A stretch of DNA of 64,000 nucleotides from an uncultured Clostridia bacterium (lineage in GTDB: Bacteria; Bacillota; Clostridia; Christensenellales; CAG-917), in assembly GCA_944332815.1 (NCBI GenBank), contig CALVKQ010000006.1:1-64000 (forward strand), written 5' to 3'. Below are positions 1 through 64,000 of this stretch, piece after piece (position 1 is the first letter of the stretch; each line of letters opens with the position of its first letter). The notes under the pieces were generated by a model. The model searched no databases and was not told the DNA's origin. It saw nothing but the letters and a program-made list of their open reading frames with translations. The position numbers and the translations under genes were made by a program.

Positions 1-281
1 GGCTTTTCCTTGTTCTTCATCCGAATATTGCCCTCAGAGAAGTCTGAAGTCCTCATTTAGCGAACAACATCGTCAAATCCCCCGTCGTGGATGCTCACGT
101 ACGTCGTTGTACGCTCCGCCTCCCGACGGGGGCTTTTCCTTGTTCTTCATCCGAATATTGCCCTCAGAGAAGTCTGAAGTCCTCATTTAGCGAACAACAT
201 CGTCAAAACTCCTGCCGTGGATGCTCACGTACGTCGTTGTACGCTCCGCCTCCCGACGGGGCTTTTTCTTGTTCTGCATAC
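1..281. repeat. 130-bp tandem repeat, two copies plus a stub
   Basis: Two nearly identical 130-bp units occupy 1-130 and 131-260, and the first 20 or so bases of a third start at 261. The units differ at a few positions near the CCCGTCG motif. Each unit carries CCCGTCG near base 80 and its complement CGACGGG at its end, so a short hairpin can form across the unit. The array is cut by the window edge, so the copy number is unknown. The short open frames inside it show no protein-like features. Confidence 0.9.
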
Positions 282-367
282 AAATGAGAGTGTCAGGATG
301 ACGGGGGGGGGGAGTGGGTGCGTGACGTCGCATGACATGACGTTATCTAATTCGAAGAAGGGATTAT

Positions 368-430
368 GCGCCGATCAGCCAAACCAGCACCGTGGGCGAG
401 CATTTGTCCACGCTTGCAGGTCGCGGCGCG
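368..430. repeat. Diverged copy of a long hairpin repeat
   Basis: This stretch begins with GCGCCGATCAGCCAA and ends with GCGGCGCG, and so resembles the hairpin repeats at 5430-5493 and 5816-5873. The outer arms pair, and the inner part (GTGGGCGA against TGTCCACG) pairs imperfectly. It lies between the left tandem array and the terminator before spoIIIAA. The rest of 282-467 holds no convincing gene. Confidence 0.7.
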
Positions 431-469
431 ATCGAACACTCTCAACACCATCTTCGAATGAGGGATGCC

Positions 470-501
470 CCCCGTTTATACGGGGTGTTTTTTCTTTTTT
501 T
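470..501 (+). terminator. Intrinsic terminator upstream of spoIIIAA
   Basis: CCCCGT (470-475) and ACGGGG (480-485) form a six-pair stem with a TTAT loop, followed by a T-rich run (TGTTTTTTCTTTTTTT). It ends whatever is transcribed from upstream of the window. It also shows that the ATG at 465, which would extend SpoIIIAA through the hairpin, is not the true start. Confidence 0.8.
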
Positions 502-554
502 GTCGAAAGATGCGGCGGTGTCGTTTAGGTGGGTGCGCGGTCATATCTTTTAGT

Positions 555-1436
555 ATGTTTCAGGGGCTGGTGACGGGGATGATGGCGACTGCGGTCGCGG
601 CGGTCGCAAGTGAAAGCGAGGTGACGGAACTGCGTTTGCGTGCAGGCAGACCTCTCGTTGTGGCGACCGCTTCCCGTCGAGGTGTGGGCAGGCTGCCTTC
701 GGGCGCGCCTTTTGTGGTCAAGCGTGAGGATATAGACCGAGTGATCGCCATTGCGTCCGATTATTCCGTCTATGCGGTGAACGATCAGCTCGTGCGCGGT
801 TACATGGCGCGCGGCGGCATACGCATAGGGGTGGCAGGAGAAGGCGTGGCGGAGGGCGGAAGTCTGCTCACGATGAAGCACATAGCTTTTCTCACCATCC
901 GCATCCCTCACGAGGTCAAAGGCGCGGCGGACGAGGTGCGCGGCGCGGTGTTCGGAGGGGGAGTGAAGAACACTTTGGTCATCTCGCCGCCTTACGGAGG
1001 CAAGACCACTTTGCTTCGCGAACTTGCGCGCATATGCTCCTCGGAACATGACACTCTGGTCATCGATGAGAGGTTCGAGCTTGCTGCCGCGCAGAACGGC
1101 ATCCCGACGCTCGATGTAGGGGACGCGGACGTAGTCAGCGGCGTCGTCAAGTCTGTGGCGTACGAGAATACCATTCGCGCGATGGCGCCCGAGGTCATCG
1201 TCACGGACGAGCTCTTTCGGGCGAGCGAAGCCGCCGCAGTGTGCGACATAGTACGCAGCGGCGTCAAAGTGTTCGCGTCCTTGCACGGAGATGGCGTGGA
1301 GAGCGCGCTAAGAAGCGCCGCGTTTGCCTGCCTCAAAGAGGTGATGGAGGTGTACATCCTTCTTTCACCGACGCCGAGAGTGGGCACGGTGCGCAAAGTC
1401 GTGACCGCGCAAGAGCTCGCGGAGGCAACGCCGTGA
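555..1436 (+). CDS. spoIIIAA: Stage III sporulation protein AA (secretion-type ATPase)
   Basis: SpoIIIAA is the ATPase of the SpoIIIA-SpoIIQ channel linking mother cell and forespore, and is related to type II/IV secretion ATPases. The product from this start is 293 residues, normal for the family. A P-loop (SPPYGGKTT, about residues 143-151) and a Walker-B-like VIVTDEL follow an N-terminal VTELRLRAGRP typical of the family. A longer frame opens at 465 but crosses a terminator hairpin, so the ATG at 555 is preferred. No strong Shine-Dalgarno is visible, and the ATG at 582 is an alternative. It is the first gene of the eight-gene operon, and its stop overlaps the GTG of spoIIIAB. The family is mother-cell specific (sigma-E), but I could not identify a convincing sigma-E promoter by eye. 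Confidence 0.93.
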   Translation: MFQGLVTGMMATAVAAVASESEVTELRLRAGRPLVVATASRRGVGRLPSGAPFVVKREDIDRVIAIASDYSVYAVNDQLVRGYMARGGIRIGVAGEGVAEGGSLLTMKHIAFLTIRIPHEVKGAADEVRGAVFGGGVKNTLVISPPYGGKTTLLRELARICSSEHDTLVIDERFELAAAQNGIPTLDVGDADVVSGVVKSVAYENTIRAMAPEVIVTDELFRASEAAAVCDIVRSGVKVFASLHGDGVESALRSAAFACLKEVMEVYILLSPTPRVGTVRKVVTAQELAEATP

Positions 1437-1945
1437 CCGCCGATATCCTACGCCTTATAGCCGGCGGATTGCTGGCGATGATATGTTGTTACGGCGGAGT
1501 GCTGATAAGGAGGCATTACGCGGAACGCGAGAAGTTTTATACGGACGCGGAGGCGTTCGCGGCTTATCTCGCGTCCGAACTGGGATTCAGAAAGACGCCG
1601 TTGCCCACGCTGATATCTTCGTTCGCGGAGGGGCGGAAGGGAGGATTTTCCGCCGTGCTCACGCGGTTTTGCGCAGGGCTTTCGGTGGGGACGGAGCAGA
1701 CCTCCGCGGCAACGTCCGCGACGGAGGGGGCAAAACTCCGCACGGAGGAGAAAAAACAGTTGGAGGGATTCCTTTCCTCATTGGGCAGAACTCCGCTTGC
1801 CGACCAGACGGAGAGTGCGGAGCATATGCGCGGCGAGTTCGCGGCGAAGCGCGCAAAGTGCGCGGAAGAGAGCAAACGGTTGGGTGGGATGTACTTCAAG
1901 CTGGCGGTGCTCACGGGCATCGCGCTGCTGGTCATGCTGGCGTAA
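1433..1945 (+). CDS. spoIIIAB: Stage III sporulation protein AB
   Basis: SpoIIIAB is a membrane component of the SpoIIIA channel, with similarity to GspF-type secretion proteins. The 170-residue product has one N-terminal membrane helix (about 8-25), a helical soluble part and a C-terminal hydrophobic helix (about 150-168), the usual topology and length. The start is a GTG at 1433 that overlaps the spoIIIAA stop (GTGA) and is preceded by GGAGG about seven bases upstream. Longer open frames starting at 1241 are only read-through within spoIIIAA. Confidence 0.9.
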   Translation: MTADILRLIAGGLLAMICCYGGVLIRRHYAEREKFYTDAEAFAAYLASELGFRKTPLPTLISSFAEGRKGGFSAVLTRFCAGLSVGTEQTSAATSATEGAKLRTEEKKQLEGFLSSLGRTPLADQTESAEHMRGEFAAKRAKCAEESKRLGGMYFKLAVLTGIALLVMLA

Positions 1946-1961
1946 ACGGAGGAGGGGAACA

Positions 1962-2159
1962 ATGGGCGTTGACATCATTCTCAAAATAGCCGGCGTGGGT
2001 CTTTTGACTGCGATAGTGTGCATCATCTTAAAGCGCAGCGACCGCGACGATATGGCGACTTTCGCCACTCTCGCGGGGCTCATAGTCGTCATAGTGCTAG
2101 TGATGGACATGGTGGGCGGACTGTTCGACACCATAAAGAACATCCTTTCGCTGACATGA
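1962..2159 (+). CDS. spoIIIAC: Stage III sporulation protein AC
   Basis: This is a very small membrane protein of the SpoIIIA complex. The 65-residue product starts MGVDIILKIAGVG and has two hydrophobic helices separated by a short charged turn (KRSDRDD), matching the family in length and topology. GGAGGGGAA lies just before the ATG. Its TGA overlaps the ATG of spoIIIAD (ATGA), which suggests translational coupling. Confidence 0.92.
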   Translation: MGVDIILKIAGVGLLTAIVCIILKRSDRDDMATFATLAGLIVVIVLVMDMVGGLFDTIKNILSLT

Positions 2160-2545
2160 TAGTCAAGCTGATAGGCATAGCCCTCATCGGGGTGGTGGCG
2201 GTGAATCTGCTGCGCAGCTCAAAGCCGGAGTTCGCGGTGTTCGCCGTCATAGGCACGGGCATAGTCATGGTCATCACCATGATAAGTTCGCTGCAATCCG
2301 CCATCCTCGCGTTTGACGAGCTCGTGGAAAAGAGCGGCATCGACGAGCGCATCTTTTCCGCCGTGCTGAAAATAATCGGCATAGGATATCTCACGGAATA
2401 CAGCGCCTCCATAGCCGACGACGCAGGGTGCGCATCCGTCGCGCGGAAGCTGCAATTCGGCGGAAAAATCGTGATATTCCTGATGAGCATATCCATAGTG
2501 ACCGCGCTCGTGGACGTGGTGTCCGGGCTGTTGGAGCTGGTATGA
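2156..2545 (+). CDS. spoIIIAD: Stage III sporulation protein AD
   Basis: This is a membrane protein of the SpoIIIA channel, related to SpoIIIAC. The 129-residue product has four hydrophobic stretches and the family-typical end (DVVSGLLELV). The start at 2156 overlaps the spoIIIAC stop. A frame extending back to 2018 lies inside spoIIIAC and is not used. The stop overlaps the ATG of spoIIIAE (ATGA). Confidence 0.92.
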   Translation: MIVKLIGIALIGVVAVNLLRSSKPEFAVFAVIGTGIVMVITMISSLQSAILAFDELVEKSGIDERIFSAVLKIIGIGYLTEYSASIADDAGCASVARKLQFGGKIVIFLMSISIVTALVDVVSGLLELV

Positions 2546-3801
2546 CGGCGACCCTCGCACCCTCGCTTTCGGAACTTACGAAAAAGCGTCGGAAACGTGC
2601 GCGTATTTTCACGATATGCGTGTTTATCTGCGCGTTTTTGCTGTTTATCATCTTGTTATGCGCTTCGGAGGGCGCCGCCTACGCCGCGACGGAAGCGCAG
2701 GAAAATGTCGAGCGCGACCTCTCCGACAGCGTGGACGGGGTGATAGACGGACTGGACAGCGACCTGTTTGAGGAGCTGATAGAGTCGCTTGACGGGGAGC
2801 AGGCGGAGGCGGTGGGGATATCCGATCTCCGCGCGGCACTGAAAGACATCACCGAGGGCAGCCCGTCCGATTTTTTCGGTTCTTTCATGAAAGCGCTCGC
2901 CGCCGCATTCGGGACTTACTTCCTCGGGTTTTTGCCGGGATTGCTGTCGGTGGTGGTCATATGCCTTTTGAAGAGCATGCTCTCGGGGATGTCCTCGGGG
3001 TTCAAAAACCCCTCCGTGGGAGGGGTGGTGCACGTCGTGTGTTACTCCGCGGTCATCGTCATCCTGTCTGCCGGTGCGGTGAAGGTCATCGTCACCGTGA
3101 CGGACACCGTAAATTCGCTCGCGGCGTTTTCGGAAGCGGTCTTTCCCGTGCTGCTCACTCTGCTTGCCGCGGTGGGCGGAGGGAGCGGTGTGGCTCTTTA
3201 TCAACCGTTCATGGCGGTGCTGTCGGGGGCGGTGATCTCGCTCATGCGCAGCGTGATAGTGCCTGCGTTTATCGCGACGATAGTCTTTTCCGTGGTGGGG
3301 AACGTGTCCGACGAGGTGAAACTGGATAAGCTGGCAAAGCTGTTCAAGTCGGGGGCAGGATGGCTCGTCGGCATAGTGTTCGGGCTGTTCGCCGCTTTTC
3401 TCACCGCGCAGGGCATAACGGGCGGAGTGCTGGACAAATTGAGTTTCAACGCCGCAAAGTTCGCCGTGTCCAGCTATGTGCCCATTCTCGGCGGATACGT
3501 GTCGGACGGTTTCGACCTGCTCACCGCTTCCTTTGTGCTTGTCAAAAACGCGGTGGGCGTTACGGGGGTGGCGGTGCTGCTTGCGGTGGTGCTGTTCCCC
3601 CTGCTTCAACTTGCGGCGTATATCCTTGCGCTGCGGCTCGCTGCCGCCGTCACGGAACCGATAGGCGACAAACGCACCTCTTCCGTGCTGGGGTCGCTTG
3701 CGGACAATGCAGGGCTGCTCGTCGCCGCGCTGGTGGGGGTGGGGTTCATGTTCTTCATCGTGCTGATGTTGGTGATCGGCAGTTTCAATCCGGGGGTGTG
3801 A
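2542..3801 (+). CDS. spoIIIAE: Stage III sporulation protein AE
   Basis: This is the large polytopic membrane protein of the SpoIIIA complex. The 419-residue product has an N-terminal hydrophobic segment (about residues 22-48) ending in AAYAA, consistent with a signal peptide. An acidic extracytoplasmic stretch (about 50-105) and roughly seven further membrane helices follow. Length and architecture fit the family. The ATG at 2542 overlaps the spoIIIAD stop, and the upstream frame to 2428 lies within spoIIIAD. Confidence 0.92.
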   Translation: MTATLAPSLSELTKKRRKRARIFTICVFICAFLLFIILLCASEGAAYAATEAQENVERDLSDSVDGVIDGLDSDLFEELIESLDGEQAEAVGISDLRAALKDITEGSPSDFFGSFMKALAAAFGTYFLGFLPGLLSVVVICLLKSMLSGMSSGFKNPSVGGVVHVVCYSAVIVILSAGAVKVIVTVTDTVNSLAAFSEAVFPVLLTLLAAVGGGSGVALYQPFMAVLSGAVISLMRSVIVPAFIATIVFSVVGNVSDEVKLDKLAKLFKSGAGWLVGIVFGLFAAFLTAQGITGGVLDKLSFNAAKFAVSSYVPILGGYVSDGFDLLTASFVLVKNAVGVTGVAVLLAVVLFPLLQLAAYILALRLAAAVTEPIGDKRTSSVLGSLADNAGLLVAALVGVGFMFFIVLMLVIGSFNPGV

Positions 3802-3802
3802 G

Positions 3803-4282
3803 ATGCTTGCCGCGTGGATGACGGGGATAGTGGGCGTGATAGCGTTGGGCGTGTTGTTGCAGGTGCTCCTCCCGGAGGGGCAGACGGGCAAGTACGTCAA
3901 GGGGGCGTTTTCGCTGTTGGTCATATTCGTCATCGTAGCGCCCCTTCCTTCGGTGGCGAGCGCCCTCAAAGACTGGGAGCCTACATACACGGACATCGCG
4001 CCCGACTACGGTTTCATTGAGGACAGCGCGGAGCTGTTCGAGCGTTCCGCCGCATTAAAGGCGCAGACCGCGCTCGCGGAGGAAGGTTATGATGCCGAGG
4101 TGAAAGTGGTCGTAAAAGATGGAAGCGTGTCGGATGTAGAGAGCGTGGATGTGACCTTACGTCTTCCCGTTCTGTCCGAAAGCGAATTGAATAAACATAT
4201 AGCGAATGCGGCGGCGATCGCCGCGCGTGCGTCGGGCGCGGACGTGGGATGCGTGCGCGTGACGGTGAGTTCGGAGGAGTGA
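3803..4282 (+). CDS. spoIIIAF: Stage III sporulation protein AF
   Basis: SpoIIIAF is a membrane-anchored component of the channel with a ring-building-motif-like soluble domain. The 159-residue product has two N-terminal membrane helices (about 3-24 and 34-52) with the family-typical LLPEGQTGKYVKG between them, followed by a mixed alpha/beta soluble part. It begins one base after the spoIIIAE stop, with GGGGGTG as a probable ribosome-binding site. Confidence 0.9.
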   Translation: MLAAWMTGIVGVIALGVLLQVLLPEGQTGKYVKGAFSLLVIFVIVAPLPSVASALKDWEPTYTDIAPDYGFIEDSAELFERSAALKAQTALAEEGYDAEVKVVVKDGSVSDVESVDVTLRLPVLSESELNKHIANAAAIAARASGADVGCVRVTVSSEE

Positions 4283-4283
4283 T

Positions 4284-4703
4284 ATGGAGATCCGTGACGA
4301 GAGAAAGAGCGATGTGATTGATAAGGTCAAAAACTCAGGCATCGTCAAAAAACTCAAAAGCATCAAAAATATCCGCCTTATCGCCGCGATATTCATAATC
4401 GCGATAGCATTGCTCATATATTCTACCGTAGCGACGGAAAAAGCCACTCGCTCCGCTTCCACAGATGTTGCGGCGTCCGAAATGGACGCGGAGGAAAGCC
4501 GCTTGGCGTCCATTCTGGAAGGACTGGAAGGAGTGGGCAGAGCGCAGACCATGATCACCAGGGGAGAGAATGACGAGATCGTCGGCATACTGGTCATCGC
4601 GGAAGGCGCGGAGGATATCACGGTGCGGCTGCGGCTGCTCGGAGCAGTGACTACGGCAATGGGCGTGGACGCCGATATAGTCAACGTCTACACAATGAAA
4701 TGA
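4284..4703 (+). CDS. spoIIIAG: Stage III sporulation protein AG
   Basis: SpoIIIAG forms the large ring of the channel in the intermembrane space. The 139-residue product has a basic cytoplasmic start, one membrane helix (about 31-47) and a soluble domain ending in VDADIVNVYTMK, a conserved end in the family. It is shorter than the Bacillus protein, which carries a longer linker. It starts one base after the spoIIIAF stop. Confidence 0.9.
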   Translation: MEIRDERKSDVIDKVKNSGIVKKLKSIKNIRLIAAIFIIAIALLIYSTVATEKATRSASTDVAASEMDAEESRLASILEGLEGVGRAQTMITRGENDEIVGILVIAEGAEDITVRLRLLGAVTTAMGVDADIVNVYTMK

Positions 4704-4720
4704 GTTTAATGGAGGACAGT

Positions 4721-5206
4721 ATGAAAATAAAACCCAGAACAAAAAAGATCGTAGTGTTATCGGTGATGGTGGCTCTGTTGGTGGCGACCGGCGTGCTCAA
4801 TTGGGCGCTCAACGACAGGCTCACCACGGGCGAGCCCATCGACGCAGGTGTCGTCACGGAAACCTTCTTCGCCGCGTACCGCAGCGACAGAGAAGCGACT
4901 CGCGAGTCGGAATTCCTCTATCTCGACGCCATCATCACGTCCGAAACCAGTTCGGAGGCGGCAAAGACTGCGGCGGAAGAGCAGAAACTCGACCTCGTCG
5001 AGCGCATGGAAACCGAGTTGCAGCTGGAAACTTTGGTCAAATCCAAAGGGTTTGAGGACGCAATAGTCACCATAAGCGACAGCGGCGTCAACGTGGTGGT
5101 GGGCACGCCGGAACTCTCTGCGGAACAGGCGGCGCGCATATACGACATCATCCAGTCTGAAACCACATTCAAGGCGCAGGATGTGAAGATCATCCCGTAC
5201 GTCTGA
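4721..5206 (+). CDS. spoIIIAH: Stage III sporulation protein AH
   Basis: SpoIIIAH is the mother-cell partner of forespore SpoIIQ (or its clostridial equivalent) and is related to the YscJ/FliF ring proteins. The product from this start is 161 residues: a basic N-terminus, one membrane helix (about 9-26, VVLSVMVALLVATGVLNWAL) and an acidic soluble ring domain. The ATG at 4721 is preferred because GGAGG lies at 4711-4715. The in-frame ATG at 4700 overlaps the spoIIIAG stop but would put that GGAGG inside the gene. It is the last gene of the operon, and no clear terminator follows. Confidence 0.92.
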   Translation: MKIKPRTKKIVVLSVMVALLVATGVLNWALNDRLTTGEPIDAGVVTETFFAAYRSDREATRESEFLYLDAIITSETSSEAAKTAAEEQKLDLVERMETELQLETLVKSKGFEDAIVTISDSGVNVVVGTPELSAEQAARIYDIIQSETTFKAQDVKIIPYV

Positions 5207-5368
5207 GTGGGATGATCGGGATATTGTTATTAAACGTAGCATGAGTGGACGGGGGATCGGTTCTGTTGTCGAACGCCCCCGTTCCCACCCAAAACATGAC
5301 GCGCGCTCTTTTGTGGCGTGCTTGATAATAATTTTCTCGTTCGAAGGCGGAAAAATATCCCTCATTCC

Positions 5369-5528
5369 CGACGCACACTTATTCGGGGCGTATTTGATTT
5401 TTACTTATCCCTGTTCAAAGACGGAACCACGCGCCGCTCAGCCAAACTTGCACCGTGGGCGAGCATTCGCCCACGCTTGCAAGTCGCGGCGCGTCAAATC
5501 CCATACACGACGCACACTTATTCGGAGC
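5369..5528. repeat. Long hairpin repeat unit, copy A
   Basis: The unit starts and ends with CACTTATTCGG(G/A)GCG. Its centre (5430-5493) is a long hairpin. The outer arms are CGCGCCGC and GCGGCGCG, and the inner arms are ACTTGCA-GTGGGCG and CGCCCAC-TGCAAGT. A second unit with the same ends and outer arms lies at 5756-5908, and a decayed copy at 368-430. No open frame inside looks like a protein. Confidence 0.8.
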
Positions 5529-5539
5529 GTGCTTTATCC

Positions 5540-5660
5540 GGGACAAACGGGGACGGGGCAAAAATGTTCAAATGTGGGCATGCAACCCCACATTTGAACA
5601 TTTGCGCACCCAAACCCCACAAGTGGGTACCCCTGCTTTACCCCGTCCCCGTTGTGTCCC
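5540..5660. repeat. Nested palindromic element with terminal inverted repeats
   Basis: The ends are imperfect inverted repeats of about 22 bases (GGGACAAACGGGGACGGGG at 5540 against CCCCGTCCCCGTTGTGTCCC ending at 5660). Inside sits a 17-pair perfect hairpin, AAATGTTCAAATGTGGG against CCCACATTTGAACATTT. The element is inserted directly after copy A of the long hairpin repeat. Size and structure resemble a miniature inverted-repeat element, but no target-site duplication is obvious. Confidence 0.75.
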
Positions 5661-5755
5661 AACGCATTCCTGTTTCGGTATAACGTGAAGCATGAGCGTG
5701 TGTGCTTGAACACACTCCACGCTCATTCGAAGACGGAACTATACCCCAATTTCCC

Positions 5756-5908
5756 ACTTTCACTTATTCGAAGCGTACTAGATATTTAACTTACACTTGT
5801 TCAAAGACGTAACAACGCGCCGCTCAGCCAAGCGTTCACAGGCGGCTTGCCGCCGCTTGAACGCCGCGGCGCGTCAAATCCCATACACGACGCGCACTTA
5901 TTCGGAGC
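5756..5908. repeat. Long hairpin repeat unit, copy B
   Basis: Same flanks and outer arms as copy A: CGCGCCGCTCAGCCAA, then GCGGCGCGTCAAATCCC, bounded by CACTTATTCG. The inner arms differ in sequence (GCGTTCA-GGCGGC against GCCGCC-TTGAACGC) yet still pair. The structure has therefore been kept while the sequence changed. Confidence 0.8.
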
Positions 5909-6338
5909 GGAGCCGCAACAGGCGGCGACCGTGTGAGTGCCGAGCGCTAGACGAATAGTGCGTCGGCAATGCGCCACTCTCTTCGCGCAGCGGGCGCATT
6001 GCAAGCGGCATAACATGGCGGCTCCGTAAAGGTGCCGTCCTCGGAAGCAGTCGTGCGCGAGCGCCGAAGGTTTCCCCCAAAATGGTGGGTCCCCTTTTAA
6101 GGGGGGAACGATTTTGGGGGAAACCCGAAGGAAGGGGGCAAATAACACTTAAATGTTTAGAGGCATGTCCTCTTTCCCGAAGGGAAGGAGGGGGTACAAT
6201 ACTCCCATGTCAGGGTGCGTCGGCTAGTTTATATTCTTTGAGTATGCCGCGAACTTTGAGCGAGTGTTGTTTGAGTTCGCATACAACTCCGAAACAAATG
6301 GGGACGGGGATGAGCTGAAAAAAGTTTTGTCCTGCATA
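5909..6338. other. Gene-poor stretch with a 15-pair perfect hairpin at 6069-6125
   Basis: No credible gene lies between the repeat cluster and the promoter at 6339. At 6069-6125, GGTTTCCCCCAAAAT is followed after 27 bases by its exact complement ATTTTGGGGGAAACC, and a second small palindrome (CCCCTTTTAAGGGG) sits in the loop. CCGAAGG occurs on both sides of the hairpin as a short direct repeat. The short open frames here overlap the palindromes and have no family features. Confidence 0.7.
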
Positions 6339-6388
6339 TTGACAATGTGTCAGAACGGTGCTATCATTATGTTGCTGACAACGTGTCA
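6339..6388 (+). promoter_or_regulatory. Sigma-A promoter with two TetR-type operators
   Basis: TTGACA (6339-6344) and TATCAT (6362-6367) are separated by 17 bases. Two near-identical palindromes, TGACAATGTGTCA (6340-6352) and TGACAACGTGTCA (6376-6388), cover the -35 box and the start region. They are centred 36 bp apart. A TetR-family gene closes the operon at 8088, so autoregulation with the alcohol dehydrogenase is the natural reading. A good ribosome-binding site (AAAGGAGA) precedes the ATG at 6422. Confidence 0.8.
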
Positions 6389-6421
6389 GAATAAATCGGA
6401 GTTCAAAAAAGGAGATAAGAT

Positions 6422-7591
6422 ATGTTAGGTGATTTTTCTTATTGCAATCCTACCAAGTTGTATTTCGGCGCCGGGGCGGTGAAGCATCTGAATGACGAAT
6501 TGCCGAAGTACGGCAAGAATGTCGTGCTCATCTACGGAGGAGGTTCCGTCAAGAAGAACGGCATTTACGACGAGGTGGTGGCTCTGCTTGAAAGCAACGG
6601 GAAGGATGTGGCGGAGATCGCCGGGGTCATGCCCAATCCCACCGTGGAAAAACTTTACGAGGGCATGGAGATCGCGCGCAGGCATAAGGCGGATCTGCTG
6701 CTCGCGGTGGGCGGAGGTTCGGTGTGCGACTACGCAAAAGCGCTTGCCGTGTCCGTCAATTGCGACGAGGACCCGTGGGAGAAATATTATCTGCGTTTTG
6801 ACGAGCCCACCTGCGAGGTGTTGCCCGTAGGGTGCGTGCTCACGATGGTGGGGACGGGCAGTGAGATGAACGCCGGGGCGGTCCTCACCAACCATAAGTC
6901 CAAGCTGAAGATAGGGCACGTCTTCGCGGACGAAAAGGTCATGCCGCGTTTTTCCGTGCTGGACCCAACCTACACGCTCACGCTGCCGCATTATCAGATG
7001 GTGGCAGGCATTTACGACATTTTCAGCCACATATGCGAGCAGTACTTTTCGGGAGAAGACGACAACACAAGCGACTACATCGCAGAGGGGTTGATGCGCT
7101 CCCTTCTGCACTCGTCGCGTATCGCCAACAAGGATATGAAGGACTACGAGGCGCGTTCCAACATCATGTGGACAGCCACATGGGCGCTCAACACGCTCAT
7201 ATCTCGCGGCAAGTCCACCGATTGGATGGTGCATATGCTCGGTCAGGCTGTGGGCGCTTACACCGACGCGACGCATGGGATGACGCTTGCCGCCGTTACC
7301 ATGGCATATTTTAAGCACATCCTGCCTTTCGGGCTAGCCAAATTCAAGCGTTTCGCGGTGAACGTCTTCGACGTCGATCCCACGGGCAAGTCTGACGCGG
7401 AAGTGGCGGAAGAAGGGTTGAAAGCCTTGGAAAGCTGGATGCGTGAGCTGGGGCTCGTTATGAACATATCCGAGCTCGGTGTCACGGAAGATATGCTGGA
7501 AGGGCTCGCGGACGCCACAAGGATACAGCGCGGCGGATATAAGATCCTCGACCGTGCGGAGATCATCGAGATATTCAAGGAGAGCATGTAA
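6422..7591 (+). CDS. Iron-containing alcohol dehydrogenase (YqhD/butanol dehydrogenase type)
   Basis: This group III, metal-dependent NAD(P)H alcohol dehydrogenase reduces aldehydes or ketones in the cytoplasm. The 389-residue product has the family length. It has an N-terminal nucleotide-binding part with VGGGSVCDYAK (about 96-106), then likely metal ligands D199, H203, H271 and H285 in the patterns GIYDIFSH, WMVHMLGQ and DATHGMTLA. Its closest match by recall is YqhD/BdhA, which uses NADPH and broad aldehyde substrates; the actual substrate cannot be told. It is the first gene of an operon with a flavodoxin and a TetR regulator, under two operators. This suggests a response to reactive aldehydes or electrophiles (inference). 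Confidence 0.9.
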   Translation: MLGDFSYCNPTKLYFGAGAVKHLNDELPKYGKNVVLIYGGGSVKKNGIYDEVVALLESNGKDVAEIAGVMPNPTVEKLYEGMEIARRHKADLLLAVGGGSVCDYAKALAVSVNCDEDPWEKYYLRFDEPTCEVLPVGCVLTMVGTGSEMNAGAVLTNHKSKLKIGHVFADEKVMPRFSVLDPTYTLTLPHYQMVAGIYDIFSHICEQYFSGEDDNTSDYIAEGLMRSLLHSSRIANKDMKDYEARSNIMWTATWALNTLISRGKSTDWMVHMLGQAVGAYTDATHGMTLAAVTMAYFKHILPFGLAKFKRFAVNVFDVDPTGKSDAEVAEEGLKALESWMRELGLVMNISELGVTEDMLEGLADATRIQRGGYKILDRAEIIEIFKESM

Positions 7592-7604
7592 GGAGGGGAG
7601 AGGT

Positions 7605-8066
7605 ATGTCGCGTATATTGGTGGCTTATTTTTCGGCGAGCGGTGTTACCGCGCGCGCGGCAAAAGAGATCGCGAGCGCCGTCGGAGCCGATCTGTTCGAG
7701 ATAGAGCCTCTGACGCCTTACACCTCCGCGGACCTGGATTGGACCAACATATCCAGCCGCAGTTCGGTGGAGATGAACGACCCGAACTGCCGCCCCGAGA
7801 TGAAAGAGAGCGCGCCCGATGTGAGCGGCTATGACAAGGTGTTTGTCGGGTTCCCGATCTGGTGGTACGTGGAGCCGAGGATAGTCGACACTTTTTTGGA
7901 GGAGTGCGACCTTTCGGGCAAGACCGTCATCCCGTTCGCGACCTCCGGCGGCAGCGGTATATCGGGTGCGGAAAGGCGCATGAAACAGATATGTCCTTCG
8001 GCGGATATCGCGAAAGGAAAACTTGTCAACAGCGGTGCGGCGGCATGGGCAAGTTCGGTGTGCTAA
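7605..8066 (+). CDS. Flavodoxin-like protein
   Basis: This 153-residue flavodoxin-fold protein binds FMN. The phosphate loop is at the N-terminus (AYFSASGVTARAA, about 7-19), with GFPIWWYVEPR and FATSGGSGISGAE as the flavin-contacting loops. The family includes quinone or nitro reductase partners in YqhD-type operons; the redox partner here is unknown. The start has AGGAGGGGAGAGG upstream, fourteen bases after the dehydrogenase stop. An upstream in-frame ATG lies inside the dehydrogenase gene and is rejected. The protein is slightly short at the C-terminus compared with similar flavodoxins. Confidence 0.88.
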   Translation: MSRILVAYFSASGVTARAAKEIASAVGADLFEIEPLTPYTSADLDWTNISSRSSVEMNDPNCRPEMKESAPDVSGYDKVFVGFPIWWYVEPRIVDTFLEECDLSGKTVIPFATSGGSGISGAERRMKQICPSADIAKGKLVNSGAAAWASSVC

Positions 8067-8087
8067 ACATCTGAAATAAAGGTTTAT

Positions 8088-8720
8088 ATGCCAAAAGGTT
8101 CGGAAAAACTAACGAATGCGCGCAGACAGGAGATAATCGACGCTTGCGAACAGCTGTATGAGGTGATGCCGTTCAAGGACATCACCCTAGGCGAGATAGG
8201 CGCCAAAACTTCTTTCACGCGCACATCGATCTACAACTACTTCCGCACAAAGGAAGAGATATTCCTCGCATTGCTGGAAAGGGAGTTCCGCACGTGGAGC
8301 AGCGACCTCGCTTCTCTTGCGGAGCAGTCCTTTCCGCAGCGCGAGTTCGCATCGCGGTTTGCCGACTTGCTCGCAGGGCGCAGGTGTATGCTCAAACTAC
8401 TGTCCATGAACCTCTACGACCTTGAAACGGGCAGCAGGTTGGAAAATCTCGTGGAGTTCAAAAAGGCGTATAAAGATTCCATGCAGGCTGTCGCACTGTG
8501 CCTTGAACGCCACTTCCCGAATGTGACCGAAGAGGATGTGCAGCAGTTTGTCTATGCCTTTTATCCCTTCTTGTTCGGCGTGTATCCCTACACCGAGGTC
8601 ACGCCCAAACAGACGGAAGCTATGCGCCTGGCAAAAGTGCCTTACATCTCCCATTCCGTAAGCACCCTGACCGCCTCCCTCATCACCAAACTCACCGCCG
8701 GGTTCGGAGATGCGTTATGA
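8088..8720 (+). CDS. TetR-family transcriptional regulator
   Basis: The 210-residue product has the TetR N-terminal helix-turn-helix (about residues 10-57, with FKDITLGEIGAKTSFTRTSI and YNYFRTKEEIF) and a helical C-terminal ligand domain. It is the third gene of the dehydrogenase operon, twenty-one bases after the flavodoxin stop. The operon promoter carries two TGACANNNTGTCA palindromes, the size and symmetry expected for TetR dimers, so it is the probable repressor of its own operon. The inducer is unknown. Confidence 0.9.
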   Translation: MPKGSEKLTNARRQEIIDACEQLYEVMPFKDITLGEIGAKTSFTRTSIYNYFRTKEEIFLALLEREFRTWSSDLASLAEQSFPQREFASRFADLLAGRRCMLKLLSMNLYDLETGSRLENLVEFKKAYKDSMQAVALCLERHFPNVTEEDVQQFVYAFYPFLFGVYPYTEVTPKQTEAMRLAKVPYISHSVSTLTASLITKLTAGFGDAL

Positions 8721-9040
8721 TCCATGCGCGATCAAAGATCAAATCCGCTTGCAAATAAGAGAAAACCCCCTTGCCGGATCAAATGCTCCGCCATGCAAAG
8801 AGGTCATTGTAAAATGTGCTGTGGAGCGAAAATGAGTGAGAGAGGGATAGTTTAGAGCAAGGCGAAAAACGAGGAGTGAAGCGACGGAATAGCGTATTTT
8901 GCGCCATCTGATCCGCGTGCAGCGTTCACGTGGGGCGCAATGGGGTCCCCGGGCGAAAATCTCTGATTTTCGGTTGGGGCAAAATCGCGTCAGCCACAGG
9001 GAGAAAGTCCCGTTTGCGAAAAAGAAAGTCCCGTGACACT
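8721..9040. other. Repeat-rich gap left of the island
   Basis: No gene is supported here. GAGGAGTGAAGCGACGGAATAGCG-like sequence occurs at 8871-8894 and again at 9074-9097. A hairpin unit starting GGGGTCCCCGGGCGAAAATC at 8942-8980 belongs to the family found in tandem between the tRNA genes at 31799-31934. The rest shows nothing recognisable. Confidence 0.7.
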
Positions 9041-9058
9041 TCACGGGACTTTGGTGCG
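8984..9058 (-). repeat. 75-bp direct repeat with tRNA-type terminator, copy 1
   Basis: This 75-bp stretch recurs exactly at 9117-9191. Read on the minus strand it begins at the last bases of a tRNA (CGCACCA). It continues with AAGTCCCGTGA, a four-base loop, TCACGGGACTT and then CTTTTT, a strong intrinsic terminator. In this copy the tRNA end is that of tRNA-Leu(CAG). It was presumably the native terminator of that tRNA before the island inserted. Confidence 0.85.
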
Positions 9059-10714
9059 CGGGACGGGACTTGTAAGGAGCGAAGCGACGGAATAGCGATC
9101 GTTGCACAAGGTGCCGATCGCGTCAGCCACAGGGAGAAAGTCCCGTTTGCGAAAAAGAAAGTCCCGTGACACTTCACGGGACTTTGGTGCGGAGTGCCGG
9201 AATTTGTACGAACACAAGGAGAAAGAAGAAGCAGATCGGGAAGCGTCCTCGACCTGCTTTTCTAATTGCTCGACATAAGATTTGCAGAACCTGTCCGTTG
9301 CGGCGTACTCTTGGAAGTTGTAGGTGATGACGATGTGGTCGCCGTACCAGAGGATATCGCGGATAAAGGTGTTGACGAGCAGTTTTCGTGTTTTGATATC
9401 GTCCGGATCTTCGAATACTTTGGAGAGCAGATACTTTTCCACGTCCTCCACGGTGACGTGGGCGTAAGTTTTCTGCGCTTCTTTGTTTATCTCGATGTCC
9501 AGCCTGTTCAGTTCGTCCTGCAATGCCGCCAACCTGTCTTTCGTAAAGTCCATTATGATGCCTTGTTCGATGGCTTTCACGATATTGTCGGCGGCGCGTT
9601 TAGCTTCTTCACGTTTTTTGATGAGGATCTGCAAGCCCGAATTGTCGCGCATCATCTTTTCATGCACTTTGACTATGGCCTCAGCTATCTTCGTGATGAT
9701 GCTGTTTCTTTGCAACATTGATACGGTAGCGTCGATGACATAATCCTCAAGTTCTTGCTTTTTAACGGCTTTGCAATCGCAGTTCGTCTTTCCGCGCCGT
9801 TTGGAGAGGCAGACATAGTAGTAATGGATCTCTCCGTTTCTCGATGTGCCGCTTTCTCCGCTCATGCGGTGTTTACAGTTTCCGCAGATGAGCTTTCCCG
9901 AGAGTATGTAGTCGAAGATCTCTTTCTTGCGGCTAGGCGAAATTTTGTTTTCCCGATTGATTGCGTCCACTTGGTTCCAGACCTCCTTTGCGATGATGGG
10001 CGGAAAGATGTTGTAATAAGTTGTTCCCTGATGAGTAACTTCTCCGATGTAGCGTTTGTCGTGCAGGATGACATAGACGTATTTGTGGTTTATATGTTTT
10101 CCGCACTTGCGGCGGATGTTCCGCGCTTTCAGATCTTCGGCGATAGCGACGGCTTTATAACCCTGCGCGTATTTCATAAATATCTCACGCACGACCTCCG
10201 CCTCGGATTCGTCTATGACATATTTTTTATCTTTAATCACATAACCGTAAGGCGGATGACCGCCCGTGGCGTTGCCTTTGAGCCAACTTTCGCGCAGACC
10301 GCGGTTGACTTTTTGTTTGAGGTCTTCCGAGAAATATTCGTTGAACCCTTCGATGACGGCAAGGAACAGCTTTCCTTCGGGCGTGTCGGGGATATTCTCC
10401 ATAGCGGAAACGAGTTCCACGCCGTTGTCTTTGAGCTTTTTGCGATTGACGACCGATTCGTACTTATTGCGGGCAAACCTGTCAAGTTTGTAAACGATGA
10501 CCGCGCCCCATTGGGCTTTTTTGCTGTCCCGCAGCATTTGCTGGAATGCCGCTCGGTTGTCGTTTGTTCCTGTGGTCGCTCTGTCGATGTACTGATCGAC
10601 GACGAGAAGATCGTTCTTTTCCGCGAACTGTTTGCAGACGCGGACTTGTCCTTCGATGGATTGCTCCGTCTGGCTGTCAGATGAATATCTGGCATAGATG
10701 ACCGCTGTTTTCAT
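9041..10714 (-). CDS. Large serine recombinase
   Basis: This 557-residue site-specific recombinase would integrate or excise a mobile element through a serine-DNA intermediate. The N-terminal resolvase domain (about 1-150) has YARYSSDSQ with the probable catalytic Ser11 and YKLDRFARN. A recombinase domain follows (about 165-270), then a zinc-ribbon (CGNCKHRM and CLSKRRGKTNCDC) and a coiled coil (about 355-440). AGGAGG precedes the ATG by eleven bases. From about residue 490 the frame runs through a tRNA-like 3' end and the terminator repeat. The last 60 or so residues are therefore encoded by target-site DNA and are probably not native. The gene diverges from the HTH gene at 11199. Confidence 0.9.
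   Translation of the reverse strand: MKTAVIYARYSSDSQTEQSIEGQVRVCKQFAEKNDLLVVDQYIDRATTGTNDNRAAFQQMLRDSKKAQWGAVIVYKLDRFARNKYESVVNRKKLKDNGVELVSAMENIPDTPEGKLFLAVIEGFNEYFSEDLKQKVNRGLRESWLKGNATGGHPPYGYVIKDKKYVIDESEAEVVREIFMKYAQGYKAVAIAEDLKARNIRRKCGKHINHKYVYVILHDKRYIGEVTHQGTTYYNIFPPIIAKEVWNQVDAINRENKISPSRKKEIFDYILSGKLICGNCKHRMSGESGTSRNGEIHYYYVCLSKRRGKTNCDCKAVKKQELEDYVIDATVSMLQRNSIITKIAEAIVKVHEKMMRDNSGLQILIKKREEAKRAADNIVKAIEQGIIMDFTKDRLAALQDELNRLDIEINKEAQKTYAHVTVEDVEKYLLSKVFEDPDDIKTRKLLVNTFIRDILWYGDHIVITYNFQEYAATDRFCKSYVEQLEKQVEDASRSASSFSLCSYKFRHSAPKSREVSRDFLFRKRDFLPVADAIGTLCNDRYSVASLLTSPVPRTKVP
9052..9072. repeat. Island attachment site, left copy
   Basis: These 21 bases are identical to 24878-24898, the 3' end of tRNA-Leu(CAG). 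On the minus strand the site reads as the 3' T-arm and acceptor strand ending CGCACCA, followed directly by the terminator of repeat copy 1. Confidence 0.82.
9117..9191 (-). repeat. 75-bp direct repeat with tRNA-type terminator, copy 2
   Basis: Exact copy of 8984-9058. Here the bases before it on the minus strand (about 9213-9185) read ACAAATTCCGGCACTCCGC then ACCA, which looks like the 3' end of a different tRNA. The copy lies inside the island and inside the 3' end of the serine recombinase frame. It may mark an older insertion site that was carried along. Confidence 0.75.
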
Positions 10715-11198
10715 TGGTGGTTATTCCTCCTGAATTTTTTGCTTACAGCATACGCCTTTACGGCAGGGGCGAACAGGCACGGGGAGTGTAGTGTTTCCCA
10801 TCCGTTTCCCAACGTACCGGTACAAAATCCCAACGGAAGGGATATTGTTTCGGCACGTCTTTTCTGCCTTTCGGCGCGACCGAAACGGGAGAGCGAAGCG
10901 CGGTCTGTCAAAGGTCTGCCCGCAAGGAACGTGAGGGAATTTTGTCTGTGTTTTCTCATTTATGGTTTTCTCAAAATTGCCGCGCGCCTTTGACGGACAA
11001 AGCCGCTCTCCCAACATCCCGAAGACGAAAGGCAGAAGGCGCATTCATGCGATCGTTCGGCATGGTAGAAAAATAAGCAAAAATTTTTTCAAATAGGAAA
11101 ATAGTCTTCCTATTTGGCTGATAAAAATTTCTTGAAAGTCGCAAAAAGCTTGCGACATACCCTGATAGAGTGAAAGAAAAGATAGCGGGAGGAACGCC
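10715..11198. other. Intergenic region between recombinase and HTH gene, with two hairpins
   Basis: About 480 bases lie between divergent genes. Near the right end are two perfect small palindromes: CAAATAGGAA / TTCCTATTTG at 11090-11116 and GTCGCAA / TTGCGAC at 11138-11156. They could be a replication or regulatory site for the element. Open frames on the minus strand (e.g. 10721-11044) have no ribosome-binding site or recognisable domain, and I do not call them genes. Confidence 0.5.
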
Positions 11199-11507
11199 AT
11201 GACGACGGAAGAGATCCGAAAAGAACTGAAAACCATTCGCCTGTATTATGCGGACAAGGCGAAGATGGACGCTGCCTTTCAAGTCCTTCCGCACAAAACG
11301 GCGGATCTCGTGAGATCTTACGCGGAGGTCATCCGCGACGCCCCTCTTGATTTATACAGGATCTACTTCGAACTTTACGTCATGGGGCTGACGCAGGAGG
11401 CCGCGGCGGAAGAACTCAATTACTCCTGCGAGTATGTCCGCATGAAAAACAAGAAACTTTTGGAGTATCTCCGAGAGAATATATCAAAAAGGAGGGAAGC
11501 GGCATGA
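11199..11507 (+). CDS. Small sigma-70 region-4-like HTH protein
   Basis: The 102-residue product ends in a helix-turn-helix of the sigma region 4 type (about 62-95: ELYVMGLTQEAAAEELNYS and CEYVRMKNKKLLEYL). Such small sigma-like proteins are common in clostridial mobile elements and usually control their genes; promoter specificity cannot be read here. A ribosome-binding site (GCGGGAGGA) precedes the ATG. Two palindromes upstream (11090-11116, 11138-11156) are possible binding sites. It is the first gene of the short mobile-element operon leading to Rep. Confidence 0.75.
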   Translation: MTTEEIRKELKTIRLYYADKAKMDAAFQVLPHKTADLVRSYAEVIRDAPLDLYRIYFELYVMGLTQEAAAEELNYSCEYVRMKNKKLLEYLRENISKRREAA

Positions 11508-11590
11508 CAAACAAATGCTTTGTGCGGCTGAAAGCACCGTAACGGACAAGGACGGACAAAACAAATTTTATCTGAAAGGAGGTGATGTGA

Positions 11591-11752
11591 GTGGAAGAGA
11601 TAGAGGTCAAAAGAAACCCTCTCGGCATCAAAGTCTTTGTCGTGGGCAAGCCCGACATCGAGCATATGACCGAGGACGAGTACGGCCTCTTCGTTTCTTC
11701 TCTGGAAATGCGGATGAACGAATATTTGGAAAAGATGAATGAAAGCAAGTGA
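11591..11752 (+). CDS. Small 53-residue protein of the mobile module
   Basis: A GTG-started frame encodes 53 residues beginning MEEIEVKRNPLGIKVFVVGK and ending YLEKMNESK. It is preceded by a near-perfect Shine-Dalgarno, AAGGAGGTGAT (11576-11586), which strongly supports it as a gene despite its size. It is acidic, with a short beta-like start and a C-terminal helix, and I recognise no family. It lies between the HTH gene and Rep in the same direction. A 12-codon frame (ATG at 11504, overlapping the HTH stop) lies just upstream and could be a leader peptide. Confidence 0.65.
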   Translation: MEEIEVKRNPLGIKVFVVGKPDIEHMTEDEYGLFVSSLEMRMNEYLEKMNESK

Positions 11753-11884
11753 GACATGCGGACGGAACATAGCGCGTGGCAAAGCGGCTGCCGTAATTCC
11801 GTATGTGAAAATGAAGTTATAACTCTCATCCGCCTCGGAAGAAATGAAGAGCAGAAATTCATTTTATTCAAGGAGGATACAAAC

Positions 11885-12880
11885 ATGCCGTATGGCAAAG
11901 TAAAAGTCTATTCGGACGGAGGACATTATATCGGGATCCCTTACGAGCCTAATCCTTATGCTAAGAAACGCCGCAAGGCTCCCGAAGAAGTGATAGCCGT
12001 CAAGGGACAAGCCGAGGGATCGGCAACCGCATCCGCAGAAAATGCGGACGGAAATGACACCGCCCCTGCGGAGCGGAGAAAAGCCGATGCGATATCCGAA
12101 GAACGGCGTATGACGCGCAAGGAACTGTTTGAGGAACTGTATCAAAAAAGCGTAGCTATGGAAGTGAACGAGCGGCAGGAATTTATCCGCAAGGAGATGA
12201 CGCCCTGCTTCGGGAGTGAAGAGCAGTGTGCGGAGTTTGTAGCGCAAAATCTCGAACGGAAACACCGCAACATGATCTGCCGCAAAGTACGGTTGTGGCG
12301 AAAGATAAACCAGCAGCAATTCAATTTCTTCGTGACTTTCACGTTCGATGACAAGCTGCACGACGAAGAAAGTTTCCGGAAGGCATTGAGCAGGTGTTTG
12401 CAGCATTTCAGTTCGCGCAAGGGTTGGCGATACATAGGAGTTTGGGAGAGGGCACCCGGTACGCAACGGCTGCACTTTCACGGGATATTCTGTATCCCCG
12501 AAGGTACGCTGCCCGGCAGAAATGAGGAAGTGCGGGACTTCGATACGAGAGCACGGAAGATGCGTACGACCTATCAGAACGACTTCTTCGGCAAGAAGTT
12601 CGGCAGGAATGATTTCAAGCCCATAGTCTACGCTTCCGAAGTGCCGCAGGCGATACGATATCTGACCAAGTATTTGGAAAAGACGGGTGAAAAACTCGTC
12701 TATTCTAGAGGCCTGTATCGTTATTTCGTGACGGATGTTATGGACGAAGACATCATCTGTTCTTACGGTGAGAATGAAAGGAAGTTTATACTTTCGGACA
12801 AGTTCAGCTGCTGGGACGACGGAGAGTATATCGGCACGGTAAGCCCCGAAGTAATCGCAAGGCTCCCGAAAGTGACATAG
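11885..12880 (+). CDS. HUH-type rolling-circle replication initiator (Rep)
   Basis: This 331-residue protein has the three marks of an HUH endonuclease. They are a hydrophobic motif I (FNFFVTFTFDD, 146-156), the metal-binding LHFHG (196-200, H197 and H199) and a tyrosine motif III (AIRYLTKYLEK, 256-266; Y259 or Y263 as nucleophile). Such enzymes nick one strand to start rolling-circle replication or transfer. The ATG at 11885 follows AGGAGG at 11871-11876; a longer frame from 11756 lacks a ribosome-binding site. Two large hairpins lie directly after the gene, a common position for origin structures. It would copy the excised circular form of the element (inference). Confidence 0.82.
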   Translation: MPYGKVKVYSDGGHYIGIPYEPNPYAKKRRKAPEEVIAVKGQAEGSATASAENADGNDTAPAERRKADAISEERRMTRKELFEELYQKSVAMEVNERQEFIRKEMTPCFGSEEQCAEFVAQNLERKHRNMICRKVRLWRKINQQQFNFFVTFTFDDKLHDEESFRKALSRCLQHFSSRKGWRYIGVWERAPGTQRLHFHGIFCIPEGTLPGRNEEVRDFDTRARKMRTTYQNDFFGKKFGRNDFKPIVYASEVPQAIRYLTKYLEKTGEKLVYSRGLYRYFVTDVMDEDIICSYGENERKFILSDKFSCWDDGEYIGTVSPEVIARLPKVT

Positions 12881-12913
12881 CGGATCATCTGATGGTGAAA
12901 ATCAAGGTATAGT

Positions 12914-13072
12914 GCGACGATGTAAGCGGGCGATTCGCCAAGCGGGTCAGCGGCGAACGCCCGCATCGTCGCCGCCTTTGATTTCCGTTTGCCCGCTTTG
13001 CCTGTTCGGGCGTGCGCTTGGCTTCGGCGAGGCGTCAGCCGAGCCGACTTGTATATAAGCCAAGCGCACGCC
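12914..13072. other. Two large hairpins after rep, possible origin
   Basis: The first hairpin pairs GCGACGAT (12914-12921) with ATCGTCGC (12965-12972), with further pairing inside (GCGGGCG / CGCCCGC). The second pairs GGCGTGCGCTTGGCTT (13009-13024) exactly with its complement at 13057-13072. Neither is followed by a T-run, so simple termination is unlikely. Beside an HUH Rep they are candidates for a nick site or single-strand origin. Confidence 0.5.
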
Positions 13073-13112
13073 TAACTGCCATTTGAGAAAAATAACCTGT
13101 TTTGGAGGGAAC

Positions 13113-14027
13113 ATGAAATACATAGACTGGGTCATTCAATGGCTGGAAAACTATATCCGCCCGTCCGTCAAAGTGCGGACTTACGAGCGGTACAGGCTTA
13201 TAGTAGAGCAGCATATCAAAGACAAGACCGGCAGCATAGAGCTGAACGATTTGTCTCCGCTTGTCCTGCAATCGTTCATAACAGAGCTTTTGCAAAGCGG
13301 CAATAAAAAAACGGGGAAAGGCTTATCTGCTAACAGCGTCAATGCAATTATCTCTGTCATCCAAAGTTCGCTTAAAACAGCACATCTTTTGGGACTGACG
13401 AGGGAATACACGGCGGATAAACTCAAACGCCCAAAGCTGAAAGAAAAACCTGTGGAGTGCTTTACACTCGCCGAGCAAAAGAGGATAGAGCAAGCAATCC
13501 TGAACGGCAAAAAGGATAAGCTATACGGCATCATTCTTTGCCTTTACAGCGGATTGCGTATCGGGGAACTCATCGCCCTGCAATGGGATGATATTGACTT
13601 AACGAAAGGCATACTGACCATTTCCAAGTCCTGCCATGACGGCAAAGACGGGCTCATTATAGACGAGCCGAAAACCGCCACTTCTCGCCGAATAATACCG
13701 TTGCCGAAACAGTTGCTGCCCATCCTCAGAAGCGTGAAGAAAAGGAGCGATTCGTCCTCCGTGGTGTCTGCAAACGGAAAGCCCGTTTCTGTGCGTTCCT
13801 ACCAGCGAAGTTTTGAATTGCTCCTGAAAAAGCTAAAGATCCCGCACAAAGGCTTTCACTCTCTGCGGCATACTTTCGCCACCCGCGCCTTAGAGTGCGG
13901 CATGGATGTAAAAACATTGTCCGAGATATTAGGACATAAAAATCCGACAGTAACCCTCAACCGCTATGCTCACTCCCTTATGGAGCATAAGGCGGATATG
14001 ATGAACAGGCTCGGCAAGCTTCTCTAA
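13113..14027 (+). CDS. Tyrosine recombinase/integrase
   Basis: This 304-residue tyrosine recombinase has an N-terminal SAM-like core-binding domain (about 1-100) and a C-terminal catalytic domain. All expected residues are visible: R149 (SGLRIGE), K187 (EPKTATS), H249 and R252 (HSLRHTF), H275 (LGHKN) and Y285 (NRYAHS). The ATG at 13113 is preceded by GGAGG (13104-13108). A TTG-started frame from 13083 lacks such a signal. It sits in the middle of the island and not at an end. It ends 11 bases before a pair of sites with inverted cores flanking the promoter of the restriction-modification operon. It may therefore be a DNA invertase, the island integrase, or both. Confidence 0.92.
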   Translation: MKYIDWVIQWLENYIRPSVKVRTYERYRLIVEQHIKDKTGSIELNDLSPLVLQSFITELLQSGNKKTGKGLSANSVNAIISVIQSSLKTAHLLGLTREYTADKLKRPKLKEKPVECFTLAEQKRIEQAILNGKKDKLYGIILCLYSGLRIGELIALQWDDIDLTKGILTISKSCHDGKDGLIIDEPKTATSRRIIPLPKQLLPILRSVKKRSDSSSVVSANGKPVSVRSYQRSFELLLKKLKIPHKGFHSLRHTFATRALECGMDVKTLSEILGHKNPTVTLNRYAHSLMEHKADMMNRLGKLL

Positions 14028-14038
14028 AAGTGCAAAAA

Positions 14039-14065
14039 GTACACTGATTTTCCCAATCTATGAAC
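14039..14065. repeat. Recombination site 1 of putative invertible segment
   Basis: Arm GTACACTG (14039-14046), core ATTTTCCCAAT (14047-14057), arm CTATGAAC (14058-14065). Site 2 at 14189-14215 has the same left arm, a similar right arm and the exact reverse complement of the core. An arm-core-arm layout of this size is what a tyrosine recombinase uses. Confidence 0.7.
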
Positions 14066-14146
14066 AAAAAACATGAAAGCATATTTGTATACCGAACCAA
14101 TCATGAGTAAGTGATGATTTATTTGTGATAGGCTGCAATCAATATC

Positions 14147-14175
14147 TTGTTTTTAATATTAGTTTTTGCTATAAT
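14147..14175 (+). promoter_or_regulatory. Promoter inside the putative invertible segment
   Basis: TTGTTT (14147-14152) and TATAAT (14170-14175), 17 bases apart, give a good sigma-A promoter pointing right. Transcription would start near 14182, cross site 2 and enter the helicase gene at 14323. If the segment flipped, the promoter would face the tyrosine recombinase gene and the operon would lose it. Confidence 0.72.
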
Positions 14176-14188
14176 TTAATTAGGAAAA

Positions 14189-14215
14189 GTACACTGATTG
14201 GGAAAATACATGAAC
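14189..14215. repeat. Recombination site 2 of putative invertible segment
   Basis: Arm GTACACTG (14189-14196), core ATTGGGAAAAT (14197-14207), arm ACATGAAC (14208-14215). The core is the reverse complement of the core of site 1, and the two sites lie 150 bp apart. Confidence 0.7.
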
Positions 14216-14322
14216 ATAATGTTTTTATTTGTTCGTGGATTAATCGTCCGAATAGACGGCCGACATTCCGGATGTGTGCGCTTCAAGAGTAAAGCCGAAG
14301 AGGTCGTTTGGCGGACTGAAGG

Positions 14323-17300
14323 ATGAAGATCATAGACAACATTAACCACACTGTAAAAGGTGACTTGCAAGTAGAGATTCATAAAGGCAGCAAACTGTCC
14401 ATAGCTGCCGCATGCTTTTCGATCTATGCCTATCGGGAGTTGAAAAAGCAGTTGGAGAGTATAGACGAGCTGCGTTTTATCTTCACTTCGCCTACTTTTT
14501 TAACGGAAAAAACGCCAAAGGCGCAGCGGGAATTTTACATTCCTCGCCTTACCAGGGAGCGCAGCTTGTACGGTACCGAATTTGAGGTGAAGCTCCGCAA
14601 TGAGTTGGCGCAAAAGGCTATTGCGAAGGAGTGCGCGGATTGGATCAGAAAGAAAGTCACTTTCAAATCGAACGTGACACAGGAACAGATGATGGGTTTC
14701 ATCACAGTCGATGAAAACACTTATATGCCGATCAATGGTTTTACAACCGTGGATCTCGGTTGCGAACGCGGCAATAATGCCTATTATTTTGTACAAAAGA
14801 CGGAGAGCCACGAAAACTCACAATATTACATAAGGCTGTTCGACCAGCTTTGGAACGATAAGAAAAAGCTCAGGAAAGTCACTGACATTGTGCTGGAAAA
14901 CATAACTGCGGCTTATCGGGAGAATGCGCCGGAATATATCTATTTCTTTGCCTTATACAATATCTTCCACGAGTTTTTGGACGACATCTCCGAAGACGAA
15001 TTGCCGAATGAGGCGAATGGTTTCAAGGAAAGCAAAATTTGGGGGATGCTGTACGACTTTCAGCGCGATGCGGCGCTGGCGATCATCAACAAGCTGGAAA
15101 AATACAACGGCTGCATTTTGGCGGACAGCGTGGGTCTCGGCAAAACATTTACCGCGCTTGCGGTGATCAAGTACTACGAGAACCGAAACAAATCCGTGCT
15201 GGTGCTGTGTCCCAAAAAGCTGTCCGAGAACTGGAACACCTACAAAAGCAACTATGTCAACAATCCGATTGCGGAAGATCGGCTCGGCTACGATGTGCTG
15301 TATCACACCGATCTTTCGCGCGAACGGGGAAAGTCCAACGGGATTGATCTCGAGCGGCTGAATTGGGGCAATTATGACCTGGTTGTAATTGACGAAAGCC
15401 ACAACTTCCGCAACGGAGGGGAAATCTCCGGAGAGGGGGCGAAAGAGAACAGATATCTGAGGCTGATGAACAAGGTGATAAGGACGGGTGTGCGCACGAA
15501 AGTTTTGATGCTTTCTGCAACTCCTGTCAACAACAAGTTCATCGACCTGAAAAATCAGCTTGCGCTTGCCTATGAAGGGGACGCAAAACAAATCAACGAA
15601 AAGCTCTCGACCACCAAAAGCATAGATGAGATCTTCCGTCAGGCACAAAAAGCATACAATGCATGGTGCAAATTGCCCGCGGAAAAACGGACGACGGAGG
15701 TATTGCTGCGCACGCTCGACTTTGACTTTTTCGAATTGCTGGACAGTGTGACCATAGCGCGCTCCAGAAAACACATCGAGAAGTATTACAATGTCTCCGC
15801 AATAGGGAAGTTCCCGGAGCGTCTTGCCCCGATCTCGCTGCGACCGTGTCTAACCGACCTCAGCGGCGCCATCAATTACAACGATATTTACGAGCTTTTG
15901 ATGTCGTTGAATCTGACAATCTACACCCCATCCAACTTTATCATGCCGTCAAGGATGGCAAAGTACGCCGCGCTCTCGCACAATAAGGACAATACGCTTA
16001 CGCAGCAAGGAAGAGAAGAGGGAATACGGCGGTTGATGAGCATCAACCTTCTCAAAAGGCTGGAAAGCTCGGTATATTCGTTCAGGCTCACCGTTGACCG
16101 AATCAAGGCACTTATAGACAGCACGATAGAAACGATAAACAATTACCGTGCCGGCGGCTGTGTTCTGAACTTGACGGAGATCTCCGACGGCGAAGACTTC
16201 GACTATGACGATCAAAACACGGACTATTTTTCGGTAGGGAAGAAAGTCAGGATTGATCTTGCCGACATGGACTATGTGTCGTGGGAACGGGAGCTTGAAC
16301 AGGACGCCGAAACGCTTGAATTGTTGTCGAGCATGATCGCCGACATCACTCCCGAGCATGACACAAAACTCCGCACGCTTTTCGGATTGATCGAGAACAA
16401 GATTGCACACCCGATAAATCCCGGCAACCCCAAGATAATCATTTTCACCGCGTTCTCCGACACGGCGGATTATCTTTATGCAAACGTAAGTAAATTTGCA
16501 AAAGAGAAGTTCGGTTTGGAAACGGCAGAGATCACCGGCACGGTGGACGGCAGAAGCACGATTCCGAAGCTGCGTTCCGACATGAACACCGTGTTGACGT
16601 GTTTTTCCCCAATCTCCAAAGGAAGAGCGGTGCTGCTCCCCGGCAGTGCGGCGGATCTCGACATCCTGATTGCCACAGATTGCATATCGGAAGGGCAGAA
16701 CCTGCAGGACTGCGACTACTTGATCAATTATGACATCCACTGGAACCCCGTGCGGATCATACAGCGCTTTGGACGGATCGATCGCATAGGCAGCCAAAAC
16801 GCGCGCATCCAACTCGTGAATTTCTGGCCCGATATGGACCTTGATGAGTACATAAATCTGAAGAGCCGCGTGGAAACCAGGATGAAGATAACCATCATGA
16901 CGTCAACAGGCGACGATGACCTCATCAATGCGGAGGAAAATGGAGACTTGGAATATCGCAGGGCGCAGCTCAAGCGTTTGCAGGAAGAAGTCGTCGACAT
17001 CGAGGATATGACAAACGGCATTTCCATTATGGATCTGGGTTTGAACGAGTTCCGCCTCGACTTGCTGGAATACATGAAAACGCATGAGGACATCGAAACT
17101 GCCCCCAAAGGACTGCATGCGGTCGTGGGAAGGGCGGAGGACGCGCCTGCGGGCGTGATCTTTGTGCTGCGCAACATCAACGACAGCGTGAACGTCGACA
17201 ACCGCAACCGCATCCACCCGTTTTATATGGTCTACATCGGAAGTGACGGCGAGATCGTCTGCGACTATCTTGCCCCCAAAAAGTTGCTCGACGCCATACG

Positions 17301-17547
17301 ACTGCTTTGTCGCGGTAAAAGCGAACCGTGCGCGGAGCTTTGCAAAGCGTTCAATGACGAAACGGACGACGGCCGCAATATGGGAGAGATATCGCAGCTG
17401 TTGAGCGAGGCAATCAACTCGATCATTGACGTCAAGGAAGAGAGCGACATCGACAGCTTGTTCAAGCGCGGCGGCACGTCGGCACTCCTTTCGGAAGTGA
17501 CGGGCATTCAGGACTTCGAGCTGATATGCTTCATTGTCGTGAAATAG
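14323..17547 (+). CDS. SNF2-family helicase with PLD-like N-terminal domain
   Basis: This 1074-residue superfamily 2 ATPase would translocate on DNA. Residues about 1-200 resemble the phospholipase-D-like domain found before such helicases (KGSKLSIAAACFSIYAYREL), but I see no HKD catalytic motif, so nuclease activity is doubtful. The helicase core has Walker A DSVGLGKT (about 268-275), a DESHNF Walker B (about 357), LSATPVNN and a SNF2-type motif VI (RFGRIDRIGSQN, about 817). The gene leads a five-gene operon with DUF4391, a small unknown gene, Mod and Res. SNF2 helicases with DUF4391 partners accompany some type III-like R-M loci as I recall; their role is not settled. The AT-rich region before it holds the putative invertible promoter. 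Confidence 0.85.
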   Translation: MKIIDNINHTVKGDLQVEIHKGSKLSIAAACFSIYAYRELKKQLESIDELRFIFTSPTFLTEKTPKAQREFYIPRLTRERSLYGTEFEVKLRNELAQKAIAKECADWIRKKVTFKSNVTQEQMMGFITVDENTYMPINGFTTVDLGCERGNNAYYFVQKTESHENSQYYIRLFDQLWNDKKKLRKVTDIVLENITAAYRENAPEYIYFFALYNIFHEFLDDISEDELPNEANGFKESKIWGMLYDFQRDAALAIINKLEKYNGCILADSVGLGKTFTALAVIKYYENRNKSVLVLCPKKLSENWNTYKSNYVNNPIAEDRLGYDVLYHTDLSRERGKSNGIDLERLNWGNYDLVVIDESHNFRNGGEISGEGAKENRYLRLMNKVIRTGVRTKVLMLSATPVNNKFIDLKNQLALAYEGDAKQINEKLSTTKSIDEIFRQAQKAYNAWCKLPAEKRTTEVLLRTLDFDFFELLDSVTIARSRKHIEKYYNVSAIGKFPERLAPISLRPCLTDLSGAINYNDIYELLMSLNLTIYTPSNFIMPSRMAKYAALSHNKDNTLTQQGREEGIRRLMSINLLKRLESSVYSFRLTVDRIKALIDSTIETINNYRAGGCVLNLTEISDGEDFDYDDQNTDYFSVGKKVRIDLADMDYVSWERELEQDAETLELLSSMIADITPEHDTKLRTLFGLIENKIAHPINPGNPKIIIFTAFSDTADYLYANVSKFAKEKFGLETAEITGTVDGRSTIPKLRSDMNTVLTCFSPISKGRAVLLPGSAADLDILIATDCISEGQNLQDCDYLINYDIHWNPVRIIQRFGRIDRIGSQNARIQLVNFWPDMDLDEYINLKSRVETRMKITIMTSTGDDDLINAEENGDLEYRRAQLKRLQEEVVDIEDMTNGISIMDLGLNEFRLDLLEYMKTHEDIETAPKGLHAVVGRAEDAPAGVIFVLRNINDSVNVDNRNRIHPFYMVYIGSDGEIVCDYLAPKKLLDAIRLLCRGKSEPCAELCKAFNDETDDGRNMGEISQLLSEAINSIIDVKEESDIDSLFKRGGTSALLSEVTGIQDFELICFIVVK

Positions 17548-17556
17548 AGGTGCACG

Positions 17557-18210
17557 ATGTTCGGTCTTCCCACACAGACAGAGTTCAACAAACGCGTGCC
17601 GAAACAAAAGTTTTACGACAACTCGGACGTCCCCGCCTCGTTGCGCCGCGTGTTCGCCGAACAGATCAAGGCGGTATATTGGTGCAACAAGCTGGCTCCG
17701 TCCACCTTGCGTGTCGCTCAGGGGGAACGGGTGACAGAGGTCGAAGTCTTCGAATTGCGCCTCAACGCGCCCTCTCTCGACGAAACGGTGCTGCGGCAGA
17801 TTGACAAAGCGATCCCATATCACCTGCTTTTCGTCCTGACTTGCGGCGGCAGAGCACAGGCGTGGATAGGCTATAAGGAAGCGCCCGCAGCAAGCGGCAA
17901 TGCCGTCAAAGTCAAGAGATACTACCACACAGAGTGGATGAGTGACAGCGACTTGCGGTTCGTCATCGACGGGCTTGACATGGACGCTGTGTATGAAAAC
18001 CTTGTCAGGCAGATCGCGGGCGAGAGACTGCAATCGGATAATAACGAAAGCCTGCAAGACTCCGTCAAGCGTGACGAGGAGCGCCGGCAGCTCGAGAAGC
18101 AGATCGCCGCACTTGAAAGCAAACTGCACAAGGAAAAACAACTCAACCGCAGAATGGAGATCAACGCGGAAATAAAGAAGCTGCGGAAAGAACGCGAACA
18201 ACCTCAATAG
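17557..18210 (+). CDS. DUF4391 family protein
   Basis: This 217-residue protein matches the DUF4391 family by its start (MFGLPTQTEFNKRVPKQKFY) and by the block HLLFVLTCGGRAQAWIGYKE. Residues about 165-215 form a charged coiled coil (EERRQLEKQIAALESKLHKE). It starts nine bases after the helicase stop in the same operon. Members sit beside helicases in restriction-type defence loci, and the molecular function is not known to me. The coiled coil suggests it bridges the helicase to other subunits (inference). Confidence 0.82.
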   Translation: MFGLPTQTEFNKRVPKQKFYDNSDVPASLRRVFAEQIKAVYWCNKLAPSTLRVAQGERVTEVEVFELRLNAPSLDETVLRQIDKAIPYHLLFVLTCGGRAQAWIGYKEAPAASGNAVKVKRYYHTEWMSDSDLRFVIDGLDMDAVYENLVRQIAGERLQSDNNESLQDSVKRDEERRQLEKQIAALESKLHKEKQLNRRMEINAEIKKLRKEREQPQ

Positions 18211-18268
18211 AAGCTCTATGCTACAAAATGTGAAAGTTAATCGAATAACTAATCAAAGGAGAAGTGAT

Positions 18269-18739
18269 ATGTGTGATAAAGAAACAAATGAAGCAAATAG
18301 TATTCAGCAAGTGGCAGGAAAAGTCAGAAACATTAATTGGTCTAACTTGACTAAAATTCCGAGTTGTCCATATCCACCAATTGACCATACAAAATTGGAA
18401 GATATCGACCCAATTCCTATAAGAGAGCATATGGAAGCTATGGAAAATTACCAGGCACGTAGTCTTGAAGTGCTTCAAGCAATCGAGGCAAATACCGCTA
18501 ATTTATATACGCTTGTAGAATTAATTAACAAGTCAAATGATATGCAGGATGATTTGCTGGCAATTTTATCTGAAGTTATGGAGATTGCCAAAGCAAAGGA
18601 TAAAAATGATGCGGACTCACGTTATGAAAAAGTGATGAAGAAGATGACCACCCTTTTCAAAACAGGAGAAGTATTAAGCAATTTTACTGGTATTGCAAAG
18701 TTTATATATGACATTGTGATCGCTATAATTCAACAATAA
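18269..18739 (+). CDS. Small AT-rich unknown gene inside the R-M operon
   Basis: This 156-residue protein begins at an ATG preceded by AAAGGAGAAG; an upstream frame from 18218 lacks a ribosome-binding site. It has a proline-rich N-terminal third, a long predicted helix or coiled coil (about 55-130, acidic and lysine-rich) and a hydrophobic C-terminus (IAKFIYDIVIAIIQQ) that could touch a membrane. I recognise no family. Base composition is far more AT-rich than the helicase or DUF4391 genes, and it sits between DUF4391 and Mod. It looks like a separately acquired accessory gene, perhaps an effector or an inhibitor of the system (speculative). Confidence 0.75.
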   Translation: MCDKETNEANSIQQVAGKVRNINWSNLTKIPSCPYPPIDHTKLEDIDPIPIREHMEAMENYQARSLEVLQAIEANTANLYTLVELINKSNDMQDDLLAILSEVMEIAKAKDKNDADSRYEKVMKKMTTLFKTGEVLSNFTGIAKFIYDIVIAIIQQ

Positions 18740-18755
18740 GGATGGAATAAATAAG

Positions 18756-20669
18756 ATGGAAAAGATGAAATTTGAAACGCCGGATATGACGGTGGAGAAT
18801 GTTGAAAAGATTGCGGAGCTGTTCCCGAACTGCATGACCGAAATGCGGGACGAAAACGGAAAAGTCAAGCGCGGGATCAATTTTGAAGTGCTCAAACAGA
18901 TGCTTTCCTCCGACGTGGTGGACGGCGACGAGTGCTATGAGTTCACCTGGGTGGGCAAAAAGGCTTCTATTGCGGAGGCGAACCGGCCTATCCGTAAGAC
19001 GCTGCGCCCCTGCCCCGAGGAGAGCAAAGACTGGGACACGACTGAAAACCTCTATATCGAGGGCGACAATCTGGAAGTTCTCAAGCTTTTGCAGGAAAGT
19101 TATCTCGGCAAGGTAAAAATGATCTATATTGATCCACCCTATAATACGGGAAACGATTTCATCTATGCCGATGACTTCATGCGCTCGCAGGAAGAGGAAA
19201 ACGAGCAAATGGGCATGTACGATGAGGACGATAACCGCCTGTTCAAAAATACCGATTCCAACGGCAGATTTCATTCCGATTGGTGCAGTATGATTTGTTC
19301 TCGGTTACTGTTGGTAAGAAACCTATTGGCGGAAGATGGAGTGATCTTTATTTCTATCGATGACTCAGAATTATATAATCTTAAAAAAATATGTGACGAA
19401 GTTTTTGGCTCGGAGAATTTTATTTGTAATTTTATACGAAAAAACAAAGCTGGAAGCGGGCATGATAGTTCACACATTGCGATTGAATTCGATTATGTTC
19501 TTTGTTATGTAAAATCAATTTCAGTATGTAAAATAAATCAAGAAAAAATTGATGTGGAAATCGACGATAAATATAAGTATGAAGATCAATATGTCGAAAG
19601 GCGCGGAAAATATTATTTGAGAGATCTTGATTATCGAGGAAGTTATAGTGAGGGCTTGGATTATCCTATTGAAACACCTGATGGTACAATAATATACTCT
19701 GGGGGACAATTTGGGCGACCTAATACATGGAGATGGAGCAAACAAAAATTTGAATGGGGAAAGAAAAATGGATTTATTGTATTTCAAAAGCGAGAAGGAA
19801 AATGGAAGGTTTATATCAAACAATATCAGTTTGTCGATAATAACGACGAAATATATGTACGAACAATACCTTATCGAGCACTAATTGATTTTTCAAACGG
19901 ATTAGGATCAACAGAATGTTCAGGACTATTGGGGAACAATGTTTTTTCATATCCAAAGCCCTCTGCATTAGTAAAGCATTTTCTTCAAGTAGCATCCGAC
20001 AAAGATTCTCTCATCCTTGACTTTTTCTCCGGTTCCGCCACCACCGCGCACGCCGTGATGCAGCTCAATGCCGAAGACGGCGGACACCGCAAGTTTATCA
20101 TGGTGCAGCTGCCGGAACCGTGCGATGAACAAAGTGAAGCGTATAAAGCCGGCTACAAAAATATCTGCGAGATCGGCAAAGAGCGCATTCGCCGCGCGGG
20201 CGAAAAAATCAAGGCGGAAAACGGTTTGGCGGTGCAAAACCCCGATGTCGGCTTCCGCGTTCTGAAACTTGCCGACAGCAATATGAAGGACGTCTACTAT
20301 GCCGCGGACGATTACAAGCAGGCAGACCTTTTTGATATGATCTCCAACATCAAGGATGATCGCACCGATTTAGACCTGCTGTTCGGCTGTCTTATAGACT
20401 GGGGAGTTCCGCTGTCCATGTCGTACAAGTCCGAGCAGCTCGACGGGTGCACGGTGCATGTCTACAATGACGGAGACCTGGTCGCCTGCTTTGACGAGAA
20501 CATCCCCGAAAGCGTTGTCAGGAAAATTGCGGAACGCAAGCCGCTGCGCACTGTCTTCCGCGACAGCGGTTTTGCCGACAGCCCTGCAAAGATCAACATG
20601 TATGAGATCTTCAAGATCTATATGCCGGAAGACGCGGATGATATTACCAAGCGTGTAAGAGTGATTTGA
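18756..20669 (+). CDS. mod: Type III restriction-modification methyltransferase (Mod)
   Basis: This 637-residue adenine-N6 DNA methyltransferase of the beta class has the catalytic motif IV DPPYNTG at 126-132 and the SAM-binding motif I DFFSGSATTAHA from 422. This is the order seen in type III Mod. The region between, about residues 180-415 (19290-20000), is the target-recognition domain and is clearly more AT-rich than both flanks. That suggests domain replacement by recombination. Mod recognises the target and both modifies DNA and guides Res. It starts seventeen bases after the unknown small gene and is followed by Res after ten bases. Confidence 0.93.
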   Translation: MEKMKFETPDMTVENVEKIAELFPNCMTEMRDENGKVKRGINFEVLKQMLSSDVVDGDECYEFTWVGKKASIAEANRPIRKTLRPCPEESKDWDTTENLYIEGDNLEVLKLLQESYLGKVKMIYIDPPYNTGNDFIYADDFMRSQEEENEQMGMYDEDDNRLFKNTDSNGRFHSDWCSMICSRLLLVRNLLAEDGVIFISIDDSELYNLKKICDEVFGSENFICNFIRKNKAGSGHDSSHIAIEFDYVLCYVKSISVCKINQEKIDVEIDDKYKYEDQYVERRGKYYLRDLDYRGSYSEGLDYPIETPDGTIIYSGGQFGRPNTWRWSKQKFEWGKKNGFIVFQKREGKWKVYIKQYQFVDNNDEIYVRTIPYRALIDFSNGLGSTECSGLLGNNVFSYPKPSALVKHFLQVASDKDSLILDFFSGSATTAHAVMQLNAEDGGHRKFIMVQLPEPCDEQSEAYKAGYKNICEIGKERIRRAGEKIKAENGLAVQNPDVGFRVLKLADSNMKDVYYAADDYKQADLFDMISNIKDDRTDLDLLFGCLIDWGVPLSMSYKSEQLDGCTVHVYNDGDLVACFDENIPESVVRKIAERKPLRTVFRDSGFADSPAKINMYEIFKIYMPEDADDITKRVRVI

Positions 20670-20679
20670 GGGGCACATT

Positions 20680-23600
20680 ATGTTAAAACTTCAATTCAAA
20701 CATCAAAAATTCCAGGCGGACGCGGCGAAAGCCGTGGTGGATGTGTTCGCGGGGCAGCCGTATCTCACGCCTACTTATATGATAGACAGGGGCATTGACT
20801 ATCAGATGTCCATCACGGACGAGGAGGACTTCACCGGTTGGCGCAATGAACCGATCGTTCCCGGGCTCTCGGATAAGGTTATTTTGAGCAATCTGCAAAA
20901 GGTGCAGCGGGCGAACCAACTCAAGCCATCCGAAAGGTTGGAAGGGTCGAAATCGTGCAAGTATAACCTCACTATCGAGATGGAAACGGGCGTGGGCAAG
21001 ACGTACACCTACATCAAGACCATGTACGAGCTCAACAAGCACTACGGTTGGAGCAAGTTCATCGTCGTGGTGCCGAGCATCGCCATCCGCGAGGGCGTGT
21101 ATAAGTCCTTTCAGGTAACGCAAGAGCATTTCGCCGAGGAATACGGAAAGAAGATCCGCTTCTTCATCTATAATTCCTCGCAGCTGACCGAGATCGACCG
21201 CTTTGCCTCGGATAGTTCCATCAATGTGATGATCATCAATTCGCAGGCGTTCAACGCCAAAGGGAAAGACGCCCGCCGCATTTATATGAAGCTGGACGAG
21301 TTCCGCTCCCGCCGCCCCATTGACATTATCGCAAAAACAAACCCGATCTTGATCATTGACGAGCCGCAGTCGGTCGAAGGAGCACAGACAAAGGAACGGC
21401 TGAAAGAGTTTTGTCCGCTTTTAACGCTGCGCTATTCCGCCACACACAAGGCGGACAGCATTTACAATATGGTCTATCGGCTGGACGCGATGGAGGCGTA
21501 CAACAAGCGGCTGGTGAAGAAGATCGCCGTCAAGGGCATCTCCGAATCGGGCAGCACGGCGACCGAAAGTTATGTCTATTTAGAGGGTATCAACCTCTCC
21601 AAAGCCGACCCGACGGCAACGCTGCAATTCGATTACAAGGGCGCAACGGGACTCCGCAAAAAGACGATGAAGGTCGGCATCGGGTTCAATCTTTACGATA
21701 ACTCCGGCTATTTAGATGAGTATAGGAACGGTTTTGTCGTCAAGTTTATCGACGGGCGTGACAACTCGGTAGAATTTTTGAACGGGATCAAGATCTATGC
21801 GGGCGACGTCATCGGCAAAGTCAGCGAGGAGCAGCTGCGCCGCATTCAGATCCGCGAGACTATCCTTTCCCATATCGAGCGCGAGCGTCAGCTCTTCCAT
21901 AAGGGCATTAAAGTCTTGAGCCTGTTTTTCATTGACGAAGTCGCAAAGTATAAGCAATACGACGAGGCGGGCAATCCCTACAATGGCATTTATGCCGATA
22001 TGTTCGAGGAAGAATATAACGACGTCGTCGGCAATTTGCAGCTGGAATTCGGCGATGAGGATTACGTCAAATATCTCGACGCCATCTCCGCGCACGATAC
22101 GCACGCCGGCTATTTTTCCATTGATAAGAAAGGTAAAATGACGGATGGAAAGATCGATAAAAAGGAGAGAACTTCCGACGATATCGATGCGTATGACCTG
22201 ATCATGAAGAATAAAGAACTGCTCCTCGACCGCGATCCGAAGCGTTCGCCCGTGCGGTTTATCTTTTCGCACTCCGCCTTGCGGGAAGGCTGGGATAACC
22301 CGAATGTGTTCCAGATCTGCACGCTGAAACAAAGCAGCAGCGAAGTGCGCAAGCGGCAGGAAGTCGGGCGAGGTTTGCGCCTTTGCGTCAATCAGGACGG
22401 CGAGCGCATGGACGTCAACGCACTGGGAAGCGATGTGCATGCCGTCAATGTTCTTACGGTCATCGCCAGCGAAAGTTACGATAGCTTTGCAAGAGGCTTG
22501 CAGGAGGAATTGGCAGACGCCGTCGCAGACCGCCCCGTTGCGGTCACAGCGGATTTGTTCAAAGACAAAGTGCTCACGGATGCGAATGGCAACGAGCAAA
22601 TCGTGGACGGAGAGTTGGCACAAGCGATTTGCTTTGAACTCATCGTCAACGGGTACATCGATAAAAAAGGCGCTTTGACTGATAAATATTATGCCGATAA
22701 GGCAAACGGCGAAATTAAGGTAGCCGAGGAAGTCGCAGGCAGCAGCGGCTCGATCATGGATATTTTGGATTCCGTCTATGACAGCCGCGCCATGCAGCCC
22801 GAAAATGCTCGTGACAAGAATGTGGAATTGCAGGTAGATTCCGAAAAGCTTGCTATGCCGGAGTTCAAAGCGCTGTGGCAGCGGATTAGTCCCAAGTCCG
22901 TCTACGTCGTCGATTTTGACACGGATGAGCTGGTGAGGAAATCAATTGACGCCATCAACCGAAAACTCTTCATTCCGAAGGTGTTCTTCAAGGTGGAAAC
23001 AGGCGTGATGGAGGAGATTAAGTCTAAAGACGAGTTGTTGGAAGGGGGGGCTTTTGAAAAGACCCGGTCTTCCACCTATGACAACTGCAAGCGGATTCGC
23101 GTCAACAATAGCGTTAAATATGACCTTGTCGGGAAAATCGTCGGCGAAACGGGTCTGACGCGGAAGGCGGTGGTGGAAATTCTGGTCGGCATTGAGAAAA
23201 GCGTATTTGACCAATTCGCCTACAACCCGGAAGAGTTTATCATCAAAGCGTCAGATTTGATCAATGACGAAAAGGCCACGGCGATCGTTCAGCACATCAC
23301 TTATAACATGCTGGATGAGCGCTATGACACCAAGATTTTCACCGAACCGACGATAAAGGGTCGGCTGGGCGTAAATGCCATGAAAGCGCAGCGGCACTTG
23401 TATGATCATATCATTTATGACTCTACCAATGAGCGCGATTTTGCCTCCGATATGGATACAAGCGCTGATGTTGCCGTGTATGTGAAGTTGCCCGACAGCT
23501 TTTACATCGCAACGCCTGTAGGCAAGTATAATCCCGACTGGGCAATAGCGTTTTACGAGGGAACGGTAAAGCATATCTACTTCGTGGCGGAAACAAAGGG

Positions 23601-23745
23601 CTCGATGTCCTCCCTGCAACTGCGGTTGATAGAAGAGTCCAAGATTCATTGCGCGAGAGAACACTTCAAAGCGATCAGTAGCGGCAATGTCGTCTATGAT
23701 GTAGTTGACAGCTATCAAGCGCTTTTGGATAGGGTTATGAAATAA
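20680..23745 (+). CDS. res: Type III restriction-modification endonuclease/helicase (Res)
   Basis: This 1021-residue Res subunit has a DEAD-like ATPase with Walker A ETGVGKTYTY (about 101-110), Walker B IIDEPQS (about 225), YSATHK, and a motif VI block RKRQEVGRGLRLCV. The C-terminus has a PD-(D/E)XK nuclease pattern, NPDWAI about residue 953 and ETKGS about 970. Length and order are normal for the family, and nothing looks broken. With Mod it should cut unmodified DNA after two head-to-head sites. It is the last gene of the operon and is followed by a terminator. Confidence 0.93.
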   Translation: MLKLQFKHQKFQADAAKAVVDVFAGQPYLTPTYMIDRGIDYQMSITDEEDFTGWRNEPIVPGLSDKVILSNLQKVQRANQLKPSERLEGSKSCKYNLTIEMETGVGKTYTYIKTMYELNKHYGWSKFIVVVPSIAIREGVYKSFQVTQEHFAEEYGKKIRFFIYNSSQLTEIDRFASDSSINVMIINSQAFNAKGKDARRIYMKLDEFRSRRPIDIIAKTNPILIIDEPQSVEGAQTKERLKEFCPLLTLRYSATHKADSIYNMVYRLDAMEAYNKRLVKKIAVKGISESGSTATESYVYLEGINLSKADPTATLQFDYKGATGLRKKTMKVGIGFNLYDNSGYLDEYRNGFVVKFIDGRDNSVEFLNGIKIYAGDVIGKVSEEQLRRIQIRETILSHIERERQLFHKGIKVLSLFFIDEVAKYKQYDEAGNPYNGIYADMFEEEYNDVVGNLQLEFGDEDYVKYLDAISAHDTHAGYFSIDKKGKMTDGKIDKKERTSDDIDAYDLIMKNKELLLDRDPKRSPVRFIFSHSALREGWDNPNVFQICTLKQSSSEVRKRQEVGRGLRLCVNQDGERMDVNALGSDVHAVNVLTVIASESYDSFARGLQEELADAVADRPVAVTADLFKDKVLTDANGNEQIVDGELAQAICFELIVNGYIDKKGALTDKYYADKANGEIKVAEEVAGSSGSIMDILDSVYDSRAMQPENARDKNVELQVDSEKLAMPEFKALWQRISPKSVYVVDFDTDELVRKSIDAINRKLFIPKVFFKVETGVMEEIKSKDELLEGGAFEKTRSSTYDNCKRIRVNNSVKYDLVGKIVGETGLTRKAVVEILVGIEKSVFDQFAYNPEEFIIKASDLINDEKATAIVQHITYNMLDERYDTKIFTEPTIKGRLGVNAMKAQRHLYDHIIYDSTNERDFASDMDTSADVAVYVKLPDSFYIATPVGKYNPDWAIAFYEGTVKHIYFVAETKGSMSSLQLRLIEESKIHCAREHFKAISSGNVVYDVVDSYQALLDRVMK

Positions 23746-23748
23746 GAA

Positions 23749-23791
23749 AAAAGCCTCTTTCGTAACCTTCAAAGGTTCGATCGAGGCTTTT
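23749..23791. terminator. Bidirectional terminator between res and the HTH gene
   Basis: AAAAGCCTC (23749-23757) pairs with GAGGCTTTT (23783-23791), with AACCTT / AAGGTT pairing in the loop. The T-run on the plus strand and the A-run at the left end would end transcription of both convergent genes. Confidence 0.8.
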
Positions 23792-23817
23792 ACGTTTGTA
23801 TGAATTCATAAGTCATA

Positions 23818-24489
23818 TTACAATGTGCCGTAAAGATTATAGTATCTTTGACGAATACTTGCCTTGCGATGGTTTATCGTGCCTCTTCCGATGCCGAGTT
23901 CGGCACAGACTTCAGCTTGCACCATGCCGTTCATATAGCAGTTCAAGATGGCAAGTTCCAAAGCGGATAACCGTAATGCGCCGACGAGTTCATCGTATTT
24001 CGTGTAATCCGTCTGTTCGTGTTCAAAGCAGTTGACGGGATCCATGGGCAGAGCCTTATAATCCGTAAAGTCAATGGATTCAATGATAGTTCCGCGCCTG
24101 TCCGTTCTGTTACGAAGAAGATTGATAAAGTGGTCTACTTCGCGGTAGCAGGCAAGTTTTATACTGATTTTCTTTCCTTTGCGGTCTTTTCCATAAATCT
24201 CATTGGCGGTATGACCGACAAATTGATACAGAAAGCAAATAGCGGTCTGAGCGACATCATAGCCGTCAGATACGATATAATCTACTTCACTCATATGGTG
24301 CAGGTCTTTGATGAGTCCGATATACAGCCTGTCTGCTACATTCATATCGAACTTCTTTACAGTACGCAAAGCTTGCAATGCGATCATCTCGCCCATGAGT
24401 TTGACGTTTTCGGCGGAGATTACCTCTTTGAACAATTCACCCTCGTTGCGATACTTTCCGTTTGAGAACTTGGTTACCAACATTTCCAT
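23818..24489 (-). CDS. HTH protein with sigma region-4-like C-terminus
   Basis: The 223-residue product has an unrecognised N-terminal part (about 1-160) and a C-terminal helix-turn-helix (about 175-218: ALELAILNCYMNGMVQAEVC and AELGIGRGTINHRKASIRQR) like sigma-70 region 4 or phage late regulators. AGAGGTG precedes the ATG at 24489, and a longer frame to 24543 has no such signal. It converges on res and is the last gene before the tRNA. It may control island genes; no target site is evident. Confidence 0.7.
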   Translation of the reverse strand: MEMLVTKFSNGKYRNEGELFKEVISAENVKLMGEMIALQALRTVKKFDMNVADRLYIGLIKDLHHMSEVDYIVSDGYDVAQTAICFLYQFVGHTANEIYGKDRKGKKISIKLACYREVDHFINLLRNRTDRRGTIIESIDFTDYKALPMDPVNCFEHEQTDYTKYDELVGALRLSALELAILNCYMNGMVQAEVCAELGIGRGTINHRKASIRQRYYNLYGTL

Positions 24490-24830
24490 CTTTACACCTC
24501 TGAATTTGTATTTGCATTTTTCGGGCAACAGGCGGAGGTGCATAGGACGGTAAATATCAGTGCACTAAATAGCGAGCCTGCGGAAGTCAACGGAACAAAG
24601 CCAAAATCGTTGCGTACAAGTCTGGAAATGCCTTATAGACAGTAAAAGAGCCGAGCAAGGAAACAATCTCCTCACTCGGCTCTCAAAGTCTTTAGATAGG
24701 TGTTTTAAGCGACGATTTTGCGACCGTTGATGTCCGCGATGAGCTATGCTACCATAGCCGACCGAAAAAGCGCAAATTCAAGAGGTGCTACTGCAATCGG
24801 ACAATCATTCCGAAGAAATCGCATGCAAAA
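24490..24830. other. Right end of the island, no gene seen
   Basis: A hairpin (AGAGCCGAG at 24647-24655 with CTCGGCTCT at 24675-24683) is the only clear structure. Read on the minus strand it is followed by TTTTAC, so it could end transcription leaking from the tRNA toward the HTH gene. No supported gene. Confidence 0.5.
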
Positions 24831-24871
24831 AATAATACGAACCTCGACTTGTCGTCTTGGTTCGTATTATT
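24831..24871 (-). terminator. Terminator for tRNA-Leu(CAG) supplied by the island
   Basis: AATAATACGAACC (24831-24843) pairs perfectly with GGTTCGTATTATT (24859-24871). On the minus strand the stem is followed by a run of T residues and lies seven bases after the CCA end of the tRNA. The island thus seems to have brought a new terminator when it displaced the native one, now at 8984-9058. Confidence 0.82.
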
Positions 24872-24877
24872 CTGGTC

Positions 24878-24898
24878 TGGTGCGCGGGACGGGACTTG
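24878..24898. repeat. Island attachment site, right copy (tRNA 3' end)
   Basis: These are the final 21 bases of tRNA-Leu(CAG), identical to 9052-9072. The tRNA stays complete because the duplicated segment restores its 3' end. Confidence 0.82.
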
Positions 24899-24965
24899 AA
24901 CCCACATGAACGTATTGTTCACTAGAACCTGAATCTAGCGCGTCTGCCAATTTCGCCACCCACGC
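24878..24965 (-). tRNA. tRNA-Leu, anticodon CAG
   Basis: An 88-base tRNA with encoded CCA. The acceptor GCGTGGG pairs with CCCGCGC. The anticodon stem CTAGA/TCTAG holds loop TTCAGGT, with anticodon CAG. The long variable arm is typical of tRNA-Leu. Its last 21 bases are the island attachment site. Confidence 0.95.
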
Positions 24966-24983
24966 ACGGGTGATCGCTTGTAG

Positions 24984-25013
24984 ATTATATGACAGGCAGG
25001 GGATCAATGTCAA
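24984..25013 (-). promoter_or_regulatory. Promoter of tRNA-Leu(CAG)
   Basis: On the minus strand TTGACA (25013-25008) and TATAAT (24989-24984) are both perfect consensus boxes, 18 bases apart. Transcription would begin about twelve bases before the tRNA. Confidence 0.82.
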
Positions 25014-25050
25014 ACGATTTTGACCTTGGGTGAGGGAAAATTTAGCGCGG

Positions 25051-27597
25051 TCAGTCCGAGCGCAGGAAACGTTCGGAGTTTTTGCGGTAAGCAGGGGAGC
25101 TCACACGCCTGAAAGTTATGACGTGGGCGACGGACCAGACCACGACGAAGACGGCGCACACGACTGCGGCGATGACGGGTATGCGCGTGGGGAAGATCTC
25201 CGGCGACACGTACTTGTCTATCAGCTGGGAGAAGGCGACTGTGGCGCGGTTGGCGACGAGCGAGAGCAGAAGCCCTGCCGCGACGCCGCCGGACGCGAGC
25301 ATGGCGGTTTCGGTGAAGATGTAAACCGCGGCGTCTTTTGCGGTCATGCCGGAGAGGCGCAGCACATCGAATTCCCGTTTGCGCTCGTCCGCGGTTATGA
25401 GGATGAGATTGACGAGTCCTATGGCTGCGACGGCGTACACGATGGTTGAAAAGACGGATATGAGCCTGGACGTATCTATCCTGTCCGTGCCTTCGCCCGA
25501 GCGGTAAGCCTCGCGTTTGAACACGGTGGTATGCTCATCGTCGAGCAGCTCGCGCAGGGTGGTGAATGCCCCCTCGTCGCCGTTCAGATAGATCACTTTT
25601 TCGCCGATAAGCTCGTCCAAGCCTTCAAACGCGATGGCGTCTTTCCTTACGACCGCGGCGAAGTCCCATGAGGTGACTGTCGTGTCGATGCCGACGACGG
25701 TGAATACCTTCGTCGAAACCAAGGTTTCTGTGGAGTAAGACTTGTTTTTCAGAAGTTTAAGCGTATCGCCTACTTCGATGTCATACTTGTACGCGATATA
25801 AGAAGTGATGACGATGGGGTTTTCGCATTCGTCGAAGCGCGCGGCGACTTCGGGATCGTAGTTAAAGGTAAAGTAGCGGATGTCCTCCCCCTTATCCACG
25901 GCGAGGAAGGTCACGTAAGTTTTGTTCGCTGAACCGTCCTGCATGATCGGGACGCCGTTTTCGTCGGCGAGGCGGATACTGACGTAAGATTTCACCGCGG
26001 CGCCGTCGGTGATGCCGTCCACCGAAAGGGCGCGTTGCAAAGCGGCGTTGACGTTCTCGTCGGTAACTCCGCTCAAAGTGACGATGAAATCGGCGGTGTA
26101 GCGTGCGGATGCAGCGAGCGAGGTATATTGCACGCTGTCCAGGATGCCCATGCCCAGACTGATGAACATTATGAGCGCGGCGAGCATGGTGAAAGTGGAG
26201 CTGACCGCCACGTTTCTGGGCGCGGCGTACGAAGCGAGGGAAGCCGGTCCGCTGCGCGCGATGCTGCCTGTCAGAGAACATATCCCACGCAGCACCACGG
26301 GCATAACGGCGATGAGCCAGACCACGAGCAGGAGAAGGGCGATGATCGCGACGGGCACCAGCGCGGAGCGCGGCACAAAGAATTGCGCGGTCCCGAACGC
26401 CACGACGAGCAGGGTGATGACTATCGCCCACACGGGGCGCATCGGGCGAGTGAAGCGCTCGCTGCCTCCCAACAGTCTGCGGATGGGCAAAGCGCTCATT
26501 TTGAGAGCCGGGATGACGCAGGAAGCGACGCCGCACGCCATACCTATCAGCACGGCGACGGGATATTTCCAACTTTCCGCGACGAGCGCGCCTCCCACTA
26601 TATTTTCCGAAAGCAGCACGCCGATGTAGTCCACCAGCAGTTCCCCGAAGCCCAGCCCGATGAGTCCGCCGACGAGGGCGTATATCGCCGCCTCGAAGAG
26701 GAGTATGCCTGCCGATTGCAAGGGCGTTGCGCCTGCGGCTTTGAACTTGACCAGTTCGTTCACTCTGCCGCGCACGATGACGGAGAAGGAGGCGTAAAGG
26801 AGAGCGCCCATGAGCGCAGTGATCACCACGGCGGCTATCGTCATCATGCGCATACTGCCGCGCACGGAGCGTTCCGCCTCTTCAATATAGTAGCCGTTAT
26901 CGATGTTGACGGCGTTGTTTGCAGGGAAGAGCTCTTTTAAGTCCGTCTCCCACGCGTCTTTCACCGTTACGCCGTCGGAACGCAGGGCGTCGGGGTCGCG
27001 GAGATACACGGTGGCGCGCGTAGGGCTGAGGTCGTAGGCAAGTTCGCAGGCGAACACCGCGCCTCCGGTCGCAAAATATCTTGCGGTATTGTTGGCGATC
27101 GCCGTCACGACATACTCTTTGCCTTGTTTGGTCGTGAACACTTCTCCGAGGGAGAGGTCCGCCACTTCGGCGAGCCTTGCGGATATGTGCGCGCGAGGCA
27201 GATCGCTGTCGATGTCCGCGGAGGAGAGTATCTCAGCGCCCGTGAGCGCGTCGAACCCGTCAAGGTCCTCCACCGCTATCATATAGCCGCGCACGGTTTC
27301 CGACTCGGTCAAGAGAGTCACGCTCTTCTCGTAGGCGAGATAATATGTCTCCACCTCGTCCTCGTGTTCTTGCAGGTAATCGGTCATCTTTTCCGTTTTT
27401 CCGCTCACCGCCACATAAAGGTCCGCACCTGCGTACATGTTGTTTGACCACAGCGACGTGAGCTGCTCGAAGAGGGAGGAGATGCAAAGGCAGACGAAAA
27501 TGCACGCCGTGATAAGCGCGGTGGAGATGACGACTATGAGCGATTGCACGGGATTGCGTGCGATGCTGCCGAACGTATGGCGGAAAAGGATGTTCAT
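25051..27597 (-). CDS. FtsX-like ABC transporter permease
   Basis: This 848-residue permease of the MacB/FtsX type has an N-terminal membrane helix, a large extracytoplasmic domain, a cluster of three helices (about 250-350), and helices near 400-440 and 485. A second extracytoplasmic domain and three C-terminal helices follow. Such proteins work with a cytoplasmic ATPase in export or mechanotransmission, often of lipoproteins or antimicrobial peptides. The ATG overlaps the stop of the upstream ATPase gene (ATGA) once that gene's frame is corrected, so the two are a coupled pair. The substrate is unknown. Confidence 0.88.
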   Translation of the reverse strand: MNILFRHTFGSIARNPVQSLIVVISTALITACIFVCLCISSLFEQLTSLWSNNMYAGADLYVAVSGKTEKMTDYLQEHEDEVETYYLAYEKSVTLLTESETVRGYMIAVEDLDGFDALTGAEILSSADIDSDLPRAHISARLAEVADLSLGEVFTTKQGKEYVVTAIANNTARYFATGGAVFACELAYDLSPTRATVYLRDPDALRSDGVTVKDAWETDLKELFPANNAVNIDNGYYIEEAERSVRGSMRMMTIAAVVITALMGALLYASFSVIVRGRVNELVKFKAAGATPLQSAGILLFEAAIYALVGGLIGLGFGELLVDYIGVLLSENIVGGALVAESWKYPVAVLIGMACGVASCVIPALKMSALPIRRLLGGSERFTRPMRPVWAIVITLLVVAFGTAQFFVPRSALVPVAIIALLLLVVWLIAVMPVVLRGICSLTGSIARSGPASLASYAAPRNVAVSSTFTMLAALIMFISLGMGILDSVQYTSLAASARYTADFIVTLSGVTDENVNAALQRALSVDGITDGAAVKSYVSIRLADENGVPIMQDGSANKTYVTFLAVDKGEDIRYFTFNYDPEVAARFDECENPIVITSYIAYKYDIEVGDTLKLLKNKSYSTETLVSTKVFTVVGIDTTVTSWDFAAVVRKDAIAFEGLDELIGEKVIYLNGDEGAFTTLRELLDDEHTTVFKREAYRSGEGTDRIDTSRLISVFSTIVYAVAAIGLVNLILITADERKREFDVLRLSGMTAKDAAVYIFTETAMLASGGVAAGLLLSLVANRATVAFSQLIDKYVSPEIFPTRIPVIAAVVCAVFVVVWSVAHVITFRRVSSPAYRKNSERFLRSD

Positions 27598-27661
27598 ACG
27601 GACGTCTTGGAAGAGCCTGTGCGCTTGTCGACGTCGCGGGAGGAAACGATATGCCCGTCGC

Positions 27662-28300
27662 TTATCGTGATGACGCGCGTGCCGTAATCGGCGTTTTTTC
27701 GTTGTGGGTGACCTGAACGACGGTGGTGCCGAACTCGGCGTTTATACGGGAGAGCAGCTGCATTATGCTCTCCGAATTGACGGAATCGAGGTTGCCCGTG
27801 GGCTCGTCCAGAAAGATGATGTCGGGGCGGAAGACCAATCCGCGCGCTATCGCGACGCGCTGCTGCTCGCCGCCCGAGAGCTTGCCGGGGAGGGACTTGC
27901 GCTTGTCGGAGAGCCCGACGAACTCCAAAAGCTCGTCGATGGGCGTTTTCATGGTGCGCTTACGTTTGCCTGCGAGGAACAGGGGCACCATTATGTTCTG
28001 TTCCACGGTGAGGTAGGGGGCGAGGTTGAAAAACTGGAAGACGAAACCCAGCTTGGTACGGCGGAGGATGGCGCGTCTTTTCTCGCCGCAGGCGGTGATA
28101 TCCTCGCCGTCCACAAACACCTGTCCGGATGTGGGAAGTTCAATGCCGCCCATCACGGAGAGCAGGGTGGTCTTTCCGCTGCCGGACGCGCCGAGTATGG
28201 AAAGGAACTCTCCCTTTCGGACGGAGAGATCAACATTTTTCAGTATCATATCCTTGCCGTTGTAGGAATGACAGACGTCTTTGACTTCGATGAAGCTCAT
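27662..28300 (-). CDS. ABC transporter ATP-binding protein, apparent frameshift near the 3' end
   Basis: LolD/MacB-type ATPase: Walker [10 protein letters not shown] (about 37-45), [14 protein letters not shown] (signature, about 142-155), Walker [14 protein letters not shown], and the H-loop VTHNE. After VTHNE the frame turns into an unrelated tail and stops at 27662. At 27694-27699 a run of six T (six A on the coding strand) explains this. One extra A restores [17 protein letters not shown] and ends at 27594, overlapping the permease ATG. Either this is a sequencing error in a homopolymer, a true frameshift, or slippage. All catalytic motifs precede the shift, so the product might keep activity. 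RBS GGGGGAGG. Confidence 0.87.
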
Positions 28301-28340
28301 ATTACCTCCCCCTGCGCGAGTTATACCCTAAAACAGGTAC

Positions 28341-28369
28341 ATGATAACGCATTTCGGATAAAAATTCAA
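28341..28369 (-). promoter_or_regulatory. Promoter of the ABC transporter pair
   Basis: On the minus strand TTGAAT (28369-28364) and TATCAT (28346-28341) lie 17 bases apart, upstream of the ATPase start at 28300. The leader of about 35 bases ends in a strong ribosome-binding site. Confidence 0.65.
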
Positions 28370-28496
28370 TAAAGGTTAAGAAAAATTATCGGGCGTCCGG
28401 TCAGGTTTTGAAGCAGGCAGGTTGTCCGACGCCGGTCGGGCACACGCGAGGAGAATGAGGAAAAACGGGTCGTGGAGGGCATTTTGCGCGCGCGGC

Positions 28497-28525
28497 TTGC
28501 TAAAAGAGCCGCATTGTGATATACT
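28497..28525 (+). promoter_or_regulatory. Promoter of the asp23-nusB-xseAB-ispA operon
   Basis: TTGCTA (28497-28502) and TATACT (28520-28525), 17 bases apart. Transcription would start near 28532, twelve bases before the ATG at 28544, leaving room only for the AGGTGAAG ribosome-binding site. Confidence 0.68.
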
Positions 28526-28543
28526 GCTTGAACAGGTGAAGAT

Positions 28544-28888
28544 ATGCCAAAAGAAATGAGAACCAACAATCTTGCCGTGTTTTCCGACGTCATCATGTCC
28601 CTCGCATCCGATGCGGCGGCGGAGGTGGACGGAGTTGTGGTGCTGCGTTCCGGCGACGCGTCCAAGCGCGCGATAAGAGGGGGCGGCGTGTCCGTCTATT
28701 TTCTGCCCAACGAAAAGGTGGCGGTGGACGTGTTCGTGGAAGTGAACTATCCCTGCCGCATTCCCGAGGCAGTGGCGGCGGTGCAGCAAAAGGTCAAGGA
28801 AGATATAGAATCCGCGACGCGTTTCAGGGTGCACAGCGTTAATGTGCAAGTGGTCGGCGTCAATTTCCCGACGCAGGGAGAAGCATGA
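28544..28888 (+). CDS. Asp23/Gls24 family envelope stress response protein
   Basis: A 114-residue Asp23/Gls24-family protein with the conserved EVDGVVVLRSGD and VDVFVEVNYPCRIPE blocks. Members of this small, abundant group lie at the cell envelope, and in clostridia a copy usually precedes nusB, as here. Its TGA overlaps the ATG of nusB. It starts right after a sigma-A promoter. Confidence 0.88.
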   Translation: MPKEMRTNNLAVFSDVIMSLASDAAAEVDGVVVLRSGDASKRAIRGGGVSVYFLPNEKVAVDVFVEVNYPCRIPEAVAAVQQKVKEDIESATRFRVHSVNVQVVGVNFPTQGEA

Positions 28889-29289
28889 GAAGAGCGAGCA
28901 GAGAATACGTTTTCAAACTGGTGTTCGAATACACTTTTTACGGCGCGGAGAACGACACCACGCTGGAATTCATGCTGTCCGACGCGGATCTGACGGAGGA
29001 GGATAAGGCGTACATCCGCGAGCGTTACGACGGCGTGACCGCGAATGCGGAAAGGCTCAAGGCGCTGCTTGCCTCCAAGCTGGAACGCTACACCGTGGAC
29101 AGGCTTTACCGCCCGGACATGGTGGTGCTGCTCATCGCGCTTTACGAGTTGGAAAAGGGCGACACGCCCGTCGGGATAGTCGTGAACGAAGCGGTGGATC
29201 TTGCCAAAAAGTACGGCACGGAAAAGTCGGGCGGCTTTGTGAACGGCGTGCTTGCGAAGTTCGTGCGCGGCGAGGCGCCAAAGGCGTAA
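28885..29289 (+). CDS. nusB: Transcription antitermination factor NusB
   Basis: NusB, with NusE/S10, binds boxA RNA and supports antitermination of rRNA operons. The 134-residue product is of normal length, all-helical, starting RRASREYVFKLVFEYTFYG and ending in the conserved NEAVDLAKKYGTEKSGGFVN and GVLAKF. It overlaps the asp23 stop by four bases (ATGA). The nusB-xseA-xseB-ispA order is the usual Firmicutes arrangement. Confidence 0.93.
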   Translation: MRRASREYVFKLVFEYTFYGAENDTTLEFMLSDADLTEEDKAYIRERYDGVTANAERLKALLASKLERYTVDRLYRPDMVVLLIALYELEKGDTPVGIVVNEAVDLAKKYGTEKSGGFVNGVLAKFVRGEAPKA

Positions 29290-29310
29290 CGCCCGTTTTA
29301 TTGCATAAAA

Positions 29311-30531
29311 ATGACAGATAAAACCCCTATCTCGGAAAAAGCTATCAGTGTCACGGAGTTGAACGCCACCATAAAAGCGTGCGTGGAAGATCCCGTTTTT
29401 CACGGGTTGGAGGTTTACGGCGAGGTGTCGGGAGCACGCATGAGCGGACCGCACCTTTATTTTACTCTCAAAGACAAAGAGTCCCAGATAGCCTGCGTCA
29501 AATTCGGCGCGGACAGGTCGTACATCCCCAAGGACGGCGAGAGCGTGGTGCTGCGCGGCAGCATGAATTTCTGGACGAAGGGAGGGCGGCTGACCTTTGC
29601 CGCTTCCACGATCACTCCTGCCGGAAAAGGGTTGCTCGCGATCGAGTTCGAGAGGCTGAAAGCGCGCCTCAACGCGGAGGGGCTGTTTGACGAAGCGCAC
29701 AAGGTGCCCATCCCCAAATTCGCGTCCGACGTGCTGGTGGTCACTTCCCGAACGGGGGCGGTCATCCGCGACATCGTGACCACGGTGCGGCGCAAGAACC
29801 CTGTCATAAACATCACCGTGCGCGACGTACGCGTGCAGGGCGAGGGTGCGGCGCACGAGATAGCGGGCGTGCTGGCGAGGGTGGACAGGCTGGGCTACGA
29901 CGTCATCGTCATAGCGCGCGGCGGAGGGTCGCTCGAAGACCTTGCGCCGTTTTATGACGAAGAACTGGTGAGGGCGATCTACGCAATGAAGACGCCCGTC
30001 GTGTCCGCGATAGGGCACGAAACGGACTTTTCCCTGGCGGATCTCGTTGCGGACGCGCGCGCGGCGACTCCGACGGCTGCGGCGGAGCTGGTGGCGTACG
30101 ACTATTATGCGCTGGCGGACGCGCTCGGGGAGCTTGCGGCGAGGATGAAAAGGTCGGCGCTGCGCGTGTTGGAGCGCAAAGCCATGCGCGCTCGGGCGGC
30201 AGGGAACGCGCTCGGGCGGCAGATGGTGGCGTTCCACCGTTCCAGAGAGAACAGGCTGCGCACGCTGGCGCTCCGCATGAAGATGCTGGCGCAGGGCAGA
30301 CTGCGCGACGCGGACGCGAAACTGGGCGCGCTGTCGGGGAAGCTGGGGGCGCTCGACCCTCTCAAAGTGCTGTCGCGCGGCTACTTCAATTTGCAGGCGG
30401 CAGGAAAGAGTGTGACTTCGGTGCGTAGCCTGAAAGAGGGGGACATCGTCACCGCACGCGGCAGCGACGGCGAGATAGAAGCGGAAGTGAAGAAAGTTAC
30501 CGTTCGGGGCGCTGCTCCGAACGCCGAATGA
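29311..30531 (+). CDS. xseA: Exodeoxyribonuclease VII large subunit
   Basis: XseA with XseB degrades single-stranded DNA from both ends. The 406-residue product has the N-terminal OB-fold (about 10-105, SVTELNATIKACVE and MSGPHLYFTLKD) and the catalytic domain with VITSRTGAVIRDI-like VVTSRTGAVIRDI, ARGGGSLEDLAPF and SAIGHETDFSLADLVADARA. A coiled region and LKVLSRGYF follow. Length is normal, and it precedes xseB by 28 bases. Confidence 0.93.
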   Translation: MTDKTPISEKAISVTELNATIKACVEDPVFHGLEVYGEVSGARMSGPHLYFTLKDKESQIACVKFGADRSYIPKDGESVVLRGSMNFWTKGGRLTFAASTITPAGKGLLAIEFERLKARLNAEGLFDEAHKVPIPKFASDVLVVTSRTGAVIRDIVTTVRRKNPVINITVRDVRVQGEGAAHEIAGVLARVDRLGYDVIVIARGGGSLEDLAPFYDEELVRAIYAMKTPVVSAIGHETDFSLADLVADARAATPTAAAELVAYDYYALADALGELAARMKRSALRVLERKAMRARAAGNALGRQMVAFHRSRENRLRTLALRMKMLAQGRLRDADAKLGALSGKLGALDPLKVLSRGYFNLQAAGKSVTSVRSLKEGDIVTARGSDGEIEAEVKKVTVRGAAPNAE

Positions 30532-30559
30532 TACCGCGCGCGGCGCGGACGGAGGCTGT

Positions 30560-30787
30560 ATGGCTGAAAACAGGATGAACAAGTTCGAGGACAACATCGC
30601 GAAGCTGGAAGGCATCGTGAAGAAACTTGAGGGGGACGCTCCTCTCGACGAAGCCATTTCGGCGTTCGGCGAGGGAGTGGAGCTCACAAAACTTTGCATC
30701 GCGGAACTGAAAGCGGAAAAGGGCAGGCTGGAACTGTTGGTGAACGACCTGGACAAGGTGACGGAGGAGTTCAACGTAGACAAATGA
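30560..30787 (+). CDS. xseB: Exodeoxyribonuclease VII small subunit
   Basis: XseB is the small helical partner that wraps the coiled arms of XseA. The 75-residue product has the family pattern NKFEDNIAKLEGIVKKLEGD and PLDEAISAFGEGVELTKLC. Its TGA overlaps the ATG of ispA (ATGA). Confidence 0.92.
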   Translation: MAENRMNKFEDNIAKLEGIVKKLEGDAPLDEAISAFGEGVELTKLCIAELKAEKGRLELLVNDLDKVTEEFNVDK

Positions 30788-31581
30788 CGGTTTCGGAGTT
30801 TACTGAACTTTTCGAGAGGTGTTTCGGCACGCTGTTCGACGGGGGGAGCGAGTTTGACGAGGCTCTCGCTTACGCCTGCTTCGGAGGAGGGAAGCGCGTG
30901 CGTCCCACGGGGGTATGGCTGGGAGCGTCGGCGGTGAGCGCGGCGCCGCCCCTGGTCGAGGTGTTGAGCCTGGGCAGCGCGATAGAGCTCATCCACAGCT
31001 ACTCGCTGGTGCACGACGATCTGCCTGCCATGGACAACGACGATATGCGGCGCGGCAGACCCACCGTTCACAAGAAATACGGCGAAGCCGCAGGCATACT
31101 CGTGGGCGACGCGCTGTTAAGCAAGGCGTCGGGAGTGCTGGCGTCGGGGGCGGTGCAGTTCGGCGGAAGATACGCCGTGGCGGCGCAGCTTATGACGAAA
31201 GCGGCGGAGGATATGGTGCGCGGTCAGGTGCTGGACCTTGCCGGTATGCGCACGGAAGAGGAGTTCAGGAAGATGTACGCCCTGAAAACGGGCGCACTGA
31301 TAAGAGCGGCGTTCCTTTCGGGGGCGACGGTCGCGGGCGCGAGCGAAGAAATGCTGCGCGCGGTGGGGGAGTACGCCGACGCCCTGGGGCTGGGGTTCCA
31401 GGTGGCGGACGACCTGTTGGACGAGGGGGAGGAGAACTCTCTCGTGGCGGTGATAGGCGCGGACGCGGCGCGGAAGCTGCTGGACGAGTGCACGGTGACG
31501 GCGAAGGCGCGCGCGGCGGAGCTGCCTTTCGGGGAAGAACTTGCGGCGTTTGCGGAGAAGCTGCGCACCCGCAAAAAATAA
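30784..31581 (+). CDS. ispA: Polyprenyl (farnesyl/geranylgeranyl) diphosphate synthase, short form
   Basis: IspA condenses isopentenyl diphosphate with allylic diphosphates for quinone and wall-lipid precursors. GGKRVRP and the first aspartate-rich motif HDDLPAMDNDD (about 80-90) are intact, and FQVADDLLDE carries the second. The product has 265 residues where 290-300 is usual. After DDLLDEGEE the usual glycine/lysine-rich stretch ending KxTYP is missing or replaced (NSLVAVIGADAARKL). This could narrow or impair activity, yet the frame is otherwise clean. The start at 30784 overlaps the xseB stop; a longer frame from 30694 lies inside xseB. Confidence 0.88.
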   Translation: MTVSEFTELFERCFGTLFDGGSEFDEALAYACFGGGKRVRPTGVWLGASAVSAAPPLVEVLSLGSAIELIHSYSLVHDDLPAMDNDDMRRGRPTVHKKYGEAAGILVGDALLSKASGVLASGAVQFGGRYAVAAQLMTKAAEDMVRGQVLDLAGMRTEEEFRKMYALKTGALIRAAFLSGATVAGASEEMLRAVGEYADALGLGFQVADDLLDEGEENSLVAVIGADAARKLLDECTVTAKARAAELPFGEELAAFAEKLRTRKK

Positions 31582-31608
31582 TCGGCAGGGCGAAGTTGCG
31601 AAAATCGG

Positions 31609-31637
31609 TTGCCAAAACCGCCGCTGTTTGATATATT
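31609..31637 (+). promoter_or_regulatory. Promoter of tRNA-Cys
   Basis: TTGCCA (31609-31614) and TATATT (31632-31637) are separated by 17 bases, 28 bases before the tRNA. It may also serve the tRNA-Leu downstream. Confidence 0.7.
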
Positions 31638-31665
31638 GATAAGGCACGCGAGAGGCGCGACCCAC

Positions 31666-31740
31666 GGCACCATAGCCAAGAGGTAAGGCAAGGGTCTGCA
31701 AAACCCTCATTCTCCGGTTCAAATCCGGATGGTGCCTCCA
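31666..31740 (+). tRNA. tRNA-Cys, anticodon GCA
   Basis: A 75-base tRNA with encoded CCA. The acceptor GGCACCA pairs with TGGTGCC. The anticodon stem AGGGT/ACCCT holds loop CTGCAAA with anticodon GCA, and the T-loop is TTCAAAT. Confidence 0.96.
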
Positions 31741-31798
31741 AAAGGCGAGCGGCATCGCAGGATGCCGCCCGTTTTCTTTTTCCGGACGCTAAACGTGG

Positions 31799-31934
31799 TG
31801 TCCCCAACCTAAAATCCCCGATTTTCGGTTGGGGCATAACTCGGGGTCCCCGGGCGAAAATCTTTGATTTTCGGCTGGGGCATAAAATCGGGGTCCCCGG
31901 GCTAAAATCTCTGATTTTAGGCTGGGGTATAAAT
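31799..31934. repeat. Three tandem hairpin units between tRNA genes
   Basis: Three units of about 45 bases. Each has the form TCCCCGGGCGAAAATC, a short loop, then GATTTTCGGCTGGGGC, and can fold as a stem of about 15 pairs with two mismatches. They are separated by CATAA(A/C)TC(G). A single unit of the same family lies at 8942-8980, also close to tRNA-derived sequence. This looks like a REP-type family of the genome. It is not a CRISPR array: there are no unique spacers and the repeat is itself a palindrome. Confidence 0.82.
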
Positions 31935-32021
31935 GCCGCTGTGGCGGAACAGGCAGACGCAAGGGACTTAAAATCCCTCGGTAGCGATACCGTACCGGTT
32001 CGACCCCGGTCAGCGGCACCA
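31935..32021 (+). tRNA. tRNA-Leu, anticodon TAA
   Basis: An 87-base tRNA with encoded CCA. The acceptor GCCGCTG pairs with CAGCGGC. The anticodon stem AGGGA/TCCCT holds loop CTTAAAA with anticodon TAA, and a long variable arm is present as expected for leucine. Confidence 0.95.
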
Positions 32022-32177
32022 ACAAGGTCGGGGCGGAGGGAGTTGCTCCGCCTCGGAAAAGGGCAGTGCGCCGCACCCGTCACGGGTGCGGCGCACTGCG
32101 TAAGCGCGGCGGGTGGGGCGGATGGGCGCTTTCTGCCGCACAAGTTTGCGGATAATCAAACATCTGCATATAAACTA

Positions 32178-32206
32178 TTGCATAAATTGTTAAAAAGTGC
32201 TACAAT
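32178..32206 (+). promoter_or_regulatory. Promoter of the LysR-HTH gene
   Basis: TTGCAT (32178-32183) and TACAAT (32201-32206), 17 bases apart, in an AT-rich stretch. It gives a leader of about 35 bases before the ATG at 32248. Confidence 0.65.
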
Positions 32207-32247
32207 AACCTTGCTTTACTTAATTACTGTCACGGAGGACACGGGGG

Positions 32248-32517
32248 ATGTTGTTGAAGCGGATGAAATATTTTGCGGCGGTTGTGGAGTGCGGCAGCTT
32301 CACCGAGGCGGCGACAAAGTGTTTTATCTCACAATCGGCGGTGTCGCAGCAGATGGCTGCGCTGGAAGCCGCGCTCGGAGTCAAATTGTTGAAACGTAAC
32401 GGACGCGGCTTTATGCTCACGAAAGCAGGGGAGTTGTTTTACAGCAAGGGCAAGGAACTCCTTTTGCAGGTGGAGGATCTTTGCACCGAAGTGTCGCACA
32501 TGGGCGAAAACGCCTGA
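32248..32517 (+). CDS. LysR-type HTH domain protein without effector domain
   Basis: The 89-residue product matches the N-terminal winged helix-turn-helix of LysR regulators (MKYFAAVVECGSFTEAATKC, then FISQSAVSQQMAALEAALGV). It stops after the linker helix. The usual 200-residue ligand-binding domain is absent, and 32518-33048 encodes no trace of one on either strand that I can see. It has its own promoter and a GGAGG ribosome-binding site, so it may be a functional stand-alone DNA-binding protein and not a fresh truncation. Confidence 0.8.
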   Translation: MLLKRMKYFAAVVECGSFTEAATKCFISQSAVSQQMAALEAALGVKLLKRNGRGFMLTKAGELFYSKGKELLLQVEDLCTEVSHMGENA

Positions 32518-32970
32518 CAACGGAGCGGCGGACGAAGCCGCGCCCACGCGAACGCGCGTAATGCGCGCCCGAGCGCTCGGGCGCGTTCAATATTTGTTTG
32601 CGGTCGTTGTCGCGCGGCTCGCGGCAGGTCTGCGGCTGCGGCGAGATGATTTGCGGCAGAGCTTTTGCGGCGAAGAGGAGGGCGTTGCCCTTCTTTTTTT
32701 GCGGCTTGCGCATTAAGATCGCATTTCCGAGGTCAGACCCGACGGCTTTGCCTTTTGCGGCAGGGCGAGAGCGTTGAGCGCCCCCTCTCGTTTGCCGTTT
32801 TAGGGCTTTCCGCCTTTTGGCGCGAGGCGGCATTGCGGAACGGCGTTGCGTAAGGGCGGACATATGGGGTGACCGGGGACAGGTGTCAAAAAGCACAACA
32901 TATGGTGTGATTTTTCGCGGAGCAACGACTAAAAATGTTAAAAAAACACTTAAATAGTTTTTCGGCGCGC
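32518..32970. other. Intergenic region with a 22-base perfect palindrome
   Basis: No gene is supported. A perfect palindrome, CGCGCCCGAGC / GCTCGGGCGCG, lies at 32564-32585 and might stop transcription of the LysR-HTH gene. The motif ACATATGG(G)GTGA occurs twice, near 32861 and 32897, and could be a binding site upstream of the surface-protein promoter. Confidence 0.5.
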
Positions 32971-32999
32971 TTGTAATTCGGGAAGTTTTGATTTATAAT
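32971..32999 (+). promoter_or_regulatory. Promoter of the giant surface protein
   Basis: TTGTAA (32971-32976) and TATAAT (32994-32999), 17 bases apart. The start would fall near 33006, about 43 bases before the ATG at 33049. Confidence 0.7.
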
Positions 33000-33048
33000 T
33001 TTGCCATAAGGCGTTCGGCATGGTAGGCAGGGCGCAAGGGAGATAGTT

Positions 33049-36000
33049 ATGACAAAGGGATTGAAGCGGTTGCAAATCGCATTGTTCTTCGTCGCCGTTT
33101 TGGCGATATTTGCCGTTTTGTTCACTCTCGTTATAGGGGGAGGGGAAGGACTTTATAATTATCCTGTTCCCGTAGCGGAGGCGGCAGCGACGGACGGCGT
33201 CATCCTGCAACACGGCTCGGATATAGGGAGAGAGCAGGAAGGCAACGTCACCGAAGTGAACAGCCTTGCCGCTTTGCGAAGCGCCGTCAGGGCGAACACC
33301 GCCAACATCAGCATAACGGCGGACTTCAGCTGGTCATACAGTTCGAATGCGTCGGACTTTTTTGACGGAAGCACTTTCACTCACAAGATATACGGCAACG
33401 GGCACACCCTGACCATAACCGGCAAGCCAAACACCAACGCGACATTCGATGAAGCAAACGACAGGAAAGCGAACGGGTCTTCCTGGGGCGCGGTGGCAGG
33501 CGTGCTGGGGAACGGCGGCGCGGTCTATGACCTCAACGTCGTCATGTCCGGGCAGATATGTTACAGTTCCTCGGGAGCTGCCAACATCAACATCGGCGGC
33601 ATAGTGGGGCAGGTCCAAAGCGGCGCGAGGGTGGAAAACTGCACCTTTGCTCTGAAAGATAGCGCATCCCGATTGGCAAGCGTGCATTACTCGAGCGGCA
33701 GCGGCATATGGGCTGCCGCAGGCGGCATCGCCGGCGAAGTGAGCGGCACCATCGCCAACTGCACGGTGAACAACGAGGGTTGGATAGAGTCCGGACTCGG
33801 TGTTTTCTCCGGCAATTCAATGCAGATAGCTAGTGACACGGGCTACGGCGCTTCGGGCGTGGTGGCAGGCATCGCCAAGACGGGCGCCAACTTCCAGAAC
33901 ATAGTGGCAAAGGGGGGCGGTAATGTCAAGACCACTTATTACGCCTCCGTGCTTGGCATGTTGTTTAACCAAAACATGAGCATGACCGTGACCAATTTTT
34001 GGAACGCGTTCAGCGGAACATTTCATTGTGCGAACAACGGCAATTCCGACAATTTCGCCTGTTATCTGGATAATCGCGGCAGCAACAGGGTCGCGATAAC
34101 CAACTATTATTATTCAGACGGTTACACCGCGGTGACGTCTGATGCGAATATCGCAACGGGCAGCAAACTGCTCGTGCCTTCGGGTTTTGAAGGGCAGGTG
34201 TACTTCGACCCCACCGCGACGGACTATGCCAACTCTCTCGCCGTGGCGTACACGGGGCAGAGAGAGCCCGATCCCGGCATGACGGGCACCTGGACCCTCA
34301 TTGCGCCGAACCAATCGCGCCACACGACCAACGTCCTGGGAGATGGCGGCACGGTGACTTTCACGGGGCTGCCTTCCGCGGTCGCCACCTGGAACGGCGG
34401 CAGCGGATTTTCTGCGCAACTTCAATACACCCAACAGTCCATGGAGAGCATGGAGGCTCTCGCCTCCTATGAACACGGGTATGTCGCAAGCGAAACGCAG
34501 AACGGCACGGCTTTGAGCACCGCGACGGATTTCGCAAATGTTTTCCGTCCCAACGGCAGCTGGAACAGGAGCAGCAACTACTATCTCACGGACGACCTTT
34601 ACGTCAACGGGTTCACGGGCGCGGATTTCAGCGGCACGCTGGACGGCAACGGGCACACGCTGTACATAACGGGGCTGCATCAGCCCACTTACACCGGTCC
34701 TAACGTGGGCGGCATCGTGGGCAACCTCACCGGCACGATAAAGAACCTGCGTGTGGTGCTGTTGTCCTCTCAGACCATAACGATAACCGACCACGACGAT
34801 GTGAATTCTCGCAGTCTGGGGCTGGTGGCAGGCGCGGTGACGGGAAGCGGCAAGGTGGAGAACGTCAGCGTCGTCATCCCCTCCGGAGTGACCCTCGAGC
34901 CCGACGGCAGCAATGCGGTGACGACGGCGCTCGGCGCGGTGGCAGGCACCGTGGGTACCGTTGAAGCGAATAAACCTAATTCAAATATCAATGATGACAC
35001 AATCCAGGACAACGTGAACATCAACAACGTCACCGTGCAGCTGGACGGCGCTCTGCACGTCAGAGGCTCGTGGATATATGTCGCAGGGGTTGTGGGACGC
35101 GGCGCGCAGGCGCAGAGCACCCAATATCATTTCAACAACGTCATTCTGCGCGGCGGCGGTTCTCTCAGCGGCGTGACGGGAGGCAGCAACGACGACTCTT
35201 CCGAGCCCACTTACGCCGCGGCGCTCATCGTGCTGCTCAAACCGTCGGATAACGGTACGGAGCAGGCGAGCGTGGACGGGTTCATCTATGACCTCACCAT
35301 CGACCACAGCAACGGCAACGGTATGCCCGTGACGGGGACGGTGTCCAGCTTCGGTTACATAGCCAAAAACAACCATGATACCAGCATGTCTGCAAACACT
35401 CCCGGCGCTGCGAGGGGATATGTCGACTGCTCCGCCATTTACCGCACGGAAAAATCCGTCTACAAGACTTTCCATCAGACGAGCTTCTCCAAGGGCAACA
35501 CCTACATCGCGGTGGACGCTACCGCCGTCATCGCGAGCAGCGTCACGGGGCATGAGAACATCTCCCTGACTCCTTACTTTGTGACGGAAGGGGAGGAGTT
35601 CGGCTATATAACTCTTGCCGCGAAGGCGGAAGGCGGCTGGGGCAACGTAAGTATGCTGCGCTCCGAAGGGACTTCCGCAGGAGAGTGCTACACATACGAT
35701 GACGACACCACGATGAAATTCGTCAAGGTGGCGAAGGCGGAAGCGGTGAACGAGGGGCGCATAGGCGTGGCGGAGGTCGCCTTTGCGACTTTGCAATACA
35801 ACACGCAGCCCTCCTATAACCACGGGAAACCCGTTGACTTCGGCATTTCTGTGACGCGCGGCGGAACTCCGCTCGTACTCGGCGACGATTACACCGTGCG
35901 TTACACCGGCACGGGCTACGACTCCGACACCGCTCCCTCTCAGACGGGCGAGTACACCGTCACCGTCACTCTGACGGACGGAGTGTTCGAAGGCGGACAG

Positions 36001-39000
36001 AACGCCAAGACGTTCAGCGTCACCGTGCAAAGACTGACTCTGACCGGCGTGGGCTTCACCGTGGAGGGTTGGACGTACGGCGAGGAGGGGAATGAGCCCG
36101 TCTTCACCGTGACGGGGCTCGACGACGCAAGCGCGTTGTTCAAGGTCACTTACTCGGGCAGGAACGGCACGAGTTACTCCTCCGACACTCTGCCCGTGAA
36201 TGCCGGCGACTACATCGCGACGGCGACCCTCACCGACGAGGCGCAAACAAATTATCTGTTGGACGGCGGCAGAATCACCGCCGAGTTCAGCATCGCAAAG
36301 GCGAGCATATCGCCCACCGTCACCATCACCGCCGTCGACTGGCGGTACCATAAGGACGGCGTGCAGCAGGTAGATACGAAAGTTGACGGAAATACGGGGA
36401 ACGGCAATGTGACTTACACCTACGTGGGCAGAGAGGATACCGTGTATGTCGAGTCCTCCGATATGCCCGTGAACGCAGGCACTTACACCGTCATAGCCCA
36501 TATCGACGCAACCGCGAACTATAAGGCAGGCGTAGCCACCGCGGACTTCGAGATCACCCACAGGACGTTGACCTTCACCGTTACGGACGATTCCGACGCA
36601 TATAAGCTCGTCTACGGTACTGACAGCAGCGCGGATGTATATGAGCTCGTCACTCCCCTTCCCGGCAGCGTGGAGGAGGCCAGTTTGGACATAACTTACA
36701 CCTTCAAGGTCATCACTGCGGACGGGGAGGAGGAGGATTACTCCGCCATGACCCCTGCCGGCAGCACGGTCAGGATCACCGCCGTCATTACCGCGACTGT
36801 TTCTAGGGGCGACGAGGAAACCGGCTATTCCGAGTCCGTCGACCCCAACATCATCATCGAGTTTACGGACGGCGTGGACTATGTCGAGAGGACTGTCGCA
36901 AAGCGTGAGGTGACCCTCAGAGCAAAGGGCAACGTCAAAGAAACCTACGGCAGCACGCGCGAGGGCGGTTTCGCGGGCGAGTTCGGGCTCTCCGGCGCGC
37001 TCACGGGCGACAGCGTGGAAAGCCTGTTCGAGATAACTGTAAGCGGCGCGTATGTCCCCGTGCTCCCCAACGCAGGCGTTTACACGGTCACCGCCGCCCT
37101 GAACGAAACCGCCGACGCAAACTACGTCCTCGCGGAGGAGTCGGACGCCGATCTCACTTACACGGTGGATCCCCTCGCCATCAGCGGCGATTGGGAGGAA
37201 GCCGCCTCTGCGGAGTATGACGGCAACGTACACGTGCGTAAGTTCGTTCCCGAGGGCGACCTGCCGGAGGGCGTGCTGGCTTACGCCTATTCCGTGGGCG
37301 AAGAGAGCGTCGCGGAGATGAAGAACGCCGCCGAGTACACCGTCACGGTGTCCGTCACGAACGGCAACTACGTGTTCGCGGAAGGCGTGACGAAGCAGAG
37401 TGCTTTCGTCATCGGGAAGAAGACCCTCACCGTCGCGCTTGAAAGCGTTTCGGGCGTGTATACGGGCGAAGCGCACGTTTTGGACGCGTCTTCGGTGACC
37501 TATCAGGGCAACGTGGAGGGCGAAGTCCCCACCTTCACCGTTACGGTCAGCCCCGACTCCGTGGTGGATGTCGCGGAATATGCGGTCACGGTCGCCCTCG
37601 GCGAGGACGCGGTGAACGCCAACTACACCATCCAAAACGGCGATCTGACTTACTCCGTCACCAAGGCAGGCAACGAGTGGCTCTCCGAGTTCGCGGTGGA
37701 GGGCAACGTCTTCGGTTCCGCCGCGCAGATAACTCTGCCCACGGCGAAGTTCGGCAGCGTGCAGATAGCGTATTACACCGACGCGGAGCATCTCGCACCC
37801 TATGAGGGCGGCTTTACGCAAACCTCTCCCGTCGGCATTTATTACTACGTCCTCACCGTGGAAGGCACCGACAATTACGACGGGCTGAAAAAGGAAGGGT
37901 CTTTCGAGATAGCCAAGGCGGAAGTCACCCTTACGGGCATCACCGCTCCCGACGGGACTTACGACGGCGCGGCGTATGACGGGAATATAGAAATCACTTA
38001 CTCCGCATTCGCGGAAGAGATAAGCGCGGTCGAGTGGCAGTTCAGGCTTGCTGACGCCGAGGACGGCGCATGGACTCCCGGTCTGCCCACGGCGGCAGGG
38101 GAGTACGTCATAAGCGTGGCAGGCTACACCGCGGCGAATGTCACCGTCACCAACACGGCGGACTTCACCGCCACGCTCAGCATCGCAAAGGCGAGCATCG
38201 AAGTCACCGCCTCCATGGGCGACATCACCGCAGTGTACGGCACCGCCGTCACCGAGGAGGAAATCAGAGCGGCGTTGAACGTTACGGCGGCGGAAGAGGC
38301 TTTCGGCGATGACGAGCTCGGGCTCGGTTTCACCCTGTCCTTCTCCGTCACGGACGGCGTTTACGGAGCAGCCACCCCGGCAGGCACCGCGGTCACCGTG
38401 ACGGTCAACGTCACTTTCTCCGACTCCAACTACATCCCCGTCCAACCCGACGAGGATCTCACTTTCATCGTGGGCAAACTCGCTCTTACGGGCGGTTTGG
38501 ATAAGCAGAGCGCAGTCTACGGCGGCGCGGCGCAGACCGTCGAGTTCACCCCCTCCAACAAGGTGGGCGAGGACGAACTCACTTTCGAGTACGCTTACGA
38601 GATGCTGACGGACGGCGAGTATGCCGGCGTCGGGAATATGACTGCCGCAGGCAGCTATCGCGTCACGGTCACCCTGGCGGCAGGCGGCGCGAACGAGAAT
38701 TACACCCTCGAAAAGCAGTTCGCCTTTGAGATAACTCCGCTCCACATCACCGCGGTCATCGAGAGCGTGGAAGCGGCGGAAGGCGTCATTTCGCTGGAAA
38801 GCACGGCGGCGATACGCTTTGAAAGCAGCGGCAACACCCTCACCGTTTACCTCGGCGATGAAGTCGCGGCAACTCTGACGGTCAGGTTCTATTACGCGGA
38901 GGGAGAGGAATTCTCGCCCGAAGGCGTTGCCTTCTCCGTCGGCGATTACACCTCGACGGGCATCGGTATCGGCATGAACGTGCCTTCCACCCCCGTCAGT

Positions 39001-41406
39001 GTGTCCGTTGCGGACGCTAACTGCGTGCTGGACGAAGTGACTTCCACCGTCAACATCAAGGTCACGGGCAGCATAACCGTGCCCGAAGTGCCTCCCGTGG
39101 TCACTTTCGACCCCGATAAGTCTTACGCCAAGGATGAGATCGCGGCGTACTTCGAGTCCGAACTCGACCTCACCGTCACCGTGTACGGTTACGTGGACGG
39201 CGCGCCCACGGAGGAAACCTTCGAAAGCGTGCATAACGCAGGCGTCTATTACGTCGAGGCTGTCGCAGGCGAAGCCTCCGCACACTTCCTCTTCACCGTC
39301 AATAAGGCGGAGAACGCGCTCGTCACCGAGTTCGCGAGAGAGGGGTGGACGTACGGCGAAGAGCCTGCCGCAGTCACCGAGCCCGTTGCGGCGGACGGCA
39401 GCGCGGAAGTGGCTTATTACACCGCTTACACTTCCGCTTCTGACAACACGCCTTACGTCGGCGAGTTTGACGCTCTGACCCCCGTCGGCACTTATTACGC
39501 GGTGGTCACCGTCGCGGAAAGCGAAAATTATCTGGCGTTCGAAAAGGTGTACGCCTTCGCGGTCGCCAAGGCGCAGAACAGCTGGACGGGCGAGTTCGCG
39601 GCAGGTTGGACGTACGGCGAGAGCCCCGTCATCACTCTGCCTGCCGCCGCGTTCGGCGAAGTCGAAGTGCAGTATTACATCTCTTACGGCGGCGACACCG
39701 ACGTTCCCTTTGACGGGGAGTTCTCCGCCACCACCGACGCAGGCACTTATTACGCCGTCCTCACCGTCGAGGGCACCGATAACTATGACGGGCTGAACGC
39801 GGTCAAAGAGTTCACCGTCCAAAAGGCAAGCCTTAACGCCTCCGTCAGTATCTCCGGCTGGGTGTACGGCGAAACGCCCTCCGAGCCCGTGGTGGAAGGA
39901 AATGTCGGCGGCGGCGAGGTCACGTTCACTTACGCCGTCCAAAGCGGACAGGGCAACACCGGTACGCTGGTGGACGGGCGTCCGGCTTCCGTCGGCTACT
40001 ACACCGTATCCGCGCATATCGAGGAAAGCACCAACTACAAGGCATCCAGCGTGTATTACGACTTCTCCGTCACCGCGCGCGAAGTGGAGATCGTCGTCGC
40101 CGGCACGGAGGGGTTGGTGTTCAACGGCTCCGCATTCACAGTCACCGCGTCGGCGGACGAACTGCTCGAAGAGGACGACGTGAGCATCGTTTACACCCTT
40201 GCGGACGGCAAGCAGAGCATACTTGCGGCGGACACTTACACCCTCAACTTCGAGCTCACAGGCGAGGACGCGTTCAATTACGTCATCGCGGAGGGCACCG
40301 CGTCGACGCAGGTCACGGTCGCCAAGGCGGAAGTCACCATTACGGGTATCACCGCTCCCGACGGGACTTATGACGGCGCGGCGTATGACGGGAATATAGA
40401 AATCACTTACTCCGCATTCGCGGAAGAGATAAGCGCGGTCGAGTGGCAGTTCAGGCTTGCTGACGCCGAGGACGGCGCATGGACTCCCGGTCTGCCCACG
40501 GCGGCAGGGGAGTACGTCATAAGCGTGGCAGGCTACACCGCGGCGAATGTCACCGTCACCAACACGGCGGACTTCACCGCAACGCTCAGCATCGCAAAGG
40601 CGGTCGTCACCTACAATGCGACGCTCGCGTCCGATGCGAAAGTGTTCTTCGGCGAAACCCTCACCGCAGAAGAGATGAAAGCCCTCATCACCCCCGATCA
40701 GGCGCTTGCGGAGGCAGGTTTCACCGTCGAGCTCCTGCTCGCGGACGGCTCCGCGTTCAATGCGGAAACCCCCGTCGGCACCACCCTCAAAGTGGTCATC
40801 ACGCCCGTCATCTCCGACTCCGATAACTGTGTCGTCACCGTCACCGACAGCCTCACCCTCATAGTGCAGGCGGTGGAGGTGGACATCGTGCTCGACATCG
40901 AGGATACGCAGGTCGCGGACGGCGATACGGTAACCATCGCGCGCGGAGAGTCCCTCCCCGTGGACGCTGCCGTCGCGGCTTACATGCAGGCGGCAGGCAT
41001 CCCCGAAGGGTCTTATAAGATACTCGTGCGCGGCAGTGAGTTCACCGACACCATGTACTGGGCGCCCGGCACCTACAATGTCACCGTCAAACTCATGAAC
41101 GGTTACAACGGCGCGATGACGTTCAGCATAGTGGTCGAAGAGGGCGAGCCCCCCGTTGATCCCGACCTGCCCGATCCCGACGAGCCGGATGAGCCCGATG
41201 AACCGGACGAACCCGATGTGCCCGGGACGGACGATCCCGACGCTCCCACCGTCGAGCAGCCCGGTGAGCCCGATGAAGGCGGCTTCCCCGGCTGGGCGAT
41301 AGCGGTCATCGTCTGCGGCGGTCTTGCGGTGGTGGCGATCATCACCTCGATAGCCGTCGTGGCTGCCAGAAAGCGCAAAGCGTCAGGCAAGAAAGACGCG
41401 GCATAA
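33049..41406 (+). CDS. Giant cell-surface protein with MBG-type repeats
   Basis: This 2785-residue secreted protein starts with a signal peptide or anchor (about 9-32, ALFFVAVLAIFAVLFTLVIG; possible cleavage after AEA near 47). Residues 60-750 hold repeats such as GNGHTLTITG, GGIVGNLTGTIKNL and GGIVGQVQSG, suggesting a right-handed beta-helix. From about 900 to 2640 come many MBG-like immunoglobulin-type modules (GWTYGEEPAAV, GWTYGESPVITLP, AGEYVISVAGYTAANVT). A proline/aspartate-rich spacer (PDEPDEPDEPDEP) leads to a C-terminal membrane helix and the basic tail RKRKASGKKDAA. There is no LPXTG, so it is probably held by the helix. One module is duplicated. A SipW-like signal peptidase follows. 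Adhesion or matrix formation is likely but not shown. Confidence 0.88.
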   Translation: MTKGLKRLQIALFFVAVLAIFAVLFTLVIGGGEGLYNYPVPVAEAAATDGVILQHGSDIGREQEGNVTEVNSLAALRSAVRANTANISITADFSWSYSSNASDFFDGSTFTHKIYGNGHTLTITGKPNTNATFDEANDRKANGSSWGAVAGVLGNGGAVYDLNVVMSGQICYSSSGAANINIGGIVGQVQSGARVENCTFALKDSASRLASVHYSSGSGIWAAAGGIAGEVSGTIANCTVNNEGWIESGLGVFSGNSMQIASDTGYGASGVVAGIAKTGANFQNIVAKGGGNVKTTYYASVLGMLFNQNMSMTVTNFWNAFSGTFHCANNGNSDNFACYLDNRGSNRVAITNYYYSDGYTAVTSDANIATGSKLLVPSGFEGQVYFDPTATDYANSLAVAYTGQREPDPGMTGTWTLIAPNQSRHTTNVLGDGGTVTFTGLPSAVATWNGGSGFSAQLQYTQQSMESMEALASYEHGYVASETQNGTALSTATDFANVFRPNGSWNRSSNYYLTDDLYVNGFTGADFSGTLDGNGHTLYITGLHQPTYTGPNVGGIVGNLTGTIKNLRVVLLSSQTITITDHDDVNSRSLGLVAGAVTGSGKVENVSVVIPSGVTLEPDGSNAVTTALGAVAGTVGTVEANKPNSNINDDTIQDNVNINNVTVQLDGALHVRGSWIYVAGVVGRGAQAQSTQYHFNNVILRGGGSLSGVTGGSNDDSSEPTYAAALIVLLKPSDNGTEQASVDGFIYDLTIDHSNGNGMPVTGTVSSFGYIAKNNHDTSMSANTPGAARGYVDCSAIYRTEKSVYKTFHQTSFSKGNTYIAVDATAVIASSVTGHENISLTPYFVTEGEEFGYITLAAKAEGGWGNVSMLRSEGTSAGECYTYDDDTTMKFVKVAKAEAVNEGRIGVAEVAFATLQYNTQPSYNHGKPVDFGISVTRGGTPLVLGDDYTVRYTGTGYDSDTAPSQTGEYTVTVTLTDGVFEGGQNAKTFSVTVQRLTLTGVGFTVEGWTYGEEGNEPVFTVTGLDDASALFKVTYSGRNGTSYSSDTLPVNAGDYIATATLTDEAQTNYLLDGGRITAEFSIAKASISPTVTITAVDWRYHKDGVQQVDTKVDGNTGNGNVTYTYVGREDTVYVESSDMPVNAGTYTVIAHIDATANYKAGVATADFEITHRTLTFTVTDDSDAYKLVYGTDSSADVYELVTPLPGSVEEASLDITYTFKVITADGEEEDYSAMTPAGSTVRITAVITATVSRGDEETGYSESVDPNIIIEFTDGVDYVERTVAKREVTLRAKGNVKETYGSTREGGFAGEFGLSGALTGDSVESLFEITVSGAYVPVLPNAGVYTVTAALNETADANYVLAEESDADLTYTVDPLAISGDWEEAASAEYDGNVHVRKFVPEGDLPEGVLAYAYSVGEESVAEMKNAAEYTVTVSVTNGNYVFAEGVTKQSAFVIGKKTLTVALESVSGVYTGEAHVLDASSVTYQGNVEGEVPTFTVTVSPDSVVDVAEYAVTVALGEDAVNANYTIQNGDLTYSVTKAGNEWLSEFAVEGNVFGSAAQITLPTAKFGSVQIAYYTDAEHLAPYEGGFTQTSPVGIYYYVLTVEGTDNYDGLKKEGSFEIAKAEVTLTGITAPDGTYDGAAYDGNIEITYSAFAEEISAVEWQFRLADAEDGAWTPGLPTAAGEYVISVAGYTAANVTVTNTADFTATLSIAKASIEVTASMGDITAVYGTAVTEEEIRAALNVTAAEEAFGDDELGLGFTLSFSVTDGVYGAATPAGTAVTVTVNVTFSDSNYIPVQPDEDLTFIVGKLALTGGLDKQSAVYGGAAQTVEFTPSNKVGEDELTFEYAYEMLTDGEYAGVGNMTAAGSYRVTVTLAAGGANENYTLEKQFAFEITPLHITAVIESVEAAEGVISLESTAAIRFESSGNTLTVYLGDEVAATLTVRFYYAEGEEFSPEGVAFSVGDYTSTGIGIGMNVPSTPVSVSVADANCVLDEVTSTVNIKVTGSITVPEVPPVVTFDPDKSYAKDEIAAYFESELDLTVTVYGYVDGAPTEETFESVHNAGVYYVEAVAGEASAHFLFTVNKAENALVTEFAREGWTYGEEPAAVTEPVAADGSAEVAYYTAYTSASDNTPYVGEFDALTPVGTYYAVVTVAESENYLAFEKVYAFAVAKAQNSWTGEFAAGWTYGESPVITLPAAAFGEVEVQYYISYGGDTDVPFDGEFSATTDAGTYYAVLTVEGTDNYDGLNAVKEFTVQKASLNASVSISGWVYGETPSEPVVEGNVGGGEVTFTYAVQSGQGNTGTLVDGRPASVGYYTVSAHIEESTNYKASSVYYDFSVTAREVEIVVAGTEGLVFNGSAFTVTASADELLEEDDVSIVYTLADGKQSILAADTYTLNFELTGEDAFNYVIAEGTASTQVTVAKAEVTITGITAPDGTYDGAAYDGNIEITYSAFAEEISAVEWQFRLADAEDGAWTPGLPTAAGEYVISVAGYTAANVTVTNTADFTATLSIAKAVVTYNATLASDAKVFFGETLTAEEMKALITPDQALAEAGFTVELLLADGSAFNAETPVGTTLKVVITPVISDSDNCVVTVTDSLTLIVQAVEVDIVLDIEDTQVADGDTVTIARGESLPVDAAVAAYMQAAGIPEGSYKILVRGSEFTDTMYWAPGTYNVTVKLMNGYNGAMTFSIVVEEGEPPVDPDLPDPDEPDEPDEPDEPDVPGTDDPDAPTVEQPGEPDEGGFPGWAIAVIVCGGLAVVAIITSIAVVAARKRKASGKKDAA
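37912..38193 (+). repeat. 282-bp internal duplication in the surface-protein gene, copy 1
   Basis: This segment recurs at 40321-40602 with only about four base differences over 282 bp. It encodes one complete MBG-like module (KAEVTLTGITAPDGTYDGAA onward to LSIAKA). Other modules in the gene are far more diverged, so this pair was copied or homogenised recently. Confidence 0.92.
40321..40602 (+). repeat. 282-bp internal duplication in the surface-protein gene, copy 2
   Basis: Second copy of the module at 37912-38193, 2409 bp downstream and in the same reading frame. Recombination between the two would delete a whole number of codons (803) and keep the protein in frame. Confidence 0.92.
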
Positions 41407-41680
41407 TTTGCGGCAGAGCATATCCGAAAGCGGTGCGCAAGCGCCGCTTTCTCTTCGTCTTCGCCGTCGCTCGGAGGAGTGCGGAAAAGGGGGCATGCTG
41501 TGCGGTAAAGCGCGTATCCGTGTCGCATATCCGTGTCGCGCGTATCGGGGTCGGTCGGTCCGCTGCATGCGTAAAACGCGGCATTCGGACAAACCCCGTC
41601 CTCTTTGCGGCAAAAGAGGACAAAATGCCGAAAATGTGCTATCATATATAAAAACCGCCGTGTAAAGTGAGGTTATCGAC

Positions 41681-42301
41681 GTGTTCACCGGGACTTCGGC
41701 TAAAAAGGAAGAGAGGAAAAAACTGCCCGTGTGGTACAGGGCTCTGTCCGCCGTGCTGACCGCGCTTGCCGTCATTGCGGTGTGTTTTTGCGTGGTGCTG
41801 GCGTTCATCTCTTCTTCGGGAGAGAAGGGCGGAGGGCTGCTCGGCAACATCGTCCTGAAAGTTACTTCCGCCAGCATGGAGCCCACCTTTTCCCCGGGCG
41901 ATGTGCTGCTTTATTCCGCTTATGACGGAGAGGAACTCGCGGTGGGCGACATTGTGGTGTTCCGTGCGCCGTCGGGAGTGTACGAGGGGAGCCTCGTCAC
42001 TCATCGGATTTCCTCCGTTTCGGAAGAGGACGGGGAGGCGGTCTACCGCACGAAAGGGGACGCCGCGCCCTCGGAGGACGCTTGGGTTTTGCGTGCGGAG
42101 GATATCGTGGGCGTCTATTCACGGGAACTTCCTCTTGTTGCCGACGTATCGCGGCATATGCAGTCCGCAGGCGGCAGGATGCTCGTCATAGGGCTGCCCG
42201 TGCTTTTGCTTGCCGCCGTGCTCATCGCCGACGCCGTGCTCTCGCGAAAACTCGCAAAGCAAAAGTCCGCACCTTCCGACAAAGAACCCAATTTCGATTG
42301 A
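41681..42301 (+). CDS. SipW-like (ER-type) signal peptidase I
   Basis: The 206-residue membrane-bound signal peptidase has an N-terminal helix (about 20-45), the catalytic serine in TSASMEPTFSPGD (about 66) and the second box LVTHRISSV, where histidine replaces the lysine of ordinary bacterial enzymes. That places it in the SipW/archaeal/ER type. A second helix lies near the C-terminus (about 168-188). SipW-type enzymes process dedicated surface or matrix proteins, and this one follows the giant surface protein by 274 bases, so that protein is a candidate substrate. The start is GTG with GTGAGG upstream. Confidence 0.88.
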   Translation: MFTGTSAKKEERKKLPVWYRALSAVLTALAVIAVCFCVVLAFISSSGEKGGGLLGNIVLKVTSASMEPTFSPGDVLLYSAYDGEELAVGDIVVFRAPSGVYEGSLVTHRISSVSEEDGEAVYRTKGDAAPSEDAWVLRAEDIVGVYSRELPLVADVSRHMQSAGGRMLVIGLPVLLLAAVLIADAVLSRKLAKQKSAPSDKEPNFD

Positions 42302-42476
42302 CCTTGCAAAATTTTATTTGTGCTGCGTTTTCGTCCGTGTGTGCATTATGTGTGCGCGTCACGCGCGCGCGTAGCGCGAGCGCGTGCGCGCGACTATAAT
42401 TGTCCGCCACAACGGTTGCGTTTTGTTCGGGGTTGTGATAGACTTGTGATAATTTCCCGATTTCGTGAGGTTTCGG

Positions 42477-44003
42477 ATGCTTGCAGGTGTCAAAAGTTAC
42501 GCATTGGAGGGGCTGGACGGCTATGCCGTGGACGTGGAAGTCGATGTGACTAACGGCGTCCCGGGCGTGGAAACCGTCGGGCTGGCGTCCACTGCGACAA
42601 AGGAGTCCAAGGAGAGAGTGCGCGCCGCCATAAAAAACAGCGGTCTGCCTTATCCGGCGCGCCGCATAACCGTAAATCTCGCGCCTGCCGAAACAAAAAA
42701 AGAGGGTGCGTCCCTCGATCTGCCCATCGCAGTCGGCGTTCTGGTATGCGCCGAAGCCGTGGAGGGCAGACTGTATAAAGAGTTCGTCATGATAGGCGAG
42801 CTGGCTCTGAACGGGGATCTGCGCCACGTCAACGGGGTCATGCCCCTCCTTATCTCCGCAATGCAGAAAGGGGAGCGGAAGTTTATCGTCCCTGCCGCCA
42901 ACGCCGCGGAAGCGAGTTTTATCGACGGCATAGAGGTGTACGCCTTCCCCGACCTCCGCAGCACGGTGGACTTCCTCAACGGAGCCGCCGCCGCACCCGT
43001 GGAAAAGAGAGGGTTCGACGCCGCGATGAAAAGCATGCGTTACGACGTCGACCTCGCGGACGTAAAGGGTCAGGCGGTCGCAAAGCGCGCATTGGAGATA
43101 GCGGTCGCAGGCGGACATAACGTGTTGATGTCCGGACCTCCGGGAGCAGGCAAGACCATGCTTGCCAAATGCGTCCCCACCATCATGCCCGACATGACTT
43201 TTGCCGAAGCGGTGGAAGTCACCAAGATACACAGCGTGGCAGGCATCCTGGACGGCAGCGAAGGGATAGTGGGCGTGCGTCCGTTCAGGACTCCCCATCA
43301 CACCGTGACCGTGCCTGCGCTCATCGGAGGCGGCGCGAAAGCCCGTCCCGGCGAGGTGAGCCTGGCGCACAACGGCGTGCTTTTCCTGGACGAGATGCCG
43401 GAGTACAGCCGTCACGCGCTGGAAACCCTCCGTCAGCCCCTCGAAGACAAGAGAGTGTCGGTGGCGAGGGTGATGCATTCCGTGGAATATCCGGCAAATT
43501 TTATGCTGGTGGCGAGCATGAACCCATGCCCCTGCGGCAATTACGGTTCGCGCACGCAGATATGCAGATGTTCCGCGGCGCAGATACACGCGTATCTTTC
43601 CAAACTCAGCGGTCCGCTGCTGGACAGGATAGACCTGATGATAGAAGTGGACGGAGTGGAGTACTCCGAGCTGCGCGGTGGGGAGAAAGGCGAGAGTTCC
43701 GCGGCCGTCAAAGAGAGGGTGGAGCGCGCACGCGCCGTACAGCGCGAACGCTTCAAAGGCAGAGGCATCTCCACCAACTCCCAGATGAGCGCGAAGGACA
43801 TCGCGACCTGGTGCGCCGTGGACGAGAACGGCGAGCGTCTGCTCAAAAAGGCGTTCGACAAGATGGGACTGACCGCAAGAGCCACCACGCGCATACTGAA
43901 AGTGGCGCGCACGATCGCAGACCTTGCCGGGGAGGAAAACATCCTGCCCGTGCATCTGGCGGAAGCCATACAGTACAGAAACACCGAAAGGAAGTATATC
44001 TGA
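42477..44003 (+). CDS. comM: YifB/ComM-family Mg-chelatase-like AAA+ ATPase
   Basis: This 508-residue AAA+ protein, called ComM in competent bacteria, is a helicase that extends strand exchange during transformation. The N-terminal ChlI-like domain (AGVKSYALEGLDGYAVDVEV) is followed by Walker A SGPPGAGKTMLAK (about 219-231), LFLDEMPEYSRHALE and the zinc-like block NPCPCGNYG with CRCSAAQI. The ATG at 42477 has GAGG six bases upstream; an in-frame GTG at 42465 is less likely. Its stop overlaps dprA, another transformation gene. Confidence 0.9.
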   Translation: MLAGVKSYALEGLDGYAVDVEVDVTNGVPGVETVGLASTATKESKERVRAAIKNSGLPYPARRITVNLAPAETKKEGASLDLPIAVGVLVCAEAVEGRLYKEFVMIGELALNGDLRHVNGVMPLLISAMQKGERKFIVPAANAAEASFIDGIEVYAFPDLRSTVDFLNGAAAAPVEKRGFDAAMKSMRYDVDLADVKGQAVAKRALEIAVAGGHNVLMSGPPGAGKTMLAKCVPTIMPDMTFAEAVEVTKIHSVAGILDGSEGIVGVRPFRTPHHTVTVPALIGGGAKARPGEVSLAHNGVLFLDEMPEYSRHALETLRQPLEDKRVSVARVMHSVEYPANFMLVASMNPCPCGNYGSRTQICRCSAAQIHAYLSKLSGPLLDRIDLMIEVDGVEYSELRGGEKGESSAAVKERVERARAVQRERFKGRGISTNSQMSAKDIATWCAVDENGERLLKKAFDKMGLTARATTRILKVARTIADLAGEENILPVHLAEAIQYRNTERKYI

Positions 44004-45088
44004 TGAACGGACGTGATGCGGATTCCGCGGCGCTTGTCGCCTTGCAGCGTGTGGAGAAGATAACTCCTCGTCGCCGCGAGCTTTTGCTCGGGCAGTTCAC
44101 GCTGCCGTCGGGGCTGCTCGCGGAGGAAAACAAAGGGAAGGTCACGGCGGCGCTGGGCGAGTGCGCGGCAGACTTTTACCGCTTTGCGGCAGAGTCCGAA
44201 AGTTACGCCGAGGAACTCGCCAAAAAGGGCATCGGATGGGTGACGGCGCTCGACGACGAGTACCCCGACCTGCTCCGCGAGGCGGAAAACGCCCCTCCCG
44301 TGCTCTTCTACAAGGGAAATCTTTCCCTGCTCGGCACCTTTTCCCTCGCCATAGTCGGCACCCGTCGTCCCACGCGTTACGGCGCGAAGATAGCGGATGA
44401 GTTCGCGCGAGAATTCGCACGGGCTGGCATAACCGTGGTTTCGGGGTTTGCGAGAGGGATTGACTCCTGCGCTCACCGCGCCTGCGTGAGCAGCGGCGCG
44501 CCCACGGTGGCGGTGTTCGGCTGCGGCGTGGACGTGTGTTATCCTGCCGAGAACAGGGAACTTTACGATTCCGTTTTGTCCTGCGGCGGACTTTTCGTGT
44601 CCGAATACGCGCCCGGCACAAGACCCGCGCCTTACAGGTTCCCGGAGCGCAACCGCATCATCAGCGGACTTTGCAGGGGAGTGCTGCTGCCGGAAGCGGC
44701 GGAAAAGAGCGGTTCTCTCATCACGGCGAATACGGCGGTGGAACAGGGCAGGGACCTCTTCATCGTGCCCGGGAACATCTATTCTCCCGAGAGCAGAGGG
44801 ACCAACGCGCTGCTCCGCACCATGCCGCACGCGCTCACGCTTTCGCCCGAAGACGTGTTCGCGTTCTATCATTTCGAGTCTCATTCCGACGGCGGCGACA
44901 AGGAGGTCGTGCAGTTCGACATGACCGAAACCTTGGTGCTGGACAGCTTGCATGACGGCGAGAAGCACTTCGAAGAACTGCTTGCGGACACCGGTCTGTC
45001 CGCGGCGGAACTCTCCACCGTGCTCGTAAATCTGGAACTCGCCGGCGCGCTTTCGGAAACGGGCGGCAATCATTACGCATTATGTTAA
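44003..45088 (+). CDS. dprA: DNA processing protein DprA
   Basis: DprA loads RecA on incoming single-stranded DNA. The 361-residue product has an N-terminal helix-hairpin-helix region, a Rossmann-like core with IVGTRRPTRYG, SGFARGIDSCAHRA, FGCGVDVCYPAEN, FPERNRIISGL and the SLITANTAVEQGRD block, and a C-terminal winged helix. It overlaps comM by one base. Whether the organism takes up DNA cannot be judged, since no uptake genes are in the window. Confidence 0.93.
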   Translation: MNGRDADSAALVALQRVEKITPRRRELLLGQFTLPSGLLAEENKGKVTAALGECAADFYRFAAESESYAEELAKKGIGWVTALDDEYPDLLREAENAPPVLFYKGNLSLLGTFSLAIVGTRRPTRYGAKIADEFAREFARAGITVVSGFARGIDSCAHRACVSSGAPTVAVFGCGVDVCYPAENRELYDSVLSCGGLFVSEYAPGTRPAPYRFPERNRIISGLCRGVLLPEAAEKSGSLITANTAVEQGRDLFIVPGNIYSPESRGTNALLRTMPHALTLSPEDVFAFYHFESHSDGGDKEVVQFDMTETLVLDSLHDGEKHFEELLADTGLSAAELSTVLVNLELAGALSETGGNHYALC

Positions 45089-45098
45089 AGGAGAGCAA

Positions 45099-47234
45099 AT
45101 GAAACAGCTCATAATAGTGGAATCGCCTTCCAAGGCAAAGACCATTCAGAAATATCTGGGCGGTGACGCCGTCGTGCTTGCGTCCAAAGGTCATGTGTGC
45201 GACCTGCCGCAGCGCACGTTGGGCATCGACGTGGAAAACGGGTTCAAGCCGCAGTACGTCATCACCCCCGATAAGGAAGAAACCATCAAACGCCTTTCGC
45301 AGGCGGTCGCGAAATACGAAAAAGTGTATCTCGCCACCGACCCGGACCGCGAAGGCGAAGCGATAAGCTGGCATCTCAAAAACACCCTGGGCATCAACGG
45401 GGACAAGGTGCGCATCGAATTCAACGAGATATCTCCGCGCGCCGTCCGCGCCGCAATGGAGAAGCCGCGCGAGATAGACATGAATCTGGTGGATTCCCAG
45501 CAGGCCAGGCGAGTGCTGGACAGGCTGGTGGGCTACAAGATATCCCCCATCCTTGCGCGCAAGATAAAGGCAGGCAAGAAGTCCGGGCTCAGCGCAGGCA
45601 GAGTGCAGTCCGCCGCGCTCAAAATGATAGTGGACCGCGAGAACGAGATCAGGAATTTCGTCCCCGAGGAGTACTGGAACATTTTCGCGCTGCTGTTGAA
45701 GGAGGGCGCGCCCAAGACCAAGGAGAACCTCTTCAAAGCCGCGCTCAACGACGTGGACGGGGATAAGATAAAAGTCACGAACGGGGAGAATGCGGAGCGT
45801 ATAATGGGCATGATGCGCCGCTCGCATTACTTCGTGGACGAGGTGAAGAAGAGCGTCAGCACCGCAAAACCTGCGCCTCCTTTCACCACCAGCACGTTGC
45901 AGCAGGAAGCGAACCACAAACTCAACATGACCGCGGACAGGTCCATGCGCGTGGCGCAGCAGCTTTACGAGGGCGTAGACGTGGGCGGCGAAGGATTGCA
46001 CGCGCTCATCACTTATATCCGCACGGACAGCGTGAGGGTGTCGCCCGATTTCGCCGCGAAGACGCTGGATCACATCGTCGCGAATTACGGCAAGGAGTAC
46101 GCGCCCTCTTCCCCCAACGTGTACAAGACGGGGGAGAACGCGCAGGACGCTCACGAAGCCATCCGCCCCATATCGCTGGAACGCACCCCCAAGTCCTTGG
46201 AGGGCAAGGTGGACCGCGACCAGTACAGGCTGTATAAACTCATCTACGAGCGCTATCTCGCCTCCCAGATGAAGAGCGCGCAGTATAACACTATGCGCGT
46301 CCATATCACGGGAGAAGGGGCGGAACAGAAACTGGGTTTCGTGGTGAAGGGCAGGAGCGTCAAGTTCAAAGGCTTCACCGTTGTGTACACTTCCACCGCC
46401 TCCGAGAGCGAGGACGAAAAGAACGAGATGGACACCCTTCCCGACCTCAACGAGGGGGAAAAGCTCTTGCTCAACGACGTGTCGGGGGAACAGAAGTTCA
46501 CCAAGCCGCCTGCGCGCTATAACGACGCGACTTTGGTCAAAGCCATGGAGGAGAACGGCATAGGCCGCCCCAGCACTTACGCGTCCATCATCTCCGTGCT
46601 TGCCAAACGCGAGTACACCGAAAAAGAGAGCAAGTTCATCAAGCCCACCCAGCTCGGAGAGATAGTCTGCGAGTATATGGAGAAGAACTTCCCCGACATC
46701 ATGAACCTCAATTTCACGGCGAGGCTGGAAAGCGCGCTGGATAAGGTGGCGGACGGGGATCAGCACTGGCAGGAACTGATAGGCGCGTTCTATCCCAGGC
46801 TGCAAAAGTTCATAGACAGGGCTTATCATTCGGGCGGCGGCGGACGTCTGCCCGATGAGGAGAGCGACGTCGTGTGCGACAAGTGCGGCGCGAAGATGGT
46901 CATAAAGGACGGCAGATACGGCAAGTTCCTGGCGTGCCCCAATTATCCCGAGTGCAAGAACATCAAACGCATCTCCGAGGTGGTGGGCAAGTGCCCCAAG
47001 TGCGGCGGCGACGTCGTGAAAAAGACGAGCAGAGCCGGAAAGATATTCTACGGATGCGACAATTATCCCAAGTGCGATTTCACGTGCTGGGACCTGCCTG
47101 CCCCCAAACTCTGTCCCGACTGCGGCGGCGCAATGCGCGTGTCCGGCAGGGGGGAGAAGAAGACATATGTCTGCATGAACAAGGCATGCGGACACCGTGA
47201 AGCGGCTCCTGCCGCCGACGGAGAGAACAAATGA
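45099..47234 (+). CDS. topA: DNA topoisomerase I
   Basis: Type IA topoisomerase that relaxes negative supercoils. The 711-residue product has the TOPRIM domain (IVESPSKAKTIQKYL, TDPDREGEA) and the active-site tyrosine in LITYIRTDSVR. Three C-terminal zinc-ribbon units follow: CDKCGAKM with CPNYPEC, CPKCGG with CDNYPKC, and CPDCGG with CMNKAC. AAAGGAGAG precedes the ATG. The stop overlaps trmFO (ATGA), the standard Firmicutes order. Confidence 0.95.
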   Translation: MKQLIIVESPSKAKTIQKYLGGDAVVLASKGHVCDLPQRTLGIDVENGFKPQYVITPDKEETIKRLSQAVAKYEKVYLATDPDREGEAISWHLKNTLGINGDKVRIEFNEISPRAVRAAMEKPREIDMNLVDSQQARRVLDRLVGYKISPILARKIKAGKKSGLSAGRVQSAALKMIVDRENEIRNFVPEEYWNIFALLLKEGAPKTKENLFKAALNDVDGDKIKVTNGENAERIMGMMRRSHYFVDEVKKSVSTAKPAPPFTTSTLQQEANHKLNMTADRSMRVAQQLYEGVDVGGEGLHALITYIRTDSVRVSPDFAAKTLDHIVANYGKEYAPSSPNVYKTGENAQDAHEAIRPISLERTPKSLEGKVDRDQYRLYKLIYERYLASQMKSAQYNTMRVHITGEGAEQKLGFVVKGRSVKFKGFTVVYTSTASESEDEKNEMDTLPDLNEGEKLLLNDVSGEQKFTKPPARYNDATLVKAMEENGIGRPSTYASIISVLAKREYTEKESKFIKPTQLGEIVCEYMEKNFPDIMNLNFTARLESALDKVADGDQHWQELIGAFYPRLQKFIDRAYHSGGGGRLPDEESDVVCDKCGAKMVIKDGRYGKFLACPNYPECKNIKRISEVVGKCPKCGGDVVKKTSRAGKIFYGCDNYPKCDFTCWDLPAPKLCPDCGGAMRVSGRGEKKTYVCMNKACGHREAAPAADGENK

Positions 47235-48535
47235 AAGACGCCGTGACCGTGGTCGGAGGCGGACTTGCGGGCTGCGAGGCGGCTTTGCAACTGTGCGCGC
47301 GCGGCTTTGCGGTCAGGATGTACGAGATGCGTCCCGTCAGGACCACGGGCGCGCATACCACGGCAGGGCTCGCCGAACTGGTGTGTTCCAACTCCTTAAA
47401 ATCGGAGGCGGAGGAAACCGCATCGGGGACGCTGAAAGCGGAACTCGACGCGATGGGGTGCAGGCTGCTCGCCATAGCGCGTGAGTGCAGAGTCCCTTCG
47501 GGCAGCGCGCTCGCCGTCGAGAGGGAGCGTTTCTCCCGTGAAGTCGAAAGAGCGCTTGCGGCGTATCCCGGGTTCGAACTCGTGCGCGAGGAAGTCACAA
47601 AGCTCCCGAAAGGGCCTGCGGTGATAGCCACCGGACCGTTGACCTCCGATGCGCTCGCGGCGAGGCTTTCCGAACTTACGGGGGAGGAGAACCTGCACTT
47701 TTACGACGCGATAGCTCCCATCGTGGAACTGTCTTCCGTGGACATGAGTCGTGCGTATTTCGGCGGAAGGTACGGAAGAGGGGAGGATTATCTCAACCTC
47801 CCAATGGAGAAGGAGGAGTACGCGGCGTTCCGCGCGGAGCTGGTTTCGGCAAAGACGGTGCTGCTCCGCGACTTCGAAAAGAGGGAACTGTTCGAGGGGT
47901 GTATGCCCATTGAAGAGATTGCAAAGAGAGGGGAGGACGCCATGCGCTTCGGTCCCCTCCGTCCCGTCGGACTGCGCGATCCGGCGACGGGAAAGGGCGC
48001 TTACGCCGTCGTACAGCTCCGCAGGGAGGACCTTGCAGGCGACTGCTGGAACCTGGTCGGATTTCAGACCAACCTGACTTTCGGCGAGCAGAAGAGGGTG
48101 TTCGGCATGATCCCGGCGCTCAGAGAGGCGGAATTTGTCCGCTACGGCGTCATGCACCGCAACACATATCTCAATTCATCGGGACTTCTTAATGCAAGTT
48201 TCAGGTTCGAGGGGGAGAATGTGTTGTACGCGGCAGGTCAGCTGACGGGCGTGGAAGGTTACGCGGAAAGCATAATGAGCGGACTGGTGGCAGGCGTGTC
48301 CCTGGCGCGCGAGCTGGAAGGCAAGCCCTCCGCCGTTGCGCCCGACACCACCGTTACGGGTGCGCTTTGTCGCTATGTGGCTGCCGCCGCAACGGGGTTC
48401 CAGCCCATGAACGCCAACTTCGGGCTGCTGCCCGAGGCGCACGGCGTAGGAAAAAAGGAACGTAAGCGGTTCTATCACGACCGCGCCGTCGCCGCCGTCA
48501 GGCGATTTGTCGCCGAAACGGGGTTCAACGAGTAA
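47231..48535 (+). CDS. trmFO: tRNA m5U54 methyltransferase, folate-dependent
   Basis: TrmFO uses methylenetetrahydrofolate and FADH2 to make ribothymidine in the T-loop. The 434-residue product has the FAD motif VVGGGLAGCEAA, the conserved VCSNSLKSE block and QPMNANFGLLP near the end. Length is normal. It overlaps topA. In most Firmicutes xerC follows it before hslV; here hslV follows directly. Confidence 0.94.
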   Translation: MKDAVTVVGGGLAGCEAALQLCARGFAVRMYEMRPVRTTGAHTTAGLAELVCSNSLKSEAEETASGTLKAELDAMGCRLLAIARECRVPSGSALAVERERFSREVERALAAYPGFELVREEVTKLPKGPAVIATGPLTSDALAARLSELTGEENLHFYDAIAPIVELSSVDMSRAYFGGRYGRGEDYLNLPMEKEEYAAFRAELVSAKTVLLRDFEKRELFEGCMPIEEIAKRGEDAMRFGPLRPVGLRDPATGKGAYAVVQLRREDLAGDCWNLVGFQTNLTFGEQKRVFGMIPALREAEFVRYGVMHRNTYLNSSGLLNASFRFEGENVLYAAGQLTGVEGYAESIMSGLVAGVSLARELEGKPSAVAPDTTVTGALCRYVAAAATGFQPMNANFGLLPEAHGVGKKERKRFYHDRAVAAVRRFVAETGFNE

Positions 48536-48604
48536 ATCATTTCGGTCCGCGAGGGGGGACCCAATTCAACCGCGGATCGTGCCGGCGATGCCGGCGGAGG
48601 TAAT

Positions 48605-49138
48605 ATGGAATTCAGAGGTACCACGATCTGTGCCGTCAAGCGCGGCGGAATGACCGCCATCGCAGGGGACGGTCAGGTCACGATGGGCGAGAGCGTCATC
48701 ATGAAAGGCAACGCCGTCAAGGTGAAACGTATATACAACGACAAGGTGGTCATCGGTTTCGCCGGTTCGGTGTCCGACGCCTTTGCGCTCTCCGAAAAGT
48801 TTGAAGAAATGCTGCAAAAGTACAGCGGAAACCTTATGCGTTCCGCAGTCGAACTCGCGGAGCTTTGGAGGAGCGACAAGATGTACCGCAAGTTGGAGGC
48901 GCTGCTCATCGTGGCGGACGCGTCCTCCCTTTACATCGTGTCCGGGAGCGGCGAGGTCATCGAGCCCGAAAGCGGCATATGCGCCATAGGCAGCGGCGGA
49001 AACTACGCGCTTGCGGCGGCGCGCGCTCTTGCCGGAGCTACCGACCTGGACGCCAAAGAGATCGCCGTCCGCGCCCTTAAGATCGCGTCAGAGCTCTGCG
49101 TGTTCACCAACGACCATATCACGGTCGAAACGGTTTAA
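48605..49138 (+). CDS. hslV: ATP-dependent protease subunit HslV (ClpQ)
   Basis: Proteolytic core of the HslUV (ClpYQ) protease. The 177-residue product begins [11 protein letters not shown]; removal of five residues would expose the catalytic threonine (T6). [21 protein letters not shown] and [14 protein letters not shown] are typical. GGAGG precedes the ATG. HslU follows after nine bases. Confidence 0.94.
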
Positions 49139-49147
49139 GGAGGGAAT

Positions 49148-50467
49148 ATGGAACTCACCCCCAAACAGATAGTCAAGGAACTGGACAGATATATCATAGG
49201 TCAGCAGGACGCGAAGATAGCGGTCGCGATCGCGTTGCGAAACCGTTACAGGCGCAGCCGTCTGCCCGAGGAGATGAGAGAGGAGATAACCCCCAAGAAC
49301 ATCCTCATGAAGGGGCCCACCGGCGTGGGTAAGACGGAGATCGCGAGAAGGCTCGCAAAGCTCGTGCGCGCGCCTTTCGTCAAGGTGGAAGCCACCAAGT
49401 TCACGGAAGTTGGTTATGTGGGCAGGGATGTCGAGAGCATCATCCGCGACCTCGTGGAAGTGTCCATCCGTATGGTCAAGGACGAAAAGTTCAAAGAGGT
49501 CATGCCGCGCGCTACGGAGATCGCGGAAAACAGGCTGGTGGACATCATCCTGCCCATACGCAAAAAGGCGAGCACGGAGGATAAGTCCGACGCGCAGCTC
49601 AAAGAGGAACTGCTCAGCGAGATAAGAGCCGGACATCTGGACGGCATCACCATCGAGCTGGAAATAAAACAACAGCCCAAGCCCATACAGCTTTCTCCCG
49701 GCAACGCGCCCGGCAACGAGATAGACCTGGGCAGCATCTTCGGCGGAATGATGGGCGGCAGGACCAAGAAACGCAAACTCACCGTCAAGCAGGCGATGGA
49801 CTTCATCGTCAATCAGGAGGCGGAAAAGATGGTGGATCAGGACGCCATCACCTCCGAAGCGCTCGCAAGGGCGGAGCAGGACGGCGTGGTGTTCCTGGAC
49901 GAGATAGACAAAGTGGCGGCGCGCGCAGGCAGAGATCAGGGGCACGACGTGTCCAGAGAGGGCGTGCAGCGCGATATCCTCCCCATCGTCGAAGGCAGCA
50001 CCGTGCAGACCAAGTACGGCTCCATCCGCACCGACTTTATCCTCTTCATCGCGGCAGGCGCCTTCCATATGTCCAAGATGGAGGACCTCATCCCCGAGTT
50101 GCAGGGGCGCTTCCCCATCAGGGTGGAACTGGACAATCTCACGGAAGAGGATTTCGTCAAGATACTCACCGAGCCCGACAACGCCGTGCTCAAACAGTAC
50201 AAAGCGTTGCTCGGCGTGGACGGAGTGACGCTGGATTTCAGCGAGGAAGCCATCCGCGAGATAGCGCGCACCGCGTTTTACGAGAACGAGAACAGCGAAA
50301 ACCTGGGCGCACGCCGTCTGCACGCCGTGTTGGAGCACCTGCTCAAAGACGTGCTCTACGAGGCGGACGACAACGAAACCAAGGAGATACACATTGACAA
50401 GGATTACGTCACGGCGCACCTTGCCACATCTCTCCGCGCCGCTTCGCTGAAAAAGTATATTTTGTAA
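49148..50467 (+). CDS. hslU: HslU (ClpY) ATPase subunit
   Basis: AAA+ unfoldase that feeds HslV. The 439-residue product has Walker A GPTGVGKTEIARRLAK (about 56-71), a long intermediate domain (about 105-230), Walker B VVFLDEIDKVA (about 246) and the C-terminal ATSLRAASLKKYIL tail that activates HslV. The start follows GGAGG. No codY gene follows, unlike in Bacillus. Confidence 0.95.
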   Translation: MELTPKQIVKELDRYIIGQQDAKIAVAIALRNRYRRSRLPEEMREEITPKNILMKGPTGVGKTEIARRLAKLVRAPFVKVEATKFTEVGYVGRDVESIIRDLVEVSIRMVKDEKFKEVMPRATEIAENRLVDIILPIRKKASTEDKSDAQLKEELLSEIRAGHLDGITIELEIKQQPKPIQLSPGNAPGNEIDLGSIFGGMMGGRTKKRKLTVKQAMDFIVNQEAEKMVDQDAITSEALARAEQDGVVFLDEIDKVAARAGRDQGHDVSREGVQRDILPIVEGSTVQTKYGSIRTDFILFIAAGAFHMSKMEDLIPELQGRFPIRVELDNLTEEDFVKILTEPDNAVLKQYKALLGVDGVTLDFSEEAIREIARTAFYENENSENLGARRLHAVLEHLLKDVLYEADDNETKEIHIDKDYVTAHLATSLRAASLKKYIL

Positions 50468-50481
50468 AATAACGCAGAAAC

Positions 50482-50518
50482 CACGGTTTATCCGCACAAA
50501 ACTTGCGGATAAACCGTG
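50482..50518. other. 14-pair perfect hairpin before hisS
   Basis: CACGGTTTATCCGC (50482-50495) pairs exactly with GCGGATAAACCGTG (50505-50518). No T-run follows, so it is not a standard terminator, and it is too short for a T-box. It lies 43 bases before the hisS start. Confidence 0.55.
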
Positions 50519-50560
50519 CGTATGGCAGAACGGGGGAGGGAGGTCCCCCACGGAGGATAT

Positions 50561-51811
50561 ATGATACCCATTCCGAAAGGCACCAAGGATATGCTGCCGC
50601 AGGACGCCTACAAGTGGCATTACGTCGAGAGCAAGGCGCGTGAAGTCGCCTCTCTTTTCGGCTTTCGCGAGATACGCACGCCCATGTTCGAACACACCGA
50701 ACTCTTCACGCGCGGCGTGGGCGAAACCACGGATATAGTCACCAAGGAAATGTACACTTTCCTCGACAAGGGTGGCAGGAGCATGACCCTGCGCCCGGAG
50801 GGGACGGCAGGCGTCGCCAGGGCGTTCATCGAAAACGGGCTGGCACAACAGACGCTGCCCATGAAGGCGTATTATCTTGCGTCCGTGTTCCGCTACGAGC
50901 GTCCGCAGAACGGCAGACTGCGCGAGCACCATCAGTTCGGCGTGGAGCTTTACGGCAGCGAGTCGCCCTCCGCGGACGCGGAAGTCATCGCGCTTGCGGA
51001 CGCCTTCCTGCGCTCCGTCGGGTTGAGTTCTCTGACACTCAACATCAACAGTATCGGATGCAGAGAGTGCCGTGCGAAGTATAACGCCGCGCTCAAAGAG
51101 TATATCGGCGCCAATCTCGCCGGTATGTGCGCGCAGTGCCGCGACCGCTTCGACCGCAATCCTTTGCGCATCCTCGATTGCAAGGAGGAAAAGTGCCGCG
51201 TCATCACCGCCGGCGCGCCCAAGATAACCGACTTTTTGTGCGAGGACTGCCGGGCGCATTTCGAAGGGGTGCAGAAGCAGCTTTCGCGCCAGGGCATCGC
51301 GTTTTCCGTCAATCCGTCCATAGTGCGCGGACTGGATTATTACACTCGCACGGTGTTCGAGTTCGTGTCCGAGGATATAGGCGCGCAGGGCACCGTCTGC
51401 GGAGGGGGCAGATACAACCATCTGGTGGAGGAGGTGGGCGGCAAACCCACGCCTGCCGTCGGTTTCGGTTTGGGGCTGGAAAGGCTCATCATGGTGCTGG
51501 AAAATACGGACGCTCTGAAAGCGCAGCCCGAGCGCACGGACGTGTATCTTGCCGCGCTCGGAGATAGGGCTGCGGAGTATGTGCCCGTGCTTGCCGCATC
51601 TCTTCGCGCCGAGGGCGTGAAGACGGAGTTCGACCTCATGGGCAGAGGGCTCAAAGCGCAGATGAAGTACGCCGACAAGTGCGACGCGCGTTTCACCGTC
51701 GTGATAGGCGACAACGAGCTGGACAGGGGAGCCGCGGCGCTCAAAGACATGGCGAGCGGCGAGAGCGCGGAGTGCGCTTTCAGGGATATCGCCGCAAAGG
51801 TGAAAGCATGA
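50561..51811 (+). CDS. hisS: Histidyl-tRNA synthetase
   Basis: Class II synthetase charging tRNA-His. The 416-residue product begins IPIPKGTKDMLP and has TLRPEGTAGVARAF (motif 2 region), the histidine-specific GLDYYTRTVFEF, motif 3 VGFGLGLERLIM and a C-terminal anticodon-binding domain. The ATG at 50561 has GGAGG nine bases upstream; the frame from 50516 has none. It overlaps the next gene by four bases. Confidence 0.95.
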   Translation: MIPIPKGTKDMLPQDAYKWHYVESKAREVASLFGFREIRTPMFEHTELFTRGVGETTDIVTKEMYTFLDKGGRSMTLRPEGTAGVARAFIENGLAQQTLPMKAYYLASVFRYERPQNGRLREHHQFGVELYGSESPSADAEVIALADAFLRSVGLSSLTLNINSIGCRECRAKYNAALKEYIGANLAGMCAQCRDRFDRNPLRILDCKEEKCRVITAGAPKITDFLCEDCRAHFEGVQKQLSRQGIAFSVNPSIVRGLDYYTRTVFEFVSEDIGAQGTVCGGGRYNHLVEEVGGKPTPAVGFGLGLERLIMVLENTDALKAQPERTDVYLAALGDRAAEYVPVLAASLRAEGVKTEFDLMGRGLKAQMKYADKCDARFTVVIGDNELDRGAAALKDMASGESAECAFRDIAAKVKA

Positions 51812-52263
51812 CCGAGAGGGGAGTCGTCACCAAAGTCAAGGGCGGACGCGCCACGGTGGAGTTCGACCGCAAGAGCGCTTGCGACAGCTGCCATATGTGC
51901 GCCGTCACCAAGGACGGGATGAAGGTGAAGATCGTCATCGAGAACAGCCTCAACGCCTGCGTCGGCGATGTGGTGAGCGTGAGCATGGGGGAGCGGTTTG
52001 TGTTGACAGCCGCGCTCATCGTGTATATAATACCCCTTGTACTTGTCGGATTGGGAGTGGGGGTCGGATCCCTGCTTTCGGAGCTTGCCCAGGTGCTGCT
52101 CGCCGTCGGCGGATTGATCATCGGCTTTGTCATCGCTTTTTTGCTCGATCGGTTCGTCATACGCAAACGCAAAGGTTTCGCTCCCCGGATGACAGAAATA
52201 TGTGCCCCTGCCGCAGTGCTTACGGGCGATGCCGCAAGGGATACGGACGCGCCGACGGCGTAA
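51808..52263 (+). CDS. RseC/MucC-like positive regulator of SoxR-reducing system
   Basis: This 151-residue membrane protein has the RseC/MucC pattern. There is a short beta-rich cytoplasmic start with cysteines in CDSCHMC (about 27-33), then two membrane helices (about 68-90 and 95-115) and a basic tail. Family members include RsxC/Rnf-associated proteins and redox regulators, and the exact role here is unknown. The ATG overlaps the hisS stop. trxA follows, so a thiol-redox link is possible. Confidence 0.78.
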   Translation: MTERGVVTKVKGGRATVEFDRKSACDSCHMCAVTKDGMKVKIVIENSLNACVGDVVSVSMGERFVLTAALIVYIIPLVLVGLGVGVGSLLSELAQVLLAVGGLIIGFVIAFLLDRFVIRKRKGFAPRMTEICAPAAVLTGDAARDTDAPTA

Positions 52264-52333
52264 AACGGTCGGGATGCGCGCATTTTGCGCAAAGCAAGAA
52301 AAACTCGCGGCGAAAGCCGAAAGGAGAAATAAA

Positions 52334-52657
52334 ATGAGTGCAAATTGTTTGGTTTTGACCGAGGAAAATTTTGACAGCGTCATATCTTCCAACGATGTCG
52401 TGTTGGTGGATTTCTGGGCGAGCTGGTGCGGCCCCTGCAAGATGCTCATCCCCACCGTGGAAGCGGTCGCGGACGAGTATGCCGGAAGAGCCGCCGTGGG
52501 CAAAGTCAACGTGGACGACTGCCCGGCGCTTGCCGAAAAGTTCGAGATAATGAACATCCCGGCGCTCTTCGTCTTCAAATCCGGCAAGATGGTGGAAAAA
52601 ATGGTCGGTCTGCGTCAGAAAGCAGCGCTGGAAGCCGCCATCGACAAATATCTGTAA
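52334..52657 (+). CDS. trxA: Thioredoxin
   Basis: The 107-residue thioredoxin has the active site WCGPC (about 32-36) in FWASWCGPCKM, and the cis-proline block NIPALFVFKSG. It reduces protein disulfides in the cytoplasm. AAAGGAGAA precedes the ATG, and a terminator follows. Confidence 0.95.
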   Translation: MSANCLVLTEENFDSVISSNDVVLVDFWASWCGPCKMLIPTVEAVADEYAGRAAVGKVNVDDCPALAEKFEIMNIPALFVFKSGKMVEKMVGLRQKAALEAAIDKYL

Positions 52658-52664
52658 AAGTCTC

Positions 52665-52690
52665 GCCCACGAAAAGTGGGCTTGCTTTTT
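52665..52690 (+). terminator. Terminator after trxA
   Basis: GCCCAC (52665-52670) and GTGGGC (52676-52681) with loop GAAAA, followed by TTGCTTTTTT. Confidence 0.85.
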
Positions 52691-52752
52691 TCTCGGTTGC
52701 GGTGCAGACGACCGCTGCCGAGCGTAAATTCGGAACACGATAAGGAGAACAC

Positions 52753-54009
52753 ATGGTCGACCTCAAAAGCATCAAGGCAGTTGACCCCGAACTGTACGAT
52801 TCCATGGTGGAGGAACTCCGCCGTCAGCAGCACAATCTCGAACTCATCGCCAGCGAAAACATAGTGTCACCGGCAGTCATGGCGGCGGCAGGCAGCTTTT
52901 ACACCAACAAGTACGCGGAAGGTTATCCCCGTAAGCGTTATTACGGCGGCTGTCAGTTCGTCGATCGCGCGGAGGAACTCGCGATAGAGCGCGCCAAGGA
53001 GCTTTTCGGCGTCAAATACGTCAACGTGCAGGCGCACAGCGGCTCAAACGCCAACTTTGCCGTGTATTACGCGGTGCTCAGCCCCGGCGACACCGTGCTC
53101 GGGATGTCCCTTTCCGAGGGCGGTCACCTGACCCACGGTTCCCCCGTCAACCTCAGCGGCAAACTCTTCAAGTTCGTGTCCTACGGGCTGGACCCCGAAA
53201 CGGGCAGGATAGACTTTGATGACGTACGCAAAAAGGCGTTGGAGTACCGTCCCAAACTCATCGTCGCCGGCGCGTCGGCGTATGCCAGGACGATAGAGTT
53301 CGACAAGTTCAAAGCCATTGCGGACGAAGTGGGCGCCTACTTCATGGTGGACATCGCGCACATCGCCGGTTTGGTGGCGGCAGGGCTTCATCCCTCTCCC
53401 GTGCCGTATGCGGATTTCGTGACTTCCACCACGCACAAGACCCTGCGCGGACCGCGCGGCGGACTTATCATGACCAACAACGAGGAGCTCGCCAAGCTCA
53501 TCGACAAGACCATATTCCCCGGTTCGCAGGGCGGCCCTCTCATGCACATCATCGCAGCAAAAGCGGTGGCGTTCAAAGAGGCGCTTGCTCCCGAGTTCAA
53601 GGAGTATCAGAAGCAGGTCGTCGCAAACGCAAAGGCGCTTTCGGAAACCCTGTTGGCGGAGGGCGTCAATTTGGTAAGCGGCGGTACGGATAACCACCTC
53701 ATGCTCCTCAACCTCGTGGGGACGGGAGTTACGGGCAAACAGCTGGAAAAATGGCTGGACGAGGCGCATATCACCGTCAACAAGAACGCCGTGCCCAACG
53801 ACCCCGAGAAGCCTTTCGTCACCAGCGGCGTCAGGATAGGCACCCCGGCAGTCACCACTCGCGGCATGAAAGAGGCGGAGATGAAAGTGATAGGCGGTTG
53901 CATCGCGGACGTCATCAAGCGCGGCGAGGCAGCCATCCCCGAAGTGACGGAGAAGGTGCTCGCGCTTTGTGCGGCGCATCCTCTCTACGAAAACGACGTT
54001 ATCTTTTAA
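52753..54009 (+). CDS. glyA: Serine hydroxymethyltransferase
   Basis: PLP enzyme converting serine and tetrahydrofolate to glycine and methylenetetrahydrofolate, the cofactor also used by TrmFO. The 418-residue product has [37 protein letters not shown] and the PLP-lysine block [14 protein letters not shown]. Length is normal. GGAGA precedes the ATG, and a terminator stands on each side. Confidence 0.95.
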
Positions 54010-54048
54010 GCTCTCAAAACTTACCGGAAAATAACACGCATATGACCG

Positions 54049-54078
54049 AAAGCCGCGCGATAAAGCGCGGCTTTCGTT
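54049..54078 (+). terminator. Terminator after glyA
   Basis: AAAGCCGCGC (54049-54058) and GCGCGGCTTT (54065-54074) with loop GATAAA, followed by CGTTTAG. The A/T-flanked stem could work in both directions, and the gene at 54217 converges on it. Confidence 0.8.
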
Positions 54079-54216
54079 TAGGGCGTAAGAGCATTTATAT
54101 CCGCTTGATCGGAACGGAAGCGGAAGGCTCTCCCGAAATTTTGCTGCGCGCGCCGAGCGTGGGTGCGCCCGATCAGCCTTGGCGCGGTCTGCCGCCGCGA
54201 TCATCCTCAAAAATAC

Positions 54217-54585
54217 TTACACGCGTTTTCTCACTCTCCACAGCGTTTCCATAAATGAGCGCACCTCCGCGCCGGCGAACGCTATCCCCACGAAGGGCGT
54301 TTCGGCATATCGTCGCACGGGAGGGGCTTCCGGCATAGGTGTGGGCGCGGCTTCGGGCGCGGCGGAGGGTGCGGACATGCCTCCTTTCATCATTCCCATG
54401 AGGAGTGGGAGCATATCGGCGAGCCCTCGTCCTCCCGTCTTTTGACCGTCGTCTGCGGAAGGAGGGGGCGTTCTGTTTTTCAGCATCTCCGCGATCAAAG
54501 GCAGCATATTCGTCGAGCCCGTTTCGCGGTTTTTGCCGCCCAGGACGGACATCAGCATCATAAGCGTGTTCAGATCCGCGTTCAT
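54217..54585 (-). CDS. Small unknown protein, methionine- and proline-rich
   Basis: The 122-residue product from the ATG at 54585 (GTGAGGTGG upstream) starts MNADLNTLMMLMSVLGGKNR. It has repeated LPLIAEMLKNR and MLPLLMGMMKGGM segments, then an alanine/proline-rich linker and a short C-terminal domain (VGIAFAGAEVRSFMETLWRV). I recognise no family. It diverges from the small gene at 54748, with 162 bases between. The methionine-rich repeats suggest small amphipathic helices, perhaps a spore or envelope protein, but this is a guess. A longer frame to 54723 lacks a ribosome-binding site. Confidence 0.6.
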   Translation of the reverse strand: MNADLNTLMMLMSVLGGKNRETGSTNMLPLIAEMLKNRTPPPSADDGQKTGGRGLADMLPLLMGMMKGGMSAPSAAPEAAPTPMPEAPPVRRYAETPFVGIAFAGAEVRSFMETLWRVRKRV

Positions 54586-54747
54586 AACCACCTCACGCAC
54601 CAATATATGCCGCAGCGTCCTCTTTCGCTCCGCATAAAAGATATATTTGCGGTGCCTTTCGAAGTGTTTGCCTGTGACCGCGCACGTGCGTTTTGTCGTG
54701 GCTTCCTGAACGGCACGCGGCATATTATGGTCGTGACGGAGGTGGCA

Positions 54748-54999
54748 ATGGATAATTACGGCATGAGAGGCGGATGGCAGGGTCAGGACGCGGAAAACGA
54801 ACTAAGACGCAGAGCGGCGGAGTATTCCTCCATGAGCCGCGGCGCGCTGGAAAGCGAACTGGCACGGGAGGCGGCGCGGCTTCGCGCGGAGGGGATGCTG
54901 GACATAGGACAGCTCACGGCGTTCATGAACGCGGCGGCGCCGTATATGAGTGCGGAACAGCTCAAACGTATGCGCGAACTGATCGACTCGTTGAGGTGA
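54748..54999 (+). CDS. Small unknown helical protein
   Basis: The 83-residue product begins MDNYGMRGGWQGQD and is otherwise a run of charged helices (ENELRRRAAEYSSMSRGALE, LTAFMNAAAPYMSAEQLKRM). GGAGG (54738-54742) stands five bases before the ATG. It ends two bases before the subtilase start and so is probably its operon partner. No known family. The divergent neighbour at 54217-54585 also carries short helical blocks ending in methionine-rich stretches. Confidence 0.65.
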   Translation: MDNYGMRGGWQGQDAENELRRRAAEYSSMSRGALESELAREAARLRAEGMLDIGQLTAFMNAAAPYMSAEQLKRMRELIDSLR

Positions 55000-55001
55000 G
55001 C

Positions 55002-56075
55002 ATGGACAAGCTGGATAAGACCTTGGTCAGCACGCTGGCTGCGGAAGGCAATGCGCTTGCGGTGGTGAGAGTGCGCAATGCGTGGCAGCTGGACAGGATA
55101 GAAAGGCATTTTGAAGTGCTGGCACGTTTTCCGTTCATCAATTCCGTCGGGCTGCGCTGCGACGGACGCGAAGCGACAAGGCTGGCTGCCATGCAGGAGG
55201 TGGTGTCCGTCACCGCGCAAAGCCGCGTCAGGGCTCTGGATGTGGGAGGAAACGGGCTGCCGACGGGCGCGGAATGCTTTTCCGCACCTGGCGCAGGCAG
55301 GCTGACTGGGCGCGGAGTGCGCCTTTGCGTTATGGACACGGGAGTTTCCCCCCACACTGACGTCAGCGTGCCGCGCGACAGGATCGTGGAGTTTCACGAT
55401 ATGGTGACAGGCGACGAGTTCCCGTACGACGACAACGGACACGGCACTTTCGTGACGGGGGTCGCGGCAGGGGGCGGCGTGTTGTCGGGCGGTCGGGTGC
55501 TGGGCGTCGCGCCGCGCGCGGAGATAGTCGCCGTCAAAGTGATAGGCGCGTCGGGCGAAACGGGAGCGTTCACCATCCTTGAAGGGATGCAATGGCTTTT
55601 CGATAACTTCCGCAGGCTGAACGTCAAAGTCGTGTGCATGAGTTTCGGTGCGGAACCGCTCGCGTCCGCAGACCCTTTGAAGCTGGGCGCGGAAATGTTG
55701 TCCAGAAGCGGCATCACCGTGGTGTGCGCGTCGGGAAACAGCGGCGTCGGACACCTCAAATCCCCGGGGATAAGCGGCGAAGTCATCACCGTGGGCGCGG
55801 TGGACGAAGACTCGAAAGTGGCTGAGTTCAGTTCGTCGGGGGTGTATCAGGGGGTGTACCGTCCGGATGTGTGCGCGCCGGGGGTCGCCGTCAAAGGCTT
55901 GGACGCCGGCGGAACGTACGCGTTGATGAGCGGAACGTCGGTGTCCGCGCCTTATGTCGCAGGGGCGTGTTGCCTGTTGCACGAAAAGTATCGCGCTCTG
56001 TCGCCGCGTGAGGCAAAGCGCATGATAATAGCATCCGCACGCGTGACCGACGGGGTGCGTGTTTTCAGACTGTGA
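55002..56075 (+). CDS. S8 (subtilisin-like) serine peptidase
   Basis: The 357-residue peptidase has the complete catalytic triad: Asp in CVMDTGVSPH (about 111), His in DDNGHGTFVTG (about 148) and Ser in SGTSVSAPYVAG (about 311). There is no signal peptide or membrane helix. An N-terminal prodomain-like region (about 1-100) precedes the core, so it is probably cytoplasmic, in the manner of AprX or an intracellular subtilisin. The start at 55002 is two bases after the small helical gene. Spore formation and stress are possible contexts. Confidence 0.9.
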   Translation: MDKLDKTLVSTLAAEGNALAVVRVRNAWQLDRIERHFEVLARFPFINSVGLRCDGREATRLAAMQEVVSVTAQSRVRALDVGGNGLPTGAECFSAPGAGRLTGRGVRLCVMDTGVSPHTDVSVPRDRIVEFHDMVTGDEFPYDDNGHGTFVTGVAAGGGVLSGGRVLGVAPRAEIVAVKVIGASGETGAFTILEGMQWLFDNFRRLNVKVVCMSFGAEPLASADPLKLGAEMLSRSGITVVCASGNSGVGHLKSPGISGEVITVGAVDEDSKVAEFSSSGVYQGVYRPDVCAPGVAVKGLDAGGTYALMSGTSVSAPYVAGACCLLHEKYRALSPREAKRMIIASARVTDGVRVFRL

Positions 56076-56166
56076 GCCTGCGGCAGCGGAAAACCGCGCC
56101 CTGTCGCGGACGGCTCGGGAAAATAGTTAAAACACTTGCCGGCATCCGCTTTATAGCGACGGAGGT

Positions 56167-57291
56167 TTACTTTGCGACGCAGAGCTTTTCCAGCGCGGCT
56201 ACAAAGAGATAGATGTCCTTTTCCGTGTTGTCCGCGCCTATGCTTGCGCGCACCGCGCCTCTGGACAGCGTGCCCAGCGCAGTGTGAGCAAGCGGTGCGC
56301 AATGCAGCCCTCCGCGCACCGCGATGTCCTTTTCCGCAAGCGCGTTCGCCACAAAAGAACTGTCCTTGCCGCGCAGGTTGAAGGAAACCACGCCCAACGT
56401 GGGGTCGTCGGTGTATATCTCCGCGCCCAGTCCTTTCAGATAGTCAATAAGCTCCTCCGCCAGCCTTTTTATGACCGCGCCGTTGCGTTCTCTGTTTTCA
56501 AAACTCCATTTTGCGCCGGCGTGAAGAGCCGCTATCCCTCCCGAAAACAGAGTGCCTGCCTCCAACGCTTCGGGAGGTTCGAGGGGCTGATAGGTGCTGT
56601 CCGACGCCGTGCCCGTGCCGCCCATGAGCAGCGGTTGCAGTTTGAGGTCCTTGCGGAAGATCAGAAGCCCCGTTCCCTGCGGTCCGTGCAACCCCTTGTG
56701 CCCGGGCAAAGCCAGCATATCGGGCATATGTTTTTTGAAGTCGGGTTTGACGAGGGGGACGGCTTGCGCCCCGTCCAGCAAGGTCACGACGCCGTATTTC
56801 TGCGCCGAAGCGGAAAGGGAGGCGAGGTCTATGCGCGCGCCCGTCACGTTGGAGGCGAGGCTGACTGCGCAAAAATCCGCGTTCTGAAGCGCCGAGCCCA
56901 GATGCGACGGCAGTATCCTTCCGCTTTCGTCGGGGCGGATGACCATGAGTTCTATCTTCTTCCGCTTTTCGAGTTCAAAGAGCGGACGCAGCACGGAATT
57001 GTGGTCGTACGCCGTCGTGACGACGCGCATGCCTGCGCGCAGAAAGCCGAATATGCCGAGGTTCAGCGCTTCCGTGCAATTCTTGGTGAACGCGACGCAG
57101 TATTCTTCCTCCGGCGCATTCATCGCGGAAAGAAAAAAGCGGCGGCAGTCCTCTATCTTCATGGCGGCGTCCAGCGCGTAACGGTGTCCGCTCCTGCCGC
57201 TGTTGGCGCTGTGGGACAGGTCGTAGTTCAGGGCTTCGAACACCCCTTTGGGTTTGAAAGCGGAAGTTGCGGCATTGTCAAGATAGATCAT
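56167..57291 (-). CDS. Cysteine desulfurase-like aminotransferase (class V)
   Basis: The 374-residue PLP enzyme starts MIYLDNAATSAFKP and has the PLP-lysine block ALPGHKGLHGPQGTG and the cysteine-bearing AVRGGLHCAPLAH near the C-terminus. This matches the group of desulfurases and selenocysteine lyases annotated with DUF3343 genes in clostridia. It would release sulfur or selenium from cysteine or selenocysteine to a carrier protein. The ATG at 57291 has GGAGGC upstream; the frame to 57336 does not. It diverges from the DUF3343 gene at 57430. Confidence 0.88.
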   Translation of the reverse strand: MIYLDNAATSAFKPKGVFEALNYDLSHSANSGRSGHRYALDAAMKIEDCRRFFLSAMNAPEEEYCVAFTKNCTEALNLGIFGFLRAGMRVVTTAYDHNSVLRPLFELEKRKKIELMVIRPDESGRILPSHLGSALQNADFCAVSLASNVTGARIDLASLSASAQKYGVVTLLDGAQAVPLVKPDFKKHMPDMLALPGHKGLHGPQGTGLLIFRKDLKLQPLLMGGTGTASDSTYQPLEPPEALEAGTLFSGGIAALHAGAKWSFENRERNGAVIKRLAEELIDYLKGLGAEIYTDDPTLGVVSFNLRGKDSSFVANALAEKDIAVRGGLHCAPLAHTALGTLSRGAVRASIGADNTEKDIYLFVAALEKLCVAK

Positions 57292-57429
57292 TTTTGCCTC
57301 CGCGCCATGATATGCGCGCGGCGGAGAGAATGACACGTGAAGTGCGCACGCCTGGGCGGTGTGGCAAAAGAAAGTTTGCGACAGTATTGTATATTAGCGG
57401 ACGGATACATACAATGTTCGGAGGGAGAT

Positions 57430-57678
57430 ATGAGAGAGTTCTTTATTGCGTTCCGTTCGCGATCCGATGCGATGAGGTTTTATGAGGAAGCGGTGAGTTA
57501 CAGGCTGCCTGCGCGCATCATAAACACGCCCTCTTCCGCCGGAGCAGGCTGCGGACTGTCCGTCAAAATGCTCGTCAAGAACATGGGGCAGGCGAGAGTG
57601 GTGTTGGAACGGATGAGAGCGGAGTCGGTCATCGGATTCTTTTACATCACGGAGAGCGGAGCGGCGCGACGTATATAG
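57430..57678 (+). CDS. DUF3343 protein, putative Se/S carrier
   Basis: The 82-residue protein belongs to DUF3343 (putative Se/S carrier). The conserved cysteine lies in the block SSAGAGCGLSVKM (about 39-51). Proteins of this family are thought to accept sulfur or selenium from a desulfurase, and here one lies just upstream in divergent orientation. GGAGGGAGAT precedes the ATG. Whether selenium or sulfur is carried cannot be decided, since no selA/selD is in the window. Confidence 0.85.
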   Translation: MREFFIAFRSRSDAMRFYEEAVSYRLPARIINTPSSAGAGCGLSVKMLVKNMGQARVVLERMRAESVIGFFYITESGAARRI

Positions 57679-57742
57679 TCCGCCGCTTCGCCGTTTTCGG
57701 AGAGAAAATCGTGCCGGTGGAGCCTGCGAGCGTTAAATTAGA

Positions 57743-57771
57743 TTGCAAACGCGGCGGAAGTGTGCGATAAT
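57743..57771 (+). promoter_or_regulatory. Promoter of nth, possibly leaderless
   Basis: TTGCAA (57743-57748) and GATAAT (57766-57771) are 17 bases apart, with TG one base before the -10 box. The expected start of transcription is near 57778, the ATG of nth, so the mRNA might lack a leader. A start ATG at 57772 lies even closer. Confidence 0.65.
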
Positions 57772-57777
57772 ATGCGC

Positions 57778-58407
57778 ATGGATGCAAATAACGGCAAAAT
57801 ATTCGGACTTCTCGAAAAAATGCACGGCAATGCCGACTGCGAACTGCACTTCGGCACGCCTTTTCAGTTGCTCATCGCCGTTATATTGTCCGCACAATGC
57901 ACCGACAAGCGCGTCAACATGATAACGCCCGAGCTGTTCAGGCACGCTTCCACGCCGGAGGAGTTCGTCGCGATGCCCACGGAGGAACTGGAAAAACTCA
58001 TCTTCTCCTGCGGATTTTATCACAGTAAAGCCAGAGCCATAAAAGAAGCGTCCGCAAGCATCGTCGAGATGGGTGGGATGCCCACGACCAGAGAGGAGCT
58101 CATGAAATTGCGCGGCGTCGGGCGAAAGACCGCAAACGTCGTTTATGCGGTGGCATACGGCGGAAACGCCATCGCCGTGGACACTCACGTGTTCAGAGTT
58201 TCCAACCGCATAGGCATAACGCAGGCAAAGACTCCGGAGGAAACGGAGAAGCAGCTCATGCAGGCGTTTGATGAGGAACTTTGGAGCAGATTGCATCATC
58301 TGCTCATCTTCCACGGCAGGTACGTGTGCCATTCGCAAAAGCCGTCCTGCGGCGAGTGTTTGTTGAAAGAAGAGTGCAAGTATTATAAAAACGGGCAAAA
58401 AGTATAA
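57778..58407 (+). CDS. nth: Endonuclease III
   Basis: DNA glycosylase/AP lyase removing oxidised pyrimidines. The 209-residue product has the helix-hairpin-helix LRGVGRKTANVV with the catalytic lysine (about 114), the aspartate in VDTHVFRVSNR and the 4Fe-4S motif C-x6-C-x2-C-x5-C (CHSQKPSCGECLLKEEC). Upstream in-frame codons at 57760 (GTG) and 57772 (ATG) exist. 57778 is chosen because it fits the predicted transcript start, but no ribosome-binding site is seen for any of them. Confidence 0.9.
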   Translation: MDANNGKIFGLLEKMHGNADCELHFGTPFQLLIAVILSAQCTDKRVNMITPELFRHASTPEEFVAMPTEELEKLIFSCGFYHSKARAIKEASASIVEMGGMPTTREELMKLRGVGRKTANVVYAVAYGGNAIAVDTHVFRVSNRIGITQAKTPEETEKQLMQAFDEELWSRLHHLLIFHGRYVCHSQKPSCGECLLKEECKYYKNGQKV

Positions 58408-58491
58408 TAAAAAAGTGCGAAAATGAGAATACTTTGCGCCGTTTGGAGGGCGCGAGGGAGGAGTGCTGCCGCACGGAGCGGCGGAGAAGAT

Positions 58492-59324
58492 ATGGTGAAA
58501 AAATACGAGTTGGTTTCCGTAAGGGCGCTCGCCGAGCGCGTGAACGAATATGTGATCTACGCCCCCGAGATCGCCAAGCACTGCCTTGCAGGTCAGTTCG
58601 TGATCCTGCGTGTGGACGAGGACGGCGAGAGAGTGCCTTTCACGATATGCGATTATTCTCGCGAGGACGGCACCGTGTGCATACTGGTGCAGGAAGTCGG
58701 TTACACAACCGCGCTGCTTGCGCGCATGAAAACAGGGGAATGTCTTGCCGACCTGGTGGGTCCCCTCGGCAATCCCACAGACCTTTCCGCTTACCGCCGC
58801 ATCCTTTTGATAGGGGGCGGCATAGGCAGCGCGGTCATATATCCGCAGACAAAACAGCTGTTCGGAGAGGGGAAAAGCGCGGACGTCATCATCGGCGCGC
58901 GCAACGAGGGGCTGCTCATATACCGCGAACGATTCGCGCGGTTTGCCAAAAACCTTTACGAGGTCACGGACGACGGGTCCGGAGGAAGGAAGGGTTTCGT
59001 CACCGATGTCGCGCGCGAACTTCTGGAGCGCGGCGAGAAGTATGACGTGGCGTTCGCAGTGGGGCCTCTGCCCATGATGAGGGCGGTGTGCAGACTGACT
59101 GCGGAGTTTTCCCTTCCCACCGTTGTCAGCATGAACCCTCTCATGGTGGACGGCACGGGAATGTGCGGCTGCTGCCGTTTGACCGTAGGCGGCGAGGTCA
59201 GGTACGCTTGCATCGACGGTCCGGAGTTCGACGGTCATCAGGTGGATTTCGACGAGGCGATGCAAAGACTGCGCACTTATAAGACGCAGGAAGAAGAACA
59301 TATGTGCAGATTGAGAGGCGCGTT

Positions 59325-59328
<4 letters not shown>
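58492..59328 (+). CDS. nfnA: NfnA/dihydroorotate dehydrogenase electron-transfer-type subunit
   Basis: The 278-residue FAD/NAD(P)-binding protein has the FAD-binding domain (PFTICDYS) and the nucleotide-binding IGGGIGSAVIYP. The 2Fe-2S cysteines lie at GTGMCGCCRLTVGGEVRYAC. With NfnB it forms the bifurcating ferredoxin-NADP oxidoreductase that couples NADH, NADPH and ferredoxin, and it is related to sulfide dehydrogenase subunits. The ATG at 58492 follows GGAGAAGAT; the frame from 58423 has no such signal. It overlaps nfnB. Confidence 0.9.
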
Positions 59329-62059
<2,731 letters not shown>

Positions 62060-62094
62060 TGACGTTTTGTTAAAAAGCGTCTGCGCGTGCCCGG

Positions 62095-62871
62095 TCACGG
62101 CTCCGAAGAGGGTGCGCGCAGCGTGTCCAATATCTTTTCCTCCGCGAAAGGTCCCTTTCCCAGCGGAGTCAAAGTGAGCAGAGCCATTATCAAAGATATG
62201 CTCCCAAAGATAAGATAATATATTTTCAGTGGGGTCAGAAAGGCGACCGCGACCAGTATCGCTCCCGAGAAAAAATAGTTTTTGAGATTTGAGCGTCTGA
62301 ATGCCGCTTCAAAAAAGGCGGACAGCGAAAATTTCTGTTTTACGCGTTTCAGCTGCGGCAGTGCGCCATGTTTTTTCAGCCAGCGGTATACCGTGCGCAT
62401 TTTGACGGGAGTGACGTGCGCCTGAAAGTATTCGGTCAGCCGGTATGCGCGCCTGTCCACGGTGTGAGTTATGACGAAAATGCGCTTCCTGTCCAGTTCC
62501 TCCGCTTTTGTCAGCAAAGAGTTGAGGTCGTTTGCCCCAAGTGCGCCGAGTTTGACCGCAGCGAATATCACTGCGTCGGACGTCAGGATGTAGTTCGCGC
62601 CGAATTCTATCCCGTCTGCGGTGACCGCCGATTTCAGCAGCCCGATAAGGTAGGACGGAGGACGGACCGCGCATTCTACGGTCAGCCTGTCGCACGAGCA
62701 CGGCTTTGCGCTGCCGCGCTTTATGTAGACAACGGTCACGGCAGCCATGAGCGCCGCCGCAGCAGAAACCGTGAAAACCGCCGTCCACGATGTGAATGCC
62801 GCAGTCGTCCACACAAAAGTCAGCAAAAATACAATCACCACCGTCGCAACGGTGTCAATCACAGTAGCCAT
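62095..62871 (-). CDS. Unknown membrane protein
   Basis: The 258-residue product has two N-terminal membrane helices (about 5-25 and 28-47), a soluble alpha/beta region (about 50-205) and two C-terminal helices (about 207-240). The soluble part has ILTSDAVIFAAVKLGAL, RIFVITHTVDRRAYRL and MRTVYRWLKKHGALPQLKRV. I recognise no family. The alternation of strands and helices might be a nuclease-like or Rossmann-like fold, but no catalytic motif can be named. It converges on obg. No promoter is evident. Confidence 0.6.
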   Translation of the reverse strand: MATVIDTVATVVIVFLLTFVWTTAAFTSWTAVFTVSAAAALMAAVTVVYIKRGSAKPCSCDRLTVECAVRPPSYLIGLLKSAVTADGIEFGANYILTSDAVIFAAVKLGALGANDLNSLLTKAEELDRKRIFVITHTVDRRAYRLTEYFQAHVTPVKMRTVYRWLKKHGALPQLKRVKQKFSLSAFFEAAFRRSNLKNYFFSGAILVAVAFLTPLKIYYLIFGSISLIMALLTLTPLGKGPFAEEKILDTLRAPSSEP

Positions 62872-63026
62872 ATCCCAATGATACCCCCTTCCCCCTCCCT
62901 TTATTCCGAGTGCGGCTGCAGGTCATGTATTTGACCCGTCTTTGACGGGTGCGGCAACTGTGAGATGCAATGGTCGCCGAATGAGGCGCGTCGGCGGATA
63001 GGGAGGGGAAAATGTGCGGAAGTGGG

Positions 63027-63055
63027 TTGAAATCGGGGTGGGATGGGGGTATAAT
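63027..63055 (+). promoter_or_regulatory. Promoter of nadD-yqeK, probably leaderless
   Basis: TTGAAA (63027-63032) and TATAAT (63050-63055), 17 bases apart. The start of transcription would be at or beside the ATG at 63062, and no ribosome-binding site lies between. Confidence 0.75.
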
Positions 63056-63061
63056 CGAAGT

Positions 63062-64000
63062 ATGCTGACGCTGGTATTCGGAGGGGCGTTCGATCCTCCG
63101 CACAACGAACACGTCAAAGCCTTGCAATGCGCGGTGAAAACTCTCGGAGCGGAGCGCGTTGTGGTTTTGCCCACTTATCTTCCGCCGCATAAAGGCGCAG
63201 GTTATTTGGATTTTGAAACGCGCGCGGAACTTGCTCGGCTCGCGTTTTCCGAGACTGCGCGCGAAGTGGTGGTGGACGACGAGGAGCGCGAGCGCGGCAA
63301 GGATAATTACGCCTGTCTGCTGCTTGCGGACATGAAAAAAAAGTACGGCGACATAGCTTATCTCATCGGCGGCGACAGTCTGCGCGATATAGACACCTGG
63401 AAGCACCCGGAGAAGATATTTGCCGAGTGTCCGGTCGTTGTTGCGCCGCGAGAAGGCTGCGGAGATGCGCGCGCTCAACGCGATTCCGCCTTGAAAAAAT
63501 ACGGCGGAGAGATCGTTTTGCTTGATATTATGGGCGAAGACGTGTCTTCCGGGCGCATAAAAGCCAAACTGCTCCTCGGAGAGGAGTGTCCGAATATCCC
63601 GAAGAAAGTGGCGGAATACATAAAAGAGCGCGGTCTGTTCGTGGAATATGCGGAAACCGTGCGCAAATTGAAGGGCATGGAGAGCGAGGAGTTATACGCT
63701 CATTCGGTGGCTGCGGTCATGCGCGCGGTAGACCTCAACTCCCGTCATAATCTGAAACAGGATTTTGAAAAGGTGTTCACTGCGGCGCTGCTGCACGATA
63801 ATGCCAAACAGCGTCCGTCGCTTGACGGGCTTGACGTGCCTGCCGACAGCGTGGGAACGCCCGTGCTGCACCAGTTTTTGGGCGCGGAAAAGGCGAAACG
63901 CGATTTCGGCGTGACAGACGAAGACATCCTGAACGCCATACGGTATCATACGACGGCAAAAGCGGACATGACGACGCTCGAAATGCTCATCTATACGGCG
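63062..64000 (+). CDS. NadD-YqeK fusion: nicotinate-nucleotide adenylyltransferase plus HD hydrolase (runs off the window)
   Basis: An open frame of 313 codons from the ATG reaches the window edge with no stop. Residues 1-200 are NadD: VFGGAFDPPHNEHV (usual form GSFDPxHxGH), GGDSLRDIDTWKHP and SSGRIKAKL. From about residue 205 comes a YqeK-type HD domain: AHSVAAVM, ALLHDNAKQ, LHQFLGAEKAKRDFG and ILNAIRYHTT. YqeK enzymes hydrolyse diadenosine tetraphosphate. In Bacillus these are separate, adjacent genes; here they appear as one polypeptide. The end of the protein lies outside the window. A good promoter lies so close that the mRNA may be leaderless. Confidence 0.88.
   Translation, partial: MLTLVFGGAFDPPHNEHVKALQCAVKTLGAERVVVLPTYLPPHKGAGYLDFETRAELARLAFSETAREVVVDDEERERGKDNYACLLLADMKKKYGDIAYLIGGDSLRDIDTWKHPEKIFAECPVVVAPREGCGDARAQRDSALKKYGGEIVLLDIMGEDVSSGRIKAKLLLGEECPNIPKKVAEYIKERGLFVEYAETVRKLKGMESEELYAHSVAAVMRAVDLNSRHNLKQDFEKVFTAALLHDNAKQRPSLDGLDVPADSVGTPVLHQFLGAEKAKRDFGVTDEDILNAIRYHTTAKADMTTLEMLIYTA

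Follow-up and report, generated by a model that had tools for sequence, protein, structure and literature searches.

The locus described here lies in a 15.8-kb island at positions 9052-24898 of the window, by which we mean the whole 64-kb stretch of DNA that was analyzed. The island is bounded by 21-bp copies of the 3' end of a tRNA-Leu gene, and between these repeats it contains a serine recombinase gene at the left end, a replication-initiator-like (Rep-like) gene, a switch module, an operon and a gene for a right-end protein, as listed below.

9041-10714, minus strand: large serine recombinase (Ccr-like), probable island integrase; Pfam Resolvase, Recombinase and Zn_ribbon
9052-9072, plus strand: left end of the island, a copy of the tRNA-Leu 3' end, TGGTGCGCGGGACGGGACTTG; exact 21-bp repeat of 24878-24898
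11756-12880, plus strand: replication-initiator-like protein (REP_ORF2-G2P); PF23343, 4e-11
13113-14027, plus strand: tyrosine recombinase of 304 aa, probable invertase; PF00589 (7e-27) and PF14659
14323-17547, plus strand: SNF2-type helicase, first gene of the operon; PADLOC C3a139 (HKD+Snf2), 2.9e-123 over the full length; Pfam SNF2 and Helicase_C
17557-18210, plus strand: DUF4391 protein; PF14335, 2e-59
18218-18739, plus strand: 173-aa protein with no assigned function; weak PHROG 10213 match, 1.7e-12
18756-20669, plus strand: type III methyltransferase (Mod); PADLOC MTase_III, 7e-221
20680-23745, plus strand: type III restriction subunit (Res); PADLOC REase_III, 2.8e-282
23818-24543, minus strand: island right-end protein with no family match; conserved right end
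24878-24965, minus strand: tRNA-Leu (CAG), whose 3' end forms the right boundary of the island

The adjacent Mod and Res genes are those of a type III restriction-modification system, as predicted from their families. Relatives of the Rep-like gene are found upstream of the tyrosine recombinase in many loci, and the right end of the island (23786-24870) is also conserved in many loci, in several of which a tRNA gene adjoins it. Related left genes and right-end sequence recur with other cargo near genes for tRNA-Leu, -Ser, -Val, -Ala or tmRNA. The loci L034 and L050 carry the module near tmRNA or tRNA-Val genes. In genome G032, which has no relative of the tyrosine recombinase, the left-flank repeats lie about 200 bp from the same tRNA-Leu; this locus is apparently close to the empty site, with the island absent. 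At L142:4252-4478 (genome G028), the left end of the island is preceded by a match to the right end of the window's island, an arrangement that suggests that islands sit in tandem at a single site. Locus L029 contains two direct repeats, exact over 28-29 bp, beside tRNA-Leu and 15 kb to its left (2015-2072 and 17436-17493); they are possibly the ends of another island. A search of the other loci for exact end repeats of at least 11 bp returned long ones only in L029, where they lie beside the tRNA and not in it; the left ends of the islands at the other loci have probably diverged or lie outside the examined stretch. A dispersed repeat at 8984-9071, 9117-9204 and about 8880-8990 of the window has more than 50 matches in the genome and many in the genus, and it overlaps the serine recombinase frame at its C-terminal end.

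The putative switch is located between the tyrosine recombinase and helicase genes and has the following parts.

14039-14065, plus strand: recombination site 1; arm L GTACACTGATT, spacer TTCCC, arm R AATCTATGAAC
14050-14204, no strand: invertible segment, spacer to spacer inclusive; reversed in genomes G028 and G031
14147-14175, plus strand: predicted promoter TTGTTT-17-TATAAT, directed toward the operon (ON); placement shared across switches
14189-14215, plus strand: recombination site 2; arm L GTACACTGATT, spacer GGGAA, arm R AATACATGAAC

In each 27-bp site, two 11-bp arms in inverted orientation flank a 5-bp spacer. The two arm types, L (GTACACTGATT) and R (AATNNATGAAC), are imperfect inverted repeats of each other. 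The spacers (14050-14054 in site 1 and 14200-14204 in site 2) are reverse complements, and the inverted sites enclose a short intergenic segment of 155 bp, as is characteristic of promoter invertons. Site 1 starts 11 bp past the stop codon of the tyrosine recombinase, which ends at 14027, and site 2 ends 107 bp before the first operon gene. With up to three mismatches allowed, the site pattern occurs at only two places in the 64-kb window, compared with 0.00 in dinucleotide shuffles. A preliminary description of this DNA had placed both sites, with their reverse-complementary cores, correctly to the base, and had also reported the end of the recombinase 11 bp to the left. What it called an 11-bp core is indeed reverse-complementary between the sites and is really the 5-bp spacer plus 3 bp of each arm, while its direct-repeat arms, which are present, correspond to the outer parts of the 11-bp L and R arms. 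Further sites can be sought with the motif GTWCAYNNADT-N5-AHTNNRTGWAC.

The same description had read the present state as one product of an inversion and had proposed a search for the opposite state in related genomes. When 297 genomes of the order, taken to be Christensenellales from the organism names of the relatives, were searched by pattern, the predicted post-inversion site 1, GTACACTGATTTTCCCAATCAGTGTAC, was found as an exact match in two genomes of the same genus, G028 (L032/L142) and G031 (L030/L143), which we count as two genomes and not four. The description had named the lack of any inverted relative among its grounds for refutation, and this outcome did not arise. Around the switch, G028 shares 80% identity with the unaltered window, which rises to 98.9% when 14050-14204 is flipped in silico; the corresponding values for G031 are 74% and 98.3%. 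Both junctions in both genomes are as predicted for inversion between the 5-bp spacers. In L032, identity to the window is 99% in the segment, 98% in the downstream flank and about 90% in the surrounding island. Opposite states were also observed for L066 and L067 (segment identity 0.98 when inverted, flank 1.00), L048 and L056 (1.00 when inverted), and L029 and L036 (0.84 when inverted, flank 0.88). Both orientations thus occur in nature, but all of these comparisons are between species-level genomes, and that a single population switches between the two states is our inference from them.

In order to examine the sites more widely, relatives of the tyrosine recombinase were oriented and the two best sites 3' of each gene were picked by arm consensus alone, the spacer being left out of the choice. 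Perfectly reverse-complementary spacers were found in 37 of 48 loci of the first set, compared with 2.0% between loci, and in an enlarged non-redundant set in 65 of 75, compared with 2.1%. The 65 matching loci contain 40 distinct spacers; the other 10 tested pairs have spacers that do not match. The arm-consensus search gave no site pair above threshold in 32 further relatives, and 8 loci had too little sequence for the test. The distances between paired sites group near 117-118, 137-140, 146-150 and 158-160 bp, with centres at about 117.5, 138, 148.5 and 159 bp, and the groups are spaced by roughly whole helical turns. For a period of 10.5 bp the resultant is 0.78, the loci being related and the period not sharp, a suggestive hint at looping constraints. 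Of the 396 genomes of the order that were sampled, 82 carry members of the recombinase family, at up to five per genome. The viral contigs searched gave only distant recombinases of 24-33% identity, and the module was therefore not seen in phages by that search.

The tyrosine recombinase has a SAM-like N-terminal domain and a phage-integrase catalytic domain, with the catalytic Tyr at about residue 285. The PDB entries it matches are named only 'Int protein', and we take them to be Tn1549 Int, which is then its best solved relative (E 1e-18) and aligns with it at the catalytic R, K, HxxR, H and Y. Published work on Tn1549 Int (PMC5871717), which also informs this assignment, describes a substrate of two 11-bp imperfect inverted repeats and a 5-bp crossover region. 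Our 11-5-11 layout was derived from the sequence before it was compared with that substrate, and it also agrees with the 11-bp inverted repeats and 5-7 bp crossover regions of the Tn916/Tn1549 group. Filing the protein as a transposon integrase was rejected, there being no transposon ends at the sites and both opposed sites lying on one side of the gene. The adjacent tyrosine recombinase is probably the enzyme that flips the segment, as indicated both by the matched spacers of 65 loci and by the resemblance of the sites to the substrate of Tn1549 Int. Switches are known whose enzyme is encoded at a distance, such as those flipped by RecV of Clostridioides difficile, and the segment could in principle be inverted by another recombinase of the cell (e.g. 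XerC/D or a distant invertase), the adjacent gene being incidental. This we regard as very unlikely: the site layout suits an enzyme of the Tn1549 Int kind, and for 65 of 75 relatives the matching pair of sites is found no more than about 220 bp from the stop codon of the recombinase, whatever the cargo.

Within the segment, TTGTTT (14147-14152) and TATAAT (14170-14175) are separated by 17 bp and point rightward into the operon, as had been described; the case for a promoter here is made by comparative placement. The -10 hexamer ends 24 bp before the spacer of site 2, and among the 65 switches a -10 hexamer ends 20-26 bp before one spacer in 57, compared with 5.9% of shuffles. The best promoter score over the 65 segments is 12.5, compared with 9.9 in shuffles. 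The position of the promoter inside the segment, as expected of a promoter inverton, is thus given by the comparison in 57 of 65 loci, the single-sequence scan being negative: a simple strict consensus scan of the window did not call the inverton promoter, because the -35 hexamer matches at only 3 of 6 positions, and consensus scans of L032 for promoters and terminators returned one unrelated match only. That the promoter keeps the same position in 57 of the 65 segments implies selection on regulation. The promoter points away from the cargo (OFF) in 49 of the 65 switches and into it (ON) in 15, with one unclear; an even split is unlikely (p about 2e-5, relatedness ignored), and both states are scattered over the recombinase family. 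By its promoter position the window copy would be ON, in line with the earlier call and with the position common to the 57 loci.

These results also bear on whether the switch is active. Old inversions that were fixed between species would leave opposite states between species-level genomes only, which is the distribution we observe. However, spacers that are still reverse-complementary in 65 loci, with 40 different sequences, require repeated exchange or selection; moreover, in three comparisons oppositely oriented segments share 98-100% identity, and ON and OFF copies are both spread across the family. Fixed inversions in place of an active switch are hence extremely unlikely. Alternatively, the tyrosine recombinase might itself be the island integrase, with the sites as left-over attachment sites and the flip as a rare, non-regulatory by-product. 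The 3' ends of tRNA genes are a common target of tyrosine integrases, and this recombinase, whose closest solved relative is a transposon integrase, is carried by an island inserted at such an end. However, the island ends are copies of the 21-bp tRNA 3' end and are unlike the switch sites, a large serine recombinase is encoded at the left end, many relatives have a site pair and promoter with no tRNA in the examined stretch, and the fixed promoter position points to regulation. We consider this alternative very improbable; there is probably a division of labour in which the serine recombinase acts as integrase and the tyrosine recombinase as invertase.

In the OFF state, site 1 consists of an L arm joined to an inverted L arm, which in the window locus gives AAAAGTACACTGATT-TTCCC-AATCAGTGTACTTTT. 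The resulting 15-bp hairpin ends in T residues and has a calculated energy of -18.0 kcal/mol, compared with -3.0 kcal/mol for site 1 in the ON state. Past the 27-bp site, a mean of 4.6 of 8 positions pair in the OFF state (first 37 loci), compared with means of 1.9 in the ON state and 3.2 at site 2 in OFF, and the pairing at OFF site 1 often runs 4-8 bp past the site and ends in A/T tracts. A strong OFF-only hairpin was found in 13 of 23 close loci (at least 75% recombinase identity), in 4 of the 13 loci of intermediate identity and in 4 of the 28 distant loci, and the opposite case in two close, one intermediate and two distant loci. The hairpin is possibly a switch-coupled terminator in the window's clade, where it would insulate recombinase and cargo from one another in the OFF state. 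A terminator common to the whole family was ruled out, the feature being limited to the window's clade and some others. The hairpin could also be a by-product of the symmetric recombinase arms at a real switch, with no stop to transcription: the terminator scan at the window switch called none, and the hairpin is weak or absent in many distant relatives. The extension of the pairing into A/T tracts beyond the site and the frequency among close relatives argue against a by-product, to which we give a chance slightly below even. It may be speculated that a recombinase transcript left unstopped in the ON state biases switching from ON to OFF, by analogy with fimE, which would fit the excess of OFF copies.

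The genes behind the switch are variable. In L032 the 173-aa gene is swapped for a different gene, leaving an alignment gap at 18180-18734 of the window. Comparison of 18218-20250 with L032 gave 24-55% identity in the middle of Mod (about residues 250-500) and 74-98% in most of the remainder. From these alignments, it looks as if the recognition domain was exchanged together with the neighbouring gene. A second type III pair is found behind related recombinases in L035, L043, L046, L053 and L183, and an Eco57I-like system with a T5orf172 helicase protein in L029, L031, L036, L155, L200 and L215. Large surface proteins of the BspA/Big_2/InlB type are the cargo of many related recombinases, and further cargo includes Hsp70 plus AAA, radical SAM and SPFH proteins. 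At L037:11168-15061 a similar switch precedes a small radical SAM/SPASM operon, possibly a peptide-modification cluster. A single origin of the restriction-modification cargo was rejected, since 15 changes of the restriction label are needed over the tree of 53 recombinases, compared with 14.1 expected for shuffled labels; switch and cargo thus appear to be freely exchanged.

Taken together, we put the probability at about 90% that this locus is a promoter-inverton phase-variation switch of the helicase-DUF4391-173 aa-Mod-Res operon, worked by the adjacent tyrosine recombinase, in an island at tRNA-Leu. This reading is drawn from sequence comparison, and the proposal of the preliminary description that the recombinase flips the promoter and phase-varies the defence operon is thereby supported in its structure and likely in its function. 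The OFF hairpin, the wide spread of this switch family and the enclosing island go beyond that description. The tyrosine recombinase (13113-14027) would bind both 11-5-11 sites, align them through the reverse-complementary spacers TTCCC and GGGAA, and flip the 155-bp segment 14050-14204. In the ON state the segment promoter would point right and transcribe the operon. In the OFF state, the orientation seen in G028 and G031, it would face the recombinase gene, the operon would lose the segment promoter, and the hairpin at site 1 may stop transcripts from either side. With the promoter flipping between ON and OFF, the defence would probably be made by only part of a population. Switch and operon would travel in a mobile island, probably inserted by the serine recombinase at its left end. 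Against this reading stand the weakness of the -35 hexamer, the simple scans that call neither promoter nor OFF terminator, and the fact that another promoter could also drive the operon in cells.

If the reading holds, a complete anti-phage restriction system, with both enzyme and methylase, is under the control of a reversible DNA flip, and a population could therefore mix defended and undefended cells as well as differently methylated genomes. It also raises the question of how a cell survives when restriction turns ON while its DNA is unmethylated. More broadly, we think it somewhat likelier than the contrary that tRNA-inserted islands of Christensenellales share a control module, comprising a Tn1549-Int-like invertase, a promoter flipper of about 150 bp and, in one clade, OFF terminators, and that their cargo, which ranges from restriction-modification systems to giant surface proteins and other genes, is freely exchanged. 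Newly captured genes, those for defence included, would then come at once under phase variation. That the family is so widespread among the sampled genomes, with cargo that can be exchanged, points to a control module of general use in hard-to-culture gut bacteria.

The locus shares features with several known systems. SCC cassettes carry a Ccr recombinase of the large serine kind, a replication gene and exchangeable cargo that includes restriction-modification genes, as does the island described here. In contrast to SCC, the island lies at a tRNA 3' end, its cargo has a promoter switch, and its serine recombinase is under the Ccr cut-offs. Membership among SCC (Ccr) cassettes was rejected, the match to CcrB (2e-40) scoring 138.9 bits against a cut-off of 900 and the insertion being at tRNA-Leu and not at rlmH. 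With the Tn1549/Tn916 integrases the tyrosine recombinase shares catalytic-domain sequence, and its sites share the 11-bp inverted repeats and 5-bp crossover region (PMC5871717), but no transposon ends lie at the window's sites and it cannot be classed as moving a conjugative transposon. Since the spacers match within a locus, exchange here looks homologous and intramolecular, unlike that of Tn1549/Tn916. Promoter inversion is also the principle of fimS in Escherichia coli, and precedents for the candidate OFF terminator are the one proposed at the inverted-repeat junction of cwpV in C. difficile and the orientation-dependent terminator after fimE (PMC2784873). In contrast to fimS and cwpV, the site itself makes the hairpin here by joining two L arms, in addition to the inversion of a promoter; the cargo also differs, and the recombinase comes closest to Tn1549 Int.

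Promoter invertons that adjoin a tyrosine recombinase gene are already known, including in Clostridia, where gut inverton group 139 with invertase group 35 likewise combines a short invertible segment with such a gene, and invertons of this group flip in culture (PMC11892184). The passages of that study compared here give surface genes and hsdS as the neighbours of group 139 and do not mention Christensenellaceae; compared with the group as presented there, the cargo here is a whole type III system. In the literature searched, we found no invertible promoter of a type III or other defence system. As far as that search goes, three features are new: the control of a whole type III system by a promoter flip, the combination of a site-made OFF hairpin with promoter inversion, and the mobile setting with swappable cargo. 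Known phase-variable type III systems likewise have Mod and Res, and the locus here shares with them a probable ON/OFF variation. The cases we found vary through simple repeats inside mod, whereas the promoter flip described here would control the whole operon and would thus also cover restriction and the helicase.
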